A stretch of DNA of 64,000 nt from Cryobacterium sp. GrIS_2_6 (GTDB lineage: Bacteria > Actinomycetota > Actinomycetes > Actinomycetales > Microbacteriaceae), in assembly GCF_035984545.1 (NCBI RefSeq), contig NZ_JAXCHP010000001.1, positions 868,001 through 932,000 of the forward strand. Reading direction: 5' to 3'. Positions 1 through 64,000 of this stretch are shown here, one piece after another. The number at the start of each line of letters is the position of its first letter. Position 1 is the first letter of the stretch. Below the pieces are notes generated by a model. It worked only from the letters and a program-made list of their open reading frames with translations. It ran no database searches and had not been told where the DNA came from. Made by a program: the position numbers and the translations under genes.

Positions 1-278
1 TGGGGTGGCGAGGTCGTGGCGGGCGGCCGTGTCGAGGTGTGGCCGGCCCGGGGTTGCCTGTTGTCTGTCCTGTTCGGCGTGTCGTCGACTGGGCGGGGCG
101 TGAGGCGGGCGAATCAGGTGGGGGAAAGTGCTTGGGAATGGGTGGGTTTAGCCGGGCTGAAATCCGGGGTTATCCACAGGAAAAAGGCCGAAACTGACAT
201 AATACTGTTTATCGGTCACTTTTTCACCGAAGTTATCCACAGGGTAAATGCTCACCTGAAAATGTTCATGCCCCCATT
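1..278. other. Gene-free segment, right part of the terL-terS gap
   Basis: No convincing gene. In the circular unit this continues the gap between the two terminase genes (compare 51892..52580). The first 150 bases are G/T-rich on the plus strand. Bases 165-300 are the AT-richest stretch here and carry the two DnaA boxes. A short hairpin, TGCCC with GGGCA, lies at 269..296 next to the terS stop. A packaging (cos/pac) site would be expected in this gap, but I cannot recognise one by eye. Confidence 0.7.
170..241. promoter_or_regulatory. Pair of perfect DnaA boxes
   Basis: TTATCCACA occurs at 170..178 and again at 233..241, both on the plus strand. Both match the bacterial DnaA box consensus TTATNCACA. 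Their 63-bp spacing is six helical turns. The DNA between and just after them is AT-rich for this genome and has two further TTTATCGG words (209, 289). A role as replication origin or DnaA-responsive control site between terminase genes is inference. Confidence 0.6.
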
Positions 279-878
279 TTATCGGGCATTCAACTCCCCG
301 GCAGCAGCCAGGACCAGAGTCTCCCGCATCAGCCCCGGCATCAGCGACTTCTGCGCCGCACTCAACCCCAGCTGGGCCGAGTCGAGGACCGTCGTCAACA
401 CCATGGCCATAAGCTCGCCTTGACGTTCAGCGAGACGCACCTGACGTTCACCAAGACCCGCCTGCACCGCCTTACTCGCGAAGGTGGCCAGACGGTCACG
501 CTCCAAAGACTCCAACTGTGCAAGACCGCGAATGTACTCGCCGACCTTGCCGAACTCGCCCATCGCATCACCGACCAGCGCATCACGCAGCGTGGGGGAC
601 TCAGCGACCAGCTTCTCCAACTCGGCACTGTACGCATCCACGCGCATCCGCGACTGAGTGACCAGGCGCAGCAGGACCTCGCCCGGATCGTCCACAGCCT
701 CACCCAAAGCCCACTTCGACAGCTGCGCGCGCACCATCGCACTCGACCGAACCTGAGGGGCAGCACCGCCATGAAAGCGACACACCATCCCCCCAGCAAT
801 CGCCGAGTGCCCACACGGGCCGCCGCCATCTTTCTTCTGTGCCGTGCACATCTGCTTGACGACGTAAGCCCGAGGCAT
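279..878 (-). CDS. Probable terminase small subunit
   Basis: 199 residues. The N-terminus has a Cys/His cluster (C11, C22, C33, H36) ending in CRFHGG, a signature of small proteins encoded next to terL in many actinophages. The rest is predicted helical, as expected for a DNA-recognition and oligomerisation protein that hands concatemeric DNA to the large terminase. A clear RBS (AGGGAG) precedes the ATG at 878. In the circular genome it lies directly upstream of terL across the gap at 51892..52580. Assignment rests on the HGG motif and position; small terminases are poorly conserved. Confidence 0.6.
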   Translation of the reverse strand: MPRAYVVKQMCTAQKKDGGGPCGHSAIAGGMVCRFHGGAAPQVRSSAMVRAQLSKWALGEAVDDPGEVLLRLVTQSRMRVDAYSAELEKLVAESPTLRDALVGDAMGEFGKVGEYIRGLAQLESLERDRLATFASKAVQAGLGERQVRLAERQGELMAMVLTTVLDSAQLGLSAAQKSLMPGLMRETLVLAAAGELNAR

Positions 879-944
879 CGAATCTCCCTACTGGGTATAC
901 ATTCACCAAAGGGTGAGGCTCAGGCGTCCGGGTCGTGTGTGCGT

Positions 945-1382
945 TCATTCGGGGATGTACACCCACCGGTTGGTTTGTGGGTTGATGCCTGCGAGCTTGT
1001 AGCGTGCTGCACTGGCGGGTATGACTGTCACGGGGCCGTCGCTCATGAAGAGCTGCGGGACTACGACCACGGGGAGCATGATGTGTGCCATCCCGTTGTG
1101 TGATTTGACGAGCATGCCGTCGTGGGCGCCGCCTTCGATTTCGATGGGCTTGGCGTCTTCGGGGTGCCATGTGGCGGTGATGGTGCGCTCGAGGGTCGCG
1201 GTGTCTTCGCGTGCAGAGTATTGGACCGCTTCGGGGTCGAAGTCGCAGAGGCCGTGAGTGTCGGCGTATGTGACCATTTCGCGCTGGAGCTGATCGTGTG
1301 CCCAGCTTTCGGCTTCGGCCTGCAACATGATTGTTGGGTCTGAGATGTGCATCTTGGCGTGGAACGGGGCGACGTAGCTCAT
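945..1382 (-). CDS. Hypothetical protein, 145 aa
   Basis: Acidic soluble protein with no domain I recognise. It starts with MSYVAPFHAK and ends NRWVYIPE. The hydrophobic run IMLPVVVVPQLF near residue 100 is too short and interrupted for a confident membrane segment. It follows the 43-aa zinc-finger gene with a 15-nt gap and leads toward terS, so it is the last gene of the accessory chain before packaging. Confidence 0.7.
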   Translation of the reverse strand: MSYVAPFHAKMHISDPTIMLQAEAESWAHDQLQREMVTYADTHGLCDFDPEAVQYSAREDTATLERTITATWHPEDAKPIEIEGGAHDGMLVKSHNGMAHIMLPVVVVPQLFMSDGPVTVIPASAARYKLAGINPQTNRWVYIPE

Positions 1383-1397
1383 TGGTCTCCTTCGCCC

Positions 1398-1529
1398 TTA
1401 TCGGGTGCTCGGGTGCGCTTCGGCCAGGTGTTGGTCTATCTCTGTGGTGTCCCACACGCTTCGGACGTCGACCTGTGTTCCGCAGTGGTGGCAGGTGGCT
1501 GTGATCGTCTGTGCTCGTTGGTCACTCAT
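1398..1529 (-). CDS. C2H2 zinc-finger microprotein, 43 aa
   Basis: ATG at 1529, TAA at 1398. Nearly the whole protein is one C2H2-type unit: CHHC near residue 13, then about 17 residues, then H-x4-H (HLAEAH). It overlaps the preceding gene by 8 nt with the ATGAGTGA arrangement seen repeatedly here. A nucleic-acid or host-protein binding role is plausible but unproven. Confidence 0.65.
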   Translation of the reverse strand: MSDQRAQTITATCHHCGTQVDVRSVWDTTEIDQHLAEAHPSTR

Positions 1530-1863
1530 GGGCGCCGTGTATCGCGTCCGTGTGTGCTGCGAGTAGCTGGTCATACGTCAACGTGCTGCCACCGATGATC
1601 GCTAGGACGCAGCGGGTGCAGGTGGAGAGTGTCTCGGGGGCGTTGGTGTGTGCGTTGGTGCGCGAAGTGTTGTCCGTGAGCCATGGTGGCTTGACGGGCG
1701 TCGCGTGCGGAGGCTTGCGGGATGTGCGCTCCCACGCTGCGCTGTACAGGCGGGGCTGGTACTCGGTGAAGCTCAGGAGGAGCGAGCCCTCCCTGTTGTC
1801 CCAGTACCCTGCCCGGGCGTCTTCGATACCGGCGCGGATCGCGCGTGCGTGACTGGTCTTCAC
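1522..1863 (-). CDS. Hypothetical protein, 113 aa
   Basis: Basic N-terminus (MKTSHARAIRAG), Pro/Thr-rich middle, and a C-terminal C-x2-C (CTRC) that could hold a metal. No family recognised. It overlaps both neighbours (8 nt with the next gene, 4 nt ATGA with the previous), so translation is probably coupled. Confidence 0.65.
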   Translation of the reverse strand: MKTSHARAIRAGIEDARAGYWDNREGSLLLSFTEYQPRLYSAAWERTSRKPPHATPVKPPWLTDNTSRTNAHTNAPETLSTCTRCVLAIIGGSTLTYDQLLAAHTDAIHGAHE

Positions 1864-2354
1864 TGGGTGGCCTTCCCTCTCGGGCTGAAGTATGCGGCGT
1901 TGAGGTCGCGGGGTGGGCAGCTTGCCTGCGCAGATCCGGATCCGGGCGAGGGTGGCGGGTTCTGCGGGCCAGCGTTACTCGTGCGGGGCTGCGAACCTTT
2001 GGAGATTGGTGTTCCGACGGGGCGAGGCCGCTTTGCCGCTGCGCTGTCCGAAGCTGGCGCGACTGCGGTGGGTGCAGATGTCGGCTCGGGTACGAACGCG
2101 AGGAGGTCCCTTGCCCGGTTCCATTCGCGGCGGTTGAACAGCTTGGGGAGGTCTTCCCACGCCCATGTGCCGGGGCATTGCATGCGGCCGTTGGTCTTGG
2201 CGACGATTTGGATGCGGCCGTGTTCGCATTCGCGGAGGTCGTCGAGCCTGAATAGCTTCGGGCCGCTGAGGTGGTCACGGCTGGGCGGGTTGGCCAGTGC
2301 CCGGCAGTGTGTGGCGTGCTGACGGGGCCGGTCGTCGTTCAGGTTCGGGGTCAC
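1860..2354 (-). CDS. Hypothetical protein, 164 aa
   Basis: The N-terminal half looks folded, with CEHGRIQIVAK followed by CPGTWAWEDLPKLF. The C-terminal half is a Pro/Ala/Ser-rich low-complexity tail. The Cys-His and Cys pattern may bind a metal. It sits in ATGA overlap with both the upstream membrane microprotein and the downstream gene. Confidence 0.65.
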   Translation of the reverse strand: MTPNLNDDRPRQHATHCRALANPPSRDHLSGPKLFRLDDLRECEHGRIQIVAKTNGRMQCPGTWAWEDLPKLFNRREWNRARDLLAFVPEPTSAPTAVAPASDSAAAKRPRPVGTPISKGSQPRTSNAGPQNPPPSPGSGSAQASCPPRDLNAAYFSPRGKATQ

Positions 2355-2521
2355 TGGGCGCCGCCGTGGCCCTTGAAGATGTTGACCGTGGAGGGGGCTG
2401 CGGTCTTCTCGGTCTTGAACGGGGCGACAGCGACGGCGACCGCGAGGCCGACAGTGAGCGTGATGATAATGACACCGGTGCAGATAGCGCCGATCCAGCT
2501 GACGATTTCCCAGGGGTTCAT
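2351..2521 (-). CDS. Single-pass membrane microprotein, 56 aa
   Basis: Start ATG at 2521 (MNPWEIVSW) is chosen because CGGAG lies about 9 nt upstream; an in-frame start at 2599 would lack one. Residues 9-35 form one strongly hydrophobic helix (ICTGVIIITLTVGLAVAVAV), followed by a short basic tail. It is the first minus-strand gene left of the divergent region that carries the operator of the plus-strand HTH gene. Confidence 0.65.
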   Translation of the reverse strand: MNPWEIVSWIGAICTGVIIITLTVGLAVAVAVAPFKTEKTAAPSTVNIFKGHGGAQ

Positions 2522-2586
2522 GGTGTGCGCTCCGTTGTTGTTTTGGCCAGGATGTCGGGCATGCCGTATGAGGGCGGATACATGAC

Positions 2587-2634
2587 TGGGTTTACCCAAT
2601 TCCAGTACACTGTGTACTCGGGTACACTGTGTGG
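2587..2634 (+). promoter_or_regulatory. Operator/promoter of the HTH gene (leaderless type)
   Basis: AGTACACTGTGTACT (2604..2618) is a perfect 7-bp inverted repeat around one base. GTACACTGTGT recurs at 2622..2632, and TGGGTTTACCCA (2587..2598) is a further palindrome. TACACT at 2623..2628 fits an actinobacterial -10 box 6 nt before the ATG, as expected for a leaderless mRNA. The repeats cover that box, so repression of the HTH gene by its own product is likely. That last step is inference. Confidence 0.6.
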
Positions 2635-2838
2635 ATGACTCGTGATGATGCCGTAGACGACCTCAAGGCGCTCGCCTCATACGATTTCGAGGCCGACCGC
2701 GCCCAACGCATCGAAGCAGCTCGATCGTCTGGCGTTACGTGGCGCGAGATCGCAGCCATCCTCGGCATGACCGATAACGGCGTTCACAAGGCCTACAAGA
2801 AGTGGTTAGCCACCAAAGAGCAGCCTCAGCCGATGTGA
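2635..2838 (+). CDS. Small HTH DNA-binding protein, 67 aa
   Basis: One of few plus-strand genes. Residues 25-58 form a helix-turn-helix (RIEAARSSGVTWREIAAILG then NGVHKAYKKW) of the kind found in small phage regulators. The ATG at 2635 has no RBS but sits 6 nt after TACACT, suggesting leaderless expression. Its 3' end overlaps the facing gene (2826..3191) tail to tail by 13 nt. With the palindromes covering its promoter it looks like a self-contained autoregulated switch inserted in the accessory operon. Confidence 0.75.
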   Translation: MTRDDAVDDLKALASYDFEADRAQRIEAARSSGVTWREIAAILGMTDNGVHKAYKKWLATKEQPQPM

Positions 2839-3191
2839 GCGGCGAACGCTGCAGCGGGCAAACCTGCGACGTCGACCGCGGGTAGTTCCACCCGTGAAGG
2901 GTTCGTTTCGAGCCCGCACACCGTGCACACGTCGACGGTGACCCGGATGGGAGCCTGCACAGTGCCCTCTAAGCGCGTAACAGGCTCCGTGGTGTGCTGG
3001 CAGAGGAGGATACCCCCGCACGAGCCACAGTGGACGGGCTGCGGAGTATCAGCGTGCACCTGCACGTGATGTCCGAGGTTCGCACAGCCGGGCTTCCCGC
3101 ACACGACGGCGGCGACGGCCGGTGAACCCGAAGATTCGCCCTTGCCGCCGAAGGTGAAGCCGTGCTCAGCCTCAATGTCTGCGAGTGTCAC
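2826..3191 (-). CDS. Zinc-ribbon protein, 121 aa
   Basis: Three cysteine pairs are visible: CGKPGC, CGSCGG/CQH and CTVCG, a layout typical of zinc ribbons. Starts at GTG (3191) in GTGA overlap with the previous gene. No family recognised beyond the metal-binding pattern. Confidence 0.65.
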   Translation of the reverse strand: MTLADIEAEHGFTFGGKGESSGSPAVAAVVCGKPGCANLGHHVQVHADTPQPVHCGSCGGILLCQHTTEPVTRLEGTVQAPIRVTVDVCTVCGLETNPSRVELPAVDVAGLPAAAFAAHIG

Positions 3192-3328
3192 TGGTCAGTC
3201 CTTAGCTTGATGTGCTGCATGACGAGGGCGAGCGCCTGCTCCTCGAGAAAACCCGCCTGCATGTAGGCGACGAACATCCGGAACGTTTCAGCGGCGTGTG
3301 AGCGCATCGCGGCGGAAGGTTCAACCAT
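3188..3328 (-). CDS. Hypothetical microprotein, 46 aa
   Basis: Start ATG at 3328 is chosen because it overlaps the upstream stop as TGATG; a longer in-frame start at 3382 would lie inside the previous gene. Predicted two-helix peptide (MVEPSAAMRSHAAETFRMFV...), no known family. Confidence 0.55.
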   Translation of the reverse strand: MVEPSAAMRSHAAETFRMFVAYMQAGFLEEQALALVMQHIKLRTDQ

Positions 3329-3816
3329 CACAGCCAGCCCTTCGCCTTGAAAACGGCCACGTAGGATCCGGGGAACACGCACCCGAAGTAACGGCGGTCC
3401 TCGAAGACCTGAATGCCGGCGCCATACACGTAGGCGGCATCAGCCAGGGCGGCGCACTGCAGTGTCTTTGTGGCCGATAGCCGGCGGAGTAGCCAGCGCG
3501 GGGTGCGCTCGTGCATGATCTGCTCAAGGCCGATCGCCACGTCGTCAATCCACGAGTACGGGCTGCCCTCGATGCCTTCACACCATGCGACGATCCCGGA
3601 ACGCTCCGAGTCCGTGAGTGCGAACGACGACCAGTCGATGTGCCCAAAATGTGTCATCGGGCGGATGCGGGCCCCGGACTTCTCGGCGCCAATGCACAGC
3701 ACCTCGTCCACGGCGACCACGACATGGTTCACGGGGGAGCGGGTGACGGCACGGATCAGCCAGCCAAGCGGGCCGCGCGTGCGGACGAGGCCGATCTGGC
3801 CGGCGAGCTCAGACAC
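3328..3816 (-). CDS. Permuted papain-like (NlpC/P60-type) hydrolase
   Basis: 162 residues. The order His first (H31 in VNHVVVAVDE) then Cys (C121 in TLQCAALADAAY) matches circularly permuted NlpC/P60 or YiiX-like cysteine hydrolases, which cleave amide or acyl bonds. There is no signal peptide, so it probably acts in the cytoplasm rather than as a lysin. It overlaps the PLD-family gene by 8 nt and is probably translated with it. Substrate unknown. Confidence 0.6.
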   Translation of the reverse strand: MSELAGQIGLVRTRGPLGWLIRAVTRSPVNHVVVAVDEVLCIGAEKSGARIRPMTHFGHIDWSSFALTDSERSGIVAWCEGIEGSPYSWIDDVAIGLEQIMHERTPRWLLRRLSATKTLQCAALADAAYVYGAGIQVFEDRRYFGCVFPGSYVAVFKAKGWL

Positions 3817-4363
3817 GGACGGCCAGCCTTTTAGCCATATCTTTGAGCGCCTTGTTGTGCGAGATGTCGAGCACGGGGCGGGCCTCAGCGCAGATGACCG
3901 CGTTTCGGTGAACAGTCATTTCGTTGTCTTGAAGGGTCTCGCCCGAGGCGGACCAGTTGGTGGATCCGCCGATGCGCCACACGCCGTCGATGATCACCAT
4001 TTTCCGGTGAACGATAGCCCCGTGCTCAGACGTGCCGATGGCGACGGAGTTCGAGTCCATCTCGTGCTTGAACTTGGTCAGCAGAGCCTTCTCGTGCACC
4101 CCGCCGGCCTGGGACTTGTCGAGGGTGATCTGCACGAAGATGGCGGGGTTGTCGATGATGTGCGCGATGATCTCGGCGAGTTCGTCATCGTCCCAGCCGA
4201 ACATCGAAATGATAAGGCTGTGCTGCGCGGACGCGATGACGGCCTTGAGTGCCCCATGGACGTCATCGATGGGCGAGTAGAACGTGCGCGTGTCCGCAGG
4301 GTACGTGGGGTCGACGGGGGAGGCTTTGAACTGGTCGAGGTCAGCGATGGTCAGCAGTGCCAT
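3809..4363 (-). CDS. Phospholipase D-family nuclease
   Basis: 184 residues with one HKD motif (H119-x-K121-x4-D126) followed by GGSTNWS (132-138), the active-site arrangement of single-HKD nucleases that work as dimers. No signal peptide, hence probably a cytoplasmic DNase or phosphodiesterase. Start ATG 4363 has GAGAGG 8 nt upstream; a GTG at 4387 in GTGA overlap with the previous stop is the alternative (192 aa). Role could be host DNA degradation or exclusion. Confidence 0.75.
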   Translation of the reverse strand: MALLTIADLDQFKASPVDPTYPADTRTFYSPIDDVHGALKAVIASAQHSLIISMFGWDDDELAEIIAHIIDNPAIFVQITLDKSQAGGVHEKALLTKFKHEMDSNSVAIGTSEHGAIVHRKMVIIDGVWRIGGSTNWSASGETLQDNEMTVHRNAVICAEARPVLDISHNKALKDMAKRLAVRV

Positions 4364-4383
4364 GGTGGGCCTCTCGATCGGTG

Positions 4384-4461
4384 TCACTTTTCGTCTACCG
4401 TGTGCTCGGCGTCGAACTGGGTTGCGTAGGCTTCTTCGGTGTCGTCTTCGCGGCCGGTCAT
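4384..4461 (-). CDS. Acidic microprotein, 25 aa
   Basis: ATG at 4461 overlaps the preceding stop as ATGA, and its own TGA overlaps a possible GTG of the PLD gene. Very acidic (MTGREDDTEEAYATQ...). The coupling on both sides is the main reason to call it; it could be only a translational relay. Confidence 0.4.
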   Translation of the reverse strand: MTGREDDTEEAYATQFDAEHTVDEK

Positions 4462-4544
4462 GGCTTGACCTTGTGCGTGCACAGGGTGGCGAGTGTGATC
4501 GTGGGCCAGACGCGGTTGCAGTACTGGCACTGGAACGGGTTCAT
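4458..4544 (-). CDS. Zinc-finger microprotein, 28 aa
   Basis: Almost only a metal site: CQYC, then C-x-H (LCTHK). ATGA overlaps on both sides place it in the coupled chain. Too short for homology, but the Cys/His pattern recurs in neighbouring microproteins. Confidence 0.5.
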   Translation of the reverse strand: MNPFQCQYCNRVWPTITLATLCTHKVKP

Positions 4545-4771
4545 GCGCGCTCCCTGGCTTCTCTGCCGTCGAGTGAGCAATGAAGCACGTGCCAGCAGTC
4601 GCCGTCTCCGTCGTTGTGCACGGACGACGCAGGACCGCACCAGCAGTCGATCGCTTCGTGCTGCATCTTGTCCCGGTTCGGGTACCGATGCGCCTCGGGG
4701 TAAGACTCGAAATCCCAGATCCAGTATTTGCGCGTGACGAACGCCGTGAACAGCCATTTGAGCCGCCGCAT
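4541..4771 (-). CDS. Cys/His-rich hypothetical protein, 76 aa
   Basis: ATG 4771 preceded by GAGAGGGC. The C-terminal half has CWCGP, then H, then CWHVLHC, suggesting a metal-binding fold. The N-terminal part is aromatic-rich (KYWIWDF). No family recognised. Confidence 0.65.
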   Translation of the reverse strand: MRRLKWLFTAFVTRKYWIWDFESYPEAHRYPNRDKMQHEAIDCWCGPASSVHNDGDGDCWHVLHCSLDGREARERA

Positions 4772-4790
4772 GTTCGCCCTCTCGAAGAAC

Positions 4791-4886
4791 TTCCGTCATC
4801 CCGCGCAGGTCAACCAGTCGTGAACAGGAACACGACCTCAGGGCTGCCTTCACCGCTATGGACGGTGTTGACGCGGGATGACGGAA
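4791..4886. repeat. Structured element closed by a 15-bp perfect inverted repeat
   Basis: Bases 4791..4805 and 4872..4886 are exact reverse complements (TTCCGTCATCCCGCG). The 66 nt between them contain two more hairpins: CACCG/CGGTG at 4851..4867, and AGGT plus CGTG paired with CACG plus ACCT at 4807..4838. As RNA this forms a three-way junction on either strand. It fills the gene-free 4772..4930 between two minus-strand genes. It may be a small RNA, a processing/attenuation structure, or a recombination site. Confidence 0.55.
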
Positions 4887-4930
4887 AGGTGAACGCCCCG
4901 TGGAGTAGACGAGGCGTGCAAGGGGTGCCT

Positions 4931-5092
4931 TTAGCCGGCGCAGTCGTCACACAGCCAGACACCGGGCCAGCACCACGGCGCTGGAAGGCTGCCACAGTGA
5001 ATGCACGGATGCGGGGGTGTCACCGGGGGCAGCTTGCGGGCCTTGGCCTGTCGAGCGTAGGACTTGGTAAGGTCGCGCTTCGGCTTGCCCAT
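4931..5092 (-). CDS. Zinc-ribbon microprotein, 53 aa
   Basis: Basic N-terminus (MGKPKRDLTK) followed by a four-cysteine zinc ribbon: CIHCG, then CDDC near the end. RBS AAAGG lies before the ATG at 5092. No minus-strand gene lies immediately upstream, so it probably starts a new transcript after the tRNA/terminator interval. Confidence 0.6.
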   Translation of the reverse strand: MGKPKRDLTKSYARQAKARKLPPVTPPHPCIHCGSLPAPWCWPGVWLCDDCAG

Positions 5093-5395
5093 GTCGCGCC
5101 TTTCGGTAGGTGCTTTCCGCGCCCGCCCCGTTTTCCAGTCGCCTTCACGGCATAGGCCAGGACTCGCTCACCCGCTCACGAAACACAGTGTCTGCGGGGG
5201 AGGTCGTAGCCTCTCAGGGGATTTCATGGTGGGCGGGCGCGGAAAATATTGGGTGGATACAGCGAGGGGCCAATGCTCGCCTTGCGCGAATCGCCGTCGA
5301 GCAGCAGTCAGTCACGGTGGATTCGGGGAACACTCTGGGGATCGCTTCGTCTCGTGCTACCGCGACTAGACACCTGCTTGGGCTATGTGTATCCG
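5093..5395. other. Gene-free interval
   Basis: Between the zinc-ribbon gene and the tRNA. The only open frames run through the tRNA and look like shadows. It is the probable promoter region for the leftward genes starting at 5092, but I see no convincing -35/-10 pair. Confidence 0.4.
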
Positions 5396-5482
5396 CGGAT
5401 GTCGGAGGATTCGAACCCCTCACGGCTACAAACCGTGCCCTGGTATTCGACACCAGTGCCCACCATTGGGACTTCGCCACCC
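5396..5482 (-). tRNA. tRNA-Ser (anticodon CGA)
   Basis: Read on the minus strand: acceptor GGGTGGC/GACATCC (6 of 7 pairs), anticodon stem CTGGT/ACCAG (5 of 5) with loop GTCGAAT (anticodon CGA), a long variable arm CACGG/CCGTG diagnostic of class II tRNAs, T-loop TTCGAAT, and discriminator G73 typical of tRNA-Ser. CCA is not encoded. In this copy the D-arm has one G fewer than the copy at 57698..57785. The T-stem and acceptor each have one mismatch, so it may be weak or decaying. Confidence 0.7.
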
Positions 5483-5615
5483 TTGAGCCCCGATATCTAC
5501 CGTCGTGGCTAGCGCGTGTTCAGTTGTGCACGATGCCTGTTCGGTGCTCTCGTGCGCTCGTTGGCTTGCCTGCCGGTGAGCTACCGGCGTCTGCACTTCG
5601 GCAAGTTTTGGGCAC

Positions 5616-5647
5616 AAAAAAAGGGCGACTACCGAAGTAGCCGCCCT
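5616..5647 (-). terminator. Intrinsic terminator, UUCG loop
   Basis: On the minus strand, an 11-bp stem with one mismatch (AGGGCGGCTAC/GTAGTCGCCCT) closes a TTCG tetraloop and is followed by a run of T (A-run 5616..5621 on plus). It ends the transcript carrying the HNH and excisionase-like genes, just before the tRNA. The opposite strand also has a T-rich tail (TCTCTTTT), so it may act in both directions. Confidence 0.85.
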
Positions 5648-5717
5648 CTCTTTTGAAAGTCAGATGGACACTCACCGTGGGAACGGGAATGCCTTACATG
5701 CATAGCATACTGCCTGA

Positions 5718-5948
5718 CTATGAAGTCGTGCATCCATTTTCTCGGCGTGTTGTGCCGCCCTTGACGCTCGGGTTCGCGGCGGCATTCAACCGGAGCCGAG
5801 CCATGAGCACGCGGTGATCGATGACGATGATTCCGGCGACCTCGCGGCACTCCATGCCGTCGCGAATCCACTGGCTGATCGTGCGAGTTGTCCGGCCGGC
5901 TCGTTCGGCTGCCTTCCGGATCGTGTAGTTCGGCTGGTTGACGATCAC
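5718..5948 (-). CDS. HTH protein, excisionase/MerR-like, 76 aa
   Basis: YTIRKAAERAGRTTRTISQW (residues 8-27) is a winged-helix/HTH of the excisionase type. GTG start at 5948 overlaps the stop of the HNH gene as GTGA. The last gene before the terminator. Likely a DNA-binding regulator; distance from attP makes a role as the true excisionase less likely. Confidence 0.7.
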   Translation of the reverse strand: MIVNQPNYTIRKAAERAGRTTRTISQWIRDGMECREVAGIIVIDHRVLMARLRLNAAANPSVKGGTTRRENGCTTS

Positions 5949-6571
5949 CGTGCCGCCATCTTCTTAGCGAAATCGGCGCGCGCCCAGGCGTTGTGGCAGA
6001 TCCTGCACAGCAGGTAACCACCTGATCTGACCGTCCCGTCGTAAGCGTGCCCCTTTGGGCAGTGGGTCTTCGCCATTGGATCACGGCGGACCTTCGGGAC
6101 ATAGGCATCACGGCCCTGCTGGTTGTGGCAAGTCCGGCAGATGCGCGATCCGCCGTCCATCTTCGTGTTTTCCGGACTGTACTCGTGCCCCTGCGGGCAA
6201 TGGGTCTTGTTGGAACGAGCATTAGTCCCATGTTCCCGTTGGTCGAGCAAGTTTTCAGATTGCGTGCCATACCGCAGATTGCTCAGGGCGTTATTTCGAA
6301 CGTTGCCGTCGAGGTGGCGCCGCACCATGCCCTTCGGCAGCGGGCCGACAAATGCCAGTAGGACGAGAGAGTGCACCTTGCGTGTGTGGCTCGTGCCATT
6401 ATGCAACCCAACATGCCCATAGCCGCCCGTTGAGGTGAACTGCTGGCGCATGATGATCGGTGCCGAGCGCATGAACGATCGCACGCGGCCGAGGTCGGAA
6501 ACCTCGTATCCTGGGAAGTCTGGAATGGGCAGCCAATTCTCGGCGGCGGGAGCGTTTCGGGTACCATTCAC
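5945..6571 (-). CDS. HNH homing endonuclease with NUMOD4 domain
   Basis: 208 residues from GTG 6571 with RBS GGAGGG. Residues about 11-50 are NUMOD4-like (ENWLPIPDFPGYEVSDLGRV). Then comes an HNH core with RRHLDGNVRNNALSNLRYGT. The C-terminal half has two C-x2-GH...C-x2-C zinc-knuckle repeats (THCPQGHEY/CRTCH and THCPKGHAY/CRICH). A free-standing homing endonuclease. Its first 12 bases and roughly 90-bp leader match those of the unrelated HNH gene at 14447..15070. Confidence 0.9.
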   Translation of the reverse strand: MNGTRNAPAAENWLPIPDFPGYEVSDLGRVRSFMRSAPIIMRQQFTSTGGYGHVGLHNGTSHTRKVHSLVLLAFVGPLPKGMVRRHLDGNVRNNALSNLRYGTQSENLLDQREHGTNARSNKTHCPQGHEYSPENTKMDGGSRICRTCHNQQGRDAYVPKVRRDPMAKTHCPKGHAYDGTVRSGGYLLCRICHNAWARADFAKKMAAR

Positions 6572-6659
6572 GGTAGCCCTCCAATCGGTTAGACGATATG
6601 TGGGGTGAGGCCCCGCCAAGTGCGTCAAACACTCGTCGGGGCCGTCTCCATTCTATCGG
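6559..6659 (-). repeat. Shared HNH leader cassette, copy A
   Basis: About 85% identical over 100 bases to 15058..15159. Reading in the gene direction: CCGATAGAATGGAGAC, a GGCCCC/GGGGCC hairpin with inner GAGTG/CACTT stem, ACCGATTGGAGGG, then the first four codons of the HNH gene. The hairpin is kept in both copies despite loop changes. TAGAAT could be a -10 box. Confidence 0.7.
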
Positions 6660-6672
6660 TTATCGGCCTCGA

Positions 6673-7407
6673 TCAGGCTATTTCTGCGAGATAGGCCGCA
6701 TATTTCTTGGCGTCCGGTGTGACGACATGAGCACACCGACCGCACATGATCGAGACCTCAGGGTCGAATAGGTCGGGGGGCTTGCAAAAGATCTCACGTT
6801 CCCCGCACACCTCGCACTCGCGCTTGTCTGCTGGGCGCACGGGCCGCGCTTCGACGCCATACATGGCTGAGAGGCTGAACACGCCTCGTGCGTCCTCGTG
6901 GCCCGCGGTTAGGTCATCGTGGTAGGCGACCGCGGACGGTGACTGTGCGATCTCTTCGGCCCTGTCGAGCAGCCAATCACACAGCCAGGATGCGAGCATA
7001 TGCGCGGCTTCCACGGATACGGGCTTGGACCCTTGGACCTCGCGGGTGTTCGCCCATGACGGGACGGCTGGCGGGGCGACGTGCAGTTCTTCGGCGAACT
7101 CGGTGCACCATGAGAGCAGCTTGGCGAACAGTGCGTCACTCGCGTCGAGCGGCCCGATGTTCAGCGGCGCGGGCGAATTCCCGCCGCCCCCTGACACCCG
7201 TTCGGAGTAGTCGGCGGTCCCCATGGTGAACAGCTGCGCGCGCATGTTCGCCATGAGGTCCGGGACCAGTTTCAGTGCTCCCCGGATCCGGTAGAAGCAC
7301 GAGTCGCAGAGGATGCCGTGACGTGCGCCCTTCGGCCTGGGGGGTTCGTCGTCGATGGGGTCCCAGGTGCAACCTCTGGCACAGGGGAAGAGTTCTGCGT
7401 CACTCAT
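6673..7407 (-). CDS. Cys-rich hypothetical protein, 244 aa
   Basis: N-terminal CARGCTW plus CDSCF and C-terminal CEVCGER plus CGRC form two separated zinc-ribbon halves around a helical core. No catalytic motif seen. Starts with the ATGAGTGA overlap. Likely binds nucleic acid; function unknown. Confidence 0.7.
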   Translation of the reverse strand: MSDAELFPCARGCTWDPIDDEPPRPKGARHGILCDSCFYRIRGALKLVPDLMANMRAQLFTMGTADYSERVSGGGGNSPAPLNIGPLDASDALFAKLLSWCTEFAEELHVAPPAVPSWANTREVQGSKPVSVEAAHMLASWLCDWLLDRAEEIAQSPSAVAYHDDLTAGHEDARGVFSLSAMYGVEARPVRPADKRECEVCGEREIFCKPPDLFDPEVSIMCGRCAHVVTPDAKKYAAYLAEIA

Positions 7408-7480
7408 TGCGCGCCTCCTGGGCTGCGAGCCATTCCGGCACGTCGTTGGTGAGCACGTAGTCGGCCTGTCTGCCGCTCAT
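7400..7480 (-). CDS. Microprotein, 26 aa
   Basis: MSGRQADYVLTNDVPEWLAA...; ATGA overlap upstream and 8-nt ATGAGTGA overlap downstream. Called mainly because both junctions have the operon's coupling pattern. Confidence 0.45.
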   Translation of the reverse strand: MSGRQADYVLTNDVPEWLAAQEARNE

Positions 7481-7695
7481 GGTTTCATCCTTCCGATGAT
7501 GTCTTTGCACGTCCCGCAGACCGGGTACTTGGTGAAGTCCTTCGTGGGGATGTCCCACTTGCCGCAGAGGGCTTCGATGGGCTGGCCGTCGATCCATGCC
7601 TTGTCGAGGTCGGTCTTCTCGAAGTAGTGCGAGAAGGTGTCGTGGTCGCCGGTGTCCGTGGTGACTGGCTTGGTCCTTTCGAGGAGGTTGCTCAT
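7477..7695 (-). CDS. DUF3039-like zinc protein, 72 aa
   Basis: FSHYFEK...ALCGKWDIPTKDFTKYP then VCGTCKDI resembles DUF3039, a small actinobacterial family with a Cys...CxxC site. The host version is encoded near basic cellular genes; the phage copy may mimic it. ATGA overlaps on both sides. Confidence 0.6.
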   Translation of the reverse strand: MSNLLERTKPVTTDTGDHDTFSHYFEKTDLDKAWIDGQPIEALCGKWDIPTKDFTKYPVCGTCKDIIGRMKP

Positions 7696-7901
7696 TCTTC
7701 GCTTCTTCCTCGCACGGGTATCACCCAGTGCATCCGGTGGGGCTTGTACACGGGGGTGCCGAGCTGGTCGGCGGTGAATCCGCGGGCTTCGAGTTCAGCG
7801 GCGAGGCCATCCATGCCCAGTTCGGCGAGGTCGGTTTCCTTGATACGGATCTCGTGGCCGCCGTTGACCTTCGCTGTGAGGTGCACGCGGGCGTCAGTCA
7901 T
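7692..7901 (-). CDS. Hypothetical protein, 69 aa
   Basis: Start ATG 7901 (MTDARVHL) overlaps the upstream stop as ATGA. Alternating beta-like N-terminus (VHLTAKVNGGHEIRIKE) and a helix (LAELGMDGLAAELEARG). No family recognised. Confidence 0.6.
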   Translation of the reverse strand: MTDARVHLTAKVNGGHEIRIKETDLAELGMDGLAAELEARGFTADQLGTPVYKPHRMHWVIPVRGRSEE

Positions 7902-8083
7902 CGCCACACCGATCTGCTGATCGCGAGCGAGAGAGCCTTGAACGCGTCACGGACGCTATCCAGCGACACGGGCGCGTTCTTGGTTGCCCGCACGAGAGCC
8001 TTCATGTACTTTCGGTACGCCACCTGTTCGTTGTGGTCGCTCGGTGCCCATGCTCCCGGGCGAAATGACTGCTTACGGCTCAT
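7898..8083 (-). CDS. Basic hypothetical protein, 61 aa
   Basis: MSRKQSFRPGAWAPSDHNEQ..., many Arg/Lys, predicted helical C-terminal half. Coupled by ATGA on both sides. Confidence 0.6.
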   Translation of the reverse strand: MSRKQSFRPGAWAPSDHNEQVAYRKYMKALVRATKNAPVSLDSVRDAFKALSLAISRSVWR

Positions 8084-8316
8084 CGGGTCAACTTCCAGAC
8101 CGGAACCGGGAACTCGATCCAGTGCGTGACGCCGAGGAACTTCTGGCCGCTGCCAACGTCGCTGTTCGCTTCCCACAGGGGGTCGCCGCCCTCGATCGGC
8201 CAACCGGACACCATGCACCCGTCGAAGATGAAAGCGACTCGCCCCGTCATCTCGTCCATCCGGGGCATGCCATCCGTGGCGATCTCGTGGACCTTGATCT
8301 TGATCTTCTTGCTCAT
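8080..8316 (-). CDS. Hypothetical protein, 78 aa
   Basis: Beta-rich pattern beginning MSKKIKIKVHEIATDG, with GRVAFIFDGCMVSGWP in the middle. No domain recognised. ATGA overlaps at both ends. Confidence 0.6.
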   Translation of the reverse strand: MSKKIKIKVHEIATDGMPRMDEMTGRVAFIFDGCMVSGWPIEGGDPLWEANSDVGSGQKFLGVTHWIEFPVPVWKLTR

Positions 8317-8594
8317 CGTGCCTGCTCGCTCTCTGCGCCCTCAGGACGCGCCGGAATTGTGGGTGCGCAGTGCTCGGTTTGGACGATGGTCCATTCGTTT
8401 CGGCCGATCGCTTGGACGCGGATCCGCTTACCCTTCGCCGCGAGTAGTTCGTCCGCGCTGAACGTGCTGTCTGGGTATTTCGTGATCCATGCCGCCAGCA
8501 GTTCGCCCATCGACATCGCCTTCAGGGCGTCGAGCTGCTCGCTGGATGAACGCAGCCCTAGTCGCTTGGGGAACTGAATCACCGTGTCACTCAT
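8313..8594 (-). CDS. Hypothetical protein, 93 aa
   Basis: Starts at ATG 8594 inside ATGAGTGA. In this copy the frame is artificially joined to the gene above by a missing base; the second copy (60616..60897) shows the normal separate gene. No family recognised. Confidence 0.65.
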   Translation of the reverse strand: MSDTVIQFPKRLGLRSSSEQLDALKAMSMGELLAAWITKYPDSTFSADELLAAKGKRIRVQAIGRNEWTIVQTEHCAPTIPARPEGAESEQAR

Positions 8595-8864
8595 CGCTCT
8601 CTCCTTCGCTCTCTGCGGCCGTTTCAGGTTCCGCGCTTGTCGTGTGCCCGGTGTGGGCGTTACGGGCTGTGCTGGGGGCTGGTGGGCTGCGGTGGGGGTT
8701 TGCGCGTCCGGCTCCCAGTGCCGCTTCTCGAAGTGGTCATAGGCGACCACCGCTTGCCACTGCCGCGATCCCATGAGCGGCACCACGTAGCCGCAGTGAC
8801 GGCATGTGTACGGTTTGCGCTTCACGATGCCGAGCTTGATCAGCACGCGGCGGACCGCGCTCAC
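8587..8864 (-). pseudogene. Zinc-finger protein, frame broken by a 1-nt deletion
   Basis: GTG at 8864 overlaps the upstream stop as GTGA. The N-terminal half is CRHCGY...H-x4-H (a C2H2 finger, YDHFEKRH). At 8642/8643 one G is missing relative to copy two (TCGTG against TCGGTG), so translation runs out of frame into the next gene. The intact 92-aa version is at 60890..61168. Most likely a sequencing error rather than a real mutation. Confidence 0.7.
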
Positions 8865-9415
8865 GAGGGCTGCTCCGTACTGGGGGTGACGGGCGGCGTG
8901 AAGAGGATCAGGAATGGCCCGATCAGGTACTCCTCGAGGTCCTCGCTCGTGCGCGGGTAGATGTAGCCATCCAGCAACCAGCCGTCCGGTGTCTTGCGTC
9001 CGACGCCATTGAGCCCCTTGACGATGCTCCACAGCGGCAGCGCGTCCAGTTCCTCGAACGTCGTGACCTCTCGCGGCTCAGGCTCACGGTAGGGCAGGGC
9101 CGCGAGGATTGCATCGACAATCCCACCGGTCACCTCGTCATCCTCCCAAGCGGGCGAGAAGTCATCCTGCGTCATCGTCCCGTACTGCCATGCCTCCCAG
9201 ACGCGCCCACATGTGTAGGTGATATCTCGCAGGCACTCGGCGACAACCTCTCGCAGCGCTTCCCGTTCCGGCTCTCCTGCGGGAGGGGTGGGAATGGATT
9301 CGAGGTCTCCGCCTTCGATCAGCCCATCCTCGATTAGACCGGCGATGTCGTTGCCCGACCATCCGGCGAGTTCCACCACCGCGTTCTGCAATCTGGCCAT
9401 CTTGTCATTGCTCAT
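8861..9415 (-). CDS. Hypothetical acidic protein, 184 aa
   Basis: ATG 9415 overlaps the upstream stop as ATGA, preferred over an in-frame ATG at 9463. Acidic, largely helical. The motif ELDALPLWSIVKGLNGVGRK resembles short 'LPxGSVV'-like segments of small phage proteins of unknown role. Confidence 0.65.
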   Translation of the reverse strand: MSNDKMARLQNAVVELAGWSGNDIAGLIEDGLIEGGDLESIPTPPAGEPEREALREVVAECLRDITYTCGRVWEAWQYGTMTQDDFSPAWEDDEVTGGIVDAILAALPYREPEPREVTTFEELDALPLWSIVKGLNGVGRKTPDGWLLDGYIYPRTSEDLEEYLIGPFLILFTPPVTPSTEQPS

Positions 9416-9546
9416 CGCTCGCCATCCTCGTATCGCCGTTCGTCCTGCTGGGCACCAAGCCATTCCTGACGGGCCTCCTCATCGGTCATGTCTCCGCGCT
9501 CCACTGCCCTGTCGATCTGGTCGTAAATGCGGTCCAGGTTGCTCAT
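9412..9546 (-). CDS. Acidic helical microprotein, 44 aa
   Basis: MSNLDRIYDQIDRAVERGDM...; two predicted helices with a MTDEEARQEW segment reminiscent of SHOCT-like oligomerisation motifs. ATGA overlap on both sides. Confidence 0.55.
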   Translation of the reverse strand: MSNLDRIYDQIDRAVERGDMTDEEARQEWLGAQQDERRYEDGER

Positions 9547-9746
9547 GATTCGTTTCCCTCCGTGTCGGTTATCAGGTGTGCACCGCATGGCGGCTCGTCC
9601 TCAGCGTTCAGCCACCGGGCAATCCACCAGTTCCAGTGCTGGTTGCAGAGGGCGATGTTTTCGGTCTTGGACACGCCCAGTGAAGACATGGGCAGTACCG
9701 GCTGTCCGCACGCGAAACACTTCACACGCTTGTCGTTCTCGCTCAT
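9543..9746 (-). CDS. Zinc-binding protein, 67 aa
   Basis: MSENDKRVKCFACGQPV then CNQHWNWW. Two C-x2-C/H half sites form a likely zinc ribbon. Start at 9746 chosen by ATGA coupling. Confidence 0.6.
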   Translation of the reverse strand: MSENDKRVKCFACGQPVLPMSSLGVSKTENIALCNQHWNWWIARWLNAEDEPPCGAHLITDTEGNES

Positions 9747-10144
9747 GATTCGTCGTCCTTCGTGTCGTCGCTCGCTGCTCTCGCGTTCCATCCGGCAAGG
9801 AAGATGCTGTCGACCAGCAGGCTCTTGCCCTTGTTTCGGTGCATCCATTCCTCGTATGCCCGCTTCTGCTCAGGCGATTTGGGGGTGTCGCGGATGTCGC
9901 GCTTGTTCAGAGTGAATGCTTCGGCGCGGTGCTCCCGGAGCGCCATCTCGGCAGCGATCGCGCGGTCGATGGCCTTGAGCTCGTCCGACTCGGCGCGGAT
10001 GTAGAACTCAGCGATCTCAGCCTTCGTCCACGTCATCAGGACTCGCCGTGATTCTGCGAGGCTCTGATTGCCCACCTTCGGGTGCAGGCCGAGGTCGATG
10101 CGCTCCTGCATGATGGCCTTGCGGATTTCGTCTCGGTTCGTCAT
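9743..10144 (-). CDS. Hypothetical protein, 133 aa
   Basis: Charged, mostly helical; no domain recognised. The C-terminal part YEEWMHRNKGKSLLVDSIFLAGWNARA looks like a short folded tail seen in other phage proteins of unknown function. Confidence 0.65.
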   Translation of the reverse strand: MTNRDEIRKAIMQERIDLGLHPKVGNQSLAESRRVLMTWTKAEIAEFYIRAESDELKAIDRAIAAEMALREHRAEAFTLNKRDIRDTPKSPEQKRAYEEWMHRNKGKSLLVDSIFLAGWNARAASDDTKDDES

Positions 10145-10551
10145 TCGTCTCTCCCTGTGTCGTCTGTTCGTGGGTGTTTGCGGTAGAAGTCGCTCTGAGA
10201 TTTCAGGGCGGCATGATTCTGGGATGACAGGAGGTCGGCGGCGTGCTTGGCGAACAGATCGGCGTGTGTTCCGCGTATCGCCGAGTCACCCGCCAGTCGT
10301 GCGCAATCCGAGCAGACCTCGTGATTGACGCGGGGGCCGGTCATTCCGCCGCCGACCGAGAACCCGACGAGGTGCCGCCCGTTCTCGTCTCGCGCATGGC
10401 GATCGAATCCGCAGATGCACGGCCCTGTGCCGCCGCTCTCAGCGGGCCCGGCCAGATGAACCTTGAGCCTCGGGCTGCTGCTGAACAGCGTGTAGGCCCC
10501 GCCTGGCTGTGAGCACTCAATCGTGATCAAGCTCTCATCTTCCTTGCCCAT
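10141..10551 (-). CDS. Hypothetical protein, 136 aa, possible metal site
   Basis: CICGFDRHARD and a separate HEVCSDCARL give a four-Cys/His set. ATG 10551 has a GGAAGGAA-type RBS. Unknown function. Confidence 0.65.
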   Translation of the reverse strand: MGKEDESLITIECSQPGGAYTLFSSSPRLKVHLAGPAESGGTGPCICGFDRHARDENGRHLVGFSVGGGMTGPRVNHEVCSDCARLAGDSAIRGTHADLFAKHAADLLSSQNHAALKSQSDFYRKHPRTDDTGRDE

Positions 10552-10579
10552 GGTGCTTTCCTTCCGTAGATGTTGGTGG

Positions 10580-10675
10580 TCATGTTCGAGTGCGTCGGCA
10601 AGGTGCTTGGTAGCAACCGCCGACCGTTCGAAGGGATGCTGCGGCCGCGGTGATCTGCGGCCAGGTGAGGCTCAC
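10580..10675 (-). CDS. Possible microprotein, 31 aa
   Basis: GTG at 10675 in GTGA overlap with the upstream stop, ending at TGA 10580. The sequence (SLTWPQITAAAASLRTVGG...) begins plausibly, but the tail is basic and nondescript. It accounts for an otherwise empty 120-nt gap. Confidence 0.3.
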   Translation of the reverse strand: MSLTWPQITAAAASLRTVGGCYQAPCRRTRT

Positions 10676-11265
10676 CGCGGGCGCCCTTCTCGTCGTGCCT
10701 TGTCCTGCAATTTCCCGGCCGCCCGCTTCACATCAGTGCACGTCTCACCAGCGGGCAGCGGGCAACCCTCGACCGTCGTGCACCCGCCCTGATACGCGTG
10801 AATGGTGCCGTGATTCAAGGGCGGGCCGTCCCCTGCGATTCGCCGTTTCCGGTACTCGCGCTGCCAGGCACGCCGGGCATCCGTGCACGAAATCCCGCCA
10901 GCCTCCTCATTCGGACAGTTGGTGTTGCACGCCTTCGCCCCGGACGGTGTGCCGTGTGTGACGCCTGCCTTGCCGATCATGACTTTCACCACGCGGCGAC
11001 CCAGCGTCCCCCGTCTGGACTTCTTCACCGGTGCCGGTCGTGCCGCCGCTTCCTCCACCGTTTCGAGGACCAGCCGCGGGGGCTTCGGGACCGTGTACGT
11101 CTCCTTCTCAGCGGTCGCCGTGCCCGCCTTCACGGCATTCATGTACGGGTAGTCGCCGCGGTACCGGATGACCGCCTCGTCGCACGTCATCAGGGTTGCC
11201 GAGCCTTTATTGAGGCAATCCGAGCCGTGGCATGTGGTGTTCGTGGGGGTTCCGTGCTCGATCAT
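10672..11265 (-). CDS. Three-repeat HGT/Cys protein, 197 aa
   Basis: Three repeats of one unit, each starting EHGT/THGT/NHGT and followed by three cysteines ending C-T/D (residues about 3-38, 100-140 and 150-185). HGT-Cys units occur singly in actinophage proteins beside HNH or packaging genes and probably bind zinc. RBS AAAGGGG before ATG 11265. Function unknown, probably nucleic-acid binding. Confidence 0.7.
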   Translation of the reverse strand: MIEHGTPTNTTCHGSDCLNKGSATLMTCDEAVIRYRGDYPYMNAVKAGTATAEKETYTVPKPPRLVLETVEEAAARPAPVKKSRRGTLGRRVVKVMIGKAGVTHGTPSGAKACNTNCPNEEAGGISCTDARRAWQREYRKRRIAGDGPPLNHGTIHAYQGGCTTVEGCPLPAGETCTDVKRAAGKLQDKARREGRPR

Positions 11266-11341
11266 GAGGCCCCTTTCTGGGCAAAGGAAAAGGCCCCAGT
11301 CGGAGTGACGGGTGCCTCGGATGAATCGGTGGTTGCGTGTT

Positions 11342-13979
11342 TCACGACGCTTCCTCCATGGCGAGGTCGATCAGGTCGAACAGCGACGGCATCTCCTGCT
11401 TTCGCTCGCCCGCTTCGAGGTACTTGATCCCGTCGCGGAACGATTCAGGGTTTAGCTCCGCGGCACGGCCGCGGCGGCCGAGCTTGTTGGCGCGCACCGG
11501 GACCGTGCCGAGCCCGCCGAACGGGTCATAGACCAGGTCGCCGGGGTTCGTCTTCTCGATGATGAGCCGGTCCACGATGTCAAACTGCAGCGGGCAGATG
11601 TGCATCGTCAGGTTGCGGCGGGCCTGCTCGCTGTTGAGGGTGAGCATGCGGTTCACGTCATGCCACACGTCCGGATGCCAGGACGCCGGGGCGAGCGACA
11701 TGAACGTCGACGGCAGCCGCTTCCGGCCGGCTAGCAGCTCGCCGACCTTGATGTGCGACGCGTAGTCGTAGACCTCGTGCTTCGTCTGCTCGGTGAACAG
11801 GCGAGACATGTCCTCGGGCTTGAGCTGCGCCAGCTCCTCAGGGGTGAGGTGCCGGTCGCCCGACGAGCGCCAGAACGCGTGTGCGTCGATCTGCCAGCGG
11901 GCAGCCCGAGTACCCGTCCTCCGGGTTGTTCTCCTCGGTGACAGGCTTCGACGGGTCGTAGACGTTCTTCGTGACCCGCTCGTCGCCCCAGCCTTTCGTC
12001 CGGTCCGTTTGCGGCTTGCGGAAGATGAGCACGTACTCGGGCATGCCCATGCCCATCGAGGACGCGTCAGCGCGCATCTTCGTGTAGCCGAGGCGATAGG
12101 TCTGGTTGTTCTCGCGCACGACGTCGGTGACGATGGTGTGCATACCCAGGTAGTCGAAGCCGTGCGACCGGAAGTGCGCGATCGTCTCGGCGTGGAAGGC
12201 CTGCACGGTCGGGTTGCCGGTGCCCTCGACGTTGCCGAAGAGGATCCGGTCCTTCACGTGAATGGCCGCCACCCGGCCGGGCTTGAGCACCCGGAGCAGG
12301 TTCGGCGTCAGGTAGTCCATCTGCTGCCAGAAGTGCCCGTTGTCGTCCGTGTGCCCGAAGTCGTTGTAGCTCGGCGAGTACTCGTACTGCGTGCCGAACG
12401 GGATGCTCGAAAGGATCATGTCGACCGAGTCGGTCTCCATGTGGTCGCGGGTTTCCAGAACGCAATCGTTGAGGGCAAACATCCACTTAGCACCGGACGC
12501 CTCGACCCGCTCGACACCCATCGTCCGGGTGAGGGCCTCCGAGATGGCGCCGGCGTCGAGACCGTACTCGCGGATGATGTCCGACATCGAGGAGGTCAGC
12601 TTCTTGTGCTGCTCCCACTTCGCCAGCAGGATCTCGATCACCGACTCCTCGGACTCCGCCAGGATCACGTCAATCTGCACCTGCTCCGTCTGCAGGAACC
12701 GGTGGAGACGGTGCACGGACTGGATGAAGTCGTTGAACTTGAAATCGATGCCCGCGTAGATCGCCCGGTGGCAGTGACGCTGGAAGTTCGACCCGGACCC
12801 GGACAGCGACGGCTTGGTCGCGAGGATCCGGGACTCACCGTCGGCGAACTTCACCGCGCGCTCCTCGCGCTCGTCGAGGTCGAGGGTGCCGAAGATCTCC
12901 ATGGCCTCGGGGATCGCCTTCTTGATCGCCCGGCGCTCATCCTCGAGGGTGTGCCAGAGCACGAAGTGATCTTCGGGGGAGGCATTCACGATCTCGGTGA
13001 GCTTCTCGATCCGCGCCGGCAGGCTGTTGCGCTTCTCCAGCGCGGCGCCGGACAGGCCGAGCGCGCCGTTCGCGAAGAGGACAGCCTGACCGTCCGAGTC
13101 GGTGCGGACCTCGCCGTCCGTGACCTCGACCCGGTGGAACCGGACCTCGATCTCGGGGAGCTCGTAGCCGTCATCCGAATAGCCGAGGTCGGAAGGCTTC
13201 TGGATGAAGCACGCCCAGGTGTTCAGCCACAGCCAGAACTCGCGCTCCTTGTGGGGATGGAGCGTGAGGTTCCCCGCCTGCGAAGAGTCCCGCTGGAAGA
13301 ATCGGGTGAGGATCTGGCCGGAGTCCATTATGCCGAGGTAGGCGGCGTAGTGGGACAGCTCCTTGAACCGGTTCGGGCTCGGCGTCGCGGTGGCGACGAA
13401 GCGGAACGCGATGTCCTTGAACAGGTGCAGGAACGTCTGGAACGTCTTCGAGCCGTAGTCGCGGAGCACGGATGCTTCGTCGAGGGTCGTGGCCGTGAAC
13501 AGGTTCGGGTCGATCTTCCCGTCCCGCACGCTCTCGTAGTTCGTGACGAACATGCCCTCTGCCGGGAGGCCGAACGCCGCGGTCTTGATGAACGAGATGT
13601 CCACGCCGAGCTTCTGCCCGTCAGCGATGAAGTCATGCCGCATCCCCAGCGGGGCGACGATCAGGGCCCGGCCGCCGCGGTGCTTCGTGATCAGCCGCAG
13701 CGTCTCGATCTGAACGAACGTCTTGCCCAGGCCGAACGCGGCGAAGAACGCGCGACGGCCGCCGGCGACACCCCACTGCACCAGGTCGCGCTGGTGGGGT
13801 TTCAGCATCGGGTTCACTTCGGACTGGTCGATGTGGAAGCCGAATGACTTATCGAAGTTGACCTTCTCGCGGAGGAAGAGGATACGCGAGAGAGTGCGTG
13901 TGGGTTCGAGCGGGGAGCGGGGGCCCGCGAGCCAGCGGTCAACCTCGTCTCTCGTGAGTGTGCGGTCAGCGATCGTCAT
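11342..13979 (-). pseudogene. Helicase-DNA methyltransferase fusion, one frame break
   Basis: From ATG 13979 (RBS AGGAAG) to 11342. The N-terminal half is a superfamily-2 helicase with FGLGKT (Walker A), a DEAS box (TTLDEAS) and VATATPSPN. The C-terminal half is a DNA methyltransferase: SSIPFGTQYEYSPSYNDFG (amino-methylase catalytic motif), and after the break DPFGGLGTVP (SAM motif I). Translation leaves frame at GGG (11905..11907). Deleting one G joins ...DGYS to AARWQIDAHAFWRSSG and gives a single 878-aa protein, the usual form of this fusion in actinophages. Probably intact in reality; it would remodel or modify phage DNA. Confidence 0.8.
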
Positions 13980-14046
13980 CGTGTCTTCCTGTCTGTGTGG
14001 AGTTGTCAAAGCGGGGGCGACTAGTGCCGCCCCCGGTGGATCAGGG

Positions 14047-14460
14047 CTAGAAGGGGGTTCCGCCCGCGTAGTCGTCGGTGGGTGCCTGAGCCCACGGTTC
14101 CTCGTCCGGAGCTTCCTGAGCCGTCTCCGGCGATCCTGTGGCTGCAGAGCCCCGTTCGGCGGGTTCGACCCGATCGGCCCACACGATCAGGTCGTAGTAC
14201 TTCTTCCCCTCGTGCTCGCGGGTCTCCGTGGCCTCTGTGCCCCACACGTGCACCCGGTCGCCCTTGACGAACTCGGACAGGTCGATCCCTGACGCTCTCG
14301 ACACCTTCACCGTGCGGAAGGTGCGCCCGATCGTTTCGTACTTGCCGGCGTCGTTCTTCTTCGAGTGCGGTTCGGCGGTCTTGATTCCCCATGCGGGGTG
14401 CTCATCAGAGTGCTTTGTCCAGCTTTCGACGAATGCGGACTCGATTTCAATCTTTGCCAT
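14047..14460 (-). CDS. ssb: Single-stranded DNA-binding protein
   Basis: 137 residues. The N-terminal two thirds fit an OB fold (FVKGDRVHVWGTEATE...YYDLIVWADRVEP). The C-terminus is acidic and ends DDYAGGTPF, the tail through which SSBs recruit partner proteins. RBS AAGGAG. Its first 14 nt overlap the 3' end of the HNH gene inserted upstream. Acts with RecT, the exonuclease and the replisome organiser encoded nearby. Confidence 0.85.
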   Translation of the reverse strand: MAKIEIESAFVESWTKHSDEHPAWGIKTAEPHSKKNDAGKYETIGRTFRTVKVSRASGIDLSEFVKGDRVHVWGTEATETREHEGKKYYDLIVWADRVEPAERGSAATGSPETAQEAPDEEPWAQAPTDDYAGGTPF

Positions 14461-15070
14461 TTCGGCTCCTTTTTTTCACAGGTGTTATGGGTCCGCCAGC
14501 GCGCTTCCAATTCGCGCCTGACGTTGCTTCTCGGATGGATGCTGGGGAGACTCCGAACTCGCGTGCGAGTACGGTGCTGAAATCCCCTGCTGCGTACCGC
14601 GTACGGATTGATCGGACGTTCGCTGCCGTTAGCCTCGATGTCGGGTGGCTGTTCCCGTGCGACTTGCGATTCCTCACGACGGCATCTTGGGAATTCTGTT
14701 TCTCCGTCCCCCAGTAGAGGTGAGCCGGGTTCACGCACGGCGGGTTGTCGCAGGTGTGACATGCGCGGAACTCAGGCTGTTGAGCTGCGCCCTTCGCCCG
14801 TTCGAGCGCATACCGGGAAGCAATTACCCGTCGCCCACCAGACGTGTTAAACCGGCCATAGCCGTCCTCTGTCACACCGGCCTTCCACTCCCAGCACTCA
14901 GACTGGGACCCAACTGTGTACTTCGAGTCGAATCGCTCGCACTCGGTAGGTCGGCTCCGTTCGTCGGGCGGCGTGACGTACTTCCAGTGCGAATAGTGCG
15001 AAGCGCACATCCCGCGCGCTTCGTATGGCTTCCCACAGTCGGGGATTGTGCAGGTTCGGGTACCATTCAT
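14447..15070 (-). CDS. HNH homing endonuclease
   Basis: 207 residues. The N-terminus is a zinc finger (CTIPDCGKPYEARGMCASHY). The core has ACHTCDNPPCVNPAHLYWGT (HNH_3 type with structural cysteines). The C-terminus has an HTH (AREFGVSPASIREATSG) for target recognition. It begins MNGTR, exactly like the otherwise different HNH at 5945..6571, and shares its leader. Its 3' end runs 14 nt into ssb, as expected for an endonuclease gene that arrived beside an essential gene. Confidence 0.9.
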   Translation of the reverse strand: MNGTRTCTIPDCGKPYEARGMCASHYSHWKYVTPPDERSRPTECERFDSKYTVGSQSECWEWKAGVTEDGYGRFNTSGGRRVIASRYALERAKGAAQQPEFRACHTCDNPPCVNPAHLYWGTEKQNSQDAVVRNRKSHGNSHPTSRLTAANVRSIRTRYAAGDFSTVLAREFGVSPASIREATSGANWKRAGGPITPVKKRSRNGKD

Positions 15071-15159
15071 GGCAGCCCTCCAATCGGTTAGACGATTTGT
15101 GGGTCAGGCCCCGGCGAGTGCGACTAACACTCGGTTTGGGGCCGTCTCCATTCTATCGG
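15058..15159 (-). repeat. Shared HNH leader cassette, copy B
   Basis: Partner of 6559..6659. The outer hairpin GGCCCC/GGGGCC is unchanged and the inner stem is GAGTG/CACTC (GAGTG/CACTT in copy A). Ends in the first codons of the HNH gene. Confidence 0.7.
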
Positions 15160-15192
15160 AAATGCATGAAAAGCGCTGGTCATTAGCCGCTT

Positions 15193-15270
15193 TCACGACT
15201 CCGTGATCTTCACGCAGCGGCCGTCCTGGAAGATCCTGTCGACGGTCCCGCTGATCTTGATGATTGCCAT
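15193..15270 (-). CDS. Microprotein, 25 aa
   Basis: MAIIKISGTVDRIFQDGRCV... from ATG 15270. Beta-strand-like and resembling the first strands of an OB fold; it could be a fragment displaced by the HNH insertion between it and ssb. Confidence 0.4.
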   Translation of the reverse strand: MAIIKISGTVDRIFQDGRCVKITES

Positions 15271-15274
15271 GTGC

Positions 15275-15412
15275 TTACTTCCTGTTCTGGCCCTGAGGCC
15301 GGTCCGTTTGCGACACGAGCCACCGGTCAGGTGACATCCGCATCGCGGCCATGCATGTTTCGATGAACACGGTGAAAGCCGTATCCGATGGGGTTTCGAC
15401 GTAGGTGGTCAA
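15275..15412 (-). CDS. Microprotein, 45 aa, TTG start
   Basis: TTG at 15412 overlaps the upstream stop as TTGA, mirroring the ATGA/GTGA junctions elsewhere. Product TTYVETPSDTAFTVFIETCM...; predicted helix, no family. Confidence 0.45.
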   Translation of the reverse strand: MTTYVETPSDTAFTVFIETCMAAMRMSPDRWLVSQTDRPQGQNRK

Positions 15413-15720
15413 AAGCTGACCTCTTCCGGGTGCTCCTTGCACCGGTCGCAAGGCAGCGGGTAGAAGTCGTGAGTCCGGCAGTAGACCGGCCCGCTGTCGA
15501 TTGCCCGCTTCGCCCTCACTCGCACGGCGTTCCGGATGACGTGCGCCATCTGCAGGTAGTCCGTTGACTCCTGCCGGTGCATCTTCACGGCCGCGATCGC
15601 ATCCGCCGCGTTCAGGTGACCGATGGTGTCGAACCACTCCATGATCACGAGCCGGTCAACCTGCCTGTTGTCGCCCAGTTGCACCTTGGCGACTACCTGC
15701 TTGCACTCGTCGAGCGTCAT
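15409..15720 (-). CDS. Possible replicative helicase loader-like protein, 103 aa
   Basis: WFDTIGHLNAADAIAAVKMH then YLQMAHVIRNAVRVRAKR resembles a helical domain common in small actinophage proteins encoded after the replisome organiser and sometimes annotated as helicase loader. C-terminal C-x2-C (CDRCKEH). Overlaps the organiser gene by 4 nt. Function by context only. Confidence 0.5.
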   Translation of the reverse strand: MTLDECKQVVAKVQLGDNRQVDRLVIMEWFDTIGHLNAADAIAAVKMHRQESTDYLQMAHVIRNAVRVRAKRAIDSGPVYCRTHDFYPLPCDRCKEHPEEVSF

Positions 15721-16517
15721 GCGCTGATTCCCTTCATGTCGATGTCAGTTGCGAGCGCCAGGGTTGCCCGTGCTCGCTGTTCGGGGGTTTGTCGTGTCGG
15801 CCGGCTCTTGACGTCCGCCTGCTTGCGGCGCATCCAGTTCCGCCACGTTGACTCCCAGTTCGTTTTGACTCCCTTTTGGCCCGGCTGGGCGATCCAGTAG
15901 TCGACGAACGTTGAGTGTTCGGCTTGGCAGTCGATGTCCGGCGCGTCCGTCTTCGCCGTTGCGACAGAGGCAGCAGAGGGCATCCATTCGGGAGAGAGAC
16001 GAGAACCGCGACTAGCGGGTCTCTCTTTTATTACTTCTTTAGAAGTAATAGGGGTCGGGTCGGGTCGGGTCGGGTCGGGGGCAGGGTTACCAAGTGGTTC
16101 GTAACCACCCTGTAACTCGGTTACATCGGGCTGTGTAACCCGGTTACGTTCCCGCCACTTCCGCAGTTTCTCGGCGTTCTTCTCCCGGCCCGCCTCGACC
16201 TCAGCTTTCGTAGGCTGGTACTCCTCCCAGTTCCAGAATCGAAACTCAGCCGTCGAGTTTCGAGACTCGACGCTTGAGTTTGGAAACTCGACAGGGACTC
16301 GCGCCCACAGCCTCACCGAAACGAGTGCGTCAACGAGCGTCGTTGTGCCGCCCCATTCGTCGATCATGAAATCGGGGACATGCCCATCGGTGAGCTGATC
16401 AGCCGCCCACGACCCCGCCACCGTCCACAGCCCGATCGCCGCCAGCCTGTGTCGGCGCGGGATCTGCATCAGCTTTCTCGACGAGTGGAGTTTGTCGTCT
16501 ACCTTGAACCACGCCAT
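15717..16517 (-). CDS. DnaD-like replisome organiser containing iterons
   Basis: 266 residues. The N-terminal winged helix is typical of phage replication initiators (MAWFKVDDKLHSSRKLMQIP...AIGLWTVAGSW). A charged linker follows, then a C-terminal DnaD/primosome-type helical part (FVDYWIAQPGQKGVKTNWESTWRNWMRR). RBS GGAGG before ATG 16517. The gene contains direct and inverted repeats (16230..16292 and 16085..16150) suggestive of an origin inside its own coding sequence, as in lambda O. Confidence 0.75.
   Translation of the reverse strand: MAWFKVDDKLHSSRKLMQIPRRHRLAAIGLWTVAGSWAADQLTDGHVPDFMIDEWGGTTTLVDALVSVRLWARVPVEFPNSSVESRNSTAEFRFWNWEEYQPTKAEVEAGREKNAEKLRKWRERNRVTQPDVTELQGGYEPLGNPAPDPTRPDPTPITSKEVIKERPASRGSRLSPEWMPSAASVATAKTDAPDIDCQAEHSTFVDYWIAQPGQKGVKTNWESTWRNWMRRKQADVKSRPTRQTPEQRARATLALATDIDMKGISA
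16048..16150. repeat. GTAAC palindromes and GGGTC tract in the replication gene
   Basis: TGTAACTCGGTTACA and TGTAACCCGGTTACG start 23 bp apart. A looser GGTTAC...GTAACC pair precedes them. Then comes a tandem GGGTC tract at 16050..16079 coding for Asp-Pro-Thr/Arg repeats. The two GTAAC palindromes look like protein-binding sites; the GGGTC tract may be only codon repetition. Confidence 0.5.
16230..16292 (-). repeat. Three tandem 21-bp iterons (candidate replication origin)
   Basis: Units 16272..16292, 16251..16271 and 16230..16250 follow each other without gap. Their shared pattern on the minus strand is GTCGAGTTTCCAAACTC plus 4 bases; the third is more diverged. Each unit is itself nearly palindromic (GAGTTT..AAACTC). 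They code for VEFPNSS VESRNST AEFRFWN inside the replisome organiser. Iterons within the initiator gene are a known origin arrangement. Confidence 0.65.
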
Positions 16518-16656
16518 TTCTACCTCCTTCCTTCTCGTTGAAATCGCCCCGCTCGATGCGAGTGCGGAGTCCGCTGTACACGGCGTGCACGACGTCGTTG
16601 CTTGATGCCTGACGTTCGGCCAACCATGCGAGGATTGCTGCCTTGTCGAGCGACAT
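16399..16656 (-). CDS. Hypothetical protein, uncertain 3' end
   Basis: ATG 16656 overlaps the upstream HNH stop as TGATG. The first 45 residues (MSLDKAAILAWLAERQASSN...) look genuine and helical. The annotated stop would give an unusual 119-nt overlap with the organiser gene. One extra T in the TTT at about 16533 would instead end it at TAG just before that gene, giving about 48 aa. The C-terminal half of the present frame is low-complexity and doubtful. Confidence 0.45.
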   Translation of the reverse strand: MSLDKAAILAWLAERQASSNDVVHAVYSGLRTRIERGDFNEKEGGRNGVVQGRRQTPLVEKADADPAPTQAGGDRAVDGGGVVGG

Positions 16657-17059
16657 CAGAACACCGTTCCGTCGCCGGTCATCAGCCGTCGCGCCGTGGC
16701 CTCGTCGACCGTGCGCACCCGCCGAGGTCGTCGTACAGGACCCAGACGAGGTGCAGACCGTGAGGCCCGCAGACCATGCGTTGTGCCGGCCAGGATGACG
16801 GGACGCCCCACCGTGGGACTGACCAGCCTTCCTCCGTCGCCAGCATCGGGTGCTCCGACTTGAACTGGTGACAGCGGGGACACAGCGCCTGCAAATTCGA
16901 GGCGACCGTGTTCCCTCGCATCCGATTCTGGCGATGGTCGCGCTGCACCGTCCCGACCGCGCCACACCTTACACACCGGCCCATATCGCGCAAGGTGCAA
17001 ATCTCGTACGCAGCCTTCTCAGCGAGGCGGGTTGGAGGGTCAGGCTTCGGGGTGATCAC
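16656..17059 (-). pseudogene. HNH endonuclease, probable 1-nt frame break
   Basis: GTG at 17059 overlaps the recT stop as GTGA. The core is CVRCGAVGTVQRDHRQNR...LQALCPRCHQFK, a compact HNH nuclease with zinc cysteines. The frame stops at 16682 after DDLGGCARST. Adding one G to the run at 16718..16720 continues as GGVRTVDEATARRLMTGDGTVF and ends at 16656 in TGATG overlap with the next gene (134 aa). This is more natural than the truncated reading and fits the homopolymer-error pattern. Confidence 0.7.
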
Positions 17060-17889
17060 TGCCCTGCCGCGTCTTCGGCCTGCTCTTCGGCCGTGCGCTC
17101 CATCGGGTCGGCGGGCCGTTCCTGGACCGTCATCACCTCGGGTTCGTCGCGGGTGACGACGAGATCGTGAATCCCCGCGATCGACTCCACCTTGTTCTCG
17201 TCGGCCTCGATTGCCTTGGCGAGCTCGGTGGACTTCGGCAGGTATGGGGCGAGAGCGCGGATGCCGGTCTTGCGGGCCATCTCTTCCTCGTTGGTCTGCC
17301 ATGGGGTGCCCTTGTCCCAGTAGTGCGGGCGGCGGGCGAGAACCTTGTCCTTCGGCAGGTACGCCCACACGGTGCCGGCGCCCTTGATCTTCGCCATTGC
17401 GACGACGCCCGTCCATGCGCGGTCCTCGTCGTAGTCGGCGGGGTTCCACTCGAAGAAGCGGCCGCGCTCACTGTTGGCGCCGTGGTCGAACTTGTCGCCG
17501 TCGCGGACGAGGAACGTCTCGATCTTCTCGATGCGCCCGGACCGGTAGGCCAGTTCGATGTAGCCCTGGTAGCCGATGATCGGCAGGCAGATGTCGACGC
17601 CCTTCTCACGTCTGGGGGTGAGGTAGAAGTGTCCGAGCGCCGGGCCGATCTCGAGCTTGAGCTGCGCGGCCAGCATGATGCCGCCGAGTACGGAGGCCGG
17701 GGTGGCCTGCTGCAGCTTCGGGGAGGATGCGATGGTGCTGATCGCCGCCCGGACGAACGCGGCCGAGTTGAGCGCGCCGGCCAGCTGCACTTCGATCGCG
17801 GCCTGCTGTGCCTGCACGAGATCCTTGATGGTGGGGTTCTTCCGCTGCGCTACCTGCTGGGTGGCGATCTTGCCGGAGAGGTCAGTCAT
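17056..17889 (-). CDS. recT: RecT-family single-strand annealing protein
   Basis: 277 residues. RecT core: PASVLGGIMLAAQLKLEIGP, GHFYLTPR...ICLPIIGYQGYIELAYRSG and ETFLVRDGDKF are family landmarks. The C-terminal 60 residues are acidic and variable. Anneals complementary ssDNA produced by the exonuclease encoded just upstream (8-nt overlap), forming the phage recombination pair. Confidence 0.92.
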   Translation of the reverse strand: MTDLSGKIATQQVAQRKNPTIKDLVQAQQAAIEVQLAGALNSAAFVRAAISTIASSPKLQQATPASVLGGIMLAAQLKLEIGPALGHFYLTPRREKGVDICLPIIGYQGYIELAYRSGRIEKIETFLVRDGDKFDHGANSERGRFFEWNPADYDEDRAWTGVVAMAKIKGAGTVWAYLPKDKVLARRPHYWDKGTPWQTNEEEMARKTGIRALAPYLPKSTELAKAIEADENKVESIAGIHDLVVTRDEPEVMTVQERPADPMERTAEEQAEDAAGQ

Positions 17890-18937
17890 TGTGTGCCTTC
17901 TGTTCTTTTTTCCAAATGGTGAGTTCGCCGTAGTCGCTGAGCACGTCGGAGACGGTCAGTCCTGCCTCCCAGCCCTCGGGCGGGTCGGTCGCGAATTCTT
18001 CGTTCAGCGCCTTGGTGTCCTTGCGGAGGAATCGGGGCGCTGCGGGGTGCTCGCGGGTGTACATGTCCACGAGTGCAGGATGCTCAGCCTTGAAGAGGGC
18101 CATGTCGAACGACGTCGTCGGCTTCGGGCGCTTCCACGTGTAGAGCGCCTTTCCCTGGTAGGCGAGGACGCTCTTGTTCGTGACGTTGAGCAGTTCCTTG
18201 TACGCGGCCTTCACCGATTCGATGCGGGCGTCGGCTTCCTTGTACGCGCTGCGTTCCTGCCCGTCGAGGTACCACGCCATGAGCAAGCGCTCGTCGCCGT
18301 CCAGCGTCTCGCCAGAGTCGCGGTGGGTTAGCGCCAGTTCCTCGCTCGTTGTGGGCTCAGGCGGCGTTTTCGCCATGACATTGTTCTGCCAGAAGTCCTT
18401 CGTGATGCTGATGATCTGGTCGACCACCTGCTGATCCCACTCGATGACGTAGAACTCCGGACGGTTGCCACCGTGGAGCACCGCAAGGTACCCGCGGCGG
18501 GCGCCGAGGACGATCATCTGGACGAACACCTGAATCAGGTAGTTGTCCGGCACCCCGTCAGCCCACGCATCAGCCATGAACCGATCCGACGTCTTAAGTT
18601 CCAGAGGTTCTCCGAGGTCGGTCACCCGGTCAGGGGTTGCACCGAGCCACGGGTATTCCGTGGACTGCAGCAGCCCCGGCGACGGCAGGACCGTGAGGCC
18701 CTTCTTGTCAGCGACCCATGTGGCGATCGCATCCTCGAGGCGGTGGCCCCATTCCTGCCACTCGGTCATGTCGTCGGTGACGTTCGGGTTCAGCTTGTCG
18801 AGGTAGATCCCCAGGGGTGTCGAATAGTGGGACAGGCCGAGAATGCACGCGACCTCGGATGCCCCGATGATCGACTTGCGGAGCGTCAGCCATTCCGGGG
18901 TATTTGCCGTGGCGGTCAGGATTCGGTAGGCGGTCAT
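17882..18937 (-). CDS. YqaJ/RecB-type 5'-3' exonuclease
   Basis: 351 residues from ATG 18937 (an in-frame GTG at 18946 is less likely because 18937 is coupled by ATGA). Landmarks of the YqaJ nuclease: IIGASEVACILGLS, GATPDRV, then PLELKT as the catalytic D...ExK set, and NYLIQVFVQMIVLGARRGYLAVL. Degrades dsDNA ends to give ssDNA for RecT. Confidence 0.9.
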   Translation of the reverse strand: MTAYRILTATANTPEWLTLRKSIIGASEVACILGLSHYSTPLGIYLDKLNPNVTDDMTEWQEWGHRLEDAIATWVADKKGLTVLPSPGLLQSTEYPWLGATPDRVTDLGEPLELKTSDRFMADAWADGVPDNYLIQVFVQMIVLGARRGYLAVLHGGNRPEFYVIEWDQQVVDQIISITKDFWQNNVMAKTPPEPTTSEELALTHRDSGETLDGDERLLMAWYLDGQERSAYKEADARIESVKAAYKELLNVTNKSVLAYQGKALYTWKRPKPTTSFDMALFKAEHPALVDMYTREHPAAPRFLRKDTKALNEEFATDPPEGWEAGLTVSDVLSDYGELTIWKKEQKAHND

Positions 18938-19527
18938 ACCTCCCACCTCACGGCGTCCATGGCTTCGAGGTTTAGCAGGGGCAGGGACTCCTCGACGGGC
19001 ATCCAGAGGTGTCGGGCACCCATCGCGGCGAAGATCACAGCGTCGGCCTCGTCGTTGCCCTTCACGTCGACCTGTGCGTAGCGCTTGATCACCGCGGCGA
19101 GAACCTTGTCCTTCGGCGCGTTGCCCTTGCCGGTCGCGTACTTGCAGCGCTGGCCCGAGGTAATGACCACGGGCTCCTGATCAACGAACTCGCTGATGTA
19201 CTTGACCACTAGCCACCAGTGCGCGTGGATCTTGTCGAGGGAGGAGGACTTGGCGCCGAATGCCATGCCCTCGATGACCACAAGGTCGGTGCGGTCGAAT
19301 ATCACCGCTTTGTCGATCTGTTCCGCGATCTTTTCGGACCGAGCAAGGAAGCTGCGCAGCGTCCCGGCGTCCGGCTTCGAGGTGATCGTGTGTGTCGCGA
19401 TCACCCCGTTCGCAATGACCGCGATCCCGGTTGACGTCATTGACAGGTCGATGCCGATCACGCGGCGGCCGGTGAGGTGCTGCGAGTGTGCGGGCATCAG
19501 GCCGGTGTCAGTTCCGATGTCGGTCAC
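18934..19527 (-). CDS. RuvC-like Holliday junction resolvase
   Basis: 197 residues, GTG start. RNase H-fold acidic residues: D27 (VIGIDLSMTSTGIA), E86 (VVIEGMAFG) and D159/D162 (GNDEADAV). Resolves branched intermediates made by RecT and replication. Length and motif spacing fit RuvC-family phage resolvases. Confidence 0.88.
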   Translation of the reverse strand: MTDIGTDTGLMPAHSQHLTGRRVIGIDLSMTSTGIAVIANGVIATHTITSKPDAGTLRSFLARSEKIAEQIDKAVIFDRTDLVVIEGMAFGAKSSSLDKIHAHWWLVVKYISEFVDQEPVVITSGQRCKYATGKGNAPKDKVLAAVIKRYAQVDVKGNDEADAVIFAAMGARHLWMPVEESLPLLNLEAMDAVRWEV

Positions 19528-19679
19528 TTGGTGGCACCGATCGCCAGGGTGTTTGCAGCGCTCAACGCCTCAACTTCTTCCACGAGCTGGCGGATGACAT
19601 CCTTGGCGATATTCGGTACCGAGAGGCTGAAATCCGGGTCGGCCAGATCGCGGGCGAAGGCCATCTGGGCGGCGTTCAC
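19524..19679 (-). CDS. Helical microprotein, 51 aa
   Basis: GTG 19679 in GTGA overlap with the gene above; ends overlapping the resolvase GTG. Predicted amphipathic helices (DVIRQLVEEVEALSAANT). Unknown. Confidence 0.55.
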   Translation of the reverse strand: MNAAQMAFARDLADPDFSLSVPNIAKDVIRQLVEEVEALSAANTLAIGATK

Positions 19680-20062
19680 TCGGCGACCCACTTGGAGATT
19701 ACGGCTTGCATCGAGGGGTGCTGCATGGTAGCCGGGATGACCTTGCGCACGTCCGCAATCACTTCGGCGGCGACCTCGGCAACAGGACGGAGCAGGGTGA
19801 AGGACTCCGACTGGGAAGCCTCGGTCTCCATGTAGTGCATGAGATTCGGGGAGCGCCACCCCATGATGCTCAGGTCCAGCACCATGCCGTTGCTGATCTG
19901 GTAGAGGCCATACTCGGTTGGCAGCTCGGCGGGGCGGTTGATCAGCTCGTAGGTGTTGCCGGGGTATGCCTCGACGAACTGGTCACACGTTGCGGTGTAC
20001 TCGCGGATCTCGCGTACCTTGTCGCCCTTGCGGATGTCTTCCCGCTTGATCGGTGTGCTCAT
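19676..20062 (-). CDS. Hypothetical protein, 128 aa
   Basis: The N-terminus IKREDIRKGDKVREI...EYTATCDQFVEAY resembles small beta-barrel proteins with a KGDxV strand. No firm family. Lies between the SMC-like ATPase and the resolvase, in ATGA overlap with the former. Confidence 0.65.
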   Translation of the reverse strand: MSTPIKREDIRKGDKVREIREYTATCDQFVEAYPGNTYELINRPAELPTEYGLYQISNGMVLDLSIMGWRSPNLMHYMETEASQSESFTLLRPVAEVAAEVIADVRKVIPATMQHPSMQAVISKWVAE

Positions 20063-21324
20063 GCCGCCAGCTCCCCAGCGGTGAAGACGGCGCCGAGCTC
20101 GCGAGAGTCATCCCGGTCCCGCTCGACGATGACGTAGTACTCGCGCTCAATGGCGAGCTTTCGGATCCCGGCGAGCGACACCGCGTCGAGCATGTCGCCG
20201 TCCTCGATGAAGACGAGTCGCAGGTCCGACTTGTCGCTCGTGGCCAGGTCGAACGCGGTGATGATCTTCGCCGCCGAGTTCACCTGCTGTTTGAACGGGA
20301 TGCCGTCGATGGTGATGCCCGTGTCATCGACCGACATGCCCGTGATCGGGAAGACTGCGGCCTTGAGGCCGTCCGACTTCGTCTTGGCGATCGCCTCGAG
20401 CTTCGCGTTCAGCCCGGCGACCACAGCGTTGGCCGCGGTCGCTCGCTCGTCGGCGTCGTGCCAGGCGCGGGCGGCCCGGATGGTGGCGTTCGTCTCTTCG
20501 ACGCTCGCCAGCTTCGCGGTGATGGCGTCCACGTTGACCGGGCGCACGGTGCGAGCCTCGGCGAGAGTCGTCGCGGCGACCTCTGTGGCGGTGAGCAGGA
20601 ATGTCTTGGCGGCGTCGAGCAGATCCGAGAGACGGGCGACCTCGCGCTCGGCATCCGACTTCGCGTTCTCCGCGTTGATCGCCGCGGCGCGCAGCCGGTC
20701 GACGTGCGCGTTGTGCAGGCGGGCCGTCTCGGCCTCCGCGAGCACTGCCGTCGCCGACACCTCCACGGTGGGCGTGCCGGCCGCGGGCTTCACGAGCGCC
20801 TCGACGACGGCCGTGAGCCGCTTTGCCTCGCGTGCCGCATCCGTGCGCCCGTCGTACGCCGCCTTGTGCTCGGCCTCCAACTTGGCGAGGTCGAACGGCA
20901 GGGCCACCTTGGACAACAGCACCTCTCGCTGTTTCGGTGCGTCCAGGTTGATGAACGTCTTCGTGTTGAACGACTGGCCGCCTGCCGCTTCGAGGACGAA
21001 CGCGGGACCGGACGGGTACTTGGCGCCGTCGAGCGCCCACACCTCGAACTTCATGGCCTTGCCCTCGCGGTACGTCTTCCGCAGTCGCGCCTTCGACGTG
21101 ACGACCTCGAGGTACGCCTCCGTCTCGCCGTCGTGGATGGGCTTCGGGGTGCCCTTGATCCCGCCCGGGGCGAAGATCTCCTCGATGCCGTTGAGGAAGG
21201 ACGACTTGCCGGAACCGTTCGGCCCGGCGATGACGATCAGCCCGGGCCCGTCCGGCCGGATCGTTGCCGTGCCGACGATGCCGCCGTACTGGTGAGCAGT
21301 GAGCTCGGTGATTGCCTGTGTCAT
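20059..21324 (-). CDS. SMC/RecF-like AAA ATPase
   Basis: 421 residues from ATG 21324. Walker A GPNGSGKSS (34-42), then a long alanine/glutamate-rich coiled coil (about 140-290), then Walker B RLVFIEDGDMLD near residue 385, the head-coil-head layout of RecF/SbcC proteins. Upstream in-frame codons encode Arg/His-rich junk and overlap two genes, so were left out. Expected partner of the nuclease and resolvase. Confidence 0.85.
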   Translation of the reverse strand: MTQAITELTAHQYGGIVGTATIRPDGPGLIVIAGPNGSGKSSFLNGIEEIFAPGGIKGTPKPIHDGETEAYLEVVTSKARLRKTYREGKAMKFEVWALDGAKYPSGPAFVLEAAGGQSFNTKTFINLDAPKQREVLLSKVALPFDLAKLEAEHKAAYDGRTDAAREAKRLTAVVEALVKPAAGTPTVEVSATAVLAEAETARLHNAHVDRLRAAAINAENAKSDAEREVARLSDLLDAAKTFLLTATEVAATTLAEARTVRPVNVDAITAKLASVEETNATIRAARAWHDADERATAANAVVAGLNAKLEAIAKTKSDGLKAAVFPITGMSVDDTGITIDGIPFKQQVNSAAKIITAFDLATSDKSDLRLVFIEDGDMLDAVSLAGIRKLAIEREYYVIVERDRDDSRELGAVFTAGELAA

Positions 21325-21497
21325 GAGTGATCCGTTTCTGTGAAGTACGTCGCCTGGATGTAGGCGACGGTGATGAGTGGTGTGATGAGGCCGAATCCCC
21401 AGCCGAGGGTCGGCCAGAGAGGCCAGACGAAGCGCGCCCCGACGAGGAAGACGAGGATGCCGACGATGAAGAGGAGCCAGAGGATGAGTTTCAGCAA
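21321..21497 (-). CDS. Two-helix membrane microprotein, 58 aa, TTG start
   Basis: LLKLILWLLFIVGILVFLVG is one membrane helix; GWGFGLITPLITVAYIQ is probably a second. TTG at 21497 lies in the upstream stop region (TTGCTGA). ATGA overlap with the ATPase gene. Function unknown. Confidence 0.55.
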   Translation of the reverse strand: MLKLILWLLFIVGILVFLVGARFVWPLWPTLGWGFGLITPLITVAYIQATYFTETDHS

Positions 21498-21706
21498 GGT
21501 GGCTCACCCATCCCGAGCGCCTCAGCGGTCGTCTCGTGGAGCGTTCTGCAGTACGGGCACGTCCACCAGGCGGTATTGTCCGAGTCCACGTCGACGTCCG
21601 AGATGCCCGACCAGTTGCAAGGGACCTCGAAGCCCAGAAGGATGACGGGCTCCGTGCACTCGGTATTGGCGATCTCGACGGCGACGCCCTGACCTGAGGA
21701 AGCCAT
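21491..21706 (-). CDS. Zinc-binding protein, 71 aa
   Basis: C-x2-C in WWTCPYCRTLHE plus separate cysteines (ECTEP, VPCNW). ATG overlaps the preceding stop as TAATG. Unknown function. Confidence 0.6.
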   Translation of the reverse strand: MASSGQGVAVEIANTECTEPVILLGFEVPCNWSGISDVDVDSDNTAWWTCPYCRTLHETTAEALGMGEPPC

Positions 21707-22035
21707 TAGGCGGTCCCGTTGATTGCGCGGGCGAGCTCAATGTGGAAGTGATAGACGTTCGACGAGAAGTCCTTACCGTTCACGAAAAAGAACGGCAAGG
21801 GATTCATGAGAGCGTTCAGCCCATCGGACAGGATGTCGAGCTGCGCGTCGATGGTGCGGTGCAGGGTGACCATTAGTGGGTCGTTCGTGACCGGTGCGTA
21901 TCCTGGATCGTCGATTGCGCCCGATGCCCCGGGGACTTCTTCGGCGAGCCACCCGTTCATCTCGAAGTAGCCGCACTCATCTCGAAGCGAAGTCAGCTTC
22001 TCGATCGCTGCCTGGATCTCCTCGACGGCGGTCAC
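21706..22035 (-). CDS. Hypothetical protein, 109 aa
   Basis: GTG 22035 in GTGA overlap. Helical start (VEEIQAAIEKLTSLRDE) and a compact acidic body. Resembles small actinophage proteins of unknown role that describe a helical pair. Confidence 0.6.
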   Translation of the reverse strand: MTAVEEIQAAIEKLTSLRDECGYFEMNGWLAEEVPGASGAIDDPGYAPVTNDPLMVTLHRTIDAQLDILSDGLNALMNPLPFFFVNGKDFSSNVYHFHIELARAINGTA

Positions 22036-22130
22036 GAGGCAGCCCGCCACACGACTGCGACGATCGCGCCGAGGATGAGGACAGTCCAGACGACGGCGAG
22101 CACTCGTGCGACCTTCCAGATGGCGGTCAC
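22032..22130 (-). CDS. Single-pass membrane microprotein, 32 aa
   Basis: VTAIWKVARVLAVVWTVLIL... is almost entirely one membrane helix. GTGA overlaps at both ends. Confidence 0.5.
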   Translation of the reverse strand: MTAIWKVARVLAVVWTVLILGAIVAVVWRAAS

Positions 22131-22399
22131 TGGGAGATCGCCACAGCGAGAACGAGCAGGCCGAGGACGGCCAGTAGGAGCGCCGTGGTAGCCCAGGCGA
22201 GTGCGCTGTGCGACTTCCGGGGCGGGGCAATCGGGGCAGTCACAATGGGCGGGAGCATGAGGCTCCGCGCCACAGCGTCGCGTACCCACTGACGGTTCTC
22301 CATCAGATCCAGGCGGGAGATCTCCGGGTCAGACCAGGCGTAGGCGGGCACGTCGATGCTGTCGGCGTGCGGATCAAAGTTCGGGGGCGTGAAGCTCAT
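22127..22399 (-). CDS. Tail-anchored membrane protein, 90 aa
   Basis: Soluble acidic N-terminal 60 residues, then a C-terminal membrane helix (ALAWATTALLLAVLGLLVLA). A tail-anchored layout; no known family. Confidence 0.6.
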   Translation of the reverse strand: MSFTPPNFDPHADSIDVPAYAWSDPEISRLDLMENRQWVRDAVARSLMLPPIVTAPIAPPRKSHSALAWATTALLLAVLGLLVLAVAISQ

Positions 22400-22719
22400 G
22401 AGGTCACCCGCCAGACGTTGACCTGTCGGTTACTACGGCCCGTGGCGGTGACGCCGGATGCTTCGATCACGCCGTCCTTGGTGAGTTCCGACCGCCGCTT
22501 GCGGGGTGAGTCGAGGTCGGCGGGCACGTAGTCGAGCTCGGCGAAGTACGCGGCCGTCAACTGCTCGTCCGTCATCGGGCGGCCCGTGATCAGCCGGAGT
22601 ACGGCGGCCTTGACGTGCACCCGGTTCGTGTTGCTGTCCGCCGCGGCGTGGGAGGTGAGCGGGTCCGACTCTCGGGCTCTCGTCGTGTCGGCGCCGGTGA
22701 TAGTTGGTACGGTGTCCAT
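22396..22719 (-). CDS. Winged-helix DNA-binding protein, 107 aa
   Basis: SDPLTSHAAADSN followed by VLRLITGRPMTDEQLTAAYF and RKRRSELTKDGVIEASG is a winged HTH found in many actinophage early regions. Leader has RBS AAAGGAAC and an upstream hairpin (22743..22775). First gene of a leftward early transcript. Confidence 0.75.
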   Translation of the reverse strand: MDTVPTITGADTTRARESDPLTSHAAADSNTNRVHVKAAVLRLITGRPMTDEQLTAAYFAELDYVPADLDSPRKRRSELTKDGVIEASGVTATGRSNRQVNVWRVTS

Positions 22720-22742
22720 GACGTTCCTTTCGTGTGCGTGAT

Positions 22743-22775
22743 GGCCTCACTGGCTCGAACCGGTGAGGCCTTTTT
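22743..22775 (+). terminator. Plus-strand terminator / minus-strand leader hairpin
   Basis: GGCCTCAC/GTGAGGCC stem with 12-nt loop followed by TTTTT on the plus strand. In the minus direction it lies in the leader of the gene at 22719. Closely resembles 26944..26979, including the following AAGGAAC-type RBS before the start codon. Confidence 0.65.
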
Positions 22776-22785
22776 CGTGTGTGCG

Positions 22786-22836
22786 TAGCGCCGGGAGGAT
22801 TCGAACCTCCGCAACCCCGCGACCGACTCGGCGCCC
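22786..22836 (-). other. tRNA-like fragment (acceptor plus T-arm)
   Basis: On the minus strand GGAGG-TTCGAAT-CCTCC is a perfect T-arm, and GGCGCCG pairs with CGGCGCT (one G-U) as a 7-bp acceptor. The D- and anticodon arms are missing. Probably a remnant or tRNA mimic between two early genes. Confidence 0.35.
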
Positions 22837-22842
22837 GTCGTG

Positions 22843-23409
22843 CTACTGCGTTTTTGCGGTGACGGTTGGTGCACCGTCGAGCAGGATCAGACCCTGCGTG
22901 TTGTCCCAGTGGGCAGCGCCACCCTCGGTCTGCACGTCGCCCTCCCAGTAGGAGATGTACTTACTCCCATCGGAGGCGACACAGACGACGTACGTTCCAG
23001 ACGATGCGCCCGTGTACACGCCGCTCGGCTCCTGCTGTGCGACAACCCCGTAGCCGGCCGCCGCCCCGCTGGTGTTGGTGATCTGGTCCGGATTGGTCAG
23101 CTGCGCGGTCGTCGGGACGGCGAACCCGATGGACGGGCACACCTTGATCGGCTTGGGCGTGCCCTGATTGAAGAAGAACGTGGTCGTCGCAACCCCGTGG
23201 ATCTGCGCGTTCTCCACGTCGATCACCGTCTGCCTGTATTGGGACCAGTCAGCGGCGGGGATCGGTTGGTTCTTCTGGTAACGGTCCAACTGGCTGTTCG
23301 ACGCCACCTGATCGTTCTGCGTGGCGCTCGGCGTTTCCGTGCAGCCCGTCAGCGCCAGCCCGAGGGCGACCACGGCGGCCAAGGCGAGAATGGTTTTCTT
23401 GCGGTTCAT
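22843..23409 (-). CDS. Phage lipoprotein, 188 aa
   Basis: ATG 23409 gives MNRKK, a hydrophobic stretch and the lipobox LALTGC (Cys 23), so the mature protein is lipid-anchored outside the membrane. The extracellular part is polar with paired cysteines (VCPSIG, VVCVASD). Co-transcribed with the membrane protein upstream. Phage lipoproteins of this kind often block superinfection; that role is inferred. Confidence 0.75.
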   Translation of the reverse strand: MNRKKTILALAAVVALGLALTGCTETPSATQNDQVASNSQLDRYQKNQPIPAADWSQYRQTVIDVENAQIHGVATTTFFFNQGTPKPIKVCPSIGFAVPTTAQLTNPDQITNTSGAAAGYGVVAQQEPSGVYTGASSGTYVVCVASDGSKYISYWEGDVQTEGGAAHWDNTQGLILLDGAPTVTAKTQ

Positions 23410-23423
23410 GGTTGCTCTTTCTG

Positions 23424-23714
23424 TTAGAAGCAGATGCGGGCGTTTGCCTGCACCAGATCGGTGGGGGCCGGTTTCAGGTCCGGGAAGACCTGGCAGAAGG
23501 TGACCTTGATCTGTGCCTTCTGCGCGGGGTCGAGCGCCTTGTCGTAACCGGCGATGCGGTCGCGCTCCTGGGAGACAAGACCCGACTGGTACTGCTGGCC
23601 GTTCGTGTTCACGCCGTACTGTGCGGTCTGGTTGGCCTGAGCGAGCGCCCAGTAGCCGAACCACGCACCGACAAGCACGACGATCGCGGCAAGGGTGAGT
23701 AAGACGTATTTCAT
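23424..23714 (-). CDS. N-terminally anchored exported protein, 96 aa
   Basis: ATG 23714 with AGAGAGG. One membrane helix (YVLLTLAAIVVLVGAWFGYW), then an extracellular tail with two cysteines (FCQVF, ARICF) that may form a disulfide. Pairs with the lipoprotein gene (14-nt gap); together they look like a surface-modification or exclusion module expressed early or from the prophage. Confidence 0.7.
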   Translation of the reverse strand: MKYVLLTLAAIVVLVGAWFGYWALAQANQTAQYGVNTNGQQYQSGLVSQERDRIAGYDKALDPAQKAQIKVTFCQVFPDLKPAPTDLVQANARICF

Positions 23715-24210
23715 ATGGACCTCTCTGTTGGTGAGTGCCAGTGCGCCGATCAGTGAGCGCACGCACTGGCTGGTCGGGACTCGAAGCCGACCGGCTGGTT
23801 ACCTCGTGACCGCTTAGCCCTTACCGGGTACCCATGAGGGCCGTCTGTAACCACGTCTGCCGCCGATCGCGCTAGAGCGGTCATCGACGGCCTTACCCAC
23901 CAACCTCAGGGGGTCAGCGGTCGTGCTCCCCTGCCGTTTGTGGCCTGGGTCATGTGAGCGAGGGCTTTACGGGCCTGACGCTCTACGCAACGAATCTGCT
24001 GCGCCTCTCCGGCCGGGTGCTAAACCGTGCGGAGGCTTCCCCTCATCTATTTCGCGGGGTTCCGTGTGTAGTTATGAATGAGCGAGCGCCCCCTCCTTCA
24101 CGCGGACCCGGAGGCGGCGTGTGGCATGGGGCAGAGCTGGTCGTGCAGCCGTTTTAGGTTCGGCAAACCTGATCCCCAGACGCCGGCGAGAGCGACGGGG
24201 GACAGATGCC
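23715..24210. other. 496-bp gene-free region
   Basis: No minus-strand frame with a credible RBS; plus-strand frames are short and odd in composition. Several stems are visible, the strongest being GGTCGG/CCGACC at 23773..23793 around a T-loop-like ACTCGAAG. It lies between the Cro/excisionase-like genes and the exported-protein pair. It probably holds early leftward promoters or an untranslated RNA. Confidence 0.5.
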
Positions 24211-24438
24211 CTACTTCTGCAGGGGTTCCGGCTTGTCCAGGGGGGCAGTTTCAGCCCACTCGAGGAGGTCGCTGTGGAGGATCATCGGCTTCGAGTTGCG
24301 AAACCGAGGGGTCAAGGTGTTGGCCGCGATAGCCTTCTTGATGGTGTCGACCGACTGGCCGATAGCGCGGGCCGCGCCTGGAATGTCATAGGCGATAGGG
24401 GCCGGGGCCAGATTCGACCAGCGGTCGAGGGCGGTCAT
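24211..24438 (-). CDS. Excisionase-like HTH protein A, 75 aa
   Basis: AYDIPGAARAIGQSVDTIKKAIAA then MILHSDLLEWAET is the helix-turn-helix-17 (excisionase/MerR-like) pattern. Follows the Cro-like gene by ATGA overlap. Related to the gene at 25062..25298 (compare ILHSDLLEWAET and VLHADLVAWLET). One of the two is the likely excisionase. Confidence 0.7.
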   Translation of the reverse strand: MTALDRWSNLAPAPIAYDIPGAARAIGQSVDTIKKAIAANTLTPRFRNSKPMILHSDLLEWAETAPLDKPEPLQK

Positions 24439-24677
24439 ACTGCAACCTCAGCGGAGTCGGCACGCTGGAGGAGTTCAGAGATTGATATCCCGAGGAAAGC
24501 GCAGCAGGCGTCAAGCTCATCTACGTAGAAGGGCATGACGCCTGCTAGGCGGCGTCTCAGGACTGGTACTGCAATGTCGGTGGCTCGTGACAGGCTGGCC
24601 TTGGTCTTGTTCTGTCGGGCAAGTTCTGCGCGAAGCTCAGTCGCGATCCTTGCTCTTCTTAGCTTGGTGTGTTCCAT
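24435..24677 (-). CDS. Cro-like XRE regulator, 80 aa
   Basis: KTKASLSRATDIAVPVLRRRLAGVMP is an XRE HTH; the C-terminus (DELDACCAFLGISISELL) is the usual fifth-helix region. ATG 24677 preferred; ATG 24689 is possible. Divergent from the repressor across 24678..24774, so expected to promote lytic growth. Confidence 0.75.
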   Translation of the reverse strand: MEHTKLRRARIATELRAELARQNKTKASLSRATDIAVPVLRRRLAGVMPFYVDELDACCAFLGISISELLQRADSAEVAV

Positions 24678-24774
24678 GTAGAACAGCATGGCACACGTTG
24701 GAACGTTTAGGAACCATATGGAACTATTTAGGCGAAAAATAGCGGATTAGTTCCATCGGTGGCACACTGGGGGC
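24678..24774. promoter_or_regulatory. Lysogeny switch operator region
   Basis: Between divergent Cro-like and repressor genes. TTGGAACGTTTAGG and ATGGAACTATTTAGG are direct repeats; GTTCC half-sites lie on the opposite strand near 24671 and 24751. AT-rich for this genome. Consistent with shared operators for the two XRE proteins; exact promoters not resolved. Confidence 0.6.
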
Positions 24775-25065
24775 ATGCCCGGAGGAACAAAGAGCGTGCC
24801 AGGTCCGCTCACAGAAGCTATTACGTCTATCCTGCGCGCCCGCATGGGCCGTGACAACATCACCAAGACAGCTCTGGCCGCCGCGGTGGGAATCTCGCGA
24901 CCGCAAATGCAGAAGATACTGGCCGGCGAGAAGCAGATCGACATCGAGCAGATCGACGCTATCTGCTGGGCGCTCGGCTTGAAAACTCGGGCCGTGATAG
25001 CCGAGGCCGACGCTGCGTCCAGTTCACGCAACGCCGAGCCCGACCGAGGGATTGCGCCGCTTTAG
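24775..25065 (+). CDS. Immunity repressor, XRE family, 96 aa
   Basis: Plus strand. ITKTALAAAVGISRPQMQKILAGEKQIDIEQID is a clear XRE/Cro-CI HTH (residues about 29-61). No C-terminal LexA-like peptidase, so induction is probably not by self-cleavage. Its 3' end overlaps the facing HTH gene by 4 nt. Transcription from here would run antisense to the integrase until the plus-strand terminator at 26944. Confidence 0.75.
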   Translation: MPGGTKSVPGPLTEAITSILRARMGRDNITKTALAAAVGISRPQMQKILAGEKQIDIEQIDAICWALGLKTRAVIAEADAASSSRNAEPDRGIAPL

Positions 25066-25298
25066 GCAATCCATCTCGGCATGGTTTCCAGCCATGCCAC
25101 CAAATCTGCGTGCAGGACGATAGCCCGGTCAGATCCCATGCACGGGACCCTTCGGGCGCTCAGCTTGTTCGTGGCGAGCGCGACTTCGATGTCTCTTTCC
25201 TCGACCCCTGCTGCATCCGCTGATTCGGTGATTGTGTATCCACACTTGCTCAATTTGTACCCCAGTGCTTCCCCTGCGCCGAGCCATTCTCGGTGCAT
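25062..25298 (-). CDS. Excisionase-like HTH protein B, 78 aa
   Basis: YTITESADAAGVEERDIEVAL then AIVLHADLVAWLETMP, the same fold as the gene at 24211..24438. Position just downstream of the integrase gene favours this one as excisionase/directionality factor. Confidence 0.65.
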   Translation of the reverse strand: MHREWLGAGEALGYKLSKCGYTITESADAAGVEERDIEVALATNKLSARRVPCMGSDRAIVLHADLVAWLETMPRWIA

Positions 25299-25382
25299 GG
25301 TTCAACGGTATGTCCCACCGCTGACACCCAAAGCTGTGTAGTCCTCATTAATGGGGACAGCTGATCAGGGGTTTAGGCATGT

Positions 25383-26738
25383 CTAACCCTGTTTTGGGGG
25401 TACGTCGAGAGGCATCAAAGCGGAGATTGCCGTCAGCGCCTTGTCAAGTTGCTTGCGATCGACCGTCTGATAGGCGCGGGTCACTGCGAACGAGTTGTGC
25501 CCGAGTATCTTCATGATGATCGCTTCGGGCACGTTGGCCTCGAGTAGCAGGGACGCGGTTGTGTGTCGTGCGGCGTGCAGGGGGACACTTGCGACCCCGG
25601 CGCGTTCGAGTACGGCGTGCCAGGCGAGGTTGTCGGGGGAGGGGTCGAGGGGTGAGCCGTCAAGGGGCTGCCGGACACGTATCGTACCCTTAGCGCCGCC
25701 CCGGTTCAGCTTGGGATCTTGCGTCCACACGAGGCCGTGCGGGTTGGGTTCGGTCGCGGCCACGGCGATGCGGCGCTCGATGATGGTGCGCAGCGGTTCC
25801 ACGAGGGGGATGATGCGCCACCCTGCCGCAGACTTCGGGCGGGTGAGACACAGACCGGTGGTTCCGAGGCGTCGATATTCCCAGTCGGCGGGGTGCGTGA
25901 TCTTCTGTTGCGGGCAGTCGGTGCCGCGCTTGCGTCCGCACGTTCCGCCGCAACCGTGCTCCCAGGTGATGCGTTGCAGCTGCCAGGACAGGTCGAGAAC
26001 ATCGGTTACCCGGTCGAGCTCCAGCCCGATCACTTCACCTTGCCGCGCACCCGTGAGTAGCGCCGTCGCCCAGCGCGATCCCAGCCGGTCACCTGCGACC
26101 GCCTGTAGGACTTTCACGCCGTCAAGGGCTGTCATTACGCCAAGGTTCGCCACGGCCTTACGTGGGGCGTCAGCGAGCTTGGCGGGGTTCTTCGTGATGC
26201 GTGACTCGCGTTCGGCATAGTCGAGTGCGACCGTCAGCATCCGGTGCGTGTTCATCGCTGTGGTCGAGGACAGGAAACCCTTGCTCGGGTCGTTCGGGTT
26301 CTTCGGCTTTGACGTGATGTAATCGGCCACCCGGTAGATGTGCACAGCGGTCAGTTTGTCCAACCGGATCTTGCCAATCGCGGGGATCACGTAGTTGTTG
26401 ATCTGGCCCCGGTATGCGCTCGCAGTACGCGGGGCAATCTTCTTCAGCGCGATCGTGTCAAACCAGATGTTCATCCACTTCTCAACGGTGACACTCGACG
26501 TCGAGAGATCCCCGTTCTTGAGCAGGTCGCGCCTGGCGTTCTTTGCCTTGAGCTTCACGGCGCCCTCGGTCTTGGCGACGAGGACCTTGCGCCGGCGTGT
26601 GCCGTCACGCGAGGGGAGCTCGACGGGCACGCACCACATTCCATCGGATGCGCGCTGGTACGGTCGGGGCTCCCCACGCGGCTGGCGGGTCTTCTTCACA
26701 GCCTCGGGTTCAGGCTTCGGGACACGAGGCTTGGTCAC
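25383..26738 (-). CDS. int: Tyrosine integrase
   Basis: 451 residues from GTG 26738 (GTGA overlap with the gene above; upstream in-frame codons are in another gene). N-terminal arm-binding region, SAM-like core-binding domain (about 82-185), catalytic domain with R232 (TGARQGE), K302, H388-x2-R391 (HAARHT), H414 and Y423. A CGGTCGRKRGTDC insertion (about 263-275) may bind zinc. Recombines attP (27462..27695) with a host tRNA-Arg gene. Confidence 0.95.
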   Translation of the reverse strand: MTKPRVPKPEPEAVKKTRQPRGEPRPYQRASDGMWCVPVELPSRDGTRRRKVLVAKTEGAVKLKAKNARRDLLKNGDLSTSSVTVEKWMNIWFDTIALKKIAPRTASAYRGQINNYVIPAIGKIRLDKLTAVHIYRVADYITSKPKNPNDPSKGFLSSTTAMNTHRMLTVALDYAERESRITKNPAKLADAPRKAVANLGVMTALDGVKVLQAVAGDRLGSRWATALLTGARQGEVIGLELDRVTDVLDLSWQLQRITWEHGCGGTCGRKRGTDCPQQKITHPADWEYRRLGTTGLCLTRPKSAAGWRIIPLVEPLRTIIERRIAVAATEPNPHGLVWTQDPKLNRGGAKGTIRVRQPLDGSPLDPSPDNLAWHAVLERAGVASVPLHAARHTTASLLLEANVPEAIIMKILGHNSFAVTRAYQTVDRKQLDKALTAISALMPLDVPPKQG

Positions 26739-26908
26739 GCCTTGCGCTCCTGGCTGTCGTTCATCATCTTGGCCACCTTCTCCATGATCGGGGGCCGCGG
26801 CCCTTCGGGGATTCTTCTGGCATGCACGCTCCACATTGAGCCGCACATGACACCGGACCTATCCAGTCTTCTGCCGACTGAAGCGTTACGGGGGTTGCTA
26901 GAGTGCAT
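26735..26908 (-). CDS. 57-aa protein leading the integrase gene
   Basis: ATG 26908 has the strong RBS GGAAGGAA; the stop overlaps int as GTGA. Basic N-terminus (MHSSNPRNASVGRRLDRSG), single Cys, then PEGPRPPIMEKVAKMMNDSQ. An internal ATG at 26848 gives 37 aa. Probably a coupling or regulatory peptide for integrase translation. Confidence 0.55.
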   Translation of the reverse strand: MHSSNPRNASVGRRLDRSGVMCGSMWSVHARRIPEGPRPPIMEKVAKMMNDSQERKA

Positions 26909-26943
26909 GATGTTCCTTCCTTGTCGAGAGCTTGGATTGAACT

Positions 26944-26979
26944 GGCCTCACGGGCTCCTACACCCGTGAGGCCTTTTTT
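26944..26979 (+). terminator. Plus-strand terminator upstream of int
   Basis: Perfect 11-bp stem GGCCTCACGGG/CCCGTGAGGCC, 8-nt loop, then TTTTTT on the plus strand. Would stop rightward (repressor) transcription after it has crossed int in antisense. Nearly a copy of 22743..22775. Confidence 0.75.
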
Positions 26980-26987
26980 GTTGCGAG

Positions 26988-27191
26988 CTAGATCTGGGAA
27001 ATCTCGACGGTTAGCGCGCGCATGTCTTCGTAGGCCGCTGCGTAACGCGCCCGGAACTTGGCAAGTTCAGGGCCGGCGTTGAACTGGTAAACCCCCACCC
27101 CAAAGCTGGCATCGTCAATGCGCTGGGTGATCGCAATGAGCTCCCGCGCGAGGTCGGCTCCGGTTCTTCTGGTGTTCGTCTTGGTGGGCAT
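26988..27191 (-). CDS. Hypothetical protein, 67 aa
   Basis: MPTKTNTRRTGADLARELI..., basic tip then helices. Between int and attP, 2 nt after the next gene's stop. Unknown. Confidence 0.6.
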   Translation of the reverse strand: MPTKTNTRRTGADLARELIAITQRIDDASFGVGVYQFNAGPELAKFRARYAAAYEDMRALTVEISQI

Positions 27192-27193
27192 GT

Positions 27194-27442
27194 CTAGAGG
27201 ACCGATCCGAGAATCGTGAGCTTGTCCGGGTTCAGCCACCTGGAATGGGCCACGTTGCCCCGGTCCAGGCGGGTGCCGTGAACCTCGCCCCTCGAAATGC
27301 CGTCTACCACCCGTTGCGTCTTGGACCCCGCGGTTACAACAATGTCGCCGAGCTTGATTTCGAGGCTTTTCGCGTTGGTGATGCTCGGCACCGTGTTCCC
27401 GGATGGGGAGATGCTGCTCTTGGTGTTCCCTGTTTCGCTCAT
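27194..27442 (-). CDS. Hypothetical protein, 82 aa
   Basis: Beta-rich (SLEIKLGDIVVTAGSKTQRVVDG). First gene of the int operon, next to the arm-type repeats of attP. Unknown. Confidence 0.6.
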   Translation of the reverse strand: MSETGNTKSSISPSGNTVPSITNAKSLEIKLGDIVVTAGSKTQRVVDGISRGEVHGTRLDRGNVAHSRWLNPDKLTILGSVL

Positions 27443-27461
27443 GTCTAGAACCTAGCACGAC

Positions 27462-27695
27462 GTTAGCCTAACCGTTAGCCTAAGTGTCTTCGCGCTACGG
27501 GGTGCTAGCGAGATGTGAACCGCGTAATCATGCGGATGTTCAATGATTCATTGCCCCCAAAACCATTAAACAGCGAGCTTCTAATCCGCTTGTCGTTGGT
27601 TCGATTCCAACCGGGGGCACCAATGAAACAAAGGGATGCAAGGGTGTTCGACCCCCATCCGGGAAACGGTTTGTAAGCCTAACGTTTAGCCTAAC
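27462..27695. promoter_or_regulatory. attP: tRNA core flanked by integrase arm-type repeats
   Basis: Left arm: GTTAGCCTAA at 27462..27471 and 27474..27483. Right arm: AAGCCTAACG at 27675..27684 and TAGCCTAAC at 27687..27695. Between them lies a sequence identical in form to the 3' half of a tRNA-Arg gene (27573..27622). Arm repeats outside a core is the classic layout for a tyrosine integrase. Confidence 0.85.
27553..27622 (+). other. attP core: partial tRNA-Arg(TCT)
   Basis: The 3' half is complete: anticodon loop CTTCTAA, T-arm GTTGG-TTCGATT-CCAAC, acceptor CGGGGGC, then A and encoded CCA. The 5' side has GCCCCCA, which restores 6 acceptor pairs, but no D-arm (only 13 nt) and a mismatched anticodon stem. 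So it is not a working tRNA; it would regenerate the host gene's 3' end after integration. Confidence 0.8.
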
Positions 27696-27699
27696 GAGT

Positions 27700-27821
27700 T
27701 TTAAACAGTACCCCATGAGGCCGCGACTGGCATGTGACGCCGTGTCACCCGGAATGGGGGAGTTGCGGGGGACGTCACTGCCCGTCGTGCTTGACGGCGG
27801 TGCTCGCGCGTTAACGACGAA
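27700..27821. other. Gene-free interval right of attP
   Basis: No credible gene between the attP right arm and the late terminator; nothing further recognised. Confidence 0.4.
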
Positions 27822-27864
27822 AAGGCCCCCGGCTCACCCACCGAAGTGGATGGCCGAGGGCCTT
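27822..27864 (-). terminator. Terminator of the late leftward operon
   Basis: On the minus strand AAGGCCCTCGGC pairs with GCCGGGGGCCTT, encloses a CAC-TTCG-GTG hairpin, and is followed by TTTT. Lies left of the antisense SGNH gene and stops late transcripts before attP. Confidence 0.7.
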
Positions 27865-27988
27865 ATTTGCGTGCGGACGAATCACACGTACTGGGTCGAA
27901 TTGACGGGGTTACGCGAGGGCGGTGTGCCCTTGTTCGGGGGGTCTCGTTCGGCATCCTGCCGGGTAGCAGCCCCGTAGGCTCAAAGTT

Positions 27989-28774
27989 ATGTCACGGGGG
28001 AAGAAACGCAGCCGGAGGAACCACCACCAGTCGAGGCAGACTCGCATGCTGACGATGGTCGGTATCGGCCTGACGGTGGTCGCAGCGCTTGCCCTGGTCG
28101 TCGTCGCGCTCAGTCCACGCGCCACCGAGTCTTCGTACGCTCGACCGGCCGAGACTGCATCGCCCACAGTGGAGGCCGCGAGGACGGCATTCCAGACCTT
28201 CGTTGCGGCGAAGCCCGGACCGGTCGCTATGGCCAGCCTCGGAAGCTCACTGACAGCGGGTAACGGCGCGAGCACCTACGCGGAGACCTGGGGTTGGAAG
28301 CTCAAGACCACGCTCGGCGACCGATTCACGATCGGCGTCCACGGCTACCCAGGCCAAACAATCAAGGCGATCCGCGCAAGCGGCGGCGTTGCGGCGGTCG
28401 AGGCCGACCATCCTGACATCGTGTTCGTTGAGCCGGGCACTCCGAACAACATGGGTCAGGCGCTCAGCATCAAGGACTCCAAGAGCCTGACCGCCCAGAC
28501 GATCGCGGATCTCCGCGCACAACTTCCCGACGCCTTCATTGTTGGGATCGTGCCTTCACCAATTGCCGACCTCGGCAGCAATTCCCTCGGCCTGCACTAC
28601 TCCGACTACATCGCGGGAGATCGCGAAGCTCTCGCCTCTGCGAACGTTGTCTGCGATGTGTTCGCCGCGTTCTCGGATACGAGCACTCAGCTCCGCGACG
28701 GCGTGCACCCGAACGATCAGGGGAACACGATCTGGGCGGACGCCGTCGTTGCCTGCCTGACGGCTACGCCCTAG
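27989..28774 (+). CDS. Membrane-anchored SGNH hydrolase
   Basis: 261 residues, plus strand, opposed to the late operon. Basic tip, one N-terminal helix (MVGIGLTVVAALALVVVAL), then an extracellular SGNH/GDSL esterase: block I GSSLTAGNGA, block III EPGTPNN, block V DGVHPND. Could deacylate cell-wall or surface glycans. Independent orientation and export signal mark it as a moron gene probably expressed from the prophage. Ends 4 nt inside the facing tail gene. Confidence 0.8.
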   Translation: MSRGKKRSRRNHHQSRQTRMLTMVGIGLTVVAALALVVVALSPRATESSYARPAETASPTVEAARTAFQTFVAAKPGPVAMASLGSSLTAGNGASTYAETWGWKLKTTLGDRFTIGVHGYPGQTIKAIRASGGVAAVEADHPDIVFVEPGTPNNMGQALSIKDSKSLTAQTIADLRAQLPDAFIVGIVPSPIADLGSNSLGLHYSDYIAGDREALASANVVCDVFAAFSDTSTQLRDGVHPNDQGNTIWADAVVACLTATP

Positions 28775-30357
28775 TTGTTCGCGCCGACTCCGAGCGCGGT
28801 CAGGTTGTAGACGCCTACTTGACCCATCCGGATGTTCACGCTGACCCCGACAGGCACGTTCGCCCGCAGGGTCAGGGCCATGTTAGTGTGCGCGGCCGCG
28901 ACCGTGACGAGCTTGGCGAAGCTGATCGTTCCTGCCGCGTCCACGTCCACCATTGCAACGGCCACGTTGACGGCCGAATCGGCATCAATGATCGCCACGC
29001 TCACCTTGGCATTTCCGCCGCCCACGACGTGGGCGGTGAGCCATCCGGACACGTCATCGATCTGGAGGCGACCGCAGACGAGAAGCACAGTGCCCGCGGC
29101 GAACGGACTGCCCGGGAAGTTGCCCGTGCTGAGCACGCGCTGCGATGCGGCGGCGGCTGCGGTCCATGCGAACTGCGACCACTGCCCGGCGGTGAGGGTT
29201 CCGCTCGTGTCGGCAACGAGGCTGAATGTCGGCACGGTCCCGGAACCGCCGAGCCACGTCGCGTCCGACCAGCCGGTCGGGATGGTTCCGGCCCCAGCCA
29301 TGATCGGGTTTGCGACGAGGCAACCCTTTGACGGGGATGATACGAACCATGCGGGCTGCACGTCGGTAACCTGCTTCATTGCCGCAGCGACCGCGAGGCC
29401 GAGGAGTCGGTGCCCTTCCGTCGTTGGGTGGGTGCCGTCGCTGCTGTAGGCGGCGAGCATGTCGCCTGTCGCGGGGTCGGTCACCGCCGTAGAAGTGTCC
29501 GCGAGGATCACCCCTGCGCCCGGTGCCCAGAGGCGAAGCCAGAGATTGTACGAGTCGCGAAGAAGACGGTGCGCGTCCGTGAGGCCAGCCGTCCCAGCGG
29601 CCTGCGGCGGCACGGTCCCGATCGTTACCGGGATGCCGAGGGCCTTGCACTTCGCAACGATCGCCTTCATGTTGGCGGAGTAGACGGCCAGCGTTACGTC
29701 CTGACTTACGTCGTTGGTCCCAAGCTGAATGTGGACTGCCTGCGGGGCGAATGCGGCCACCTGCGCATCGAAGCGGCCGAGAGCACCATTGCTGGTATCA
29801 CCGGGCACGCCCGCATTGATCGACCCGTCCGCGATGTCTCGAGCTCGTGCCCCTGCACCACGGAGCGCCACGTCCACATAGCTGTAGAGTGCTGCTGCGT
29901 TGCTGCCGTACGTGATCGAATCACCGAGGAATGCCCATCGCCGTCCGGGTGCGAAACGGGCCGCAGCGGATCGTGCAAACGTGGCAGATAGCACGGGTGA
30001 GAGCGCCCAGTTCGCCGGGGTGAACGTGCTCCCCGAGGTGTGCGCTGCCAGGGCGGTCACGTTGTCGCCGTTCGGGGAGGTGACCATGGCGGATGCTGCG
30101 TAGACGGTGCTGGGGGTCCACCGGGGGACGATGACAGCCGCGGCCGGGGATGCCGGGTTGGTGATATCGCCCGCTGCGATCTGTGCCGTGTGCGTGGCAA
30201 GGGCGGCGGTATGGACGGCGAATGCATTCGCGGCCGCGGACCCCAGGATGAGGATGTCTTCGGCTGCAGCCTCGTTCTCGAGCGCGTTGAGGTCAGCCGC
30301 GAGGATCGGAGTGTTACCTGCCGCACCGTCCTGGTAGACCTTGGGGGTGAAGGGCAT
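28771..30357 (-). CDS. Tail protein with SGNH hydrolase domain
   Basis: 528 residues. The N-terminal 130 residues carry a structural adaptor beginning FTPKVYQDGAAGNTPILAAD. The SGNH domain has GDSITYG, GVPGDTSNG, QLGTNDVS and SDGTHPT. The C-terminal 170 residues are a beta-rich, probably carbohydrate-binding jelly roll. RBS TAGGAG precedes ATG 30357; ATG 30384 in TAATG overlap is the alternative. Likely a receptor-modifying or receptor-binding tail component. Confidence 0.8.
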   Translation of the reverse strand: MPFTPKVYQDGAAGNTPILAADLNALENEAAAEDILILGSAAANAFAVHTAALATHTAQIAAGDITNPASPAAAVIVPRWTPSTVYAASAMVTSPNGDNVTALAAHTSGSTFTPANWALSPVLSATFARSAAARFAPGRRWAFLGDSITYGSNAAALYSYVDVALRGAGARARDIADGSINAGVPGDTSNGALGRFDAQVAAFAPQAVHIQLGTNDVSQDVTLAVYSANMKAIVAKCKALGIPVTIGTVPPQAAGTAGLTDAHRLLRDSYNLWLRLWAPGAGVILADTSTAVTDPATGDMLAAYSSDGTHPTTEGHRLLGLAVAAAMKQVTDVQPAWFVSSPSKGCLVANPIMAGAGTIPTGWSDATWLGGSGTVPTFSLVADTSGTLTAGQWSQFAWTAAAAASQRVLSTGNFPGSPFAAGTVLLVCGRLQIDDVSGWLTAHVVGGGNAKVSVAIIDADSAVNVAVAMVDVDAAGTISFAKLVTVAAAHTNMALTLRANVPVGVSVNIRMGQVGVYNLTALGVGANN

Positions 30358-30383
30358 GATGTCTCCTAGCTGGGGTGTTTGCA

Positions 30384-30446
30384 TTAGTCACAGGCGCGGT
30401 CGTGCTGGCACCCCGGCTGGTTGCAGGGGTGCTTGCACTCGCACAT
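30384..30446 (-). CDS. Cys-rich microprotein, 20 aa
   Basis: MCECKHPCNQPGCQHDRACD: five cysteines and two histidines in 20 residues. TGATG overlap with the holin-like gene and TAATG overlap with a possible start of the SGNH tail gene. Too short for homology; could bind a metal or form disulfides. Coupling on both sides supports translation. Confidence 0.45.
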   Translation of the reverse strand: MCECKHPCNQPGCQHDRACD

Positions 30447-30844
30447 CAGACGGTTGGGACGACAGGGACAACCGCGGGGACAGAAACGGGCGTCACAATC
30501 GCTGCGACGGGGGGCTCCGGGATGATGGTGACAACCTCAGGGGCCGGGGCGTCCACGATCGGGGCGGCCGGGGTCACGATGGCAGGCTGAGCGGGCACTT
30601 CAACGGCGGGCAGGACCGGGGCCACACGCTCCGTGCTCGACTTCAGGTAACCCGCGATGAGGCCGACGAGCGTTGAGACAGCGAGAGCGGCGGCAGGATC
30701 GATCGCGATGCCTGCGTACGCGGCCGCCTTGACGACGACAGTTGCGGTGACACCGGTCGCGAGCCACGCCCACAGCTTCGGTTCGATGTCACCCCACGCC
30801 CGCTTCAAGATGTTCGTGGTGATGGTTTGGACGATGGTGGACAT
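30446..30844 (-). CDS. Holin-like protein, 132 aa
   Basis: One or two membrane helices in residues 25-65 (WLATGVTATVVVKAAAYAGI; AALAVSTLVGLIAGYL), then a long Pro/Val/Ala-rich tail. Layout of actinophage holins. RBS TAGGAG. Adjacent to two other membrane proteins and the endolysin. Confidence 0.65.
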   Translation of the reverse strand: MSTIVQTITTNILKRAWGDIEPKLWAWLATGVTATVVVKAAAYAGIAIDPAAALAVSTLVGLIAGYLKSSTERVAPVLPAVEVPAQPAIVTPAAPIVDAPAPEVVTIIPEPPVAAIVTPVSVPAVVPVVPTV

Positions 30845-30852
30845 GATTTCTC

Positions 30853-31398
30853 CTAGGGGTGGGTGACGAGGATGGCGAGGGATACGACGGCGGCGATCAT
30901 GGCGACGACGACGCCCGCGATCGCCCAGCCTTGTGCGATGGCGATCCGGTGCAGGGCGCTCGCATCCGTGGTGCCCGTGGCCTGCCCCTGATCGAGGTCA
31001 AGCCGGGACGTGAGGCGGAGCTCCAACTTATTCAGCCGGTCCGAGAGTCGCGCGGAGTCGGTGTCCTGCTTCTCGCCCTGGGCCCGGATTTGCATGTCAG
31101 ACTCAAGTCGAAAGGCATCGAAGCGCTTTTCGGCGGCAGCCTCGGCCTTGTCGACGGCTTTCTCCTGCGCCTGCAGGGCCGTCTCCACAGCTTGTTTGGC
31201 GGCGGTGAGCGCGGTTGCCATGGCGGTGGACTGGGCCAAGAAGGCGGCGTCGACGGCGCGGGTCTGGGTCGCATACCGCTCGTCGAGCATGGTCCGCAGG
31301 TCAGACACCTGCTGGGTCATGAGGGTTTGCAGTGAGTCGATCTGCTGCTGCATGAGGGTTCGCAGCATGTCGGGTGTCCACTCCTGAGCGATGGTCAT
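30853..31398 (-). CDS. Coiled-coil membrane protein of the lysis cassette
   Basis: 181 residues: a long coiled coil (LMQQQIDSLQTLMTQQVSDL through about residue 140) and a C-terminal helix (IAGVVVAMIAAVVSLAILVT). Could be a second holin or a spanin-like/haemolysin-XhlA-like protein. ATGA overlap with the next gene. Confidence 0.6.
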   Translation of the reverse strand: MTIAQEWTPDMLRTLMQQQIDSLQTLMTQQVSDLRTMLDERYATQTRAVDAAFLAQSTAMATALTAAKQAVETALQAQEKAVDKAEAAAEKRFDAFRLESDMQIRAQGEKQDTDSARLSDRLNKLELRLTSRLDLDQGQATGTTDASALHRIAIAQGWAIAGVVVAMIAAVVSLAILVTHP

Positions 31399-31781
31399 GC
31401 TTGTGCCTTGACCATCTCGCGGAGGTCCGTCAGGATCTCCGTCATCTCGTCGCGTTCTAACGATGCGGCTGCGTGATTCTCTGCACTGTCGCGCATGATC
31501 GTCGTCCACATTTCGATGTCGCGAGCTTCGACCTTCGCCGCATGCTCGGCGTCACGGGCTTCAACCTTCGCGGCCTGCAAGTTCTGGCCCACGATGATGA
31601 CGGGCAGCAGGACGAGCTGTAACAGCGTCTGGGCGATCCATGCGACGAGGATCACAGAATCGCCCGACGCGATCACAGCGGGCAGTGAGACGAGGGCGAG
31701 CAGGGTGAACAGGTATGCCGCCCACATGGTGCCCACGATGCGGGTGATGCGTGCACCGATACGTTGATTCAGGGTTTGCAT
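31395..31781 (-). CDS. Two-TM membrane protein of the lysis cassette
   Basis: 128 residues. Two hydrophobic helices (MWAAYLFTLLALVSLPAVIA; AWIAQTLLQLVLLPVIIVG) and a cytoplasmic coiled-coil tail with the repeat AKVEARDAEHAAKVEARD. Resembles DUF1003-like proteins seen next to actinophage endolysins; probable holin partner. Confidence 0.6.
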   Translation of the reverse strand: MQTLNQRIGARITRIVGTMWAAYLFTLLALVSLPAVIASGDSVILVAWIAQTLLQLVLLPVIIVGQNLQAAKVEARDAEHAAKVEARDIEMWTTIMRDSAENHAAASLERDEMTEILTDLREMVKAQA

Positions 31782-31827
31782 TTCCCCTCCAGGGGTGAGG
31801 CCGCCTCTCGACGGCGCGAGTGGGGGG

Positions 31828-32745
31828 TCAGAATGCGGGTGCGAAGACGATCTGCTCGAGCTCGTTGCCGGTGACTTCGACCACGTTGAGGGTGATCGCC
31901 GTCTTGGGCAGGGCGTTGAGGATGCGCCACTGGATCGCGGTCAGCCGGCGTGCTGTGCCGTTGCCGTCAACGCCCCACACGTCGGCGTACTCGATGCCGT
32001 CGAGGGTGCGGTAGCCGGTCCAGATGCGACTGGTGCCGTCAGGGAGCGGGCTGGAATTGTCGGTGGGCTTGAGGTAAACGGTCATGTCGTCGTCCTTCGG
32101 TGTCGGGGGTGCAAGCGGGGTGATGGTGGTGGCCGCGGTGGCGGCGAAGTTGAACGCGTCGTCTTTCCACACGTCGTGGTCGACGGCGATGCCGCCGATG
32201 GTGACGCCGCCCGTCTGGTGCCCGTGGTTGCGGTCGGCGGGGATCGTGGCCAGCGTGTAGGCGAATGGTGCGTACGAGTACGCGGCGATGACAATGTCGC
32301 AACCGGTGGCGAGAAGTGCCGGCCAGCTTTGCGAGTTCGCGACCGACAGCCCGAGGTAGGTCTTCCCCTGCAGCCCGCTGGTTCGCAGACGCGCGTTGAC
32401 CCGGTTCGCGAACGCTGCCGCCTGGCCGTCGTTGTACTGCCGGCACCCGTCGAGGGGCTCGTTGTCCAAGACCCAGAAGTCGCCGGGAGCCCACCCGTGA
32501 AGGTGGTCCACGAAGTAGTCGGCGGCCTCAGTCGGGTCCTTCGCTGCGGAGGGCACCCAGTAGTGCCCGATGCCGCCCTCTCCCGCACTCCGGGCGAGAT
32601 CGCACTCGGCCGCGTAGTGCGGCGCAACATACCGGCCATTGTTGTCGCCGCCGAGTTTGATGTAGGGGTGCCGGAACCCCTGCGCGTGCGCGAGCGCCCA
32701 GTCGAGTGAGCTCTGCGGGGTTGCCGCGTCGATGCCGTCAAGCAT
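31828..32745 (-). CDS. Endolysin, GH25-like muramidase
   Basis: 305 residues. Catalytic domain about 1-190 with LDGIDAATP at the start, GIGHYWVPSAAKDPTEAADY and WVLDNEPLDG, the acidic pattern of GH25-like lysozymes (TIM barrel). A Pro-rich linker then a C-terminal about 90-residue domain for wall binding (TRIWTGYRTLDGIEYADVWG). No signal peptide, so export depends on the holin-like proteins next to it. Confidence 0.8.
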   Translation of the reverse strand: MLDGIDAATPQSSLDWALAHAQGFRHPYIKLGGDNNGRYVAPHYAAECDLARSAGEGGIGHYWVPSAAKDPTEAADYFVDHLHGWAPGDFWVLDNEPLDGCRQYNDGQAAAFANRVNARLRTSGLQGKTYLGLSVANSQSWPALLATGCDIVIAAYSYAPFAYTLATIPADRNHGHQTGGVTIGGIAVDHDVWKDDAFNFAATAATTITPLAPPTPKDDDMTVYLKPTDNSSPLPDGTSRIWTGYRTLDGIEYADVWGVDGNGTARRLTAIQWRILNALPKTAITLNVVEVTGNELEQIVFAPAF

Positions 32746-32753
32746 GGGATCTC

Positions 32754-33824
32754 CTAGCCGTTGTTGTAGCCGTAGATGCGGGCCGTGCCAGCTAACGTGG
32801 AGCCCGCGAGCGCGAAGAGGGTGAGCCCGTCAGCGGAGAACGCCGCGTTGTGGGATCCGCCCAACTGCTCGTAGTACCCATCGCCATCCATCGCTGAAGC
32901 CGTGAGCCGTGTCGGACGCATGTTGAACGGGGACAGGATCTCCGCCTTGATGTCGCCGCCCGATGTCGCGACCCTGCCGATGGCTGTGAAAGTCGCCCCG
33001 GACGTGTACGTGTATGACGGGGAGACGGAGACCATCGCCGCGGCCGCCCGGACATAGTTCGCAGCGGACTGGGCGACCCCTGCCGCGCTCACTCGCACGG
33101 CGACATCATCCGGGGCGCTGGCGGACGTCACGTTCAGCAGCACGCAGTAGTTGTCGTACAGGGCGGAGAAGCAACCGTTGATGCCCACCGCCGTCGTTGC
33201 CGAGAATGTCACCGTCCCGAGGGCGGACACTGTGGGCGAGCCAGCACCAGAGACCGACGTGGGTTTGACCAGGGTGAGGCCCCCCGAATTCACTGACGCG
33301 GGCGTGGGCGTGGGGATCGCCATGGCGGCGACCCTCGCGACGTTCCCGGCGACGATCACGGTCGCGTTCGCGGCAACGGCGATCGTCCCCAGGGCGAGAG
33401 CGTTGGAAGGGGTCGCCGGTGCCACTGGCGATGTTGCCGGGGTGCCGGTCACAACACCGAGGACGGCCTGATTTGTTGCCCCCGCGTAGTACGAGTCCTG
33501 CACCTGCACGTACGCGACATCGATGCGCGGGTTCGTCGCGTCGGCGGCCGCGACAGTGACCGTTGCGGCCGCGTCGTTCAGGACGTCGTAGAACCCCTGC
33601 GTGGTGAACGTGAACCCGGACGGCGGCGCGATGCTCGAACCGAGCACCTTCGCCCGCCCGGCCGAGATTTGAACGCTCATATTCGGTGTGCTCTGCGCGG
33701 TGACGGAGAGCTCGCCCAGACCGATCACGCCCGCGGTCGACCATCCTGCGCTTGCCGACTGGCGGAAGAGAGCCGCCGAATGCGAAGCATTCTGGAGGGC
33801 GAAAGGTACAAGCTGAATAGCCAA
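32754..33824 (-). CDS. Minor tail / baseplate protein, 356 aa
   Basis: TTG start at 33824 with AGGGAG. N-terminal beta-rich domain (LGELSVTAQSTPNMSVQIS) typical of adaptor proteins at the actinophage tail tip, followed by long Ala/Thr/Val repeats and a C-terminal domain. Probably host-surface contact. Confidence 0.7.
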   Translation of the reverse strand: MAIQLVPFALQNASHSAALFRQSASAGWSTAGVIGLGELSVTAQSTPNMSVQISAGRAKVLGSSIAPPSGFTFTTQGFYDVLNDAAATVTVAAADATNPRIDVAYVQVQDSYYAGATNQAVLGVVTGTPATSPVAPATPSNALALGTIAVAANATVIVAGNVARVAAMAIPTPTPASVNSGGLTLVKPTSVSGAGSPTVSALGTVTFSATTAVGINGCFSALYDNYCVLLNVTSASAPDDVAVRVSAAGVAQSAANYVRAAAAMVSVSPSYTYTSGATFTAIGRVATSGGDIKAEILSPFNMRPTRLTASAMDGDGYYEQLGGSHNAAFSADGLTLFALAGSTLAGTARIYGYNNG

Positions 33825-33913
33825 TGTGGGCTCCCTAATAGTGGGTTTGCGGAAATTGCTGATCGCGGGTGCGCGGCAGGGCGTAAGGTGTCGTCATTGG
33901 ATGAGGGGGAACG

Positions 33914-34456
33914 ATGAACAAATTCAGCCGGGCCGCGAAGGTCGGGATGGTTGTGGCCGCGTTGGTGGTGGCGGGTGCGGGCTTCGGTGCGTTGTCTACG
34001 GCGACGGCGGAAACAGCCCCGGCGAACCCGTCGATGACGGACACCGCGGGGAGCCAGCGGGCCGACTACACGGCGCAGACCGCGGAGCAGGTCGCGGCCG
34101 TCCTCGCGGACGAGCAGGCTGCCGCCGCGGCTCAGGCTGCCGCCGCGGCTCAGGCTGCCGCGGACGCTGCGGCGGCTCAGGCCGCAGCTCAGGCTGCTGC
34201 TGCCGCACAGGCGGCCGCGGATGCCCAGGCGGCCACTGTCGCCGCTCATGCCGCGTCTGTGCCCGTCGCGTCAACCTCGCACGCGAGCGCCGCCCCAACG
34301 GTTGCCGCGCCCTCAGGCCTGGTCAAGTGCCCAGCAGGAAGCTCAGCAAACTCCGGGGATGCCGGAAACGACACCAGCTGCTTCCCTGATATCTGCTTCC
34401 ACATCACACTCCCGGACCCCGCTCACCCCGAGTGCGCGACACCATTCAAGCCCTAA
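33914..34456 (+). CDS. Secreted Ala-rich protein (moron)
   Basis: 180 residues, plus strand within the minus-strand tail cluster. Signal peptide MNKFSRAAKVGMVVAALVVAGAG with a cleavage site after TATA. Residues about 60-110 are Ala/Gln-rich helical repeats (QAAA units). A C-terminal small domain has three cysteines (VKCPAG, SCFPDIC). RBS GAGGGGG. Independent promoter and export suggest expression in the lysogen, acting on the cell surface. Confidence 0.75.
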   Translation: MNKFSRAAKVGMVVAALVVAGAGFGALSTATAETAPANPSMTDTAGSQRADYTAQTAEQVAAVLADEQAAAAAQAAAAAQAAADAAAAQAAAQAAAAAQAAADAQAATVAAHAASVPVASTSHASAAPTVAAPSGLVKCPAGSSANSGDAGNDTSCFPDICFHITLPDPAHPECATPFKP

Positions 34457-35475
34457 ACGATTCCCGCGTTCGTCAGTCGCAGACTCAACGCATCGATTTG
34501 GACCTGCTGGGCCGTGACCAGTCCGCGCAGGTAACGGAGGGCTACCTGCTGCGGAATGACCCATTCCGAATAGTTGAGTGAGACTGGGAGCCCGTCCGAG
34601 TCGTAGACGACGGTCTGCGGAATGCCAGCCTCGACGAGTCGCTCGGCGATGAATCCGACGTGGAGTGCGTCGGTCTCGGCTTCCTCGAATCCTGCGATGA
34701 TCCGTGTCACGGGGAGACCAGTCTCGGGGTCGAGGGCCTGCACGCCGGTGGATTCGTCGACGACGGGGACGATCCGGTCGGGAATCGCCAGCCGGTACTG
34801 CATCGGAAGAATGCTGAGCACAACTTCGGGGTCAATGCCAGCCCAGGGCGCGATGTCCTTCTTGAAGCGTTCTGTCGATGCGGAGATGCCGAGGTGCCCG
34901 CTCGAGTCGATCCAGCTCGACGCATACCCGGTGACGACGGTGAAGTTGCGGGCGTCCGTGGAGTAGATCCCGGAGTTGAACGTTCCCGTGGTTCCGCTGA
35001 CCGCGCCGGAGGCAGCGATGGTCGTCGCACCGGTGACCGCGCCGCCGACCGCGACCCCGCCCACGGAGGAGAGCGACCCGGCCGTGACCGCACCGGAGGC
35101 GGCGAGAGATGCCCCGCTGAGCGCCCCGGTCGCAGCCAGGGAAGAAACACCCGTGACCGCCCCTGACCCGCCCGAGAGCGCCAACGACTGCCCGTTGAGG
35201 GATGTTCCTGCTGTGACTGACGTGCCCGCGGTGATCGCGCCACCCGTGTTCAACGACCCAGCAGGCACCGTGAGCGAGCCTGAGAAGGTAGCCGTGCCGG
35301 AGACAGTCAGAGCCCCGCCGCCCGTGATGTTGATCGAGCCGCCGTTCACGGTCAGACCACCCGTTCCGATGGACGCGTTCTGCAACACGTCGCGGGTGGA
35401 GAGCTTGGCGATGTTGGATTCCATCGTGGACAGTCGTTTGGCCAAGTCGTGCGCTGGGCCGAGATCTATCTGCAC
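34453..35475 (-). CDS. Tail fibre with S74 intramolecular chaperone
   Basis: 340 residues from GTG 35475 (RBS AGGAG). The N-terminal coiled coil (AKRLSTMESNIAKLS) gives trimerisation. The middle is Gly/Ser/Ala/Thr repeats encoding a beta-helix-like shaft. The C-terminus is a peptidase-S74 self-cleaving chaperone (ASTERFKKDI; LHVGFIAERLVEAG) with a final heptad helix. Assembles as a trimer and releases the chaperone by autoproteolysis. Confidence 0.85.
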   Translation of the reverse strand: MQIDLGPAHDLAKRLSTMESNIAKLSTRDVLQNASIGTGGLTVNGGSINITGGGALTVSGTATFSGSLTVPAGSLNTGGAITAGTSVTAGTSLNGQSLALSGGSGAVTGVSSLAATGALSGASLAASGAVTAGSLSSVGGVAVGGAVTGATTIAASGAVSGTTGTFNSGIYSTDARNFTVVTGYASSWIDSSGHLGISASTERFKKDIAPWAGIDPEVVLSILPMQYRLAIPDRIVPVVDESTGVQALDPETGLPVTRIIAGFEEAETDALHVGFIAERLVEAGIPQTVVYDSDGLPVSLNYSEWVIPQQVALRYLRGLVTAQQVQIDALSLRLTNAGIV

Positions 35476-35482
35476 GCTGCTC

Positions 35483-36616
35483 CTAAATGATCGGCGGTCG
35501 GTTGAAGGTGAGAGTGACGGTGGCAACGCCCGCGTCAGGAACCTTCGTGGAGAACTGGATGATGCGCCAGAACTGGTCCTTGCCGTTCGGGAATCGCCCA
35601 TCGCCGGGCGTCCAGAGCCGGGCGTCGTCGCCTGCAAGCCAGGATCCCAGCTGTGGCTCTGCCGCGGTCGGCTGGGTGAGGGTGGGTGTGGCGACAGGGA
35701 GGCCGTTGAGGAGCGCGTACCCGTTCGCCATCGCAGTCACCTGCGCCACGGATTCCACGTTGCTGAACGAGATGACCTGATCGAGGCGGGGTGCCTGGCC
35801 GAGGCCACCGACTGGGGCGGCAGAGTAGACCGTTGCCGTGGGGGTGGCTGCCCCGGTCCCTGAGCCCGTCGCAATGATGGTCGTGCCCATTTTCGTGGCG
35901 TCCGTCGGCCACGTGTAGTCCAGGCACGAGGTCATGTCGAAGGCGAGCCCGGTGAACGCTGCCGTCCGGCCGGCGCGCGGCGACCAGATTCTTAGAACAC
36001 GCTGCGGGTTGCCGTTGGCATCCCAGTAGCAGGTGATGGTCGTGTCCACCGACCCCGCGCCGGGGGCGGAAACGGAGGCCATGTCGGCAGCAACCTGCGA
36101 GACCGTCGTGTGCTGCGTGACCGGGTACCCCGGGATGAACGGCGGGATCGTCGACGTGCCCCCGACCACGGTCAGTCCGATGGATGCTCCGGGCCCGCAC
36201 AGGGCCACGTTCTGCGCGTCCGTGTACGCCTTGAACACCAGTTGCGCCGGGTCAATCCCCGCCGGGTAGGTGATCGCGGAATAGTCGGCGGCGATCACAC
36301 GCTGGTTGAAATGGGAGCCGAACTCCTTGCCCGTGACGGGAAGCATCCCACTCGATCGCGCGAACGCGCCTGTCCAGACGATCCCACCCCACACGATGGT
36401 GCCATTCCGGTCCACATACACGGCGAAGGGGATGCCGTCGTAGCTGAGGATCGGGCCGGCCGAGAGGGCGCTGTCAGGGTTCTGCAAATTGATCTCGAAC
36501 CCGATCGAACCGGAATCGTTGAGCCGGGTATCAAAGGACAGATTCTGCACGGAAAGCTCAGTCAGTCTTGTGTTCGTGTTCAAGTCGTACGCGAACACCC
36601 GGAACGTTTCGACCAT
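35483..36616 (-). CDS. Tail tip protein (Gp37-like / Tal-type), 377 aa
   Basis: Start ATG 36616 in TGATG overlap with the Dit gene. Matches the siphovirus ReqiPepy6 Gp37-like pattern: a beta-sandwich start (FDTRLNDSGSIGFEINLQNP), then VWGGIVWTGAF. Follows Dit and precedes the fibre, the usual position of tail-associated baseplate hub proteins. Confidence 0.75.
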   Translation of the reverse strand: MVETFRVFAYDLNTNTRLTELSVQNLSFDTRLNDSGSIGFEINLQNPDSALSAGPILSYDGIPFAVYVDRNGTIVWGGIVWTGAFARSSGMLPVTGKEFGSHFNQRVIAADYSAITYPAGIDPAQLVFKAYTDAQNVALCGPGASIGLTVVGGTSTIPPFIPGYPVTQHTTVSQVAADMASVSAPGAGSVDTTITCYWDANGNPQRVLRIWSPRAGRTAAFTGLAFDMTSCLDYTWPTDATKMGTTIIATGSGTGAATPTATVYSAAPVGGLGQAPRLDQVISFSNVESVAQVTAMANGYALLNGLPVATPTLTQPTAAEPQLGSWLAGDDARLWTPGDGRFPNGKDQFWRIIQFSTKVPDAGVATVTLTFNRPPII

Positions 36617-37533
36617 CAGGCAAACCCCCAAGCCGAGCGGAAACCGATACTGAACCGGGCAGCGACTTGTGCGCTATCCGCTGAGGCCACACGGATCGTG
36701 GATGACCCGGGCGGCAGCGTGAACCAGTTGGACCCGGTTGCCACAGCGTTGAACCGTGTAGCCGTGCCGTTGAGCATGATGCTCCGCGTGCCCATGTCAA
36801 TGACCACCGAGTCGGAGGCTGCCAGGGTCAGGTTCAGCTTCATGAACTGGCCCGTTGATGAGTTCGTGAGGCTCGGGTTCGTGCACGGGCCGGTGATGGT
36901 GAAGACGGGGGCGGTCGCGTAGTTCCCCGCATTGTTGACCTGCATGGAACCACCTGTGGACGCTCCGAACGATGCCGGAAACGTCAGCGGAAACGTGATT
37001 CCGGCCGTCGGCGACGGCAGTCCGGCGGACGCGGTTTGGAGCACCGTGTCATACAGGAGCGGATCGGCCGCGGTGAACTCGACCGGGATGACAGCCTTGT
37101 GAAAGGAATAGTCCAAGTCGATCGGCAGGGCCGCTTTCGTAGGGCGACACGTGATCTGCCGCGGTCCGGCCCACCCCGGGGCGAGGAACTGCAGTTGCAG
37201 CTGCTTCGCCGGGTCCGAGATGTTCTGCAAGGCGTTCGCCACACCCGACAGGACTGTTTCGAACGGCTGCGAGGTGACGGTCACCATCAGGTCGACAACA
37301 AAGATCCGTGAGCCCAGCAGGTTCACGCCGGGATACGAGCCGTCCCGGCGCGGAACTACAACGTCACCGGACCGCAGTGCGGGCAGGGCGCGCAATCCGT
37401 CGATCTTCGTGAACTGCACGTCCGTGCCTGGACCGAACAGGAGCCCGTTGAAGGACCCCTGGAACGCGGCCACGAGAGTGCTGCCGGGATACGTGGTGAC
37501 CCCGGGGTAAAGCGTTGCGCCAGAGTATGGCAT
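36616..37533 (-). CDS. Distal tail protein (Dit-like)
   Basis: 305 residues. N-terminal Dit half (FNGLLFGPGTDVQFTKIDGL; RSGDVVVPRRDGSYPGVNLLG; VDLMVTV) and C-terminal beta-sandwich (ITGPCTNPSLTNSSTGQFMKLN; LPPGSSTIRV). Encoded right after the tape measure, where it links tail tube to tip. Confidence 0.85.
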   Translation of the reverse strand: MPYSGATLYPGVTTYPGSTLVAAFQGSFNGLLFGPGTDVQFTKIDGLRALPALRSGDVVVPRRDGSYPGVNLLGSRIFVVDLMVTVTSQPFETVLSGVANALQNISDPAKQLQLQFLAPGWAGPRQITCRPTKAALPIDLDYSFHKAVIPVEFTAADPLLYDTVLQTASAGLPSPTAGITFPLTFPASFGASTGGSMQVNNAGNYATAPVFTITGPCTNPSLTNSSTGQFMKLNLTLAASDSVVIDMGTRSIMLNGTATRFNAVATGSNWFTLPPGSSTIRVASADSAQVAARFSIGFRSAWGFA

Positions 37534-37559
37534 GGGCTACCTCCGCCGTTTCGTGTTGT

Positions 37560-39356
37560 TCATCCGAGGCCGCGGAGGACCCAGCCGACCTCAGCCCCGA
37601 TCCGGTGCGGGTCCGCGTTGGTTTGCGCAAACACCTGCACCGTTTGTGAGCGAGTGGCCGGGGCTGCTGTTGCGCCCTGCTGGCCCTGCTGTGCGTTCAC
37701 CGCAGCCGTGACCCGGGAGGGCATGGCCTTCCGACCGGCGAGCATGTCCGTGGACAGGACCGCCTCGCCGCCGTGGATGACAGCAGGCACCGGAGTGCCA
37801 TCCGCGCCAGGCACCCGGTCGGTGCCGATATCAAAGTGCGGCAGGGTCGGGAGGGCCAGGTGGATGCCGATCACCGACCCGGCCGACAAGATGCCGTTGA
37901 TCGGCCCGAGGAGCCCGTTCACGACGTCAATAACGTTGTTGAAGATTCCCTTGACGAAGCCGACGACACCGTTGAAGCCGTCGCCGACCATGCCGCCGAA
38001 ACCCCGCCACAATCCAGACCACCAGGACGAGATCCCGTCGCCGATGATGCGCAGGCCCAGCCACAGGTTATTGAAGGAATCGTGGGCGAATCCGACGAGT
38101 CCGTTCCATGTGTCCGACGCGAATTGGCCGATCCCGGACCATAATCCGTTCCACCACGACGCGATACCGTCACCGACAGATACGAAGAATCCGGCGACAG
38201 CCTGCCAAGTGGTTTGCAGAAATGACGTCACCTGATCCCAGTTCGCGACGAGCCAGAGGATCGCGGCGACCAGCAATCCGATGCCCACAATGATGAGCAG
38301 GATCGGCCATGTTGCGGCGATTGTCGCTACGGCCGCGGCGATCATGGACACTGTGTACGCGCCGATGGCGATCACGAGGACGCCGCCGATGATTCCCGCG
38401 ATCGTGTATAGCAGCGGCCTGTTCTGGTCGAGATAGTCGGCCCATTGAGACCCGACCGTGATGACCTTCTCCACGATGGGGATGAGCATGCCGCCGAGCT
38501 TCTCGCCCATGGCCTCTACGCCAGCCTTGGCCTGCGCGAGCTTGCCCGCGAAAGTATCGCCGAACGCGTCCGCGGAACCCTTCACCCTGTCGGAGAGGGT
38601 CTTGAGGATCTCGTCGCCGGCGCCCTGCTTCTCGGTGAGTTTCTCCTGTGCGAGCTGGCTGGCGGCGACAGCTTTCTCGTACGCGCCGTGAGCCTTCGAT
38701 GCCGAGTCGGCCGCGCCCGGGGTCTTCGCGAGGATCGCGTTCACGTTGTCTTGCGCCTTCGCGAGAGCATCCTGCGCGAGACGGACCGCTTGCGCGTTGC
38801 CCGCATAAATGGGCATGTCGATGCCGAGAGCTTTCAGGGGCTTCGTCTGCCCCTCCATGCCCTTCGCAACGAGGAGCGCTGCGGCGTTCAAGTCCATGTT
38901 CTTCGCCTTGGCGAGGTCCGCGGCCACACCCATGACGGACATGGCCTTCTCCGGGTCCTTCAAAGACATAGTGAGGGTCGCGAGGGCGGTGTTCGTCTGG
39001 TCGTTGGTGAACCCGTAACCGCGCATCGTCGAGTCGAGCCCGGCAACCTTCGGTTCTAGCTCCTCCATGGAACCGCCCGCGTTCTGGACAGCCGTTTTCA
39101 GCTTCGCGTCCACGACTTCGGCGGCAGCCCCAGCCTCCAGGCTGAAACCGGCGATTGCCCCGCCAGCGGCGACGACGCCGAACGTGATCGCCTTGCCAGC
39201 AACTGCCGTCGTCTGGAAAGCGTGCTGCATTTTGGAGGAAGACCCGTCAGTCTCCTTCTCCATCTTGGAGACCTCGCCCTTGACCTTGCCGAGCTCGCTG
39301 TAGAGCTCCCCAGCCTTTGCCCTCAGCTCCAAAACCAGCGGGGGAAACATTTCCAC
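37560..39356 (-). CDS. Tape measure protein, 598 aa
   Basis: GTG 39356 (ATG 39350 also possible). N-terminal helical part with TMP family features (AVAGKAITFGVVAAGGAIAGFS; GYGFTNDQTNTALATLT), a central hydrophobic span (LLYTIAGIIGGVLVIAIGAY, WPILLIIVGIGLLVAAILWL), then Trp-rich repeats (IASWWNGLWSG; ISSWWSGLWRG). At about 0.15 nm per residue it predicts a short tail near 90 nm. Follows the chaperone genes. Confidence 0.92.
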   Translation of the reverse strand: MEMFPPLVLELRAKAGELYSELGKVKGEVSKMEKETDGSSSKMQHAFQTTAVAGKAITFGVVAAGGAIAGFSLEAGAAAEVVDAKLKTAVQNAGGSMEELEPKVAGLDSTMRGYGFTNDQTNTALATLTMSLKDPEKAMSVMGVAADLAKAKNMDLNAAALLVAKGMEGQTKPLKALGIDMPIYAGNAQAVRLAQDALAKAQDNVNAILAKTPGAADSASKAHGAYEKAVAASQLAQEKLTEKQGAGDEILKTLSDRVKGSADAFGDTFAGKLAQAKAGVEAMGEKLGGMLIPIVEKVITVGSQWADYLDQNRPLLYTIAGIIGGVLVIAIGAYTVSMIAAAVATIAATWPILLIIVGIGLLVAAILWLVANWDQVTSFLQTTWQAVAGFFVSVGDGIASWWNGLWSGIGQFASDTWNGLVGFAHDSFNNLWLGLRIIGDGISSWWSGLWRGFGGMVGDGFNGVVGFVKGIFNNVIDVVNGLLGPINGILSAGSVIGIHLALPTLPHFDIGTDRVPGADGTPVPAVIHGGEAVLSTDMLAGRKAMPSRVTAAVNAQQGQQGATAAPATRSQTVQVFAQTNADPHRIGAEVGWVLRGLG

Positions 39357-39389
39357 GGGGCACCTCGATCAGTTTTGAGTTGTGAAAAA

Positions 39390-39836
39390 TCAGAGGCGGA
39401 CGATTTCCGCCCAGGCATCCCGTGCAATTGCGGCAAGCAACGGCCGGGCATTCAGAACTCCGGGCTCGAAGAACGGGTAGCCCTTGGACCCGTTCAGACC
39501 CAGCTCGACACGACGGCCGTAAGCCATCCGCGGGGCGACCTTGGTGCCGTACTCGGTGAAACCGAACCGGGTGATCGGGTCCGCCTTGATCGAGCGGCGC
39601 AGGTCGCCCGAGATGACATTCGGCTTATCGCCGCCCACGTGACGGTCCGCGACGAGATGCCCGTATTTCTCGGCCCGCGGGCCCATGATCCGTTTACGGG
39701 TGCCCTCGAAGTTGCTCATGGCCTCTTTGACCACGACCGCCGCGGACTTAGCGACAATGATTTTCGAGGCGTCGTCAGCCTGAGCCGCAACCTTCTTCAG
39801 CGCGGACTCGAATTCGGAGATCCCCAACCAGCCCAC
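39390..39836 (-). CDS. HK97 gp10-like neck/tail protein
   Basis: 148 residues. Helical N-terminus, then GPRAEKYGHLVADRHVGGDKP and RVELGLNGSKGYPFFEPG, the latter typical of HK97-gp10-like head-tail joining proteins. Unusually placed between chaperones and tape measure. Confidence 0.65.
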   Translation of the reverse strand: MGWLGISEFESALKKVAAQADDASKIIVAKSAAVVVKEAMSNFEGTRKRIMGPRAEKYGHLVADRHVGGDKPNVISGDLRRSIKADPITRFGFTEYGTKVAPRMAYGRRVELGLNGSKGYPFFEPGVLNARPLLAAIARDAWAEIVRL

Positions 39837-39851
39837 AGAATCACCCTCAAA

Positions 39852-40016
39852 TCACGAGTTGTGCCGTGCTTCTTCCGCCTTGTACAGCTGGTCGATTCGC
39901 AGCGTCCACTCGATGACGTCGCCCGGTTCGTCCATGTATTCGTCGTGAGTCATCGGGATGAGTTTGCGAAACAGATATTCGTTGTTCGCCCTCGACGCAC
40001 GCAGGGACAGGGGCAT
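39852..40016 (-). CDS. Tail chaperone T-part (-1 frameshift product)
   Basis: 54 residues as a free ORF, in the -1 frame of the upstream chaperone gene. Its frame stays open upstream through LPYWGLRHLESALRDGG, so a slip at CCCGGGC (40085..40091) would make one GT-type fusion of about 220 aa. C-terminal pattern NEYLFRKLIPMTHDEYMDEP and EWTLRIDQLYKAEEA fits T domains. Guides tape-measure assembly. Confidence 0.75.
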   Translation of the reverse strand: MPLSLRASRANNEYLFRKLIPMTHDEYMDEPGDVIEWTLRIDQLYKAEEARHNS

Positions 40017-40042
40017 TGCGCCCCCATCCCGAAGCGCAGACT

Positions 40043-40534
40043 CTAGGTGTCGGAGGCCCCAGTAGGGGAGTCCGGCTCCTCGATGCCCGGGTCGATCTGG
40101 AAGGAATCTTCGGCGACGACACGCTCGGCCGCGAAGATCTTCTGCGCGTGGTCCGCGATCGCCTTCTTCGTGTCCTTCGGCAGGTCCAGAAGATCATCGA
40201 CGGACTGCGGGAGAGGGATCGGCTTGCCGTCACGCTTGAGCGTCCACGACTTCAGCAGCACCCACGCAACCGTGTTGTTCAGATACAGGATGTCGCGGGC
40301 CTCCTCACGGGTGAGGTGCACGTCCGCCCCGGTAAGCGCAGCCGACTCGGCCGGCTCGAACCCGTCCGCGGTCACCGAGCGGGCCGATTGAATCTTCCGA
40401 ATCGCACCCTCGGCCGGGGTCCCGGCCACAGCCAGCTCCTCCTCGCGACGGTTCGAAAGCTCCTTGAGCTTGTAAAACGACGCGGACCCGCCAGGGATGC
40501 GAGTCCGGTATAGATCATCTTTCTGTGCTGCCAT
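40043..40534 (-). CDS. Tail assembly chaperone, G-part
   Basis: 163 residues from ATG 40534. Helical and acidic at the C-terminus; DLPKDTKKAIADHAQKIFAAE is a helical stretch common in G-type chaperones. Made alone or, after -1 slippage near its end, fused to the T-part. Position between major tail protein and tape measure is diagnostic. Confidence 0.85.
   Translation of the reverse strand: MAAQKDDLYRTRIPGGSASFYKLKELSNRREEELAVAGTPAEGAIRKIQSARSVTADGFEPAESAALTGADVHLTREEARDILYLNNTVAWVLLKSWTLKRDGKPIPLPQSVDDLLDLPKDTKKAIADHAQKIFAAERVVAEDSFQIDPGIEEPDSPTGASDT
40085..40091 (-). promoter_or_regulatory. Candidate -1 frameshift slippery site CCCGGGC
   Basis: On the minus strand the zero frame reads GAC-CCG-GGC, so C-CCG-GGC is an in-phase XXXYYYZ heptamer. 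Slipping back gives GLPYWGLRHLESALRD and then the T ORF. It is the only in-phase XXXYYYZ heptamer I see near the end of the G gene. Confidence 0.6.
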
Positions 40535-40554
40535 GATTGCCTCCGATAGGTGGG

Positions 40555-41544
40555 TTAGTAGGCGGTGGACTGTGCGGAGGTGAGGATCACCTGGGCGGGA
40601 GAGAATCCGCCGCCGAGAGCGTCCGTGGCGTTGGCAAGCATCTTTGTGGTCGCCTTCACTTCCATCCACTTGTTCGTGCCGGATGGGGCCGCGACGTCGT
40701 AGGTGACCTTCGAGTGCTGGAACAGGATCGAATTCACCGCGTCGCCGGCCGGGGCGACCTTCACGAGCAGGGTCGGCTGGGTGTTGGTGAGGTAATCCTG
40801 GAGGTTCGTGTCAGCGGTGTACCCTTGGTAGATCGCCGTGATGGAACCGGCCACGGTGACCGGGCCGCCGAAGATCGCGAACGGTGTCTGCGTGCCCGTG
40901 ACCGCCGGGATGATCTCGGTGGCACGCTTGTACTCGACGTCAACCTCGGAGAAGGTCGAGAGGGCGGTTCCGCCGAGGGTGATGATGGTATTCCAGCCCG
41001 GCATCGGCTTGGCCGTCGTCGGAGTGTTGGCGGGCGGGGTGATCGCCGTGGCCGGAAGACCCACCCACGTGACGTTGAGCTCGGCGAGGCCCTCAGGCTT
41101 GATGGTGATCTTCACCGTCGACGGGATGGCGCCGGGCATGGCGAGGACCTTGCCCGCGCCGTCGTTGTAGAAGACGGTGTAGGACGGCGGCTGGGCCGCG
41201 TCCCCGCCAGAACCGTTGTATAGGGCCGTCTTGTGCGTGTACGGGCCGGCACCGCCGATGGTGTCCGGGTTACCGAGGACGGCGAGCAGGTGCGGGTACA
41301 CCGAGTCGAGGTAGAAGTACGTCTTGTAGGCGATGGTGTCGTGGCCCTGGCCCTGCTGCTGCTCGTACTCACCGGCCATGGAACCGCGGAGGGCGCCGTC
41401 GACGATCGGGGGGCGGGTCGGAACCCATGTGGGCGAGTCGACCGGGACCCAGAATGTGGGGGCGGCCATGGCGACGCCGCGGGTGGTCTCTTTTGCGAGG
41501 CCCATCCACTGCAGATTCGCCGGGGCAAACGTCGATGCGGGCAT
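40555..41544 (-). CDS. Major tail protein
   Basis: 329 residues. N-terminus LQWMGLAKETTRGVAMAAPTFWVPV is typical of siphophage tail tube proteins, followed by beta strands and a C-terminal strand set. Directly upstream of the chaperones. Forms the hexameric tail tube. Confidence 0.88.
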   Translation of the reverse strand: MPASTFAPANLQWMGLAKETTRGVAMAAPTFWVPVDSPTWVPTRPPIVDGALRGSMAGEYEQQQGQGHDTIAYKTYFYLDSVYPHLLAVLGNPDTIGGAGPYTHKTALYNGSGGDAAQPPSYTVFYNDGAGKVLAMPGAIPSTVKITIKPEGLAELNVTWVGLPATAITPPANTPTTAKPMPGWNTIITLGGTALSTFSEVDVEYKRATEIIPAVTGTQTPFAIFGGPVTVAGSITAIYQGYTADTNLQDYLTNTQPTLLVKVAPAGDAVNSILFQHSKVTYDVAAPSGTNKWMEVKATTKMLANATDALGGGFSPAQVILTSAQSTAY

Positions 41545-41547
41545 GTG

Positions 41548-41778
41548 TTATTCCTTCGATTCGGTCGACTTGGGAGCCTTGGTGGGCTTGGTGGGCTCTT
41601 CGACCGGCACCAGGTGCGCGTGTTCGAGAGGTTCAGTGAGGGTGATCTCGTCGCCCGGATTCAGGACGACGGTGGAGCCTTCCGCGTCGTCGCCGTCGCG
41701 GTGCACGAGAGCATCGGGGCCGTGTACGAGGTGGGCGAAGACTTCGGCGAAATCGTGGACAAATTTGTATCGGGCCAC
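41548..41778 (-). CDS. Small neck/tail protein, 76 aa
   Basis: Acidic beta strand region (GDEITLTEPLEHAHLVPVEE) and a Lys/Pro/Thr tail. Next to the major tail protein; unknown role. Confidence 0.6.
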   Translation of the reverse strand: MARYKFVHDFAEVFAHLVHGPDALVHRDGDDAEGSTVVLNPGDEITLTEPLEHAHLVPVEEPTKPTKAPKSTESKE

Positions 41779-41806
41779 GGGGGCTCCTAACGGGGTTGAG
41801 TGAGAG

Positions 41807-42025
41807 TTACTTGTGGCGTTTGGCGGCGCGCGCCTTCAGGGCTGTTGAGACGCGGGCGGTGTGGCCCAGGCGAAGACGGCCGGTCGTCGCCTTCTTGCCG
41901 GTATGGCGGGCCTTCTGGCCGCGCTTGACACGGATGACACGGGTGGAGCGGCGAACCGGGCGGCGCTTCCGAACCTTCTTGCCGGTCCGGCCGTGCCGGG
42001 TGGATGTTGCACGTGCGCGCCCCAT
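41807..42025 (-). CDS. Extremely basic protein, 72 aa
   Basis: 18 Arg and 10 Lys of 72 residues (39%) and no Asp or Glu. Starts MGRARATSTRHGRTGKKVRK. ATG overlaps the stop of the tail-terminator gene (TGATG). Could bind DNA in the connector or head; similar basic peptides in head clusters are uncharacterised. Confidence 0.65.
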   Translation of the reverse strand: MGRARATSTRHGRTGKKVRKRRPVRRSTRVIRVKRGQKARHTGKKATTGRLRLGHTARVSTALKARAAKRHK

Positions 42026-42558
42026 CAGGCTTGAAGAATCTCGGTCACGTCGAACTCGACGACGGCGAAGACGACGACCCGGCCGACATCATCCTGGGGA
42101 AGATCGCGGGTGACCCGAATGTCGTTCTGGTCCTGACCGCCCTGGAAGATCACCGCCGAATTTCCCATCGTCGGGTCCGAGCGGATCCGCGTCTTGATCG
42201 CGTCGATGATGGAGTCGAACGGTGTCACCCAGGCGTCCTCGTCAGTGCCGTCCGGGTAGGCGGCAGGGACGAGGAACTGATACTGGACGACGAGCCCCAC
42301 GGTGTGGTTGACCTGTTTGGAGCCGCCGATCGCAGCGCCCAAAGTCACCCGGGATTCGTGCGACGTGTCCAGGTGCACGAACCCGACCGCACCCCAGCCA
42401 AGATTGACTTGAACATTCCAGTTCGCGCCTTGGATGATGGTCGGCTGGTCCAAATACACCTTCGGCATGCCCACGATTGCCGGGGTTTGGAAGAAGTTCC
42501 GGAGGGCGACCCGGACCGCCCCGTCGCTCACTGCGTCCTCCGGTGACGGGACAGCCAT
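42025..42558 (-). CDS. Tail terminator/completion protein
   Basis: 177 residues. Position before the major tail protein and strands such as NHTVGLVVQYQFLVPA and DIRVTRDLPQDDVGRVVVFAVVEFDV fit tail terminator (gpU-like) proteins. Overlaps the connector gene by 31 nt. Confidence 0.65.
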   Translation of the reverse strand: MAVPSPEDAVSDGAVRVALRNFFQTPAIVGMPKVYLDQPTIIQGANWNVQVNLGWGAVGFVHLDTSHESRVTLGAAIGGSKQVNHTVGLVVQYQFLVPAAYPDGTDEDAWVTPFDSIIDAIKTRIRSDPTMGNSAVIFQGGQDQNDIRVTRDLPQDDVGRVVVFAVVEFDVTEILQA

Positions 42559-43409
42559 TCGACGGCGAGGTCGATCTCTTCGAGGCCGCCATCCTCGACC
42601 TTGGCTGTCTTGGCGGGTTGGCCGCGCATGGAGCTCATGACGAGCGCCTCCGACCCGCGGGTTTTGATCAGCGCCGAGGTGAGGAGCACGACAGCCTGCT
42701 TGATCGCCTCGGGGAGGGCGGACACGTTCGCGCCCGCAGAGTGCAGGTTGACGAGAGGGGCGGCCAGTGTGGCAGTGTTGCCGGTCACGGAGAGCACGTT
42801 GACACGCTCGCTCACACCCGGTTCATGGATGGTCAGTTGCATGCCCGGCAGGACGCCGAGAGTGGAGTCGACCAGGATTGTCGTTGCCCCGCCGTTCGTG
42901 GCCGCCGTGAGGACGCTGTTCGCGTACCCGTTGACGTAGGTGACCGCGGCGTACAGGTACCCGGAGGCGGTGCGCGACGTTGCGCCGGGCATCGGGAACG
43001 ACATGGCCAGAATGGGGATCTCGGTGACCTTGCGGCCAACCCACACGTTGGACAGGTCCGGCAGGGAGGCCATCATGCTCGGCTGCGGGCCGACAGACAC
43101 GTTCGTGACCTGAATGACAGGGGTGAAGGCGAGGGGAACCTTGAGGGTGCCCTCGTTGCTCACCCGGTACCGGCCCGCCTGCGTGTCCAAGGTCGCGCCG
43201 AGAATCTGGTAGCAGTAGTCGTCAGCAAGCGAAGATGCGCGGGCGATGGTCTGGGAGAGGGCGTCCGCGTTCTGCTGCGGGGTGCCGCCCACAACGAGCT
43301 GGGAGACGTTCACGCCCGTGGGGGAGGCCAGATATTCGGCCGGGGTCAGATAGGGCGACCGGGAGGCGTACGTGGGGACGTACAGCGCCGAGGCGGGGGT
43401 GACAACCAT
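42528..43409 (-). CDS. Head-tail connector, 293 aa
   Basis: ATG 43409 with GGAG. PYLTPAEYLASP near the N-terminus and a helical array (ADALSQTIARASSLADDYCYQ) fit gp6/adaptor-like connectors; the centre carries a beta insertion (TTILVDSTLGVLPGMQLTI). Confidence 0.7.
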   Translation of the reverse strand: MVVTPASALYVPTYASRSPYLTPAEYLASPTGVNVSQLVVGGTPQQNADALSQTIARASSLADDYCYQILGATLDTQAGRYRVSNEGTLKVPLAFTPVIQVTNVSVGPQPSMMASLPDLSNVWVGRKVTEIPILAMSFPMPGATSRTASGYLYAAVTYVNGYANSVLTAATNGGATTILVDSTLGVLPGMQLTIHEPGVSERVNVLSVTGNTATLAAPLVNLHSAGANVSALPEAIKQAVVLLTSALIKTRGSEALVMSSMRGQPAKTAKVEDGGLEEIDLAVEWLSRHRRTQ

Positions 43410-43490
43410 TGCGCACTCCAAAGTGTTGAGGTGAAACCCGACACCCCCCGATGGGAGGCAGACACCAGAGGGCGCCGGGGGTAGTGGGGT

Positions 43491-43524
43491 GGTGCCGCCG
43501 CGGCCCGAAGGTCACGGCGGCACC
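43491..43524 (-). terminator. Strong hairpin after the capsid gene
   Basis: Perfect 9-bp stem GGTGCCGCC/GGCGGCACC with a 16-nt loop, 9 nt after the capsid stop. No T-run, so it more likely stabilises the capsid mRNA 3' end or weakens read-through than terminates fully. Confidence 0.5.
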
Positions 43525-43532
43525 GGAGGCCG

Positions 43533-44981
43533 CTAGTTAGCGGCGATGTCCTGCACGACCGCGCAGGCGACAGGAGCCCGGTTGATGAGCGTCGAGGTGG
43601 AGAAGACTTCACCGTCGAAGCGGGGGCCGCCGCCGACGCCCGTGCCACGGTTGGTCGCGTACTCGTAGTCGGCGACGTCGTGCAGCGAGCGGACCTCGAG
43701 CACGTTGCTGATGTTCGAGTTCGGGAACGGCACCGTGTCGCTGACGGCGATGAGGGTTCCGGGGGTGAGGTTCGGGTGAACCTCGATCCGGACCGGGACA
43801 CCGCCGGCAGCCTTGTTCACGTAGTGCGTGACGTAGCCGCCACCGGTCACGTCCGTGCGTCCTTCGGCGCCCGGGGTGAAGAACGTGTTCGCGGCACCGT
43901 TGGCGAGGAGCAGCTTGCTGATGCTGTTCGATTCCTGCGCGGACACGAGGTAGCGGGTCGGGGAGAGCTGCACCGTGTTGAAGATGCGTGTGTTGAGCGC
44001 GTCGAGCTCGTTGATGGACTGGCCCGAGCTGGTGAATGTGGAACCGCCGAGGCTGGTGAACCCGGCACCCGAGTTGATGCCGGAGCCGCGGGTGACGAGG
44101 CCCGTTGCACCACCGGTCACGTAGTCACCCGCGAGGGTGGCGAGCAGGCCGTTGAAGTCCGTCGCCTTGGCCGAGGAATCAGCGACGGGGACAGAGGTCG
44201 GCGCGACACCGTAGATGCCGGGGAGGTTCGGGACGGGCTGGTTGGAACCGGCCGGGGTCGTCAGGAACGTGACCGTGTTGACGGTGGTCGTGGTGATGTA
44301 GAAACCGCCGACGAACCAGTCATAGGCGACAGCGCCGGGGATGCTGGCCACGGTTGCGGTCAGCGTCGAGGTTGCGCCGGTCGTGATCTGCGAACCCTGC
44401 GCGGAGGCGATGGTGGATCCGCCGTAGGAGTAGTTCGAGCCGGTGCGCGCCGCGACCTTGATCAGGTACGTGGCCGCTGCGACGGTTCCGCCCGTGGCCG
44501 CGGTGGCCGTGGTGGGCACGGCGGGAGTCGGCAGGGCGAAGTTCTGGCCGCCGAGCAGCTTCTTGTCCGAACCGATCTTCCACTGGTTCATCGCGTTGAT
44601 GACGGCGATGGTGCGCGCGTCCGCGAAGCCCTTGGCGAGGTCGATGGCGTCCTGGGTGACGGTGTAGCCGTAACCGAGCTTCGCGTACTGGCTGGACGCG
44701 TTGATCATGTTCAGGATGGCCATCGGGGCCGGCGCGTCGAACGCGGTTCCGGGGTCGGACTGCAGGTTGTTGACGTTGGTCAGCACGCGCCACAGGGCCG
44801 CGGGACCGGCGACCTCGGGCGTGGAGCGCGCCAGGGAGTCGAGGAACGGCGTGTTGACGGGGATCTGGCTGATCCAGCCGGTGAGGTCCACGCCGGTGAG
44901 GCCGGTCGCGGTGGTCACCCCGGAGGACTGCGCCTTGTACAGCTGCACGAGAGTGTCGCGGGAAACGGAATCGAGATTCAC
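43533..44981 (-). CDS. Major capsid protein
   Basis: 482 residues from GTG 44981 (RBS GAAAGG); an in-frame ATG at 45005 lies in the terminator hairpin. HK97-fold features: VNTPFLDSLARSTPEVAGPAALWRV, GYTVTQDAIDLAKGFADARTIAVINAMNQWKIGSD and C-terminal YVTHYVNKAAGGVPVRIEVHP. The middle (about 160-290) is a Thr/Gly-rich beta insertion resembling an Ig-like surface domain. Confidence 0.9.
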   Translation of the reverse strand: MNLDSVSRDTLVQLYKAQSSGVTTATGLTGVDLTGWISQIPVNTPFLDSLARSTPEVAGPAALWRVLTNVNNLQSDPGTAFDAPAPMAILNMINASSQYAKLGYGYTVTQDAIDLAKGFADARTIAVINAMNQWKIGSDKKLLGGQNFALPTPAVPTTATAATGGTVAAATYLIKVAARTGSNYSYGGSTIASAQGSQITTGATSTLTATVASIPGAVAYDWFVGGFYITTTTVNTVTFLTTPAGSNQPVPNLPGIYGVAPTSVPVADSSAKATDFNGLLATLAGDYVTGGATGLVTRGSGINSGAGFTSLGGSTFTSSGQSINELDALNTRIFNTVQLSPTRYLVSAQESNSISKLLLANGAANTFFTPGAEGRTDVTGGGYVTHYVNKAAGGVPVRIEVHPNLTPGTLIAVSDTVPFPNSNISNVLEVRSLHDVADYEYATNRGTGVGGGPRFDGEVFSTSTLINRAPVACAVVQDIAAN

Positions 44982-45008
44982 GATGATGCCTTTCAAAATG
45001 GGCACGAC

Positions 45009-45036
45009 AAAAAACCCCCGCGGTGGAGGGCTTGTC
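45009..45036 (-). terminator. Terminator-like hairpin before the capsid gene
   Basis: Minus strand: GACAAGCCCTC caccgc GGGGGTTTTTTGTC, a stem followed by six T. Between scaffold stop (45071) and capsid start; may limit scaffold transcripts reading into the capsid gene or mark a processing point before it. Confidence 0.6.
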
Positions 45037-45070
45037 GAAGAGGGTTTTAGGGGGTGTGGTTCAGTTGGAG

Positions 45071-46378
45071 CTAGACGAAACGGCTCCGAAGCTCCGCGTA
45101 TGTGAGGGCCTGCTGCGCCGCCACCTTCTGCGCGGGCGGTGCATCCTCGACGGCCTTGCGGAGATCCGCGAACTCGTCAGTGGAAGCGTCGCGGGCAGGC
45201 ATTCCGGCGGTACCGGTGCTCCCGTTCAGCAGTGGGCTCTTGCGATCGTCAGGCATCTTGCCGAGGTGCTCGACGCGCTCCTGCAAGCTCTTCACCAAGT
45301 CCACCAGGTCCGCATTTTCTGCGGCCTGCTTCGCGAACGGGGCGAGAGCTTCTGTGAGCGCGAGGGTGAACTCGTTATGGAGTGCCTTCGTGACGTTTTC
45401 GGGGTCCGTCACCACAGGCGACTGGACAGTTTTGGTGCCGGGGATGACAGCCTCAGCGGGGGCCACCTCGGGGGTGGGCTCGGCCGCGTCAGGTACGGCT
45501 GGCACGTCTTCGGTGCCGGAGGTGAGGTCTTCCGCACCCTCGTCGGAGGTCGCATCGGGTTCGGCAGCTTCCTCGGCGGGGGTCTCAGCAGCCTCCTCGG
45601 CGGGGGAATCCTCCGCGGGAGCCTCCGGGGCGAACGTGGTCAGATTGGCCGCGTCGACGGAGCCGAGCACGCGCCCGCTCGCATCGTAGACGAGCACCTG
45701 CGGGTCACCCTTGGCCTTCATGACCGGTTCGGCGACGGGCGGCAGGCTCGCAAGGACGTTCTGGATCGCCGCGGCCGCACCGCGCAGGGCAGACTCGTTG
45801 GCCGAGGACAGCGCACGGCCAGCCTTCACGAACGCCGACAGGACCGCGCGGGCATCCTCAGCGGACTTCGCCACCGGCTGCTCCGACTCCGCCTGCTCGC
45901 CGACCGCATACGGGGCGATCAGGTCGATGGCCTGATCCACGAGCTCGCACGCCGTCTGCAGATCCCACGAGTTGTCGTCGCAAGCCTCGGCGCCAGCGAA
46001 GACCTCTTCGGCCTCCCGCTGCGAGAGCAGGTCGAGGGCGCGCTTCACACCCGTGAGAACAGCGAGCTGCTCCCATGCGGTGGCAGCGTCCACGGCCTCC
46101 CATGCGGGGGAACCGGGCTCGTTCACGTCACCTTCTGCGGTTGCGGTGGGAGCCTCGAGGACTTCCTCGTCAGCCTTGATCACGGGTTCAGTCATGTCTT
46201 CGCCCTCCTGGGCTTGTTTGAGAAGTTCCCGCACCGCGTCTGCGGGGAGAAGATTGGGTGTGCTGTCGGACTTCATGAAGATGAAGTCGAGGCCGTTCGC
46301 CGCTTTGGATACGAGGTCGACGCGGGGAATCTTCGCGTCGATCACTTCGGTGAGTTCATCGTCGATGAGAGTGTGCAT
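45071..46378 (-). CDS. Scaffold / capsid assembly protein, 435 aa
   Basis: N-terminal segment IPRVDLVSKAANGLDFIFMK is seen in actinophage maturation/scaffold proteins. The middle is very acidic (Glu/Ala/Pro repeats), and the C-terminus is helical (VDLVKSLQERVEHLGKM), the layout of internal scaffolds. Between XkdF-like protease and capsid. Confidence 0.75.
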   Translation of the reverse strand: MHTLIDDELTEVIDAKIPRVDLVSKAANGLDFIFMKSDSTPNLLPADAVRELLKQAQEGEDMTEPVIKADEEVLEAPTATAEGDVNEPGSPAWEAVDAATAWEQLAVLTGVKRALDLLSQREAEEVFAGAEACDDNSWDLQTACELVDQAIDLIAPYAVGEQAESEQPVAKSAEDARAVLSAFVKAGRALSSANESALRGAAAAIQNVLASLPPVAEPVMKAKGDPQVLVYDASGRVLGSVDAANLTTFAPEAPAEDSPAEEAAETPAEEAAEPDATSDEGAEDLTSGTEDVPAVPDAAEPTPEVAPAEAVIPGTKTVQSPVVTDPENVTKALHNEFTLALTEALAPFAKQAAENADLVDLVKSLQERVEHLGKMPDDRKSPLLNGSTGTAGMPARDASTDEFADLRKAVEDAPPAQKVAAQQALTYAELRSRFV

Positions 46379-46381
46379 GGG

Positions 46382-46759
46382 TTATGCCCTTCGCTTGCGA
46401 GTGGCAGAGCCCTGTGGGCTGAAGCCGGTTAGTTTTCCTGACTTGACGAGCTCCCACGACACCTCGTCGAGGAGCGCCTTGATCAGCCAGTCACCCTTGG
46501 AGGCGACCACTTCGCCGTCGATGACGAACGGGTCATCGGACGGCCACGTGTACGACTCGCACACCTCGGCATGACCGATCGTCCCGTCCATGTGCTCGAT
46601 GCCGATCTGCCGGCCGCCGTCACGGAGGAACGTGGCGGCGGCCTTCTCCAACTCGTCAGCGGTGAAATAGTCCCGGGAGCCATCCGCGCCCTTCTTGATG
46701 CGCGGATCCGGACCCGCCTGATATGCGACGCCGAGCACGATCCGGAGTTCCTTGGCCAT
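46382..46759 (-). CDS. XkdF-like prohead protease, 125 aa
   Basis: ATG 46759 (RBS AAGGA). RQIGIEHMDGTIGHAEVCESYTW then WLIKALLDEVSWELVKSGKLTGFSPQG matches the XkdF family of putative serine proteases (short His- and Ser-bearing core). Likely trims scaffold or capsid. Confidence 0.75.
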   Translation of the reverse strand: MAKELRIVLGVAYQAGPDPRIKKGADGSRDYFTADELEKAAATFLRDGGRQIGIEHMDGTIGHAEVCESYTWPSDDPFVIDGEVVASKGDWLIKALLDEVSWELVKSGKLTGFSPQGSATRKRRA

Positions 46760-46767
46760 GTCAGTCC

Positions 46768-49700
46768 TTACTCGGTTGCGTCGATGGTGCGAATGTTGGA
46801 CCCGTTGATTGACTCGACCACCGGGGAGGCCGCACACCGACAGTTGTGAACCACAATTCCATTTGCCAAATACCACCCGTGCGTGGTGTTGCAGTTGTAC
46901 ACTTGGGTATGAGCAAAATATCTCTTGACACTCAATACCTTGTTCGCGAATACCTCGGGGGAACTAGCGAGAAGGCTCTCGCAGTATCCTTCGGCGTCGA
47001 CCGCCGCGTGATCCGTCGGCATCTCATCGAGGCCAACATCCAGCCCCGAGATAGGAGTTCCGCCATGCTTGTTCGCATGTCCCGTTTGGGCGTCGAGGGC
47101 AGGCTGTCCCTCACGACCGCTGCTCATGAGGCCGTCCGGGGCAGCACTCAAAGCGATAGCATCAAGGCCGAGAGAGCTAGACGCAACGCGATCTACTTGC
47201 CCAACGTGAGCGTTTATGAGGACGCCCTCGTCGCCGGACTTGTCACGCGCGAGGTTGCCTTCACGAGGCAGCTCGCCTGCGGACCGTACAACGTAGACGT
47301 GGCCCTCGGAACCGTCGCCGTGGAAGTCCTCGGCGGCGCTTGGCATCGGTCCAAATCTCACGGGGAGCGCATCCGCTACCTCCTTGATAGTGGCTTCGAT
47401 GTTCTCTACATCTGGTCCGCCTTCAAGTACAGGGTCGACAGCGCCACGGCTGAGCACGTAATCGCCTTCACGGAGGTCGCCGGCCGGGACCCATCCATCA
47501 ACCGTCGCTACCGGGTGATTCGGGGTAATGGTCAGTTTCTGGCCGAGTTCCGTCACAATGTCGATGAAATCCCCGACATAGTGCCGTTCAGTGACCGACC
47601 CGAGACCGAGCCAGCTACCGTGCCCTACGGAATCTGCCACTGCGGATGCGGTCGCACGACCGCCATCGCCAAATCCGACCGACGAGGCCACCTCAAGGGC
47701 GAACCGATGACTTATATCAGCGGGCACAACCAGGCCCGTCGCGGCAGGTAAGCAGCGCGGGTGCACAGGCGGGGAATTGTCCGTGTCCGTGACCGGGTGC
47801 GGGTTGGCGGCCGCCACGTCGACACACTCGGAGCACGCGTCGTCGGAGAGGATCAGATCCCAGGAACCGACCCCGCTGGCGGAGTAGGAGTCGAGGGAGC
47901 CGAGGGTTTGCGCGCGGGCGATCTCCGTGTGAGCGATCAGTTGAGCCCGGGAATCCGAGCCGATCAGGTCGCTGATGGTGCCCGCGATCTTCTCTGACGA
48001 CCAGCCAGAGTCAAGCCCTGAGCTGATCCGGTTCCCGACCTGATCGAGCACCGTGTCTTCGATGCCCTTGACTGTGATCCCAGCACTATCCAGCAGCGCC
48101 CTCAGGCCGCCGTCAGCGACCAGTGAGGCAGCCTGCGCATCACCGGGCACCCAGGCGTCCCAATTGACGTCAGCAACGGCCTGACCGGTCATCCCGGCCA
48201 CACTCACCGCATGCGCGCCCAACTGCTGCGCCGCACCATGAGCACCCGTCAGATACCCGTCCGCGAGAAGCTGCCGAAGCACCGACTCGATCTGCGAACT
48301 GTCCGCGTTCGCGCCCAACATCTGCCGGGCCCGTGCGAACATCGCATCGCTGGCCGCATCCTTGACCAGTGCGCCCGAAAGCGAACCGATCACACCGGCC
48401 ACGTCCATCGACGCCAGCAGCGCCCGCATTGCGGTTGCCACAAGCGGCGTGTAGTGGTCGGTCAGGCGCAGATCGAATGCATGCTGGGGCACTTTGTCCG
48501 AAGAATCGCGCCACGACTTCTCAATCGCGGCGGGCACTAAAAAAGGGACGCTCTCACGTCCCTTCTTGTTCAGCATCTCCGCAATGTCCGGCGGGGCGAC
48601 CTCGAACTGGAAATCTCGCCACTTGCCCGCCTTCACCCGTGTCTTCGTGAACGAGCGGAATTTCACCAGCTCAGCCTGCAAAGCGTCCGTGGCATCCTTC
48701 ATCTTCACCGGCCCCTCCAAAGAGGAACCCGTCAGCCCGGTTGCAGCGGTGACCCCGGCCGTCTCGGCCTTCGTGATCGCACCGCCCACCGTGGGCATGC
48801 CATTCACGACATCGGACCCGGGGATGATGTGCTCAAGGTCCGGGAACGCGGGTTCGTCCGGGTTCGTCGGGGCCCGTTTGAAATCGGTCCCGCCTGGCAG
48901 CTTGTCCGGCAGGATCCCGCCGGCGCCCGCGAACGCGTCCAACCCCAACGGTTGCGCGTCGCTCGGCGCGCCCGTCTGTCCGTCGATCGTGCCAGAAATG
49001 GCCAGGATCGACGTCAACGGGACGAACCCGGTGCGAGCGGTGATGATGCCGCGAGGGATCGGGCGCTCGTTATCCACCGGCAAGCCCAGGAGCTCCTGAC
49101 GCATCTCGTCCATGGACGCCGCGCCAGTCTTGACGTACACCTCCCACGCCTGCGCCTCCATGAGACGGTCCTCTTTGTCCCGGCCGGTGTCCAGAGACAC
49201 GCGCACGGGCAGGCCGAGGTCGTGCTGCAGGTAACGGTTCAGGATCTGCTCCACGAACCGCACCCACGGCAGGGTGTTCACGCGGAACTGGATGTCGACC
49301 TGCGTCTCACCGTTGGCCCGGTTCACGTCTTTCAGAAGACCGAGATCCTGCGGGACCACGCCATACGCCGCGGCGACACGCGTCACGAGGTAGTCAGGGA
49401 ACAGCGGGTCGAAACCCTTGGGCCGGGTCTCCGAAATCTTGAAACCGGCCGGCACTGCGACGAGCTGGTGCAGCTTGGCCTGATCGCCCTGCACCACAGC
49501 GTCGTAGTAGTCCTGCCATTCCGCCACCTGATCCGGCGACGAAATATCCGGGGGCAGCTCCATGAACCCGGCCGGGACAGACCCGTCCGTGAACATCTGC
49601 AACAGGTGCCACTGGAAACGCATGTCCGTGTTCGCGGTCAGCATGATCGACTCGAGCGGCGCCAAACCGAACGGGGAATCCCCCTGCGGGCGGAACCGGG

Positions 49701-50337
49701 CGTAAATGAGATCCTCGGCCGTGTACGACGACCACGACTGGCCCTTGATCACCTGGTAGTAGGCAGGGGCGGGGGCATGAGGGCGGCGGCCGTGCGCGTC
49801 GATGCTCGGGAACACCGTCGAACCGTCGAGAATTTCCAGGCCGATGATCTGCCCGGCCATGTTCCGGCGGCGGTAAAGCACCCCGGCGTCGTAGCGCAGC
49901 TGGTTTTCCATCCAGATCGACAGCCACTCGTCGTACGGGTGCTCCCGGTCCGGGAAAGCCAGCACCGCGCGCGCCGCCTCGATGGCATCCTTCACATCCG
50001 AGGTCACGCCGGTGGCCGCCTGAAACAGGAGGCCCATCGACCGGATCTCATCGATTTTATGGTTAATGCACATACGAGAAACGTCGTAGGAGTTGACCAT
50101 CTCGCGCAGAGTATCGTACGAGGTGCGGCCCCACGCCTGCCGGGACCGAACCGCAAGGTTCACCCCAACCGGGAAGTCCATCGCCCGCGGCACCTGCGAG
50201 TACCCCGTCGACGGGACAGCCGGGCGACCCGGGCCCATCATCGTGGAACCCGTCATGCCCTGATCGGTCATGGCCTGATCGATCGCAGCCGGGACGCCGA
50301 AACCAAAGGACTTTGCAAGCCGTTCGAAGATACCCAT
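46768..50337 (-). CDS. Portal-MuF fusion protein carrying an intein
   Basis: 1189 residues before splicing, 885 after. Portal domain about 1-520 (VNSYDVSRMCINHKIDEIRS; LRYDAGVLYRRRNMAGQIIG; NRANGETQVDIQFRVNTLPW). Linker with an internal hairpin near residue 598. MuF minor-head domain about 680-885 (NRISSGLDSGWSSEKIAGTI; AHTEIARAQTLGSLDSY; DDACSECVDVA). The intein (residues 862-1165) interrupts the terminal HPR^CRC motif. Portal-MuF fusions are known in actinophages; MuF enters the head or is ejected with DNA. Confidence 0.92.
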   Translation of the reverse strand: MGIFERLAKSFGFGVPAAIDQAMTDQGMTGSTMMGPGRPAVPSTGYSQVPRAMDFPVGVNLAVRSRQAWGRTSYDTLREMVNSYDVSRMCINHKIDEIRSMGLLFQAATGVTSDVKDAIEAARAVLAFPDREHPYDEWLSIWMENQLRYDAGVLYRRRNMAGQIIGLEILDGSTVFPSIDAHGRRPHAPAPAYYQVIKGQSWSSYTAEDLIYARFRPQGDSPFGLAPLESIMLTANTDMRFQWHLLQMFTDGSVPAGFMELPPDISSPDQVAEWQDYYDAVVQGDQAKLHQLVAVPAGFKISETRPKGFDPLFPDYLVTRVAAAYGVVPQDLGLLKDVNRANGETQVDIQFRVNTLPWVRFVEQILNRYLQHDLGLPVRVSLDTGRDKEDRLMEAQAWEVYVKTGAASMDEMRQELLGLPVDNERPIPRGIITARTGFVPLTSILAISGTIDGQTGAPSDAQPLGLDAFAGAGGILPDKLPGGTDFKRAPTNPDEPAFPDLEHIIPGSDVVNGMPTVGGAITKAETAGVTAATGLTGSSLEGPVKMKDATDALQAELVKFRSFTKTRVKAGKWRDFQFEVAPPDIAEMLNKKGRESVPFLVPAAIEKSWRDSSDKVPQHAFDLRLTDHYTPLVATAMRALLASMDVAGVIGSLSGALVKDAASDAMFARARQMLGANADSSQIESVLRQLLADGYLTGAHGAAQQLGAHAVSVAGMTGQAVADVNWDAWVPGDAQAASLVADGGLRALLDSAGITVKGIEDTVLDQVGNRISSGLDSGWSSEKIAGTISDLIGSDSRAQLIAHTEIARAQTLGSLDSYSASGVGSWDLILSDDACSECVDVAAANPHPVTDTDNSPPVHPRCLPAATGLVVPADISHRFALEVASSVGFGDGGRATASAVADSVGHGSWLGLGSVTERHYVGDFIDIVTELGQKLTITPNHPVATVDGWVPAGDLREGDYVLSRGAVDPVLEGGPDVENIEATIKEVADALPVRFGPMPSAAEDFHGDGSEGHVYVVRSAGELPREGNLARDKSGDEGVLINAHVGQVDRVASSSLGLDAIALSAAPDGLMSSGREGQPALDAQTGHANKHGGTPISGLDVGLDEMPTDHAAVDAEGYCESLLASSPEVFANKVLSVKRYFAHTQVYNCNTTHGWYLANGIVVHNCRCAASPVVESINGSNIRTIDATE
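46843..47754 (-). mobile_element. Intein in the MuF domain, 304 aa
   Basis: Cys1 codon 47752..47754, terminal Asn 46843..46845, +1 Cys 46840..46842. Block A CLPAATGLVV; block B KLTITPNHPVATVDGW with the essential TPNH; then AGDLREGDYVLS; block F VYNCNTTHGWYL; block G NGIVVHN^C. All residues for Cys1/Asn/Cys+1 splicing are present. No LAGLIDADG or HNH domain; the about 160-residue linker between splicing halves is instead antisense to a homing endonuclease gene. Splicing restores HPRCRC. Confidence 0.92.
46909..47751 (+). CDS. Vsr-like homing endonuclease antisense to the intein
   Basis: 280 residues on the strand opposite the intein. N-terminal HTH (QYLVREYLGGTSEKALAVSF, then VDRRVIRRHLIEANIQPR, 9-47). 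Central PD-(D/E)xK/EDxHD (Vsr-like, DUF559-like) nuclease, with E115, D130 (YNVDVAL), E139 (VAVEVLGGAWH) and H146, then LLDSGFDVLYIW. C-terminal CHCGCG (243-248) and GHN (272-274), a motif shared by phage homing endonucleases. TACACT 5 nt before ATG resembles the leaderless promoter at 2623. TAA lies 3 bp inside the intein edge. GTG 46846 would also fit the frame. Confidence 0.88.
   Translation: MSKISLDTQYLVREYLGGTSEKALAVSFGVDRRVIRRHLIEANIQPRDRSSAMLVRMSRLGVEGRLSLTTAAHEAVRGSTQSDSIKAERARRNAIYLPNVSVYEDALVAGLVTREVAFTRQLACGPYNVDVALGTVAVEVLGGAWHRSKSHGERIRYLLDSGFDVLYIWSAFKYRVDSATAEHVIAFTEVAGRDPSINRRYRVIRGNGQFLAEFRHNVDEIPDIVPFSDRPETEPATVPYGICHCGCGRTTAIAKSDRRGHLKGEPMTYISGHNQARRGR
48538..48564 (-). promoter_or_regulatory. 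Terminator-like hairpin plus T TTT TTA heptamer in portal-MuF
   Basis: Minus strand AAGGGACG/CGTCCCTT (8 bp, 6-nt loop) followed by TTTTTTA inside the coding sequence at residues about 592-600, the portal-MuF junction. In the reading frame CCT-TTT-TTA, T-TTT-TTA is a perfect -1 slippery heptamer. A slip stops eight codons later, giving portal alone. Confidence 0.5.
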
Positions 50338-50340
50338 GCG

Positions 50341-51891
50341 TTACCTCCGGGCTTTCAGATCATTAGCGATTTCGCGCCAGTTGCGCGCGATAGAGGGAAC
50401 TTCGATGGCACGGTCAGCGGCCTGTTGCTTCCACGCCGACAGGAACACCACACCCGCCCCGGTGCCCTGAATGAACATCCGGTATAAGGCCTGAGACGCG
50501 CCGTCCACCTGGTCGTCGTGCGCGCCGTTCGGGAAGGAAGCGCACTCGTCCACGAACTCGTCACCCCACTGGCCCGCCCACACGTGCACGTTGCCCGCCT
50601 CGATGAACGGGGCCACAGCGTTCGCGCGGGAATACTTGGACTCTTTCGGGGTGATCGGGACGATCCCGCCAATTTTTGATTTCAACGTGTCGATGACAGC
50701 GGAACCGTTCGCCTTGTCCTCGACGAGCTTGGCGGTCGCCTGCGGCCACTTCAGCACCAGCCGTTCGAACGCGGCAATGGTCTGCGTGAATGACATCCGG
50801 CGGTGTACCTGATCGACGAGGAAGACGTCGGCGCCCTTCCGTGCCCACACCTGCCCGACCACAAAGTCGGAGCCCTTCGTGTCCTTGAACGTCATGTCCC
50901 AAGACATGAGCATTTCGTCGCACTCCATACGGCAGACACCGTTCACGTTCGCCCACATCGGCTCCGTGAAACGCTGCCACCACTGTCGCTGCCACACGTT
51001 GCCGGTATCCGGTGACGGGCGGCCCTGATACAGGGAGTTGAACACTCGAGAGCCCGCACGCACCTGAATGGCCTGCCACTGCTCCACCGTGCGACCCCGG
51101 GCAGACGTCAACCACTCGCCCGGCTTCCGGCCCAACAGATCCGTCTCGCCCAGCTCAGGCTTGTGATCAGCGAGCGCGGGAATGTTCACCACAGTCCACA
51201 GGTGACCGTCATCAGCAGCCAACAGACGGCCGGCCAGGTCATCCTCATGCCAACGCGTCAGAATGACAATCACCGGGGCACCAGGGGCCAGACGTGTCGA
51301 ACCGACCGACTGCCACCAATCCCACGCCTGATTCCGGTAATACTCCGAATCAGCCTGCGCAGCATCAGCCACCGGGTCATCAATGACCAGCAGATCCAGC
51401 GGGCGACCCGTCAAACCGGAACCGATACCCACACAGACGACGCCGCCGCGGTGACCATTCAACTGCCAACGCTTGGCCGCACCATTGTCCGGGGCAATCC
51501 GCAAACCCAGATCCAGCTCACCCTCGTCACCGTTATTGTTCGCGATCCAGTTGCGAATCTCACGCCCGAAACCCTCAGCCAAGGTCTGCGAATACGAAGC
51601 GATGCCCACCCGAAGATCCGGGTTCTGCAACAGCGCCCACAGCACGCCCGTCTTCGTGACCCTCTGGCTTTTGCCCTCCTGAGGGGGCAGGGACACGATC
51701 AGGCGGCCATCAGGAGTATTCAGCACCTTCACCAGCGCCTCATCGATGACCGACAGCGCCTCCGTCTGCACCGTCTTCACATCGATCGCCCGAGCCAAAT
51801 CACCCGGCGTCTCCCACCGAACAACCGGAGGGGCAAACCGGGCCAACGCCGCATCAAACGCAGCCAGATCAAGCGAGGAAAAACCCGACAT
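50341..51891 (-). CDS. terL: Terminase large subunit
   Basis: 516 residues from ATG 51891 (RBS AGGAGGG). ATPase: Walker A PPQEGKS (69-75), Walker B LLVIDD (167-172), coupling motif TRWHEDDLAGRL (212-223). Nuclease: D332 (SWDMTF), E391 and D459/D460 (GAHDDQ). Motor for DNA packaging; meets the portal encoded 3 nt downstream. Confidence 0.95.
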   Translation of the reverse strand: MSGFSSLDLAAFDAALARFAPPVVRWETPGDLARAIDVKTVQTEALSVIDEALVKVLNTPDGRLIVSLPPQEGKSQRVTKTGVLWALLQNPDLRVGIASYSQTLAEGFGREIRNWIANNNGDEGELDLGLRIAPDNGAAKRWQLNGHRGGVVCVGIGSGLTGRPLDLLVIDDPVADAAQADSEYYRNQAWDWWQSVGSTRLAPGAPVIVILTRWHEDDLAGRLLAADDGHLWTVVNIPALADHKPELGETDLLGRKPGEWLTSARGRTVEQWQAIQVRAGSRVFNSLYQGRPSPDTGNVWQRQWWQRFTEPMWANVNGVCRMECDEMLMSWDMTFKDTKGSDFVVGQVWARKGADVFLVDQVHRRMSFTQTIAAFERLVLKWPQATAKLVEDKANGSAVIDTLKSKIGGIVPITPKESKYSRANAVAPFIEAGNVHVWAGQWGDEFVDECASFPNGAHDDQVDGASQALYRMFIQGTGAGVVFLSAWKQQAADRAIEVPSIARNWREIANDLKARR

Positions 51892-52580
51892 CAGGAAGCC
51901 CTCCTGACTGCCCAACGGGCAAGAAAATATTTATGGGGGAGCAGGACCAACCAGACCGGAAACCCCGCCAGATCGACCCACAACCCCGGGGGACGCCACA
52001 CCAGCCCAACCAGACCGGGAGAAAACGGTTTGGAGTCGAAAAAACCGGGGAAATGGGTGTGGGGGGTATTGCGGATTGGCCGTCACCTCTTTGGGGGGTG
52101 CGCTGAAAACTGACGGAAGTTTGAACCGGCCGGCGTAGTCGTGTCTGTGTGCGGCCTTGTGCGTCTGTGTGGGGCGTTGGATGTTCGGCGGGTGCGTCCG
52201 TCGCGGCGGTGCGTCACTGTGGCTCGTGTGTGGCCGTGGTGGCGTGCCGGGGTGATTGTGTGGCTGCCGGGTGCGGTCGTGGGTGCTCTGCCGCGTGCTC
52301 GCTGGGGTGGCGAGGTCGTGGCGGGCGGCCGTGTCGAGGTGTGGCCGGCCCGGGGTTGCCTGTTGTCTGTCCTGTTCGGCGTGTCGTCGACTGGGCGGGG
52401 CGTGAGGCGGGCGAATCAGGTGGGGGAAAGTGCTTGGGAATGGGTGGGTTTAGCCGGGCTGAAATCCGGGGTTATCCACAGGAAAAAGGCCGAAACTGAC
52501 ATAATACTGTTTATCGGTCACTTTTTCACCGAAGTTATCCACAGGGTAAATGCTCACCTGAAAATGTTCATGCCCCCATT
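51892..52580. other. 689-bp gene-free gap between terL and terS (junction of the two copies)
   Basis: The left part (51920-52030) is A/C-rich, 52090-52400 is G/T-rich with many GTG/TGTG words, and the DnaA pair lies at 52472..52480 and 52535..52543. Duplicate of 1..278 from 52303 onward. Open frames here are biased low-complexity. Likely packaging and/or replication control region; no cos recognised. Confidence 0.6.
52472..52543. promoter_or_regulatory. DnaA box pair (second copy)
   Basis: TTATCCACA at 52472..52480 and 52535..52543; same as 170..241. Confidence 0.6.
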
Positions 52581-53180
52581 TTATCGGGCATTCAACTCCC
52601 CGGCAGCAGCCAGGACCAGAGTCTCCCGCATCAGCCCCGGCATCAGCGACTTCTGCGCCGCACTCAACCCCAGCTGGGCCGAGTCGAGGACCGTCGTCAA
52701 CACCATGGCCATAAGCTCGCCTTGACGTTCAGCGAGACGCACCTGACGTTCACCAAGACCCGCCTGCACCGCCTTACTCGCGAAGGTGGCCAGACGGTCA
52801 CGCTCCAAAGACTCCAACTGTGCAAGACCGCGAATGTACTCGCCGACCTTGCCGAACTCGCCCATCGCATCACCGACCAGCGCATCACGCAGCGTGGGGG
52901 ACTCAGCGACCAGCTTCTCCAACTCGGCACTGTACGCATCCACGCGCATCCGCGACTGAGTGACCAGGCGCAGCAGGACCTCGCCCGGATCGTCCACAGC
53001 CTCACCCAAAGCCCACTTCGACAGCTGCGCGCGCACCATCGCACTCGACCGAACCTGAGGGGCAGCACCGCCATGAAAGCGACACACCATCCCCCCAGCA
53101 ATCGCCGAGTGCCCACACGGGCCGCCGCCATCTTTCTTCTGTGCCGTGCACATCTGCTTGACGACGTAAGCCCGAGGCAT
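52581..53180 (-). CDS. Probable terminase small subunit (second copy)
   Basis: Identical to 279..878; here it is seen in its true position upstream of terL. Confidence 0.6.
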   Translation of the reverse strand: MPRAYVVKQMCTAQKKDGGGPCGHSAIAGGMVCRFHGGAAPQVRSSAMVRAQLSKWALGEAVDDPGEVLLRLVTQSRMRVDAYSAELEKLVAESPTLRDALVGDAMGEFGKVGEYIRGLAQLESLERDRLATFASKAVQAGLGERQVRLAERQGELMAMVLTTVLDSAQLGLSAAQKSLMPGLMRETLVLAAAGELNAR

Positions 53181-53246
53181 CGAATCTCCCTACTGGGTAT
53201 ACATTCACCAAAGGGTGAGGCTCAGGCGTCCGGGTCGTGTGTGCGT

Positions 53247-53684
53247 TCATTCGGGGATGTACACCCACCGGTTGGTTTGTGGGTTGATGCCTGCGAGCTT
53301 GTAGCGTGCTGCACTGGCGGGTATGACTGTCACGGGGCCGTCGCTCATGAAGAGCTGCGGGACTACGACCACGGGGAGCATGATGTGTGCCATCCCGTTG
53401 TGTGATTTGACGAGCATGCCGTCGTGGGCGCCGCCTTCGATTTCGATGGGCTTGGCGTCTTCGGGGTGCCATGTGGCGGTGATGGTGCGCTCGAGGGTCG
53501 CGGTGTCTTCGCGTGCAGAGTATTGGACCGCTTCGGGGTCGAAGTCGCAGAGGCCGTGAGTGTCGGCGTATGTGACCATTTCGCGCTGGAGCTGATCGTG
53601 TGCCCAGCTTTCGGCTTCGGCCTGCAACATGATTGTTGGGTCTGAGATGTGCATCTTGGCGTGGAACGGGGCGACGTAGCTCAT
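53247..53684 (-). CDS. Hypothetical protein, 145 aa (second copy)
   Basis: Identical to 945..1382. Confidence 0.7.
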   Translation of the reverse strand: MSYVAPFHAKMHISDPTIMLQAEAESWAHDQLQREMVTYADTHGLCDFDPEAVQYSAREDTATLERTITATWHPEDAKPIEIEGGAHDGMLVKSHNGMAHIMLPVVVVPQLFMSDGPVTVIPASAARYKLAGINPQTNRWVYIPE

Positions 53685-53699
53685 TGGTCTCCTTCGCCC

Positions 53700-53831
53700 T
53701 TATCGGGTGCTCGGGTGCGCTTCGGCCAGGTGTTGGTCTATCTCTGTGGTGTCCCACACGCTTCGGACGTCGACCTGTGTTCCGCAGTGGTGGCAGGTGG
53801 CTGTGATCGTCTGTGCTCGTTGGTCACTCAT
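53700..53831 (-). CDS. C2H2 zinc-finger microprotein (second copy)
   Basis: Identical to 1398..1529. Confidence 0.65.
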   Translation of the reverse strand: MSDQRAQTITATCHHCGTQVDVRSVWDTTEIDQHLAEAHPSTR

Positions 53832-54165
53832 GGGCGCCGTGTATCGCGTCCGTGTGTGCTGCGAGTAGCTGGTCATACGTCAACGTGCTGCCACCGATGA
53901 TCGCTAGGACGCAGCGGGTGCAGGTGGAGAGTGTCTCGGGGGCGTTGGTGTGTGCGTTGGTGCGCGAAGTGTTGTCCGTGAGCCATGGTGGCTTGACGGG
54001 CGTCGCGTGCGGAGGCTTGCGGGATGTGCGCTCCCACGCTGCGCTGTACAGGCGGGGCTGGTACTCGGTGAAGCTCAGGAGGAGCGAGCCCTCCCTGTTG
54101 TCCCAGTACCCTGCCCGGGCGTCTTCGATACCGGCGCGGATCGCGCGTGCGTGACTGGTCTTCAC
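53824..54165 (-). CDS. Hypothetical protein, 113 aa (second copy)
   Basis: Identical to 1522..1863. Confidence 0.65.
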   Translation of the reverse strand: MKTSHARAIRAGIEDARAGYWDNREGSLLLSFTEYQPRLYSAAWERTSRKPPHATPVKPPWLTDNTSRTNAHTNAPETLSTCTRCVLAIIGGSTLTYDQLLAAHTDAIHGAHE

Positions 54166-54656
54166 TGGGTGGCCTTCCCTCTCGGGCTGAAGTATGCGGC
54201 GTTGAGGTCGCGGGGTGGGCAGCTTGCCTGCGCAGATCCGGATCCGGGCGAGGGTGGCGGGTTCTGCGGGCCAGCGTTACTCGTGCGGGGCTGCGAACCT
54301 TTGGAGATTGGTGTTCCGACGGGGCGAGGCCGCTTTGCCGCTGCGCTGTCCGAAGCTGGCGCGACTGCGGTGGGTGCAGATGTCGGCTCGGGTACGAACG
54401 CGAGGAGGTCCCTTGCCCGGTTCCATTCGCGGCGGTTGAACAGCTTGGGGAGGTCTTCCCACGCCCATGTGCCGGGGCATTGCATGCGGCCGTTGGTCTT
54501 GGCGACGATTTGGATGCGGCCGTGTTCGCATTCGCGGAGGTCGTCGAGCCTGAATAGCTTCGGGCCGCTGAGGTGGTCACGGCTGGGCGGGTTGGCCAGT
54601 GCCCGGCAGTGTGTGGCGTGCTGACGGGGCCGGTCGTCGTTCAGGTTCGGGGTCAC
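54162..54656 (-). CDS. Hypothetical protein, 164 aa (second copy)
   Basis: Identical to 1860..2354. Confidence 0.65.
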   Translation of the reverse strand: MTPNLNDDRPRQHATHCRALANPPSRDHLSGPKLFRLDDLRECEHGRIQIVAKTNGRMQCPGTWAWEDLPKLFNRREWNRARDLLAFVPEPTSAPTAVAPASDSAAAKRPRPVGTPISKGSQPRTSNAGPQNPPPSPGSGSAQASCPPRDLNAAYFSPRGKATQ

Positions 54657-54823
54657 TGGGCGCCGCCGTGGCCCTTGAAGATGTTGACCGTGGAGGGGGC
54701 TGCGGTCTTCTCGGTCTTGAACGGGGCGACAGCGACGGCGACCGCGAGGCCGACAGTGAGCGTGATGATAATGACACCGGTGCAGATAGCGCCGATCCAG
54801 CTGACGATTTCCCAGGGGTTCAT
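54653..54823 (-). CDS. Membrane microprotein, 56 aa (second copy)
   Basis: Identical to 2351..2521. Confidence 0.65.
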   Translation of the reverse strand: MNPWEIVSWIGAICTGVIIITLTVGLAVAVAVAPFKTEKTAAPSTVNIFKGHGGAQ

Positions 54824-54888
54824 GGTGTGCGCTCCGTTGTTGTTTTGGCCAGGATGTCGGGCATGCCGTATGAGGGCGGATACATGAC

Positions 54889-54936
54889 TGGGTTTACCCA
54901 ATTCCAGTACACTGTGTACTCGGGTACACTGTGTGG
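54889..54936 (+). promoter_or_regulatory. HTH operator/promoter (second copy)
   Basis: Same palindromes and TACACT box as 2587..2634. Confidence 0.6.
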
Positions 54937-55140
54937 ATGACTCGTGATGATGCCGTAGACGACCTCAAGGCGCTCGCCTCATACGATTTCGAGGCCGACC
55001 GCGCCCAACGCATCGAAGCAGCTCGATCGTCTGGCGTTACGTGGCGCGAGATCGCAGCCATCCTCGGCATGACCGATAACGGCGTTCACAAGGCCTACAA
55101 GAAGTGGTTAGCCACCAAAGAGCAGCCTCAGCCGATGTGA
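54937..55140 (+). CDS. Small HTH protein (second copy)
   Basis: Identical to 2635..2838. Confidence 0.75.
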   Translation: MTRDDAVDDLKALASYDFEADRAQRIEAARSSGVTWREIAAILGMTDNGVHKAYKKWLATKEQPQPM

Positions 55141-55493
55141 GCGGCGAACGCTGCAGCGGGCAAACCTGCGACGTCGACCGCGGGTAGTTCCACCCGTGAA
55201 GGGTTCGTTTCGAGCCCGCACACCGTGCACACGTCGACGGTGACCCGGATGGGAGCCTGCACAGTGCCCTCTAAGCGCGTAACAGGCTCCGTGGTGTGCT
55301 GGCAGAGGAGGATACCCCCGCACGAGCCACAGTGGACGGGCTGCGGAGTATCAGCGTGCACCTGCACGTGATGTCCGAGGTTCGCACAGCCGGGCTTCCC
55401 GCACACGACGGCGGCGACGGCCGGTGAACCCGAAGATTCGCCCTTGCCGCCGAAGGTGAAGCCGTGCTCAGCCTCAATGTCTGCGAGTGTCAC
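55128..55493 (-). CDS. Zinc-ribbon protein, 121 aa (second copy)
   Basis: Identical to 2826..3191. Confidence 0.65.
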   Translation of the reverse strand: MTLADIEAEHGFTFGGKGESSGSPAVAAVVCGKPGCANLGHHVQVHADTPQPVHCGSCGGILLCQHTTEPVTRLEGTVQAPIRVTVDVCTVCGLETNPSRVELPAVDVAGLPAAAFAAHIG

Positions 55494-55630
55494 TGGTCAG
55501 TCCTTAGCTTGATGTGCTGCATGACGAGGGCGAGCGCCTGCTCCTCGAGAAAACCCGCCTGCATGTAGGCGACGAACATCCGGAACGTTTCAGCGGCGTG
55601 TGAGCGCATCGCGGCGGAAGGTTCAACCAT
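55490..55630 (-). CDS. Microprotein, 46 aa (second copy)
   Basis: Identical to 3188..3328. Confidence 0.55.
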   Translation of the reverse strand: MVEPSAAMRSHAAETFRMFVAYMQAGFLEEQALALVMQHIKLRTDQ

Positions 55631-56118
55631 CACAGCCAGCCCTTCGCCTTGAAAACGGCCACGTAGGATCCGGGGAACACGCACCCGAAGTAACGGCGGT
55701 CCTCGAAGACCTGAATGCCGGCGCCATACACGTAGGCGGCATCAGCCAGGGCGGCGCACTGCAGTGTCTTTGTGGCCGATAGCCGGCGGAGTAGCCAGCG
55801 CGGGGTGCGCTCGTGCATGATCTGCTCAAGGCCGATCGCCACGTCGTCAATCCACGAGTACGGGCTGCCCTCGATGCCTTCACACCATGCGACGATCCCG
55901 GAACGCTCCGAGTCCGTGAGTGCGAACGACGACCAGTCGATGTGCCCAAAATGTGTCATCGGGCGGATGCGGGCCCCGGACTTCTCGGCGCCAATGCACA
56001 GCACCTCGTCCACGGCGACCACGACATGGTTCACGGGGGAGCGGGTGACGGCACGGATCAGCCAGCCAAGCGGGCCGCGCGTGCGGACGAGGCCGATCTG
56101 GCCGGCGAGCTCAGACAC
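55630..56118 (-). CDS. Permuted papain-like hydrolase (second copy)
   Basis: Identical to 3328..3816. Confidence 0.6.
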   Translation of the reverse strand: MSELAGQIGLVRTRGPLGWLIRAVTRSPVNHVVVAVDEVLCIGAEKSGARIRPMTHFGHIDWSSFALTDSERSGIVAWCEGIEGSPYSWIDDVAIGLEQIMHERTPRWLLRRLSATKTLQCAALADAAYVYGAGIQVFEDRRYFGCVFPGSYVAVFKAKGWL

Positions 56119-56665
56119 GGACGGCCAGCCTTTTAGCCATATCTTTGAGCGCCTTGTTGTGCGAGATGTCGAGCACGGGGCGGGCCTCAGCGCAGATGAC
56201 CGCGTTTCGGTGAACAGTCATTTCGTTGTCTTGAAGGGTCTCGCCCGAGGCGGACCAGTTGGTGGATCCGCCGATGCGCCACACGCCGTCGATGATCACC
56301 ATTTTCCGGTGAACGATAGCCCCGTGCTCAGACGTGCCGATGGCGACGGAGTTCGAGTCCATCTCGTGCTTGAACTTGGTCAGCAGAGCCTTCTCGTGCA
56401 CCCCGCCGGCCTGGGACTTGTCGAGGGTGATCTGCACGAAGATGGCGGGGTTGTCGATGATGTGCGCGATGATCTCGGCGAGTTCGTCATCGTCCCAGCC
56501 GAACATCGAAATGATAAGGCTGTGCTGCGCGGACGCGATGACGGCCTTGAGTGCCCCATGGACGTCATCGATGGGCGAGTAGAACGTGCGCGTGTCCGCA
56601 GGGTACGTGGGGTCGACGGGGGAGGCTTTGAACTGGTCGAGGTCAGCGATGGTCAGCAGTGCCAT
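56111..56665 (-). CDS. Phospholipase D-family nuclease (second copy)
   Basis: Identical to 3809..4363. Confidence 0.75.
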   Translation of the reverse strand: MALLTIADLDQFKASPVDPTYPADTRTFYSPIDDVHGALKAVIASAQHSLIISMFGWDDDELAEIIAHIIDNPAIFVQITLDKSQAGGVHEKALLTKFKHEMDSNSVAIGTSEHGAIVHRKMVIIDGVWRIGGSTNWSASGETLQDNEMTVHRNAVICAEARPVLDISHNKALKDMAKRLAVRV

Positions 56666-56685
56666 GGTGGGCCTCTCGATCGGTG

Positions 56686-56763
56686 TCACTTTTCGTCTAC
56701 CGTGTGCTCGGCGTCGAACTGGGTTGCGTAGGCTTCTTCGGTGTCGTCTTCGCGGCCGGTCAT
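56686..56763 (-). CDS. Acidic microprotein, 25 aa (second copy)
   Basis: Identical to 4384..4461. Confidence 0.4.
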   Translation of the reverse strand: MTGREDDTEEAYATQFDAEHTVDEK

Positions 56764-56846
56764 GGCTTGACCTTGTGCGTGCACAGGGTGGCGAGTGTGA
56801 TCGTGGGCCAGACGCGGTTGCAGTACTGGCACTGGAACGGGTTCAT
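56760..56846 (-). CDS. Zinc-finger microprotein, 28 aa (second copy)
   Basis: Identical to 4458..4544. Confidence 0.5.
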   Translation of the reverse strand: MNPFQCQYCNRVWPTITLATLCTHKVKP

Positions 56847-57073
56847 GCGCGCTCCCTGGCTTCTCTGCCGTCGAGTGAGCAATGAAGCACGTGCCAGCAG
56901 TCGCCGTCTCCGTCGTTGTGCACGGACGACGCAGGACCGCACCAGCAGTCGATCGCTTCGTGCTGCATCTTGTCCCGGTTCGGGTACCGATGCGCCTCGG
57001 GGTAAGACTCGAAATCCCAGATCCAGTATTTGCGCGTGACGAACGCCGTGAACAGCCATTTGAGCCGCCGCAT
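56843..57073 (-). CDS. Cys/His-rich protein, 76 aa (second copy)
   Basis: Identical to 4541..4771. Confidence 0.65.
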   Translation of the reverse strand: MRRLKWLFTAFVTRKYWIWDFESYPEAHRYPNRDKMQHEAIDCWCGPASSVHNDGDGDCWHVLHCSLDGREARERA

Positions 57074-57092
57074 GTTCGCCCTCTCGAAGAAC

Positions 57093-57188
57093 TTCCGTCA
57101 TCCCGCGCAGGTCAACCAGTCGTGAACAGGAACACGACCTCAGGGCTGCCTTCACCGCTATGGACGGTGTTGACGCGGGATGACGGAA
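57093..57188. repeat. 15-bp inverted-repeat element (second copy)
   Basis: Same as 4791..4886. Confidence 0.55.
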
Positions 57189-57232
57189 AGGTGAACGCCC
57201 CGTGGAGTAGACGAGGCGTGCAAGGGGTGCCT

Positions 57233-57394
57233 TTAGCCGGCGCAGTCGTCACACAGCCAGACACCGGGCCAGCACCACGGCGCTGGAAGGCTGCCACAGT
57301 GAATGCACGGATGCGGGGGTGTCACCGGGGGCAGCTTGCGGGCCTTGGCCTGTCGAGCGTAGGACTTGGTAAGGTCGCGCTTCGGCTTGCCCAT
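57233..57394 (-). CDS. Zinc-ribbon microprotein, 53 aa (second copy)
   Basis: Identical to 4931..5092. Confidence 0.6.
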   Translation of the reverse strand: MGKPKRDLTKSYARQAKARKLPPVTPPHPCIHCGSLPAPWCWPGVWLCDDCAG

Positions 57395-57697
57395 GTCGCG
57401 CCTTTCGGTAGGTGCTTTCCGCGCCCGCCCCGTTTTCCAGTCGCCTTCACGGCATAGGCCAGGACTCGCTCACCCGCTCACGAAACACAGTGTCTGCGGG
57501 GGAGGTCGTAGCCTCTCAGGGGATTTCATGGTGGGCGGGCGCGGAAAATATTGGGTGGATACAGCGAGGGGCCAATGCTCGCCTTGCGCGAATCGCCGTC
57601 GAGCAGCAGTCAGTCACGGTGGATTCGGGGAACACTCTGGGGATCGCTTCGTCTCGTGCTACCGCGACTAGACACCTGCTTGGGCTATGTGTATCCG

Positions 57698-57785
57698 CGG
57701 ATGTCGGAGGATTCGAACCCCTCACGGCTACAAACCGTGCCCTGGTATTCGACACCAGTGCCCCACCATTGGGACTTCGCCACCC
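57698..57785 (-). tRNA. tRNA-Ser (CGA), second copy with one extra D-arm base
   Basis: As 5396..5482 but with GGGG rather than GGG in the D-arm (plus-strand CCCC at 57761..57764). GTCC/GGGC can pair in both versions (8-nt loop here, 7-nt in the first copy), so folding does not decide which is right. Confidence 0.7.
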
Positions 57786-57918
57786 TTGAGCCCCGATATC
57801 TACCGTCGTGGCTAGCGCGTGTTCAGTTGTGCACGATGCCTGTTCGGTGCTCTCGTGCGCTCGTTGGCTTGCCTGCCGGTGAGCTACCGGCGTCTGCACT
57901 TCGGCAAGTTTTGGGCAC

Positions 57919-57950
57919 AAAAAAAGGGCGACTACCGAAGTAGCCGCCCT
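57919..57950 (-). terminator. UUCG terminator (second copy)
   Basis: Same as 5616..5647. Confidence 0.85.
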
Positions 57951-58020
57951 CTCTTTTGAAAGTCAGATGGACACTCACCGTGGGAACGGGAATGCCTTAC
58001 ATGCATAGCATACTGCCTGA

Positions 58021-58251
58021 CTATGAAGTCGTGCATCCATTTTCTCGGCGTGTTGTGCCGCCCTTGACGCTCGGGTTCGCGGCGGCATTCAACCGGAGCC
58101 GAGCCATGAGCACGCGGTGATCGATGACGATGATTCCGGCGACCTCGCGGCACTCCATGCCGTCGCGAATCCACTGGCTGATCGTGCGAGTTGTCCGGCC
58201 GGCTCGTTCGGCTGCCTTCCGGATCGTGTAGTTCGGCTGGTTGACGATCAC
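58021..58251 (-). CDS. Excisionase/MerR-like HTH protein (second copy)
   Basis: Identical to 5718..5948. Confidence 0.7.
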   Translation of the reverse strand: MIVNQPNYTIRKAAERAGRTTRTISQWIRDGMECREVAGIIVIDHRVLMARLRLNAAANPSVKGGTTRRENGCTTS

Positions 58252-58874
58252 CGTGCCGCCATCTTCTTAGCGAAATCGGCGCGCGCCCAGGCGTTGTGGC
58301 AGATCCTGCACAGCAGGTAACCACCTGATCTGACCGTCCCGTCGTAAGCGTGCCCCTTTGGGCAGTGGGTCTTCGCCATTGGATCACGGCGGACCTTCGG
58401 GACATAGGCATCACGGCCCTGCTGGTTGTGGCAAGTCCGGCAGATGCGCGATCCGCCGTCCATCTTCGTGTTTTCCGGACTGTACTCGTGCCCCTGCGGG
58501 CAATGGGTCTTGTTGGAACGAGCATTAGTCCCATGTTCCCGTTGGTCGAGCAAGTTTTCAGATTGCGTGCCATACCGCAGATTGCTCAGGGCGTTATTTC
58601 GAACGTTGCCGTCGAGGTGGCGCCGCACCATGCCCTTCGGCAGCGGGCCGACAAATGCCAGTAGGACGAGAGAGTGCACCTTGCGTGTGTGGCTCGTGCC
58701 ATTATGCAACCCAACATGCCCATAGCCGCCCGTTGAGGTGAACTGCTGGCGCATGATGATCGGTGCCGAGCGCATGAACGATCGCACGCGGCCGAGGTCG
58801 GAAACCTCGTATCCTGGGAAGTCTGGAATGGGCAGCCAATTCTCGGCGGCGGGAGCGTTTCGGGTACCATTCAC
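58248..58874 (-). CDS. NUMOD4-HNH homing endonuclease (second copy)
   Basis: Identical to 5945..6571. Confidence 0.9.
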   Translation of the reverse strand: MNGTRNAPAAENWLPIPDFPGYEVSDLGRVRSFMRSAPIIMRQQFTSTGGYGHVGLHNGTSHTRKVHSLVLLAFVGPLPKGMVRRHLDGNVRNNALSNLRYGTQSENLLDQREHGTNARSNKTHCPQGHEYSPENTKMDGGSRICRTCHNQQGRDAYVPKVRRDPMAKTHCPKGHAYDGTVRSGGYLLCRICHNAWARADFAKKMAAR

Positions 58875-58962
58875 GGTAGCCCTCCAATCGGTTAGACGAT
58901 ATGTGGGGTGAGGCCCCGCCAAGTGCGTCAAACACTCGTCGGGGCCGTCTCCATTCTATCGG
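58862..58962 (-). repeat. HNH leader cassette (second copy of copy A)
   Basis: Same as 6559..6659. Confidence 0.7.
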
Positions 58963-58975
58963 TTATCGGCCTCGA

Positions 58976-59710
58976 TCAGGCTATTTCTGCGAGATAGGCC
59001 GCATATTTCTTGGCGTCCGGTGTGACGACATGAGCACACCGACCGCACATGATCGAGACCTCAGGGTCGAATAGGTCGGGGGGCTTGCAAAAGATCTCAC
59101 GTTCCCCGCACACCTCGCACTCGCGCTTGTCTGCTGGGCGCACGGGCCGCGCTTCGACGCCATACATGGCTGAGAGGCTGAACACGCCTCGTGCGTCCTC
59201 GTGGCCCGCGGTTAGGTCATCGTGGTAGGCGACCGCGGACGGTGACTGTGCGATCTCTTCGGCCCTGTCGAGCAGCCAATCACACAGCCAGGATGCGAGC
59301 ATATGCGCGGCTTCCACGGATACGGGCTTGGACCCTTGGACCTCGCGGGTGTTCGCCCATGACGGGACGGCTGGCGGGGCGACGTGCAGTTCTTCGGCGA
59401 ACTCGGTGCACCATGAGAGCAGCTTGGCGAACAGTGCGTCACTCGCGTCGAGCGGCCCGATGTTCAGCGGCGCGGGCGAATTCCCGCCGCCCCCTGACAC
59501 CCGTTCGGAGTAGTCGGCGGTCCCCATGGTGAACAGCTGCGCGCGCATGTTCGCCATGAGGTCCGGGACCAGTTTCAGTGCTCCCCGGATCCGGTAGAAG
59601 CACGAGTCGCAGAGGATGCCGTGACGTGCGCCCTTCGGCCTGGGGGGTTCGTCGTCGATGGGGTCCCAGGTGCAACCTCTGGCACAGGGGAAGAGTTCTG
59701 CGTCACTCAT
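58976..59710 (-). CDS. Cys-rich protein, 244 aa (second copy)
   Basis: Identical to 6673..7407. Confidence 0.7.
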   Translation of the reverse strand: MSDAELFPCARGCTWDPIDDEPPRPKGARHGILCDSCFYRIRGALKLVPDLMANMRAQLFTMGTADYSERVSGGGGNSPAPLNIGPLDASDALFAKLLSWCTEFAEELHVAPPAVPSWANTREVQGSKPVSVEAAHMLASWLCDWLLDRAEEIAQSPSAVAYHDDLTAGHEDARGVFSLSAMYGVEARPVRPADKRECEVCGEREIFCKPPDLFDPEVSIMCGRCAHVVTPDAKKYAAYLAEIA

Positions 59711-59783
59711 TGCGCGCCTCCTGGGCTGCGAGCCATTCCGGCACGTCGTTGGTGAGCACGTAGTCGGCCTGTCTGCCGCTCAT
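59703..59783 (-). CDS. Microprotein, 26 aa (second copy)
   Basis: Identical to 7400..7480. Confidence 0.45.
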   Translation of the reverse strand: MSGRQADYVLTNDVPEWLAAQEARNE

Positions 59784-59998
59784 GGTTTCATCCTTCCGAT
59801 GATGTCTTTGCACGTCCCGCAGACCGGGTACTTGGTGAAGTCCTTCGTGGGGATGTCCCACTTGCCGCAGAGGGCTTCGATGGGCTGGCCGTCGATCCAT
59901 GCCTTGTCGAGGTCGGTCTTCTCGAAGTAGTGCGAGAAGGTGTCGTGGTCGCCGGTGTCCGTGGTGACTGGCTTGGTCCTTTCGAGGAGGTTGCTCAT
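59780..59998 (-). CDS. DUF3039-like protein (second copy)
   Basis: Identical to 7477..7695. Confidence 0.6.
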   Translation of the reverse strand: MSNLLERTKPVTTDTGDHDTFSHYFEKTDLDKAWIDGQPIEALCGKWDIPTKDFTKYPVCGTCKDIIGRMKP

Positions 59999-60204
59999 TC
60001 TTCGCTTCTTCCTCGCACGGGTATCACCCAGTGCATCCGGTGGGGCTTGTACACGGGGGTGCCGAGCTGGTCGGCGGTGAATCCGCGGGCTTCGAGTTCA
60101 GCGGCGAGGCCATCCATGCCCAGTTCGGCGAGGTCGGTTTCCTTGATACGGATCTCGTGGCCGCCGTTGACCTTCGCTGTGAGGTGCACGCGGGCGTCAG
60201 TCAT
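59995..60204 (-). CDS. Hypothetical protein, 69 aa (second copy)
   Basis: Identical to 7692..7901. Confidence 0.6.
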   Translation of the reverse strand: MTDARVHLTAKVNGGHEIRIKETDLAELGMDGLAAELEARGFTADQLGTPVYKPHRMHWVIPVRGRSEE

Positions 60205-60386
60205 CGCCACACCGATCTGCTGATCGCGAGCGAGAGAGCCTTGAACGCGTCACGGACGCTATCCAGCGACACGGGCGCGTTCTTGGTTGCCCGCACGAGA
60301 GCCTTCATGTACTTTCGGTACGCCACCTGTTCGTTGTGGTCGCTCGGTGCCCATGCTCCCGGGCGAAATGACTGCTTACGGCTCAT
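60201..60386 (-). CDS. Basic protein, 61 aa (second copy)
   Basis: Identical to 7898..8083. Confidence 0.6.
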   Translation of the reverse strand: MSRKQSFRPGAWAPSDHNEQVAYRKYMKALVRATKNAPVSLDSVRDAFKALSLAISRSVWR

Positions 60387-60619
60387 CGGGTCAACTTCCA
60401 GACCGGAACCGGGAACTCGATCCAGTGCGTGACGCCGAGGAACTTCTGGCCGCTGCCAACGTCGCTGTTCGCTTCCCACAGGGGGTCGCCGCCCTCGATC
60501 GGCCAACCGGACACCATGCACCCGTCGAAGATGAAAGCGACTCGCCCCGTCATCTCGTCCATCCGGGGCATGCCATCCGTGGCGATCTCGTGGACCTTGA
60601 TCTTGATCTTCTTGCTCAT
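60383..60619 (-). CDS. Hypothetical protein, 78 aa (second copy)
   Basis: Identical to 8080..8316. Confidence 0.6.
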   Translation of the reverse strand: MSKKIKIKVHEIATDGMPRMDEMTGRVAFIFDGCMVSGWPIEGGDPLWEANSDVGSGQKFLGVTHWIEFPVPVWKLTR

Positions 60620-60897
60620 CGTGCCTGCTCGCTCTCTGCGCCCTCAGGACGCGCCGGAATTGTGGGTGCGCAGTGCTCGGTTTGGACGATGGTCCATTCG
60701 TTTCGGCCGATCGCTTGGACGCGGATCCGCTTACCCTTCGCCGCGAGTAGTTCGTCCGCGCTGAACGTGCTGTCTGGGTATTTCGTGATCCATGCCGCCA
60801 GCAGTTCGCCCATCGACATCGCCTTCAGGGCGTCGAGCTGCTCGCTGGATGAACGCAGCCCTAGTCGCTTGGGGAACTGAATCACCGTGTCACTCAT
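60616..60897 (-). CDS. Hypothetical protein, 93 aa (second copy)
   Basis: Same protein as 8313..8594, here cleanly separated from its upstream neighbour by the ATGAGTGA overlap. Confidence 0.7.
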   Translation of the reverse strand: MSDTVIQFPKRLGLRSSSEQLDALKAMSMGELLAAWITKYPDSTFSADELLAAKGKRIRVQAIGRNEWTIVQTEHCAPTIPARPEGAESEQAR

Positions 60898-61168
60898 CGC
60901 TCTCTCCTTCGCTCTCTGCGGCCGTTTCAGGTTCCGCGCTTGTCGGTGTGCCCGGTGTGGGCGTTACGGGCTGTGCTGGGGGCTGGTGGGCTGCGGTGGG
61001 GGTTTGCGCGTCCGGCTCCCAGTGCCGCTTCTCGAAGTGGTCATAGGCGACCACCGCTTGCCACTGCCGCGATCCCATGAGCGGCACCACGTAGCCGCAG
61101 TGACGGCATGTGTACGGTTTGCGCTTCACGATGCCGAGCTTGATCAGCACGCGGCGGACCGCGCTCAC
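60890..61168 (-). CDS. C2H2 zinc-finger protein, 92 aa (intact version)
   Basis: GTG 61168 to TGA 60890. C-x2-C in YTCRHCGYV and H-x4-H in DHFEKRH; acidic Pro/Thr/Glu tail. This copy has TCGGTG where the first copy has TCGTG, and ends in the operon's standard 8-nt overlap, so it is the credible sequence. Confidence 0.7.
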   Translation of the reverse strand: MSAVRRVLIKLGIVKRKPYTCRHCGYVVPLMGSRQWQAVVAYDHFEKRHWEPDAQTPTAAHQPPAQPVTPTPGTPTSAEPETAAESEGESDE

Positions 61169-61719
61169 GAGGGCTGCTCCGTACTGGGGGTGACGGGCGG
61201 CGTGAAGAGGATCAGGAATGGCCCGATCAGGTACTCCTCGAGGTCCTCGCTCGTGCGCGGGTAGATGTAGCCATCCAGCAACCAGCCGTCCGGTGTCTTG
61301 CGTCCGACGCCATTGAGCCCCTTGACGATGCTCCACAGCGGCAGCGCGTCCAGTTCCTCGAACGTCGTGACCTCTCGCGGCTCAGGCTCACGGTAGGGCA
61401 GGGCCGCGAGGATTGCATCGACAATCCCACCGGTCACCTCGTCATCCTCCCAAGCGGGCGAGAAGTCATCCTGCGTCATCGTCCCGTACTGCCATGCCTC
61501 CCAGACGCGCCCACATGTGTAGGTGATATCTCGCAGGCACTCGGCGACAACCTCTCGCAGCGCTTCCCGTTCCGGCTCTCCTGCGGGAGGGGTGGGAATG
61601 GATTCGAGGTCTCCGCCTTCGATCAGCCCATCCTCGATTAGACCGGCGATGTCGTTGCCCGACCATCCGGCGAGTTCCACCACCGCGTTCTGCAATCTGG
61701 CCATCTTGTCATTGCTCAT
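61165..61719 (-). CDS. Acidic protein, 184 aa (second copy)
   Basis: Identical to 8861..9415. Confidence 0.65.
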   Translation of the reverse strand: MSNDKMARLQNAVVELAGWSGNDIAGLIEDGLIEGGDLESIPTPPAGEPEREALREVVAECLRDITYTCGRVWEAWQYGTMTQDDFSPAWEDDEVTGGIVDAILAALPYREPEPREVTTFEELDALPLWSIVKGLNGVGRKTPDGWLLDGYIYPRTSEDLEEYLIGPFLILFTPPVTPSTEQPS

Positions 61720-61850
61720 CGCTCGCCATCCTCGTATCGCCGTTCGTCCTGCTGGGCACCAAGCCATTCCTGACGGGCCTCCTCATCGGTCATGTCTCCG
61801 CGCTCCACTGCCCTGTCGATCTGGTCGTAAATGCGGTCCAGGTTGCTCAT
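61716..61850 (-). CDS. Acidic microprotein, 44 aa (second copy)
   Basis: Identical to 9412..9546. Confidence 0.55.
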   Translation of the reverse strand: MSNLDRIYDQIDRAVERGDMTDEEARQEWLGAQQDERRYEDGER

Positions 61851-62050
61851 GATTCGTTTCCCTCCGTGTCGGTTATCAGGTGTGCACCGCATGGCGGCTC
61901 GTCCTCAGCGTTCAGCCACCGGGCAATCCACCAGTTCCAGTGCTGGTTGCAGAGGGCGATGTTTTCGGTCTTGGACACGCCCAGTGAAGACATGGGCAGT
62001 ACCGGCTGTCCGCACGCGAAACACTTCACACGCTTGTCGTTCTCGCTCAT
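61847..62050 (-). CDS. Zinc-binding protein, 67 aa (second copy)
   Basis: Identical to 9543..9746. Confidence 0.6.
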   Translation of the reverse strand: MSENDKRVKCFACGQPVLPMSSLGVSKTENIALCNQHWNWWIARWLNAEDEPPCGAHLITDTEGNES

Positions 62051-62448
62051 GATTCGTCGTCCTTCGTGTCGTCGCTCGCTGCTCTCGCGTTCCATCCGGC
62101 AAGGAAGATGCTGTCGACCAGCAGGCTCTTGCCCTTGTTTCGGTGCATCCATTCCTCGTATGCCCGCTTCTGCTCAGGCGATTTGGGGGTGTCGCGGATG
62201 TCGCGCTTGTTCAGAGTGAATGCTTCGGCGCGGTGCTCCCGGAGCGCCATCTCGGCAGCGATCGCGCGGTCGATGGCCTTGAGCTCGTCCGACTCGGCGC
62301 GGATGTAGAACTCAGCGATCTCAGCCTTCGTCCACGTCATCAGGACTCGCCGTGATTCTGCGAGGCTCTGATTGCCCACCTTCGGGTGCAGGCCGAGGTC
62401 GATGCGCTCCTGCATGATGGCCTTGCGGATTTCGTCTCGGTTCGTCAT
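62047..62448 (-). CDS. Hypothetical protein, 133 aa (second copy)
   Basis: Identical to 9743..10144. Confidence 0.65.
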   Translation of the reverse strand: MTNRDEIRKAIMQERIDLGLHPKVGNQSLAESRRVLMTWTKAEIAEFYIRAESDELKAIDRAIAAEMALREHRAEAFTLNKRDIRDTPKSPEQKRAYEEWMHRNKGKSLLVDSIFLAGWNARAASDDTKDDES

Positions 62449-62855
62449 TCGTCTCTCCCTGTGTCGTCTGTTCGTGGGTGTTTGCGGTAGAAGTCGCTCT
62501 GAGATTTCAGGGCGGCATGATTCTGGGATGACAGGAGGTCGGCGGCGTGCTTGGCGAACAGATCGGCGTGTGTTCCGCGTATCGCCGAGTCACCCGCCAG
62601 TCGTGCGCAATCCGAGCAGACCTCGTGATTGACGCGGGGGCCGGTCATTCCGCCGCCGACCGAGAACCCGACGAGGTGCCGCCCGTTCTCGTCTCGCGCA
62701 TGGCGATCGAATCCGCAGATGCACGGCCCTGTGCCGCCGCTCTCAGCGGGCCCGGCCAGATGAACCTTGAGCCTCGGGCTGCTGCTGAACAGCGTGTAGG
62801 CCCCGCCTGGCTGTGAGCACTCAATCGTGATCAAGCTCTCATCTTCCTTGCCCAT
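62445..62855 (-). CDS. Hypothetical protein, 136 aa (second copy)
   Basis: Identical to 10141..10551. Confidence 0.65.
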   Translation of the reverse strand: MGKEDESLITIECSQPGGAYTLFSSSPRLKVHLAGPAESGGTGPCICGFDRHARDENGRHLVGFSVGGGMTGPRVNHEVCSDCARLAGDSAIRGTHADLFAKHAADLLSSQNHAALKSQSDFYRKHPRTDDTGRDE

Positions 62856-62883
62856 GGTGCTTTCCTTCCGTAGATGTTGGTGG

Positions 62884-62979
62884 TCATGTTCGAGTGCGTC
62901 GGCAAGGTGCTTGGTAGCAACCGCCGACCGTTCGAAGGGATGCTGCGGCCGCGGTGATCTGCGGCCAGGTGAGGCTCAC
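62884..62979 (-). CDS. Possible microprotein, 31 aa (second copy)
   Basis: Same as 10580..10675. Confidence 0.3.
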   Translation of the reverse strand: MSLTWPQITAAAASLRTVGGCYQAPCRRTRT

Positions 62980-63569
62980 CGCGGGCGCCCTTCTCGTCGT
63001 GCCTTGTCCTGCAATTTCCCGGCCGCCCGCTTCACATCAGTGCACGTCTCACCAGCGGGCAGCGGGCAACCCTCGACCGTCGTGCACCCGCCCTGATACG
63101 CGTGAATGGTGCCGTGATTCAAGGGCGGGCCGTCCCCTGCGATTCGCCGTTTCCGGTACTCGCGCTGCCAGGCACGCCGGGCATCCGTGCACGAAATCCC
63201 GCCAGCCTCCTCATTCGGACAGTTGGTGTTGCACGCCTTCGCCCCGGACGGTGTGCCGTGTGTGACGCCTGCCTTGCCGATCATGACTTTCACCACGCGG
63301 CGACCCAGCGTCCCCCGTCTGGACTTCTTCACCGGTGCCGGTCGTGCCGCCGCTTCCTCCACCGTTTCGAGGACCAGCCGCGGGGGCTTCGGGACCGTGT
63401 ACGTCTCCTTCTCAGCGGTCGCCGTGCCCGCCTTCACGGCATTCATGTACGGGTAGTCGCCGCGGTACCGGATGACCGCCTCGTCGCACGTCATCAGGGT
63501 TGCCGAGCCTTTATTGAGGCAATCCGAGCCGTGGCATGTGGTGTTCGTGGGGGTTCCGTGCTCGATCAT
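62976..63569 (-). CDS. Three-repeat HGT/Cys protein (second copy)
   Basis: Identical to 10672..11265. Confidence 0.7.
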   Translation of the reverse strand: MIEHGTPTNTTCHGSDCLNKGSATLMTCDEAVIRYRGDYPYMNAVKAGTATAEKETYTVPKPPRLVLETVEEAAARPAPVKKSRRGTLGRRVVKVMIGKAGVTHGTPSGAKACNTNCPNEEAGGISCTDARRAWQREYRKRRIAGDGPPLNHGTIHAYQGGCTTVEGCPLPAGETCTDVKRAAGKLQDKARREGRPR

Positions 63570-63645
63570 GAGGCCCCTTTCTGGGCAAAGGAAAAGGCCC
63601 CAGTCGGAGTGACGGGTGCCTCGGATGAATCGGTGGTTGCGTGTT

Positions 63646-64000
63646 TCACGACGCTTCCTCCATGGCGAGGTCGATCAGGTCGAACAGCGACGGCATCTCC
63701 TGCTTTCGCTCGCCCGCTTCGAGGTACTTGATCCCGTCGCGGAACGATTCAGGGTTTAGCTCCGCGGCACGGCCGCGGCGGCCGAGCTTGTTGGCGCGCA
63801 CCGGGACCGTGCCGAGCCCGCCGAACGGGTCATAGACCAGGTCGCCGGGGTTCGTCTTCTCGATGATGAGCCGGTCCACGATGTCAAACTGCAGCGGGCA
63901 GATGTGCATCGTCAGGTTGCGGCGGGCCTGCTCGCTGTTGAGGGTGAGCATGCGGTTCACGTCATGCCACACGTCCGGATGCCAGGACGCCGGGGCGAGC
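63646..64000 (-). CDS. Helicase-methyltransferase fusion, C-terminal part cut by window end
   Basis: Equivalent to 11342..11696, containing the DPFGGLGTVP motif. The window ends before the position of the suspected frame error, so the second copy cannot test it. Confidence 0.8.
   Translation of the reverse strand, partial: LAPASWHPDVWHDVNRMLTLNSEQARRNLTMHICPLQFDIVDRLIIEKTNPGDLVYDPFGGLGTVPVRANKLGRRGRAAELNPESFRDGIKYLEAGERKQEMPSLFDLIDLAMEEAS

Follow-up and report, generated by a model that had tools for sequence, protein, structure and literature searches.

Homing endonuclease domains nested in frame within inteins are known (PMC8966425), and the element described here resembles them, as far as the available part of that source presents them, in combining a Hint domain with an inserted endonuclease and in its proposed homing to an intein-free allele; in the nested inteins, however, the endonuclease belongs to the intein polypeptide, whereas here it would be the product of a separate antisense gene written in the same codons. 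A second precedent is the ShiLan domain, an out-of-frame (third-frame) HNH endonuclease in a phage methylase (PMC11855218), which shares with our element an in-frame insert that hides an endonuclease in a different frame, an occurrence in actinophages and a host frame without stops. It differs in being a third-frame HNH for which no splicing domain was found; neither "antisense" nor "opposite" appears in the available main text of that report, and a ShiLan-type insert was rejected on architecture. Among group I introns, the homing endonuclease gene I-DsqI likewise lies antisense to its host element, is expressed and cuts the empty site (PMC9548176), but the sense strand in that system, as the available part of the report describes it, is a non-coding ribozyme intron in rDNA, with no two-strand codon overlap. 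Last, the head proteins of some Salmonella and E. coli phages are already on record as carrying inteins (PMC8425127, PMC11162368); the available portions of these reports mention an intein and separate homing endonucleases, and no antisense endonuclease inside the intein, and the phages UPWr_S2 to S5 of the former are among the records in which we find matches to the present family. A literature search by title and the start of the abstract, in which preprints were thinly covered, gave no endonuclease antisense to an intein among the matches listed. A 2025 preprint reportedly concerns non-canonical inteins of actinophages and, judging by its title, may include Gordonia phages and may overlap with the present finding. 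To our knowledge, long protein-on-protein antisense overlaps with selection demonstrated on both strands are rare.

The element was read in a window of 64 kb (the whole stretch of DNA analysed) from Cryobacterium sp. GrIS_2_6. Its host gene (46768..50337, minus strand) is a continuous open reading frame for a portal-MuF fusion precursor of 1189 aa, interrupted by an intein; the precursor matches Phage_portal (PF04860, E 2.1e-21) and the portal family phrog_2662 (2.6e-47), and its match to Phage_Mu_F (E 0.0012) is under the Pfam cut-off. The intein itself (46843..47754, minus strand; HPR/CLPAATG...IVVHN/CRC) was correctly placed by the initial annotation and consists of 304 codons (304 aa) without a stop. 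It matches PF14890 (6.7e-9), with 36.2 bits when scanned alone, just over the cut-off of 35.8, and 32.0 bits, under the cut-off, when the whole precursor is scanned. Block B reads T77-P-N-H80 (47515..47526, minus strand; placed by register and by an alignment of 37 inteins, and facing residues 203-206 of the antisense protein), and the C-terminal junction consists of H303-N304 and the C-extein Cys+1 (46840..46848, minus strand; the Cys codon, TGT, at 46840..46842). Across the 37 aligned inteins C1, T77, N79, H80 and N304 are invariant and H303 is kept in at least 90%, and the intein-free relative of the host gene in Arthrobacter phage Sonali has the simple junction HPR/CRC. The insertion is in frame; a Hint domain, predicted to self-splice, is built from its two ends, which are modelled at pLDDT >90. 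The sense reading could instead represent a tolerated, non-splicing insert, such that the element is in effect a free-standing endonuclease gene lodged in a head gene, and the structural model, which leaves most of the central part of the sense product in predicted disorder, may be taken in that direction; the ShiLan insertion exemplifies such an arrangement, judging by the available part of its description (PMC11855218). The invariance of C1, of the Thr and His of block B and of N304, the sense constraint on the element ends, the PF14890 score of the intein alone and a Foldseek search led by intein splicing domains (best E 1.4e-3) all argue against this alternative, which we regard as highly improbable.

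On the plus strand of the same bases lies P0002 (46909..47751; ATG start, TAA stop), a gene for a protein of 280 aa recognized by its open frame, relatives and fold, and predicted to be a homing endonuclease (HEN). Its AlphaFold2 model has a pLDDT of 89, and the best matches among solved structures are Vsr and the homing endonuclease I-Bth0305I (3r3p). The initial annotation had proposed a helix-turn-helix (HTH) followed by a Vsr-like nuclease with D130, E139 and H146, and fold matches and residue conservation bear this out. Residues 1-51 (46909..47061, plus strand) form an HTH DNA-binding domain, recognized from HTH-domain fold matches of model residues 1-55, and residues 97-218 (47197..47562, plus strand) form the nuclease core, which matches Vsr and I-Bth0305I and has a Vsr-like fold of the PD-(D/E)xK type in which the acidic residues where the active site lies are conserved. 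The codon for D130 (GAC, 47296..47298, plus strand) encodes Asp in all 108 distinct loci and that for E139 (GAA, 47323..47325, plus strand) Glu in 107 of 108; conservation persists in loci carrying only the other search motif (32/32 for D130, 18/19 for E139). H146 is conserved in 102 of 107 loci, and the GrIS_2_6 protein retains all three residues. A C-terminal CHCGCG...GHN segment (residues 243-274; 47635..47730, plus strand), with a match to the uncharacterized family phrog_25114 (7e-6) over residues 237-274, is found only in part of A1, belongs to the long HEN forms, and is possibly an added DNA-binding module. At the level of sequence, P0002 has no match among PDB sequences, and its scores against the Pfam families DUF559 (13.8 bits) and MTES_1575 (14.4 bits) are below the gathering cut-offs of 20.6 and 38.2, as are those of the relatives scanned. 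Vsr-like homing endonucleases of the EDxHD family were reportedly described in 2009 by Dassa, in fractured genes with split inteins, where the endonuclease gene lies between the split host halves. The Vsr-like catalytic domain and the association with inteins recall that system, the likeness of P0002 to I-Bth0305I being one of fold; unlike a fractured gene, however, the present host frame is whole and overlaps the endonuclease, and its continuity rules out a fractured gene with a split intein.

The arrangement, of which the initial annotation knew no described case, proves to be that of a widespread family. P0002 has 126 relatives at E<=1e-3. A tblastn search of 50,697 phage records gave 114 that match the HEN and 111 that match the intein, with hosts that include Gordonia, Salmonella, Pseudomonas, Klebsiella, Vibrio and others; the records examined carry an annotation for the head gene and none for the antisense gene. 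Among viral contigs, a motif scan found at least 578 that encode a relative, among the 600 matches listed, of which 80 were kept, and 33 of 80 pattern matches in the GTDB genome collection proved to be relatives, with record titles naming Actinobacteria, Chloroflexi, Proteobacteria, Planctomycetota, Cyanobacteria and other bacteria. Over the whole match, the minus-strand frame is open in the same codon register in 118 of the 119 loci found through the HEN (as the viral-contig and GTDB loci were; duplicates included), which, together with the sense selection at both element ends, excludes a group I intron. The HEN frame has one stop in 6 of the 119, and the four other frames contain at least one stop each in every locus except one, L106. 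We lessened the bias towards the HEN by searching with the 65 N-terminal intein residues only, from a seed alignment of HEN-bearing inteins; the best 80 of the loci listed (14 contigs of which were already in the first set) gave 66 distinct antisense translations, 61 of them with complete boundaries. Rather than being riddled with stops, the opposite strand keeps a HEN frame uninterrupted over 240 codons or more (E<1e-50) in 58 of these 61 complete distinct inteins from the best 80 loci, and the other three comprise two shortened inteins of 191 aa (L195, L209) and one with 12 antisense stops (L197), with the intein frame open. A single-case oddity is thus ruled out by the viral-contig, GTDB and intein-side loci. 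Automatic element boundaries were obtained for 113 of 120 loci (window element included), and after nine elements were set aside, mostly for visibly wrong edges (L006, L059, L073, L083, L085, L095, L096, L115 and L116), and duplicates removed, 93 elements remained; among 91 N-exteins, family matches at E<=0.01 were to Phage_Mu_F (39), VG15 (13) and Phage_min_cap2 (8). By eye, three antisense-HEN inteins (L018, L041, L107) occupy other head-protein sites (AC/C..C and TCAF/C).

At the GrIS_2_6 locus the codons of intein and HEN coincide, just as the initial annotation had it, and each triplet is consequently the reverse complement of a triplet of the other gene: D130 lies over V153, E139 over F144 and the TAA stop of the HEN (47749..47751, plus strand) over the TTA codon of intein Leu2. 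The four other frames across the element contain 9 to 14 stops each. Since long antisense open frames in codon-on-codon register are not rare in GC-rich DNA, the open frame alone proves little; what stands above chance is the conservation of the antisense frame, not its mere openness. It could be argued that the plus-strand frame is no gene at all and mirrors the codon bias of GC-rich DNA and the conservation of the intein, because a frame poor in TTA, CTA and TCA leaves the opposite strand open in this register. Short mirror similarity does occur: in L173 a short mirror image of block B scores against the HEN profile with E 6.5e-15. Against this, the antisense frame is also open in AT-rich loci (L178, where another frame has up to 40 stops), P0002 is modelled to fold as a nuclease, a free-standing homologue exists (L106), and base composition at GrIS_2_6 follows the HEN frame, GC at HEN codon position 3 (0.725) exceeding that at position 1 (0.625), which is the third position of the intein.

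The patterns of substitution speak more directly to the question, as the first position of an intein codon pairs with the third of a HEN codon and vice versa, and the sense and antisense hypotheses accordingly predict opposite patterns. We compared 30 disjoint pairs of elements, chosen greedily by shared words and with one partner of each nearly identical pair dropped, aligned them by the sense protein, and counted codons with a single change in the element middle (intein codon 76 to 60 codons before the end). In the middle, 897 changes were silent in the HEN and altered the sense protein vs 328 that were sense-silent and altered the HEN, while in the flanking N-extein of the same pairs 793 were sense-silent vs 196 antisense-silent (Fisher p 3e-145 for middle vs N-extein). 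Although the alignments followed the sense protein, 28 of the 30 pairs had the excess of the same sign in the middle, and all 30 had it in the extein; the pairs lacking a HEN-silent excess under sense alignment were L031-L062 (16:14) and L004 with the window element (18:13, or 10:16 when aligned by the HEN). The antisense protein was the more conserved of the two over the middle in 29 of the 30. Binning of 20 overlapping pairs placed the sense pattern in the first 15 intein codons, in codons 45-60 and in the last 45, found change reduced on both sides in codons 15-45, near balance in codons 60-75 and in those 45-60 from the end, and the antisense pattern in the middle; with the intein taken as a whole, five of these 20 pairs (L031 with L062 and L063; L109 with L021, L025 and L026) had higher identity in the sense than in the antisense protein. 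For the GrIS_2_6 element itself, HEN-silent changes were in excess, and HEN identity exceeded intein identity, against all seven relatives compared, whichever protein guided the alignment. The HEN is the main gene in the middle of the element and the splicing ends are driven by the sense protein, in agreement with the earlier proposal of selection on both strands, and the relatives of the 280-aa protein are both numerous and clearly under purifying selection. At the level of the family the mirror explanation is ruled out by these substitution patterns, by the freezing of codons and by the strength of Shine-Dalgarno-like signals beyond the synonymous expectation; for the locus itself we hold it to be scarcely conceivable.

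Codons are frozen at the active site. Facing a kept D130 the intein uses only GTC or ATC, and facing a kept E139 only TTC or CTC (GTC accounts for 370 of 1102 Val codons in N-exteins); given the codon register, the apparent intein motif FHGDG would mirror the active site of the nuclease. Between the antisense stop and the last 20 codons, TTA, CTA or TCA makes up 2 of 4354 Leu/Ser codons, vs 143 of 1875 in N-exteins. In 89 of the 93 elements the antisense frame meets its first stop at intein residues 2-22, and where residue 2 is Leu it is TTA or CTA in 33 of 37, vs 104 of 1212 Leu codons in N-exteins. At the other end, the fixed place 60 bases from the C-terminal edge of the intein holds ATG or GTG in 71 of 93 elements, which is no evidence of selection, being no commoner than under synonymous recoding (0.763 expected). 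Many family starts are, however, preceded by a GGAGG- or GAGG-like sequence, which block F motifs such as HVYNL(E/Q)T create on the opposite strand, and the mean anti-Shine-Dalgarno energy of the family is -6.23, vs -3.37 after synonymous recoding with the codon usage of the host gene, no replicate in 200 being as strong. A Shine-Dalgarno-like site of -6 kcal/mol or stronger is present in 62% of the 93, and CTC encodes the VYNL leucine in 59 of 83 vs 362 of 1212 Leu codons in N-exteins.

The GrIS_2_6 start region (46885..46911, plus strand) also lies within block F, and there block F reads QVYNCNTT where the commonest form in the family is HVYNLET-like, the ribosome-binding site is weak (dG -2.8), and the fixed place holds TTG (46903) with ATG six bases downstream (46909), so that expression of this HEN is uncertain. 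This raises the possibility that the arrangement is functional in the family at large and that the GrIS_2_6 copy no longer makes its endonuclease, persisting as a splicing intein. Initiation without a Shine-Dalgarno sequence is, however, common in actinobacteria, the downstream ATG, an intact frame and the catalytic residues have all been retained, and HEN-silent changes still prevail against each of the relatives compared; we consider the loss of this HEN somewhat unlikely, while giving it appreciable weight.

The distribution of filled and empty sites is what might be expected of a mobile element. Intein-free alleles at the same site occur in Sonali, in Shivanishola (VIN/CRC) and in K1ind1 (HPN/CRS). 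Where Gordonia phages have a head gene of the Vivi2 type, the site is empty in Shivanishola, whose flanks are 96% identical to those of Vivi2, is filled in Vivi2 by an intein of 316 aa, in Keitabear, and also in Sampson of the genus Zitchvirus, by a different intein of 275 aa, and in Lennon, Thing3, Nordenberg and Barsten by a third type. Six Gordonia phages (ViaConlectus, APunk, Sampson, Sedona, Keitabear and Kewpiedoll) are among the intein matches listed (60 of 111) and absent from the HEN matches listed (60 of 114), with three further Gordonia HEN records outside those listed; the Sampson and Keitabear records both carry a diverged antisense HEN. In the Guernseyvirinae the site is empty in K1ind1 and filled in Snoke, whose head protein matches 1331 phage records, 75 of them over at least 80%. 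Between Snoke and Salmonella phage SGPC the intein has 36 base differences in 272 codons and the N-extein 243 in 243 codons, an element so much more alike than its flanks being most simply the result of recent transfer. The HEN is shortened or stop-ridden in L115 (3435..4016), L195 (intein start 2501), L197 (173) and L209 (2501), in each of which the intein stays open, and these loci, the last three from the intein-side set, possibly represent stages of decay, as a homing cycle predicts. An ordinary gene for this protein occurs as well: L106, from a phage-like stretch within a Thermoleophilia MAG, has an intact HEN of 231 aa (3495..4190, plus strand; two stops in its antisense frame) adjoining an intein-less MuF gene (4174..5220, minus strand), the two being convergent with an overlap of 17 bases. 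It is the only clear free-standing relative among the 119 loci, a kind of relative that the initial annotation had proposed to look for.

Taken with the evidence for two-strand selection, it is very probable that a separately translated antisense endonuclease drives the homing of this intein, where we infer splicing, translation, cleavage and homing alike. On the minus strand, the element would be an in-frame insert in the head gene that is spliced out by its Hint ends; on the plus strand the same codons would yield a separate HTH and Vsr-like nuclease, translated from a Shine-Dalgarno-like sequence in the antisense of block F. This nuclease would cut an intein-free allele at the HPxC/RC junction, and repair would copy the whole element into the empty allele. 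Such an element may have originated when the gene of an endonuclease targeting the MuF site (e.g. the free-standing type seen in L106) was inserted in reverse orientation into a mini-intein loop, where the host protein stays readable as long as the frame lacks TTA, CTA and TCA. The intein would thereby offer a harmless location, and the antisense gene mobility, made apart from the precursor. Vsr-like folds also serve in repair, and the antisense nuclease may be real without driving homing, acting for instance in DNA repair or in the exclusion of rival phages. The patchy presence of the host intein at one site among relatives, the Snoke and SGPC comparison, the degradation of the HEN in inteins that remain open and a homing endonuclease among the best fold matches count against such a role, which we judge improbable.

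A comparable arrangement is seen in the Lennon-type intein (Hint_2), which occupies the same MuF site in four loci (Lennon itself at L127, 974..1798; L128, L129, L130) and faces an antisense frame of 236 aa with a LAGLIDADG-like motif. The Lennon frame has no match to the LAGLIDADG Pfam profiles, its relative P0125 passes LAGLIDADG_1 (3.2e-8), and I-MsoI is matched at 6.1e-4. Between Lennon and Barsten, intein residues 90-200 have 27 antisense-silent vs 2 sense-silent changes, and the two sides of the host gene 1 vs 26 and 1 vs 14. The frame has a narrow distribution, with twelve matching phage records (nine Gordonia and three distant), and a search of viral contigs with it gave no confirmed relative. 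The Lennon type is apparently a second origin of the antisense-endonuclease arrangement. In a separate observation, L118 (3501..4103) has a diverged antisense HEN (26% identity) facing Hint-like sequence that is, by eye, similar to the Lennon type.

We think it likely that these elements constitute a class of two-strand selfish genes, in which an antisense HEN resides in an intein, its signals lie inside the splicing motifs and the FHGDG motif is the shadow of a nuclease, with at least two origins (Vsr-like and LAGLIDADG-like) in phage head genes and a spread through the phages of many bacterial phyla. Such a family provides a large natural set in which regions dominated by one strand serve as built-in controls, and many candidate site-specific nucleases with predictable targets. 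A mobile intein of this design could carry an endonuclease expressed on its own schedule rather than as part of the precursor. For annotation there is a warning, in that the motifs conserved in a given reading frame may be those of the opposite one. As a minor observation, the HEN is present three times in the host assembly at spacings of 52.3 kb (G000:C1 810302, 862607 and 914909), and open frames in window positions 1..11698 and 52303..64000 are offset by 1-2 bases between the two copies; the repeats represent either a tandem prophage or an effect of assembly.
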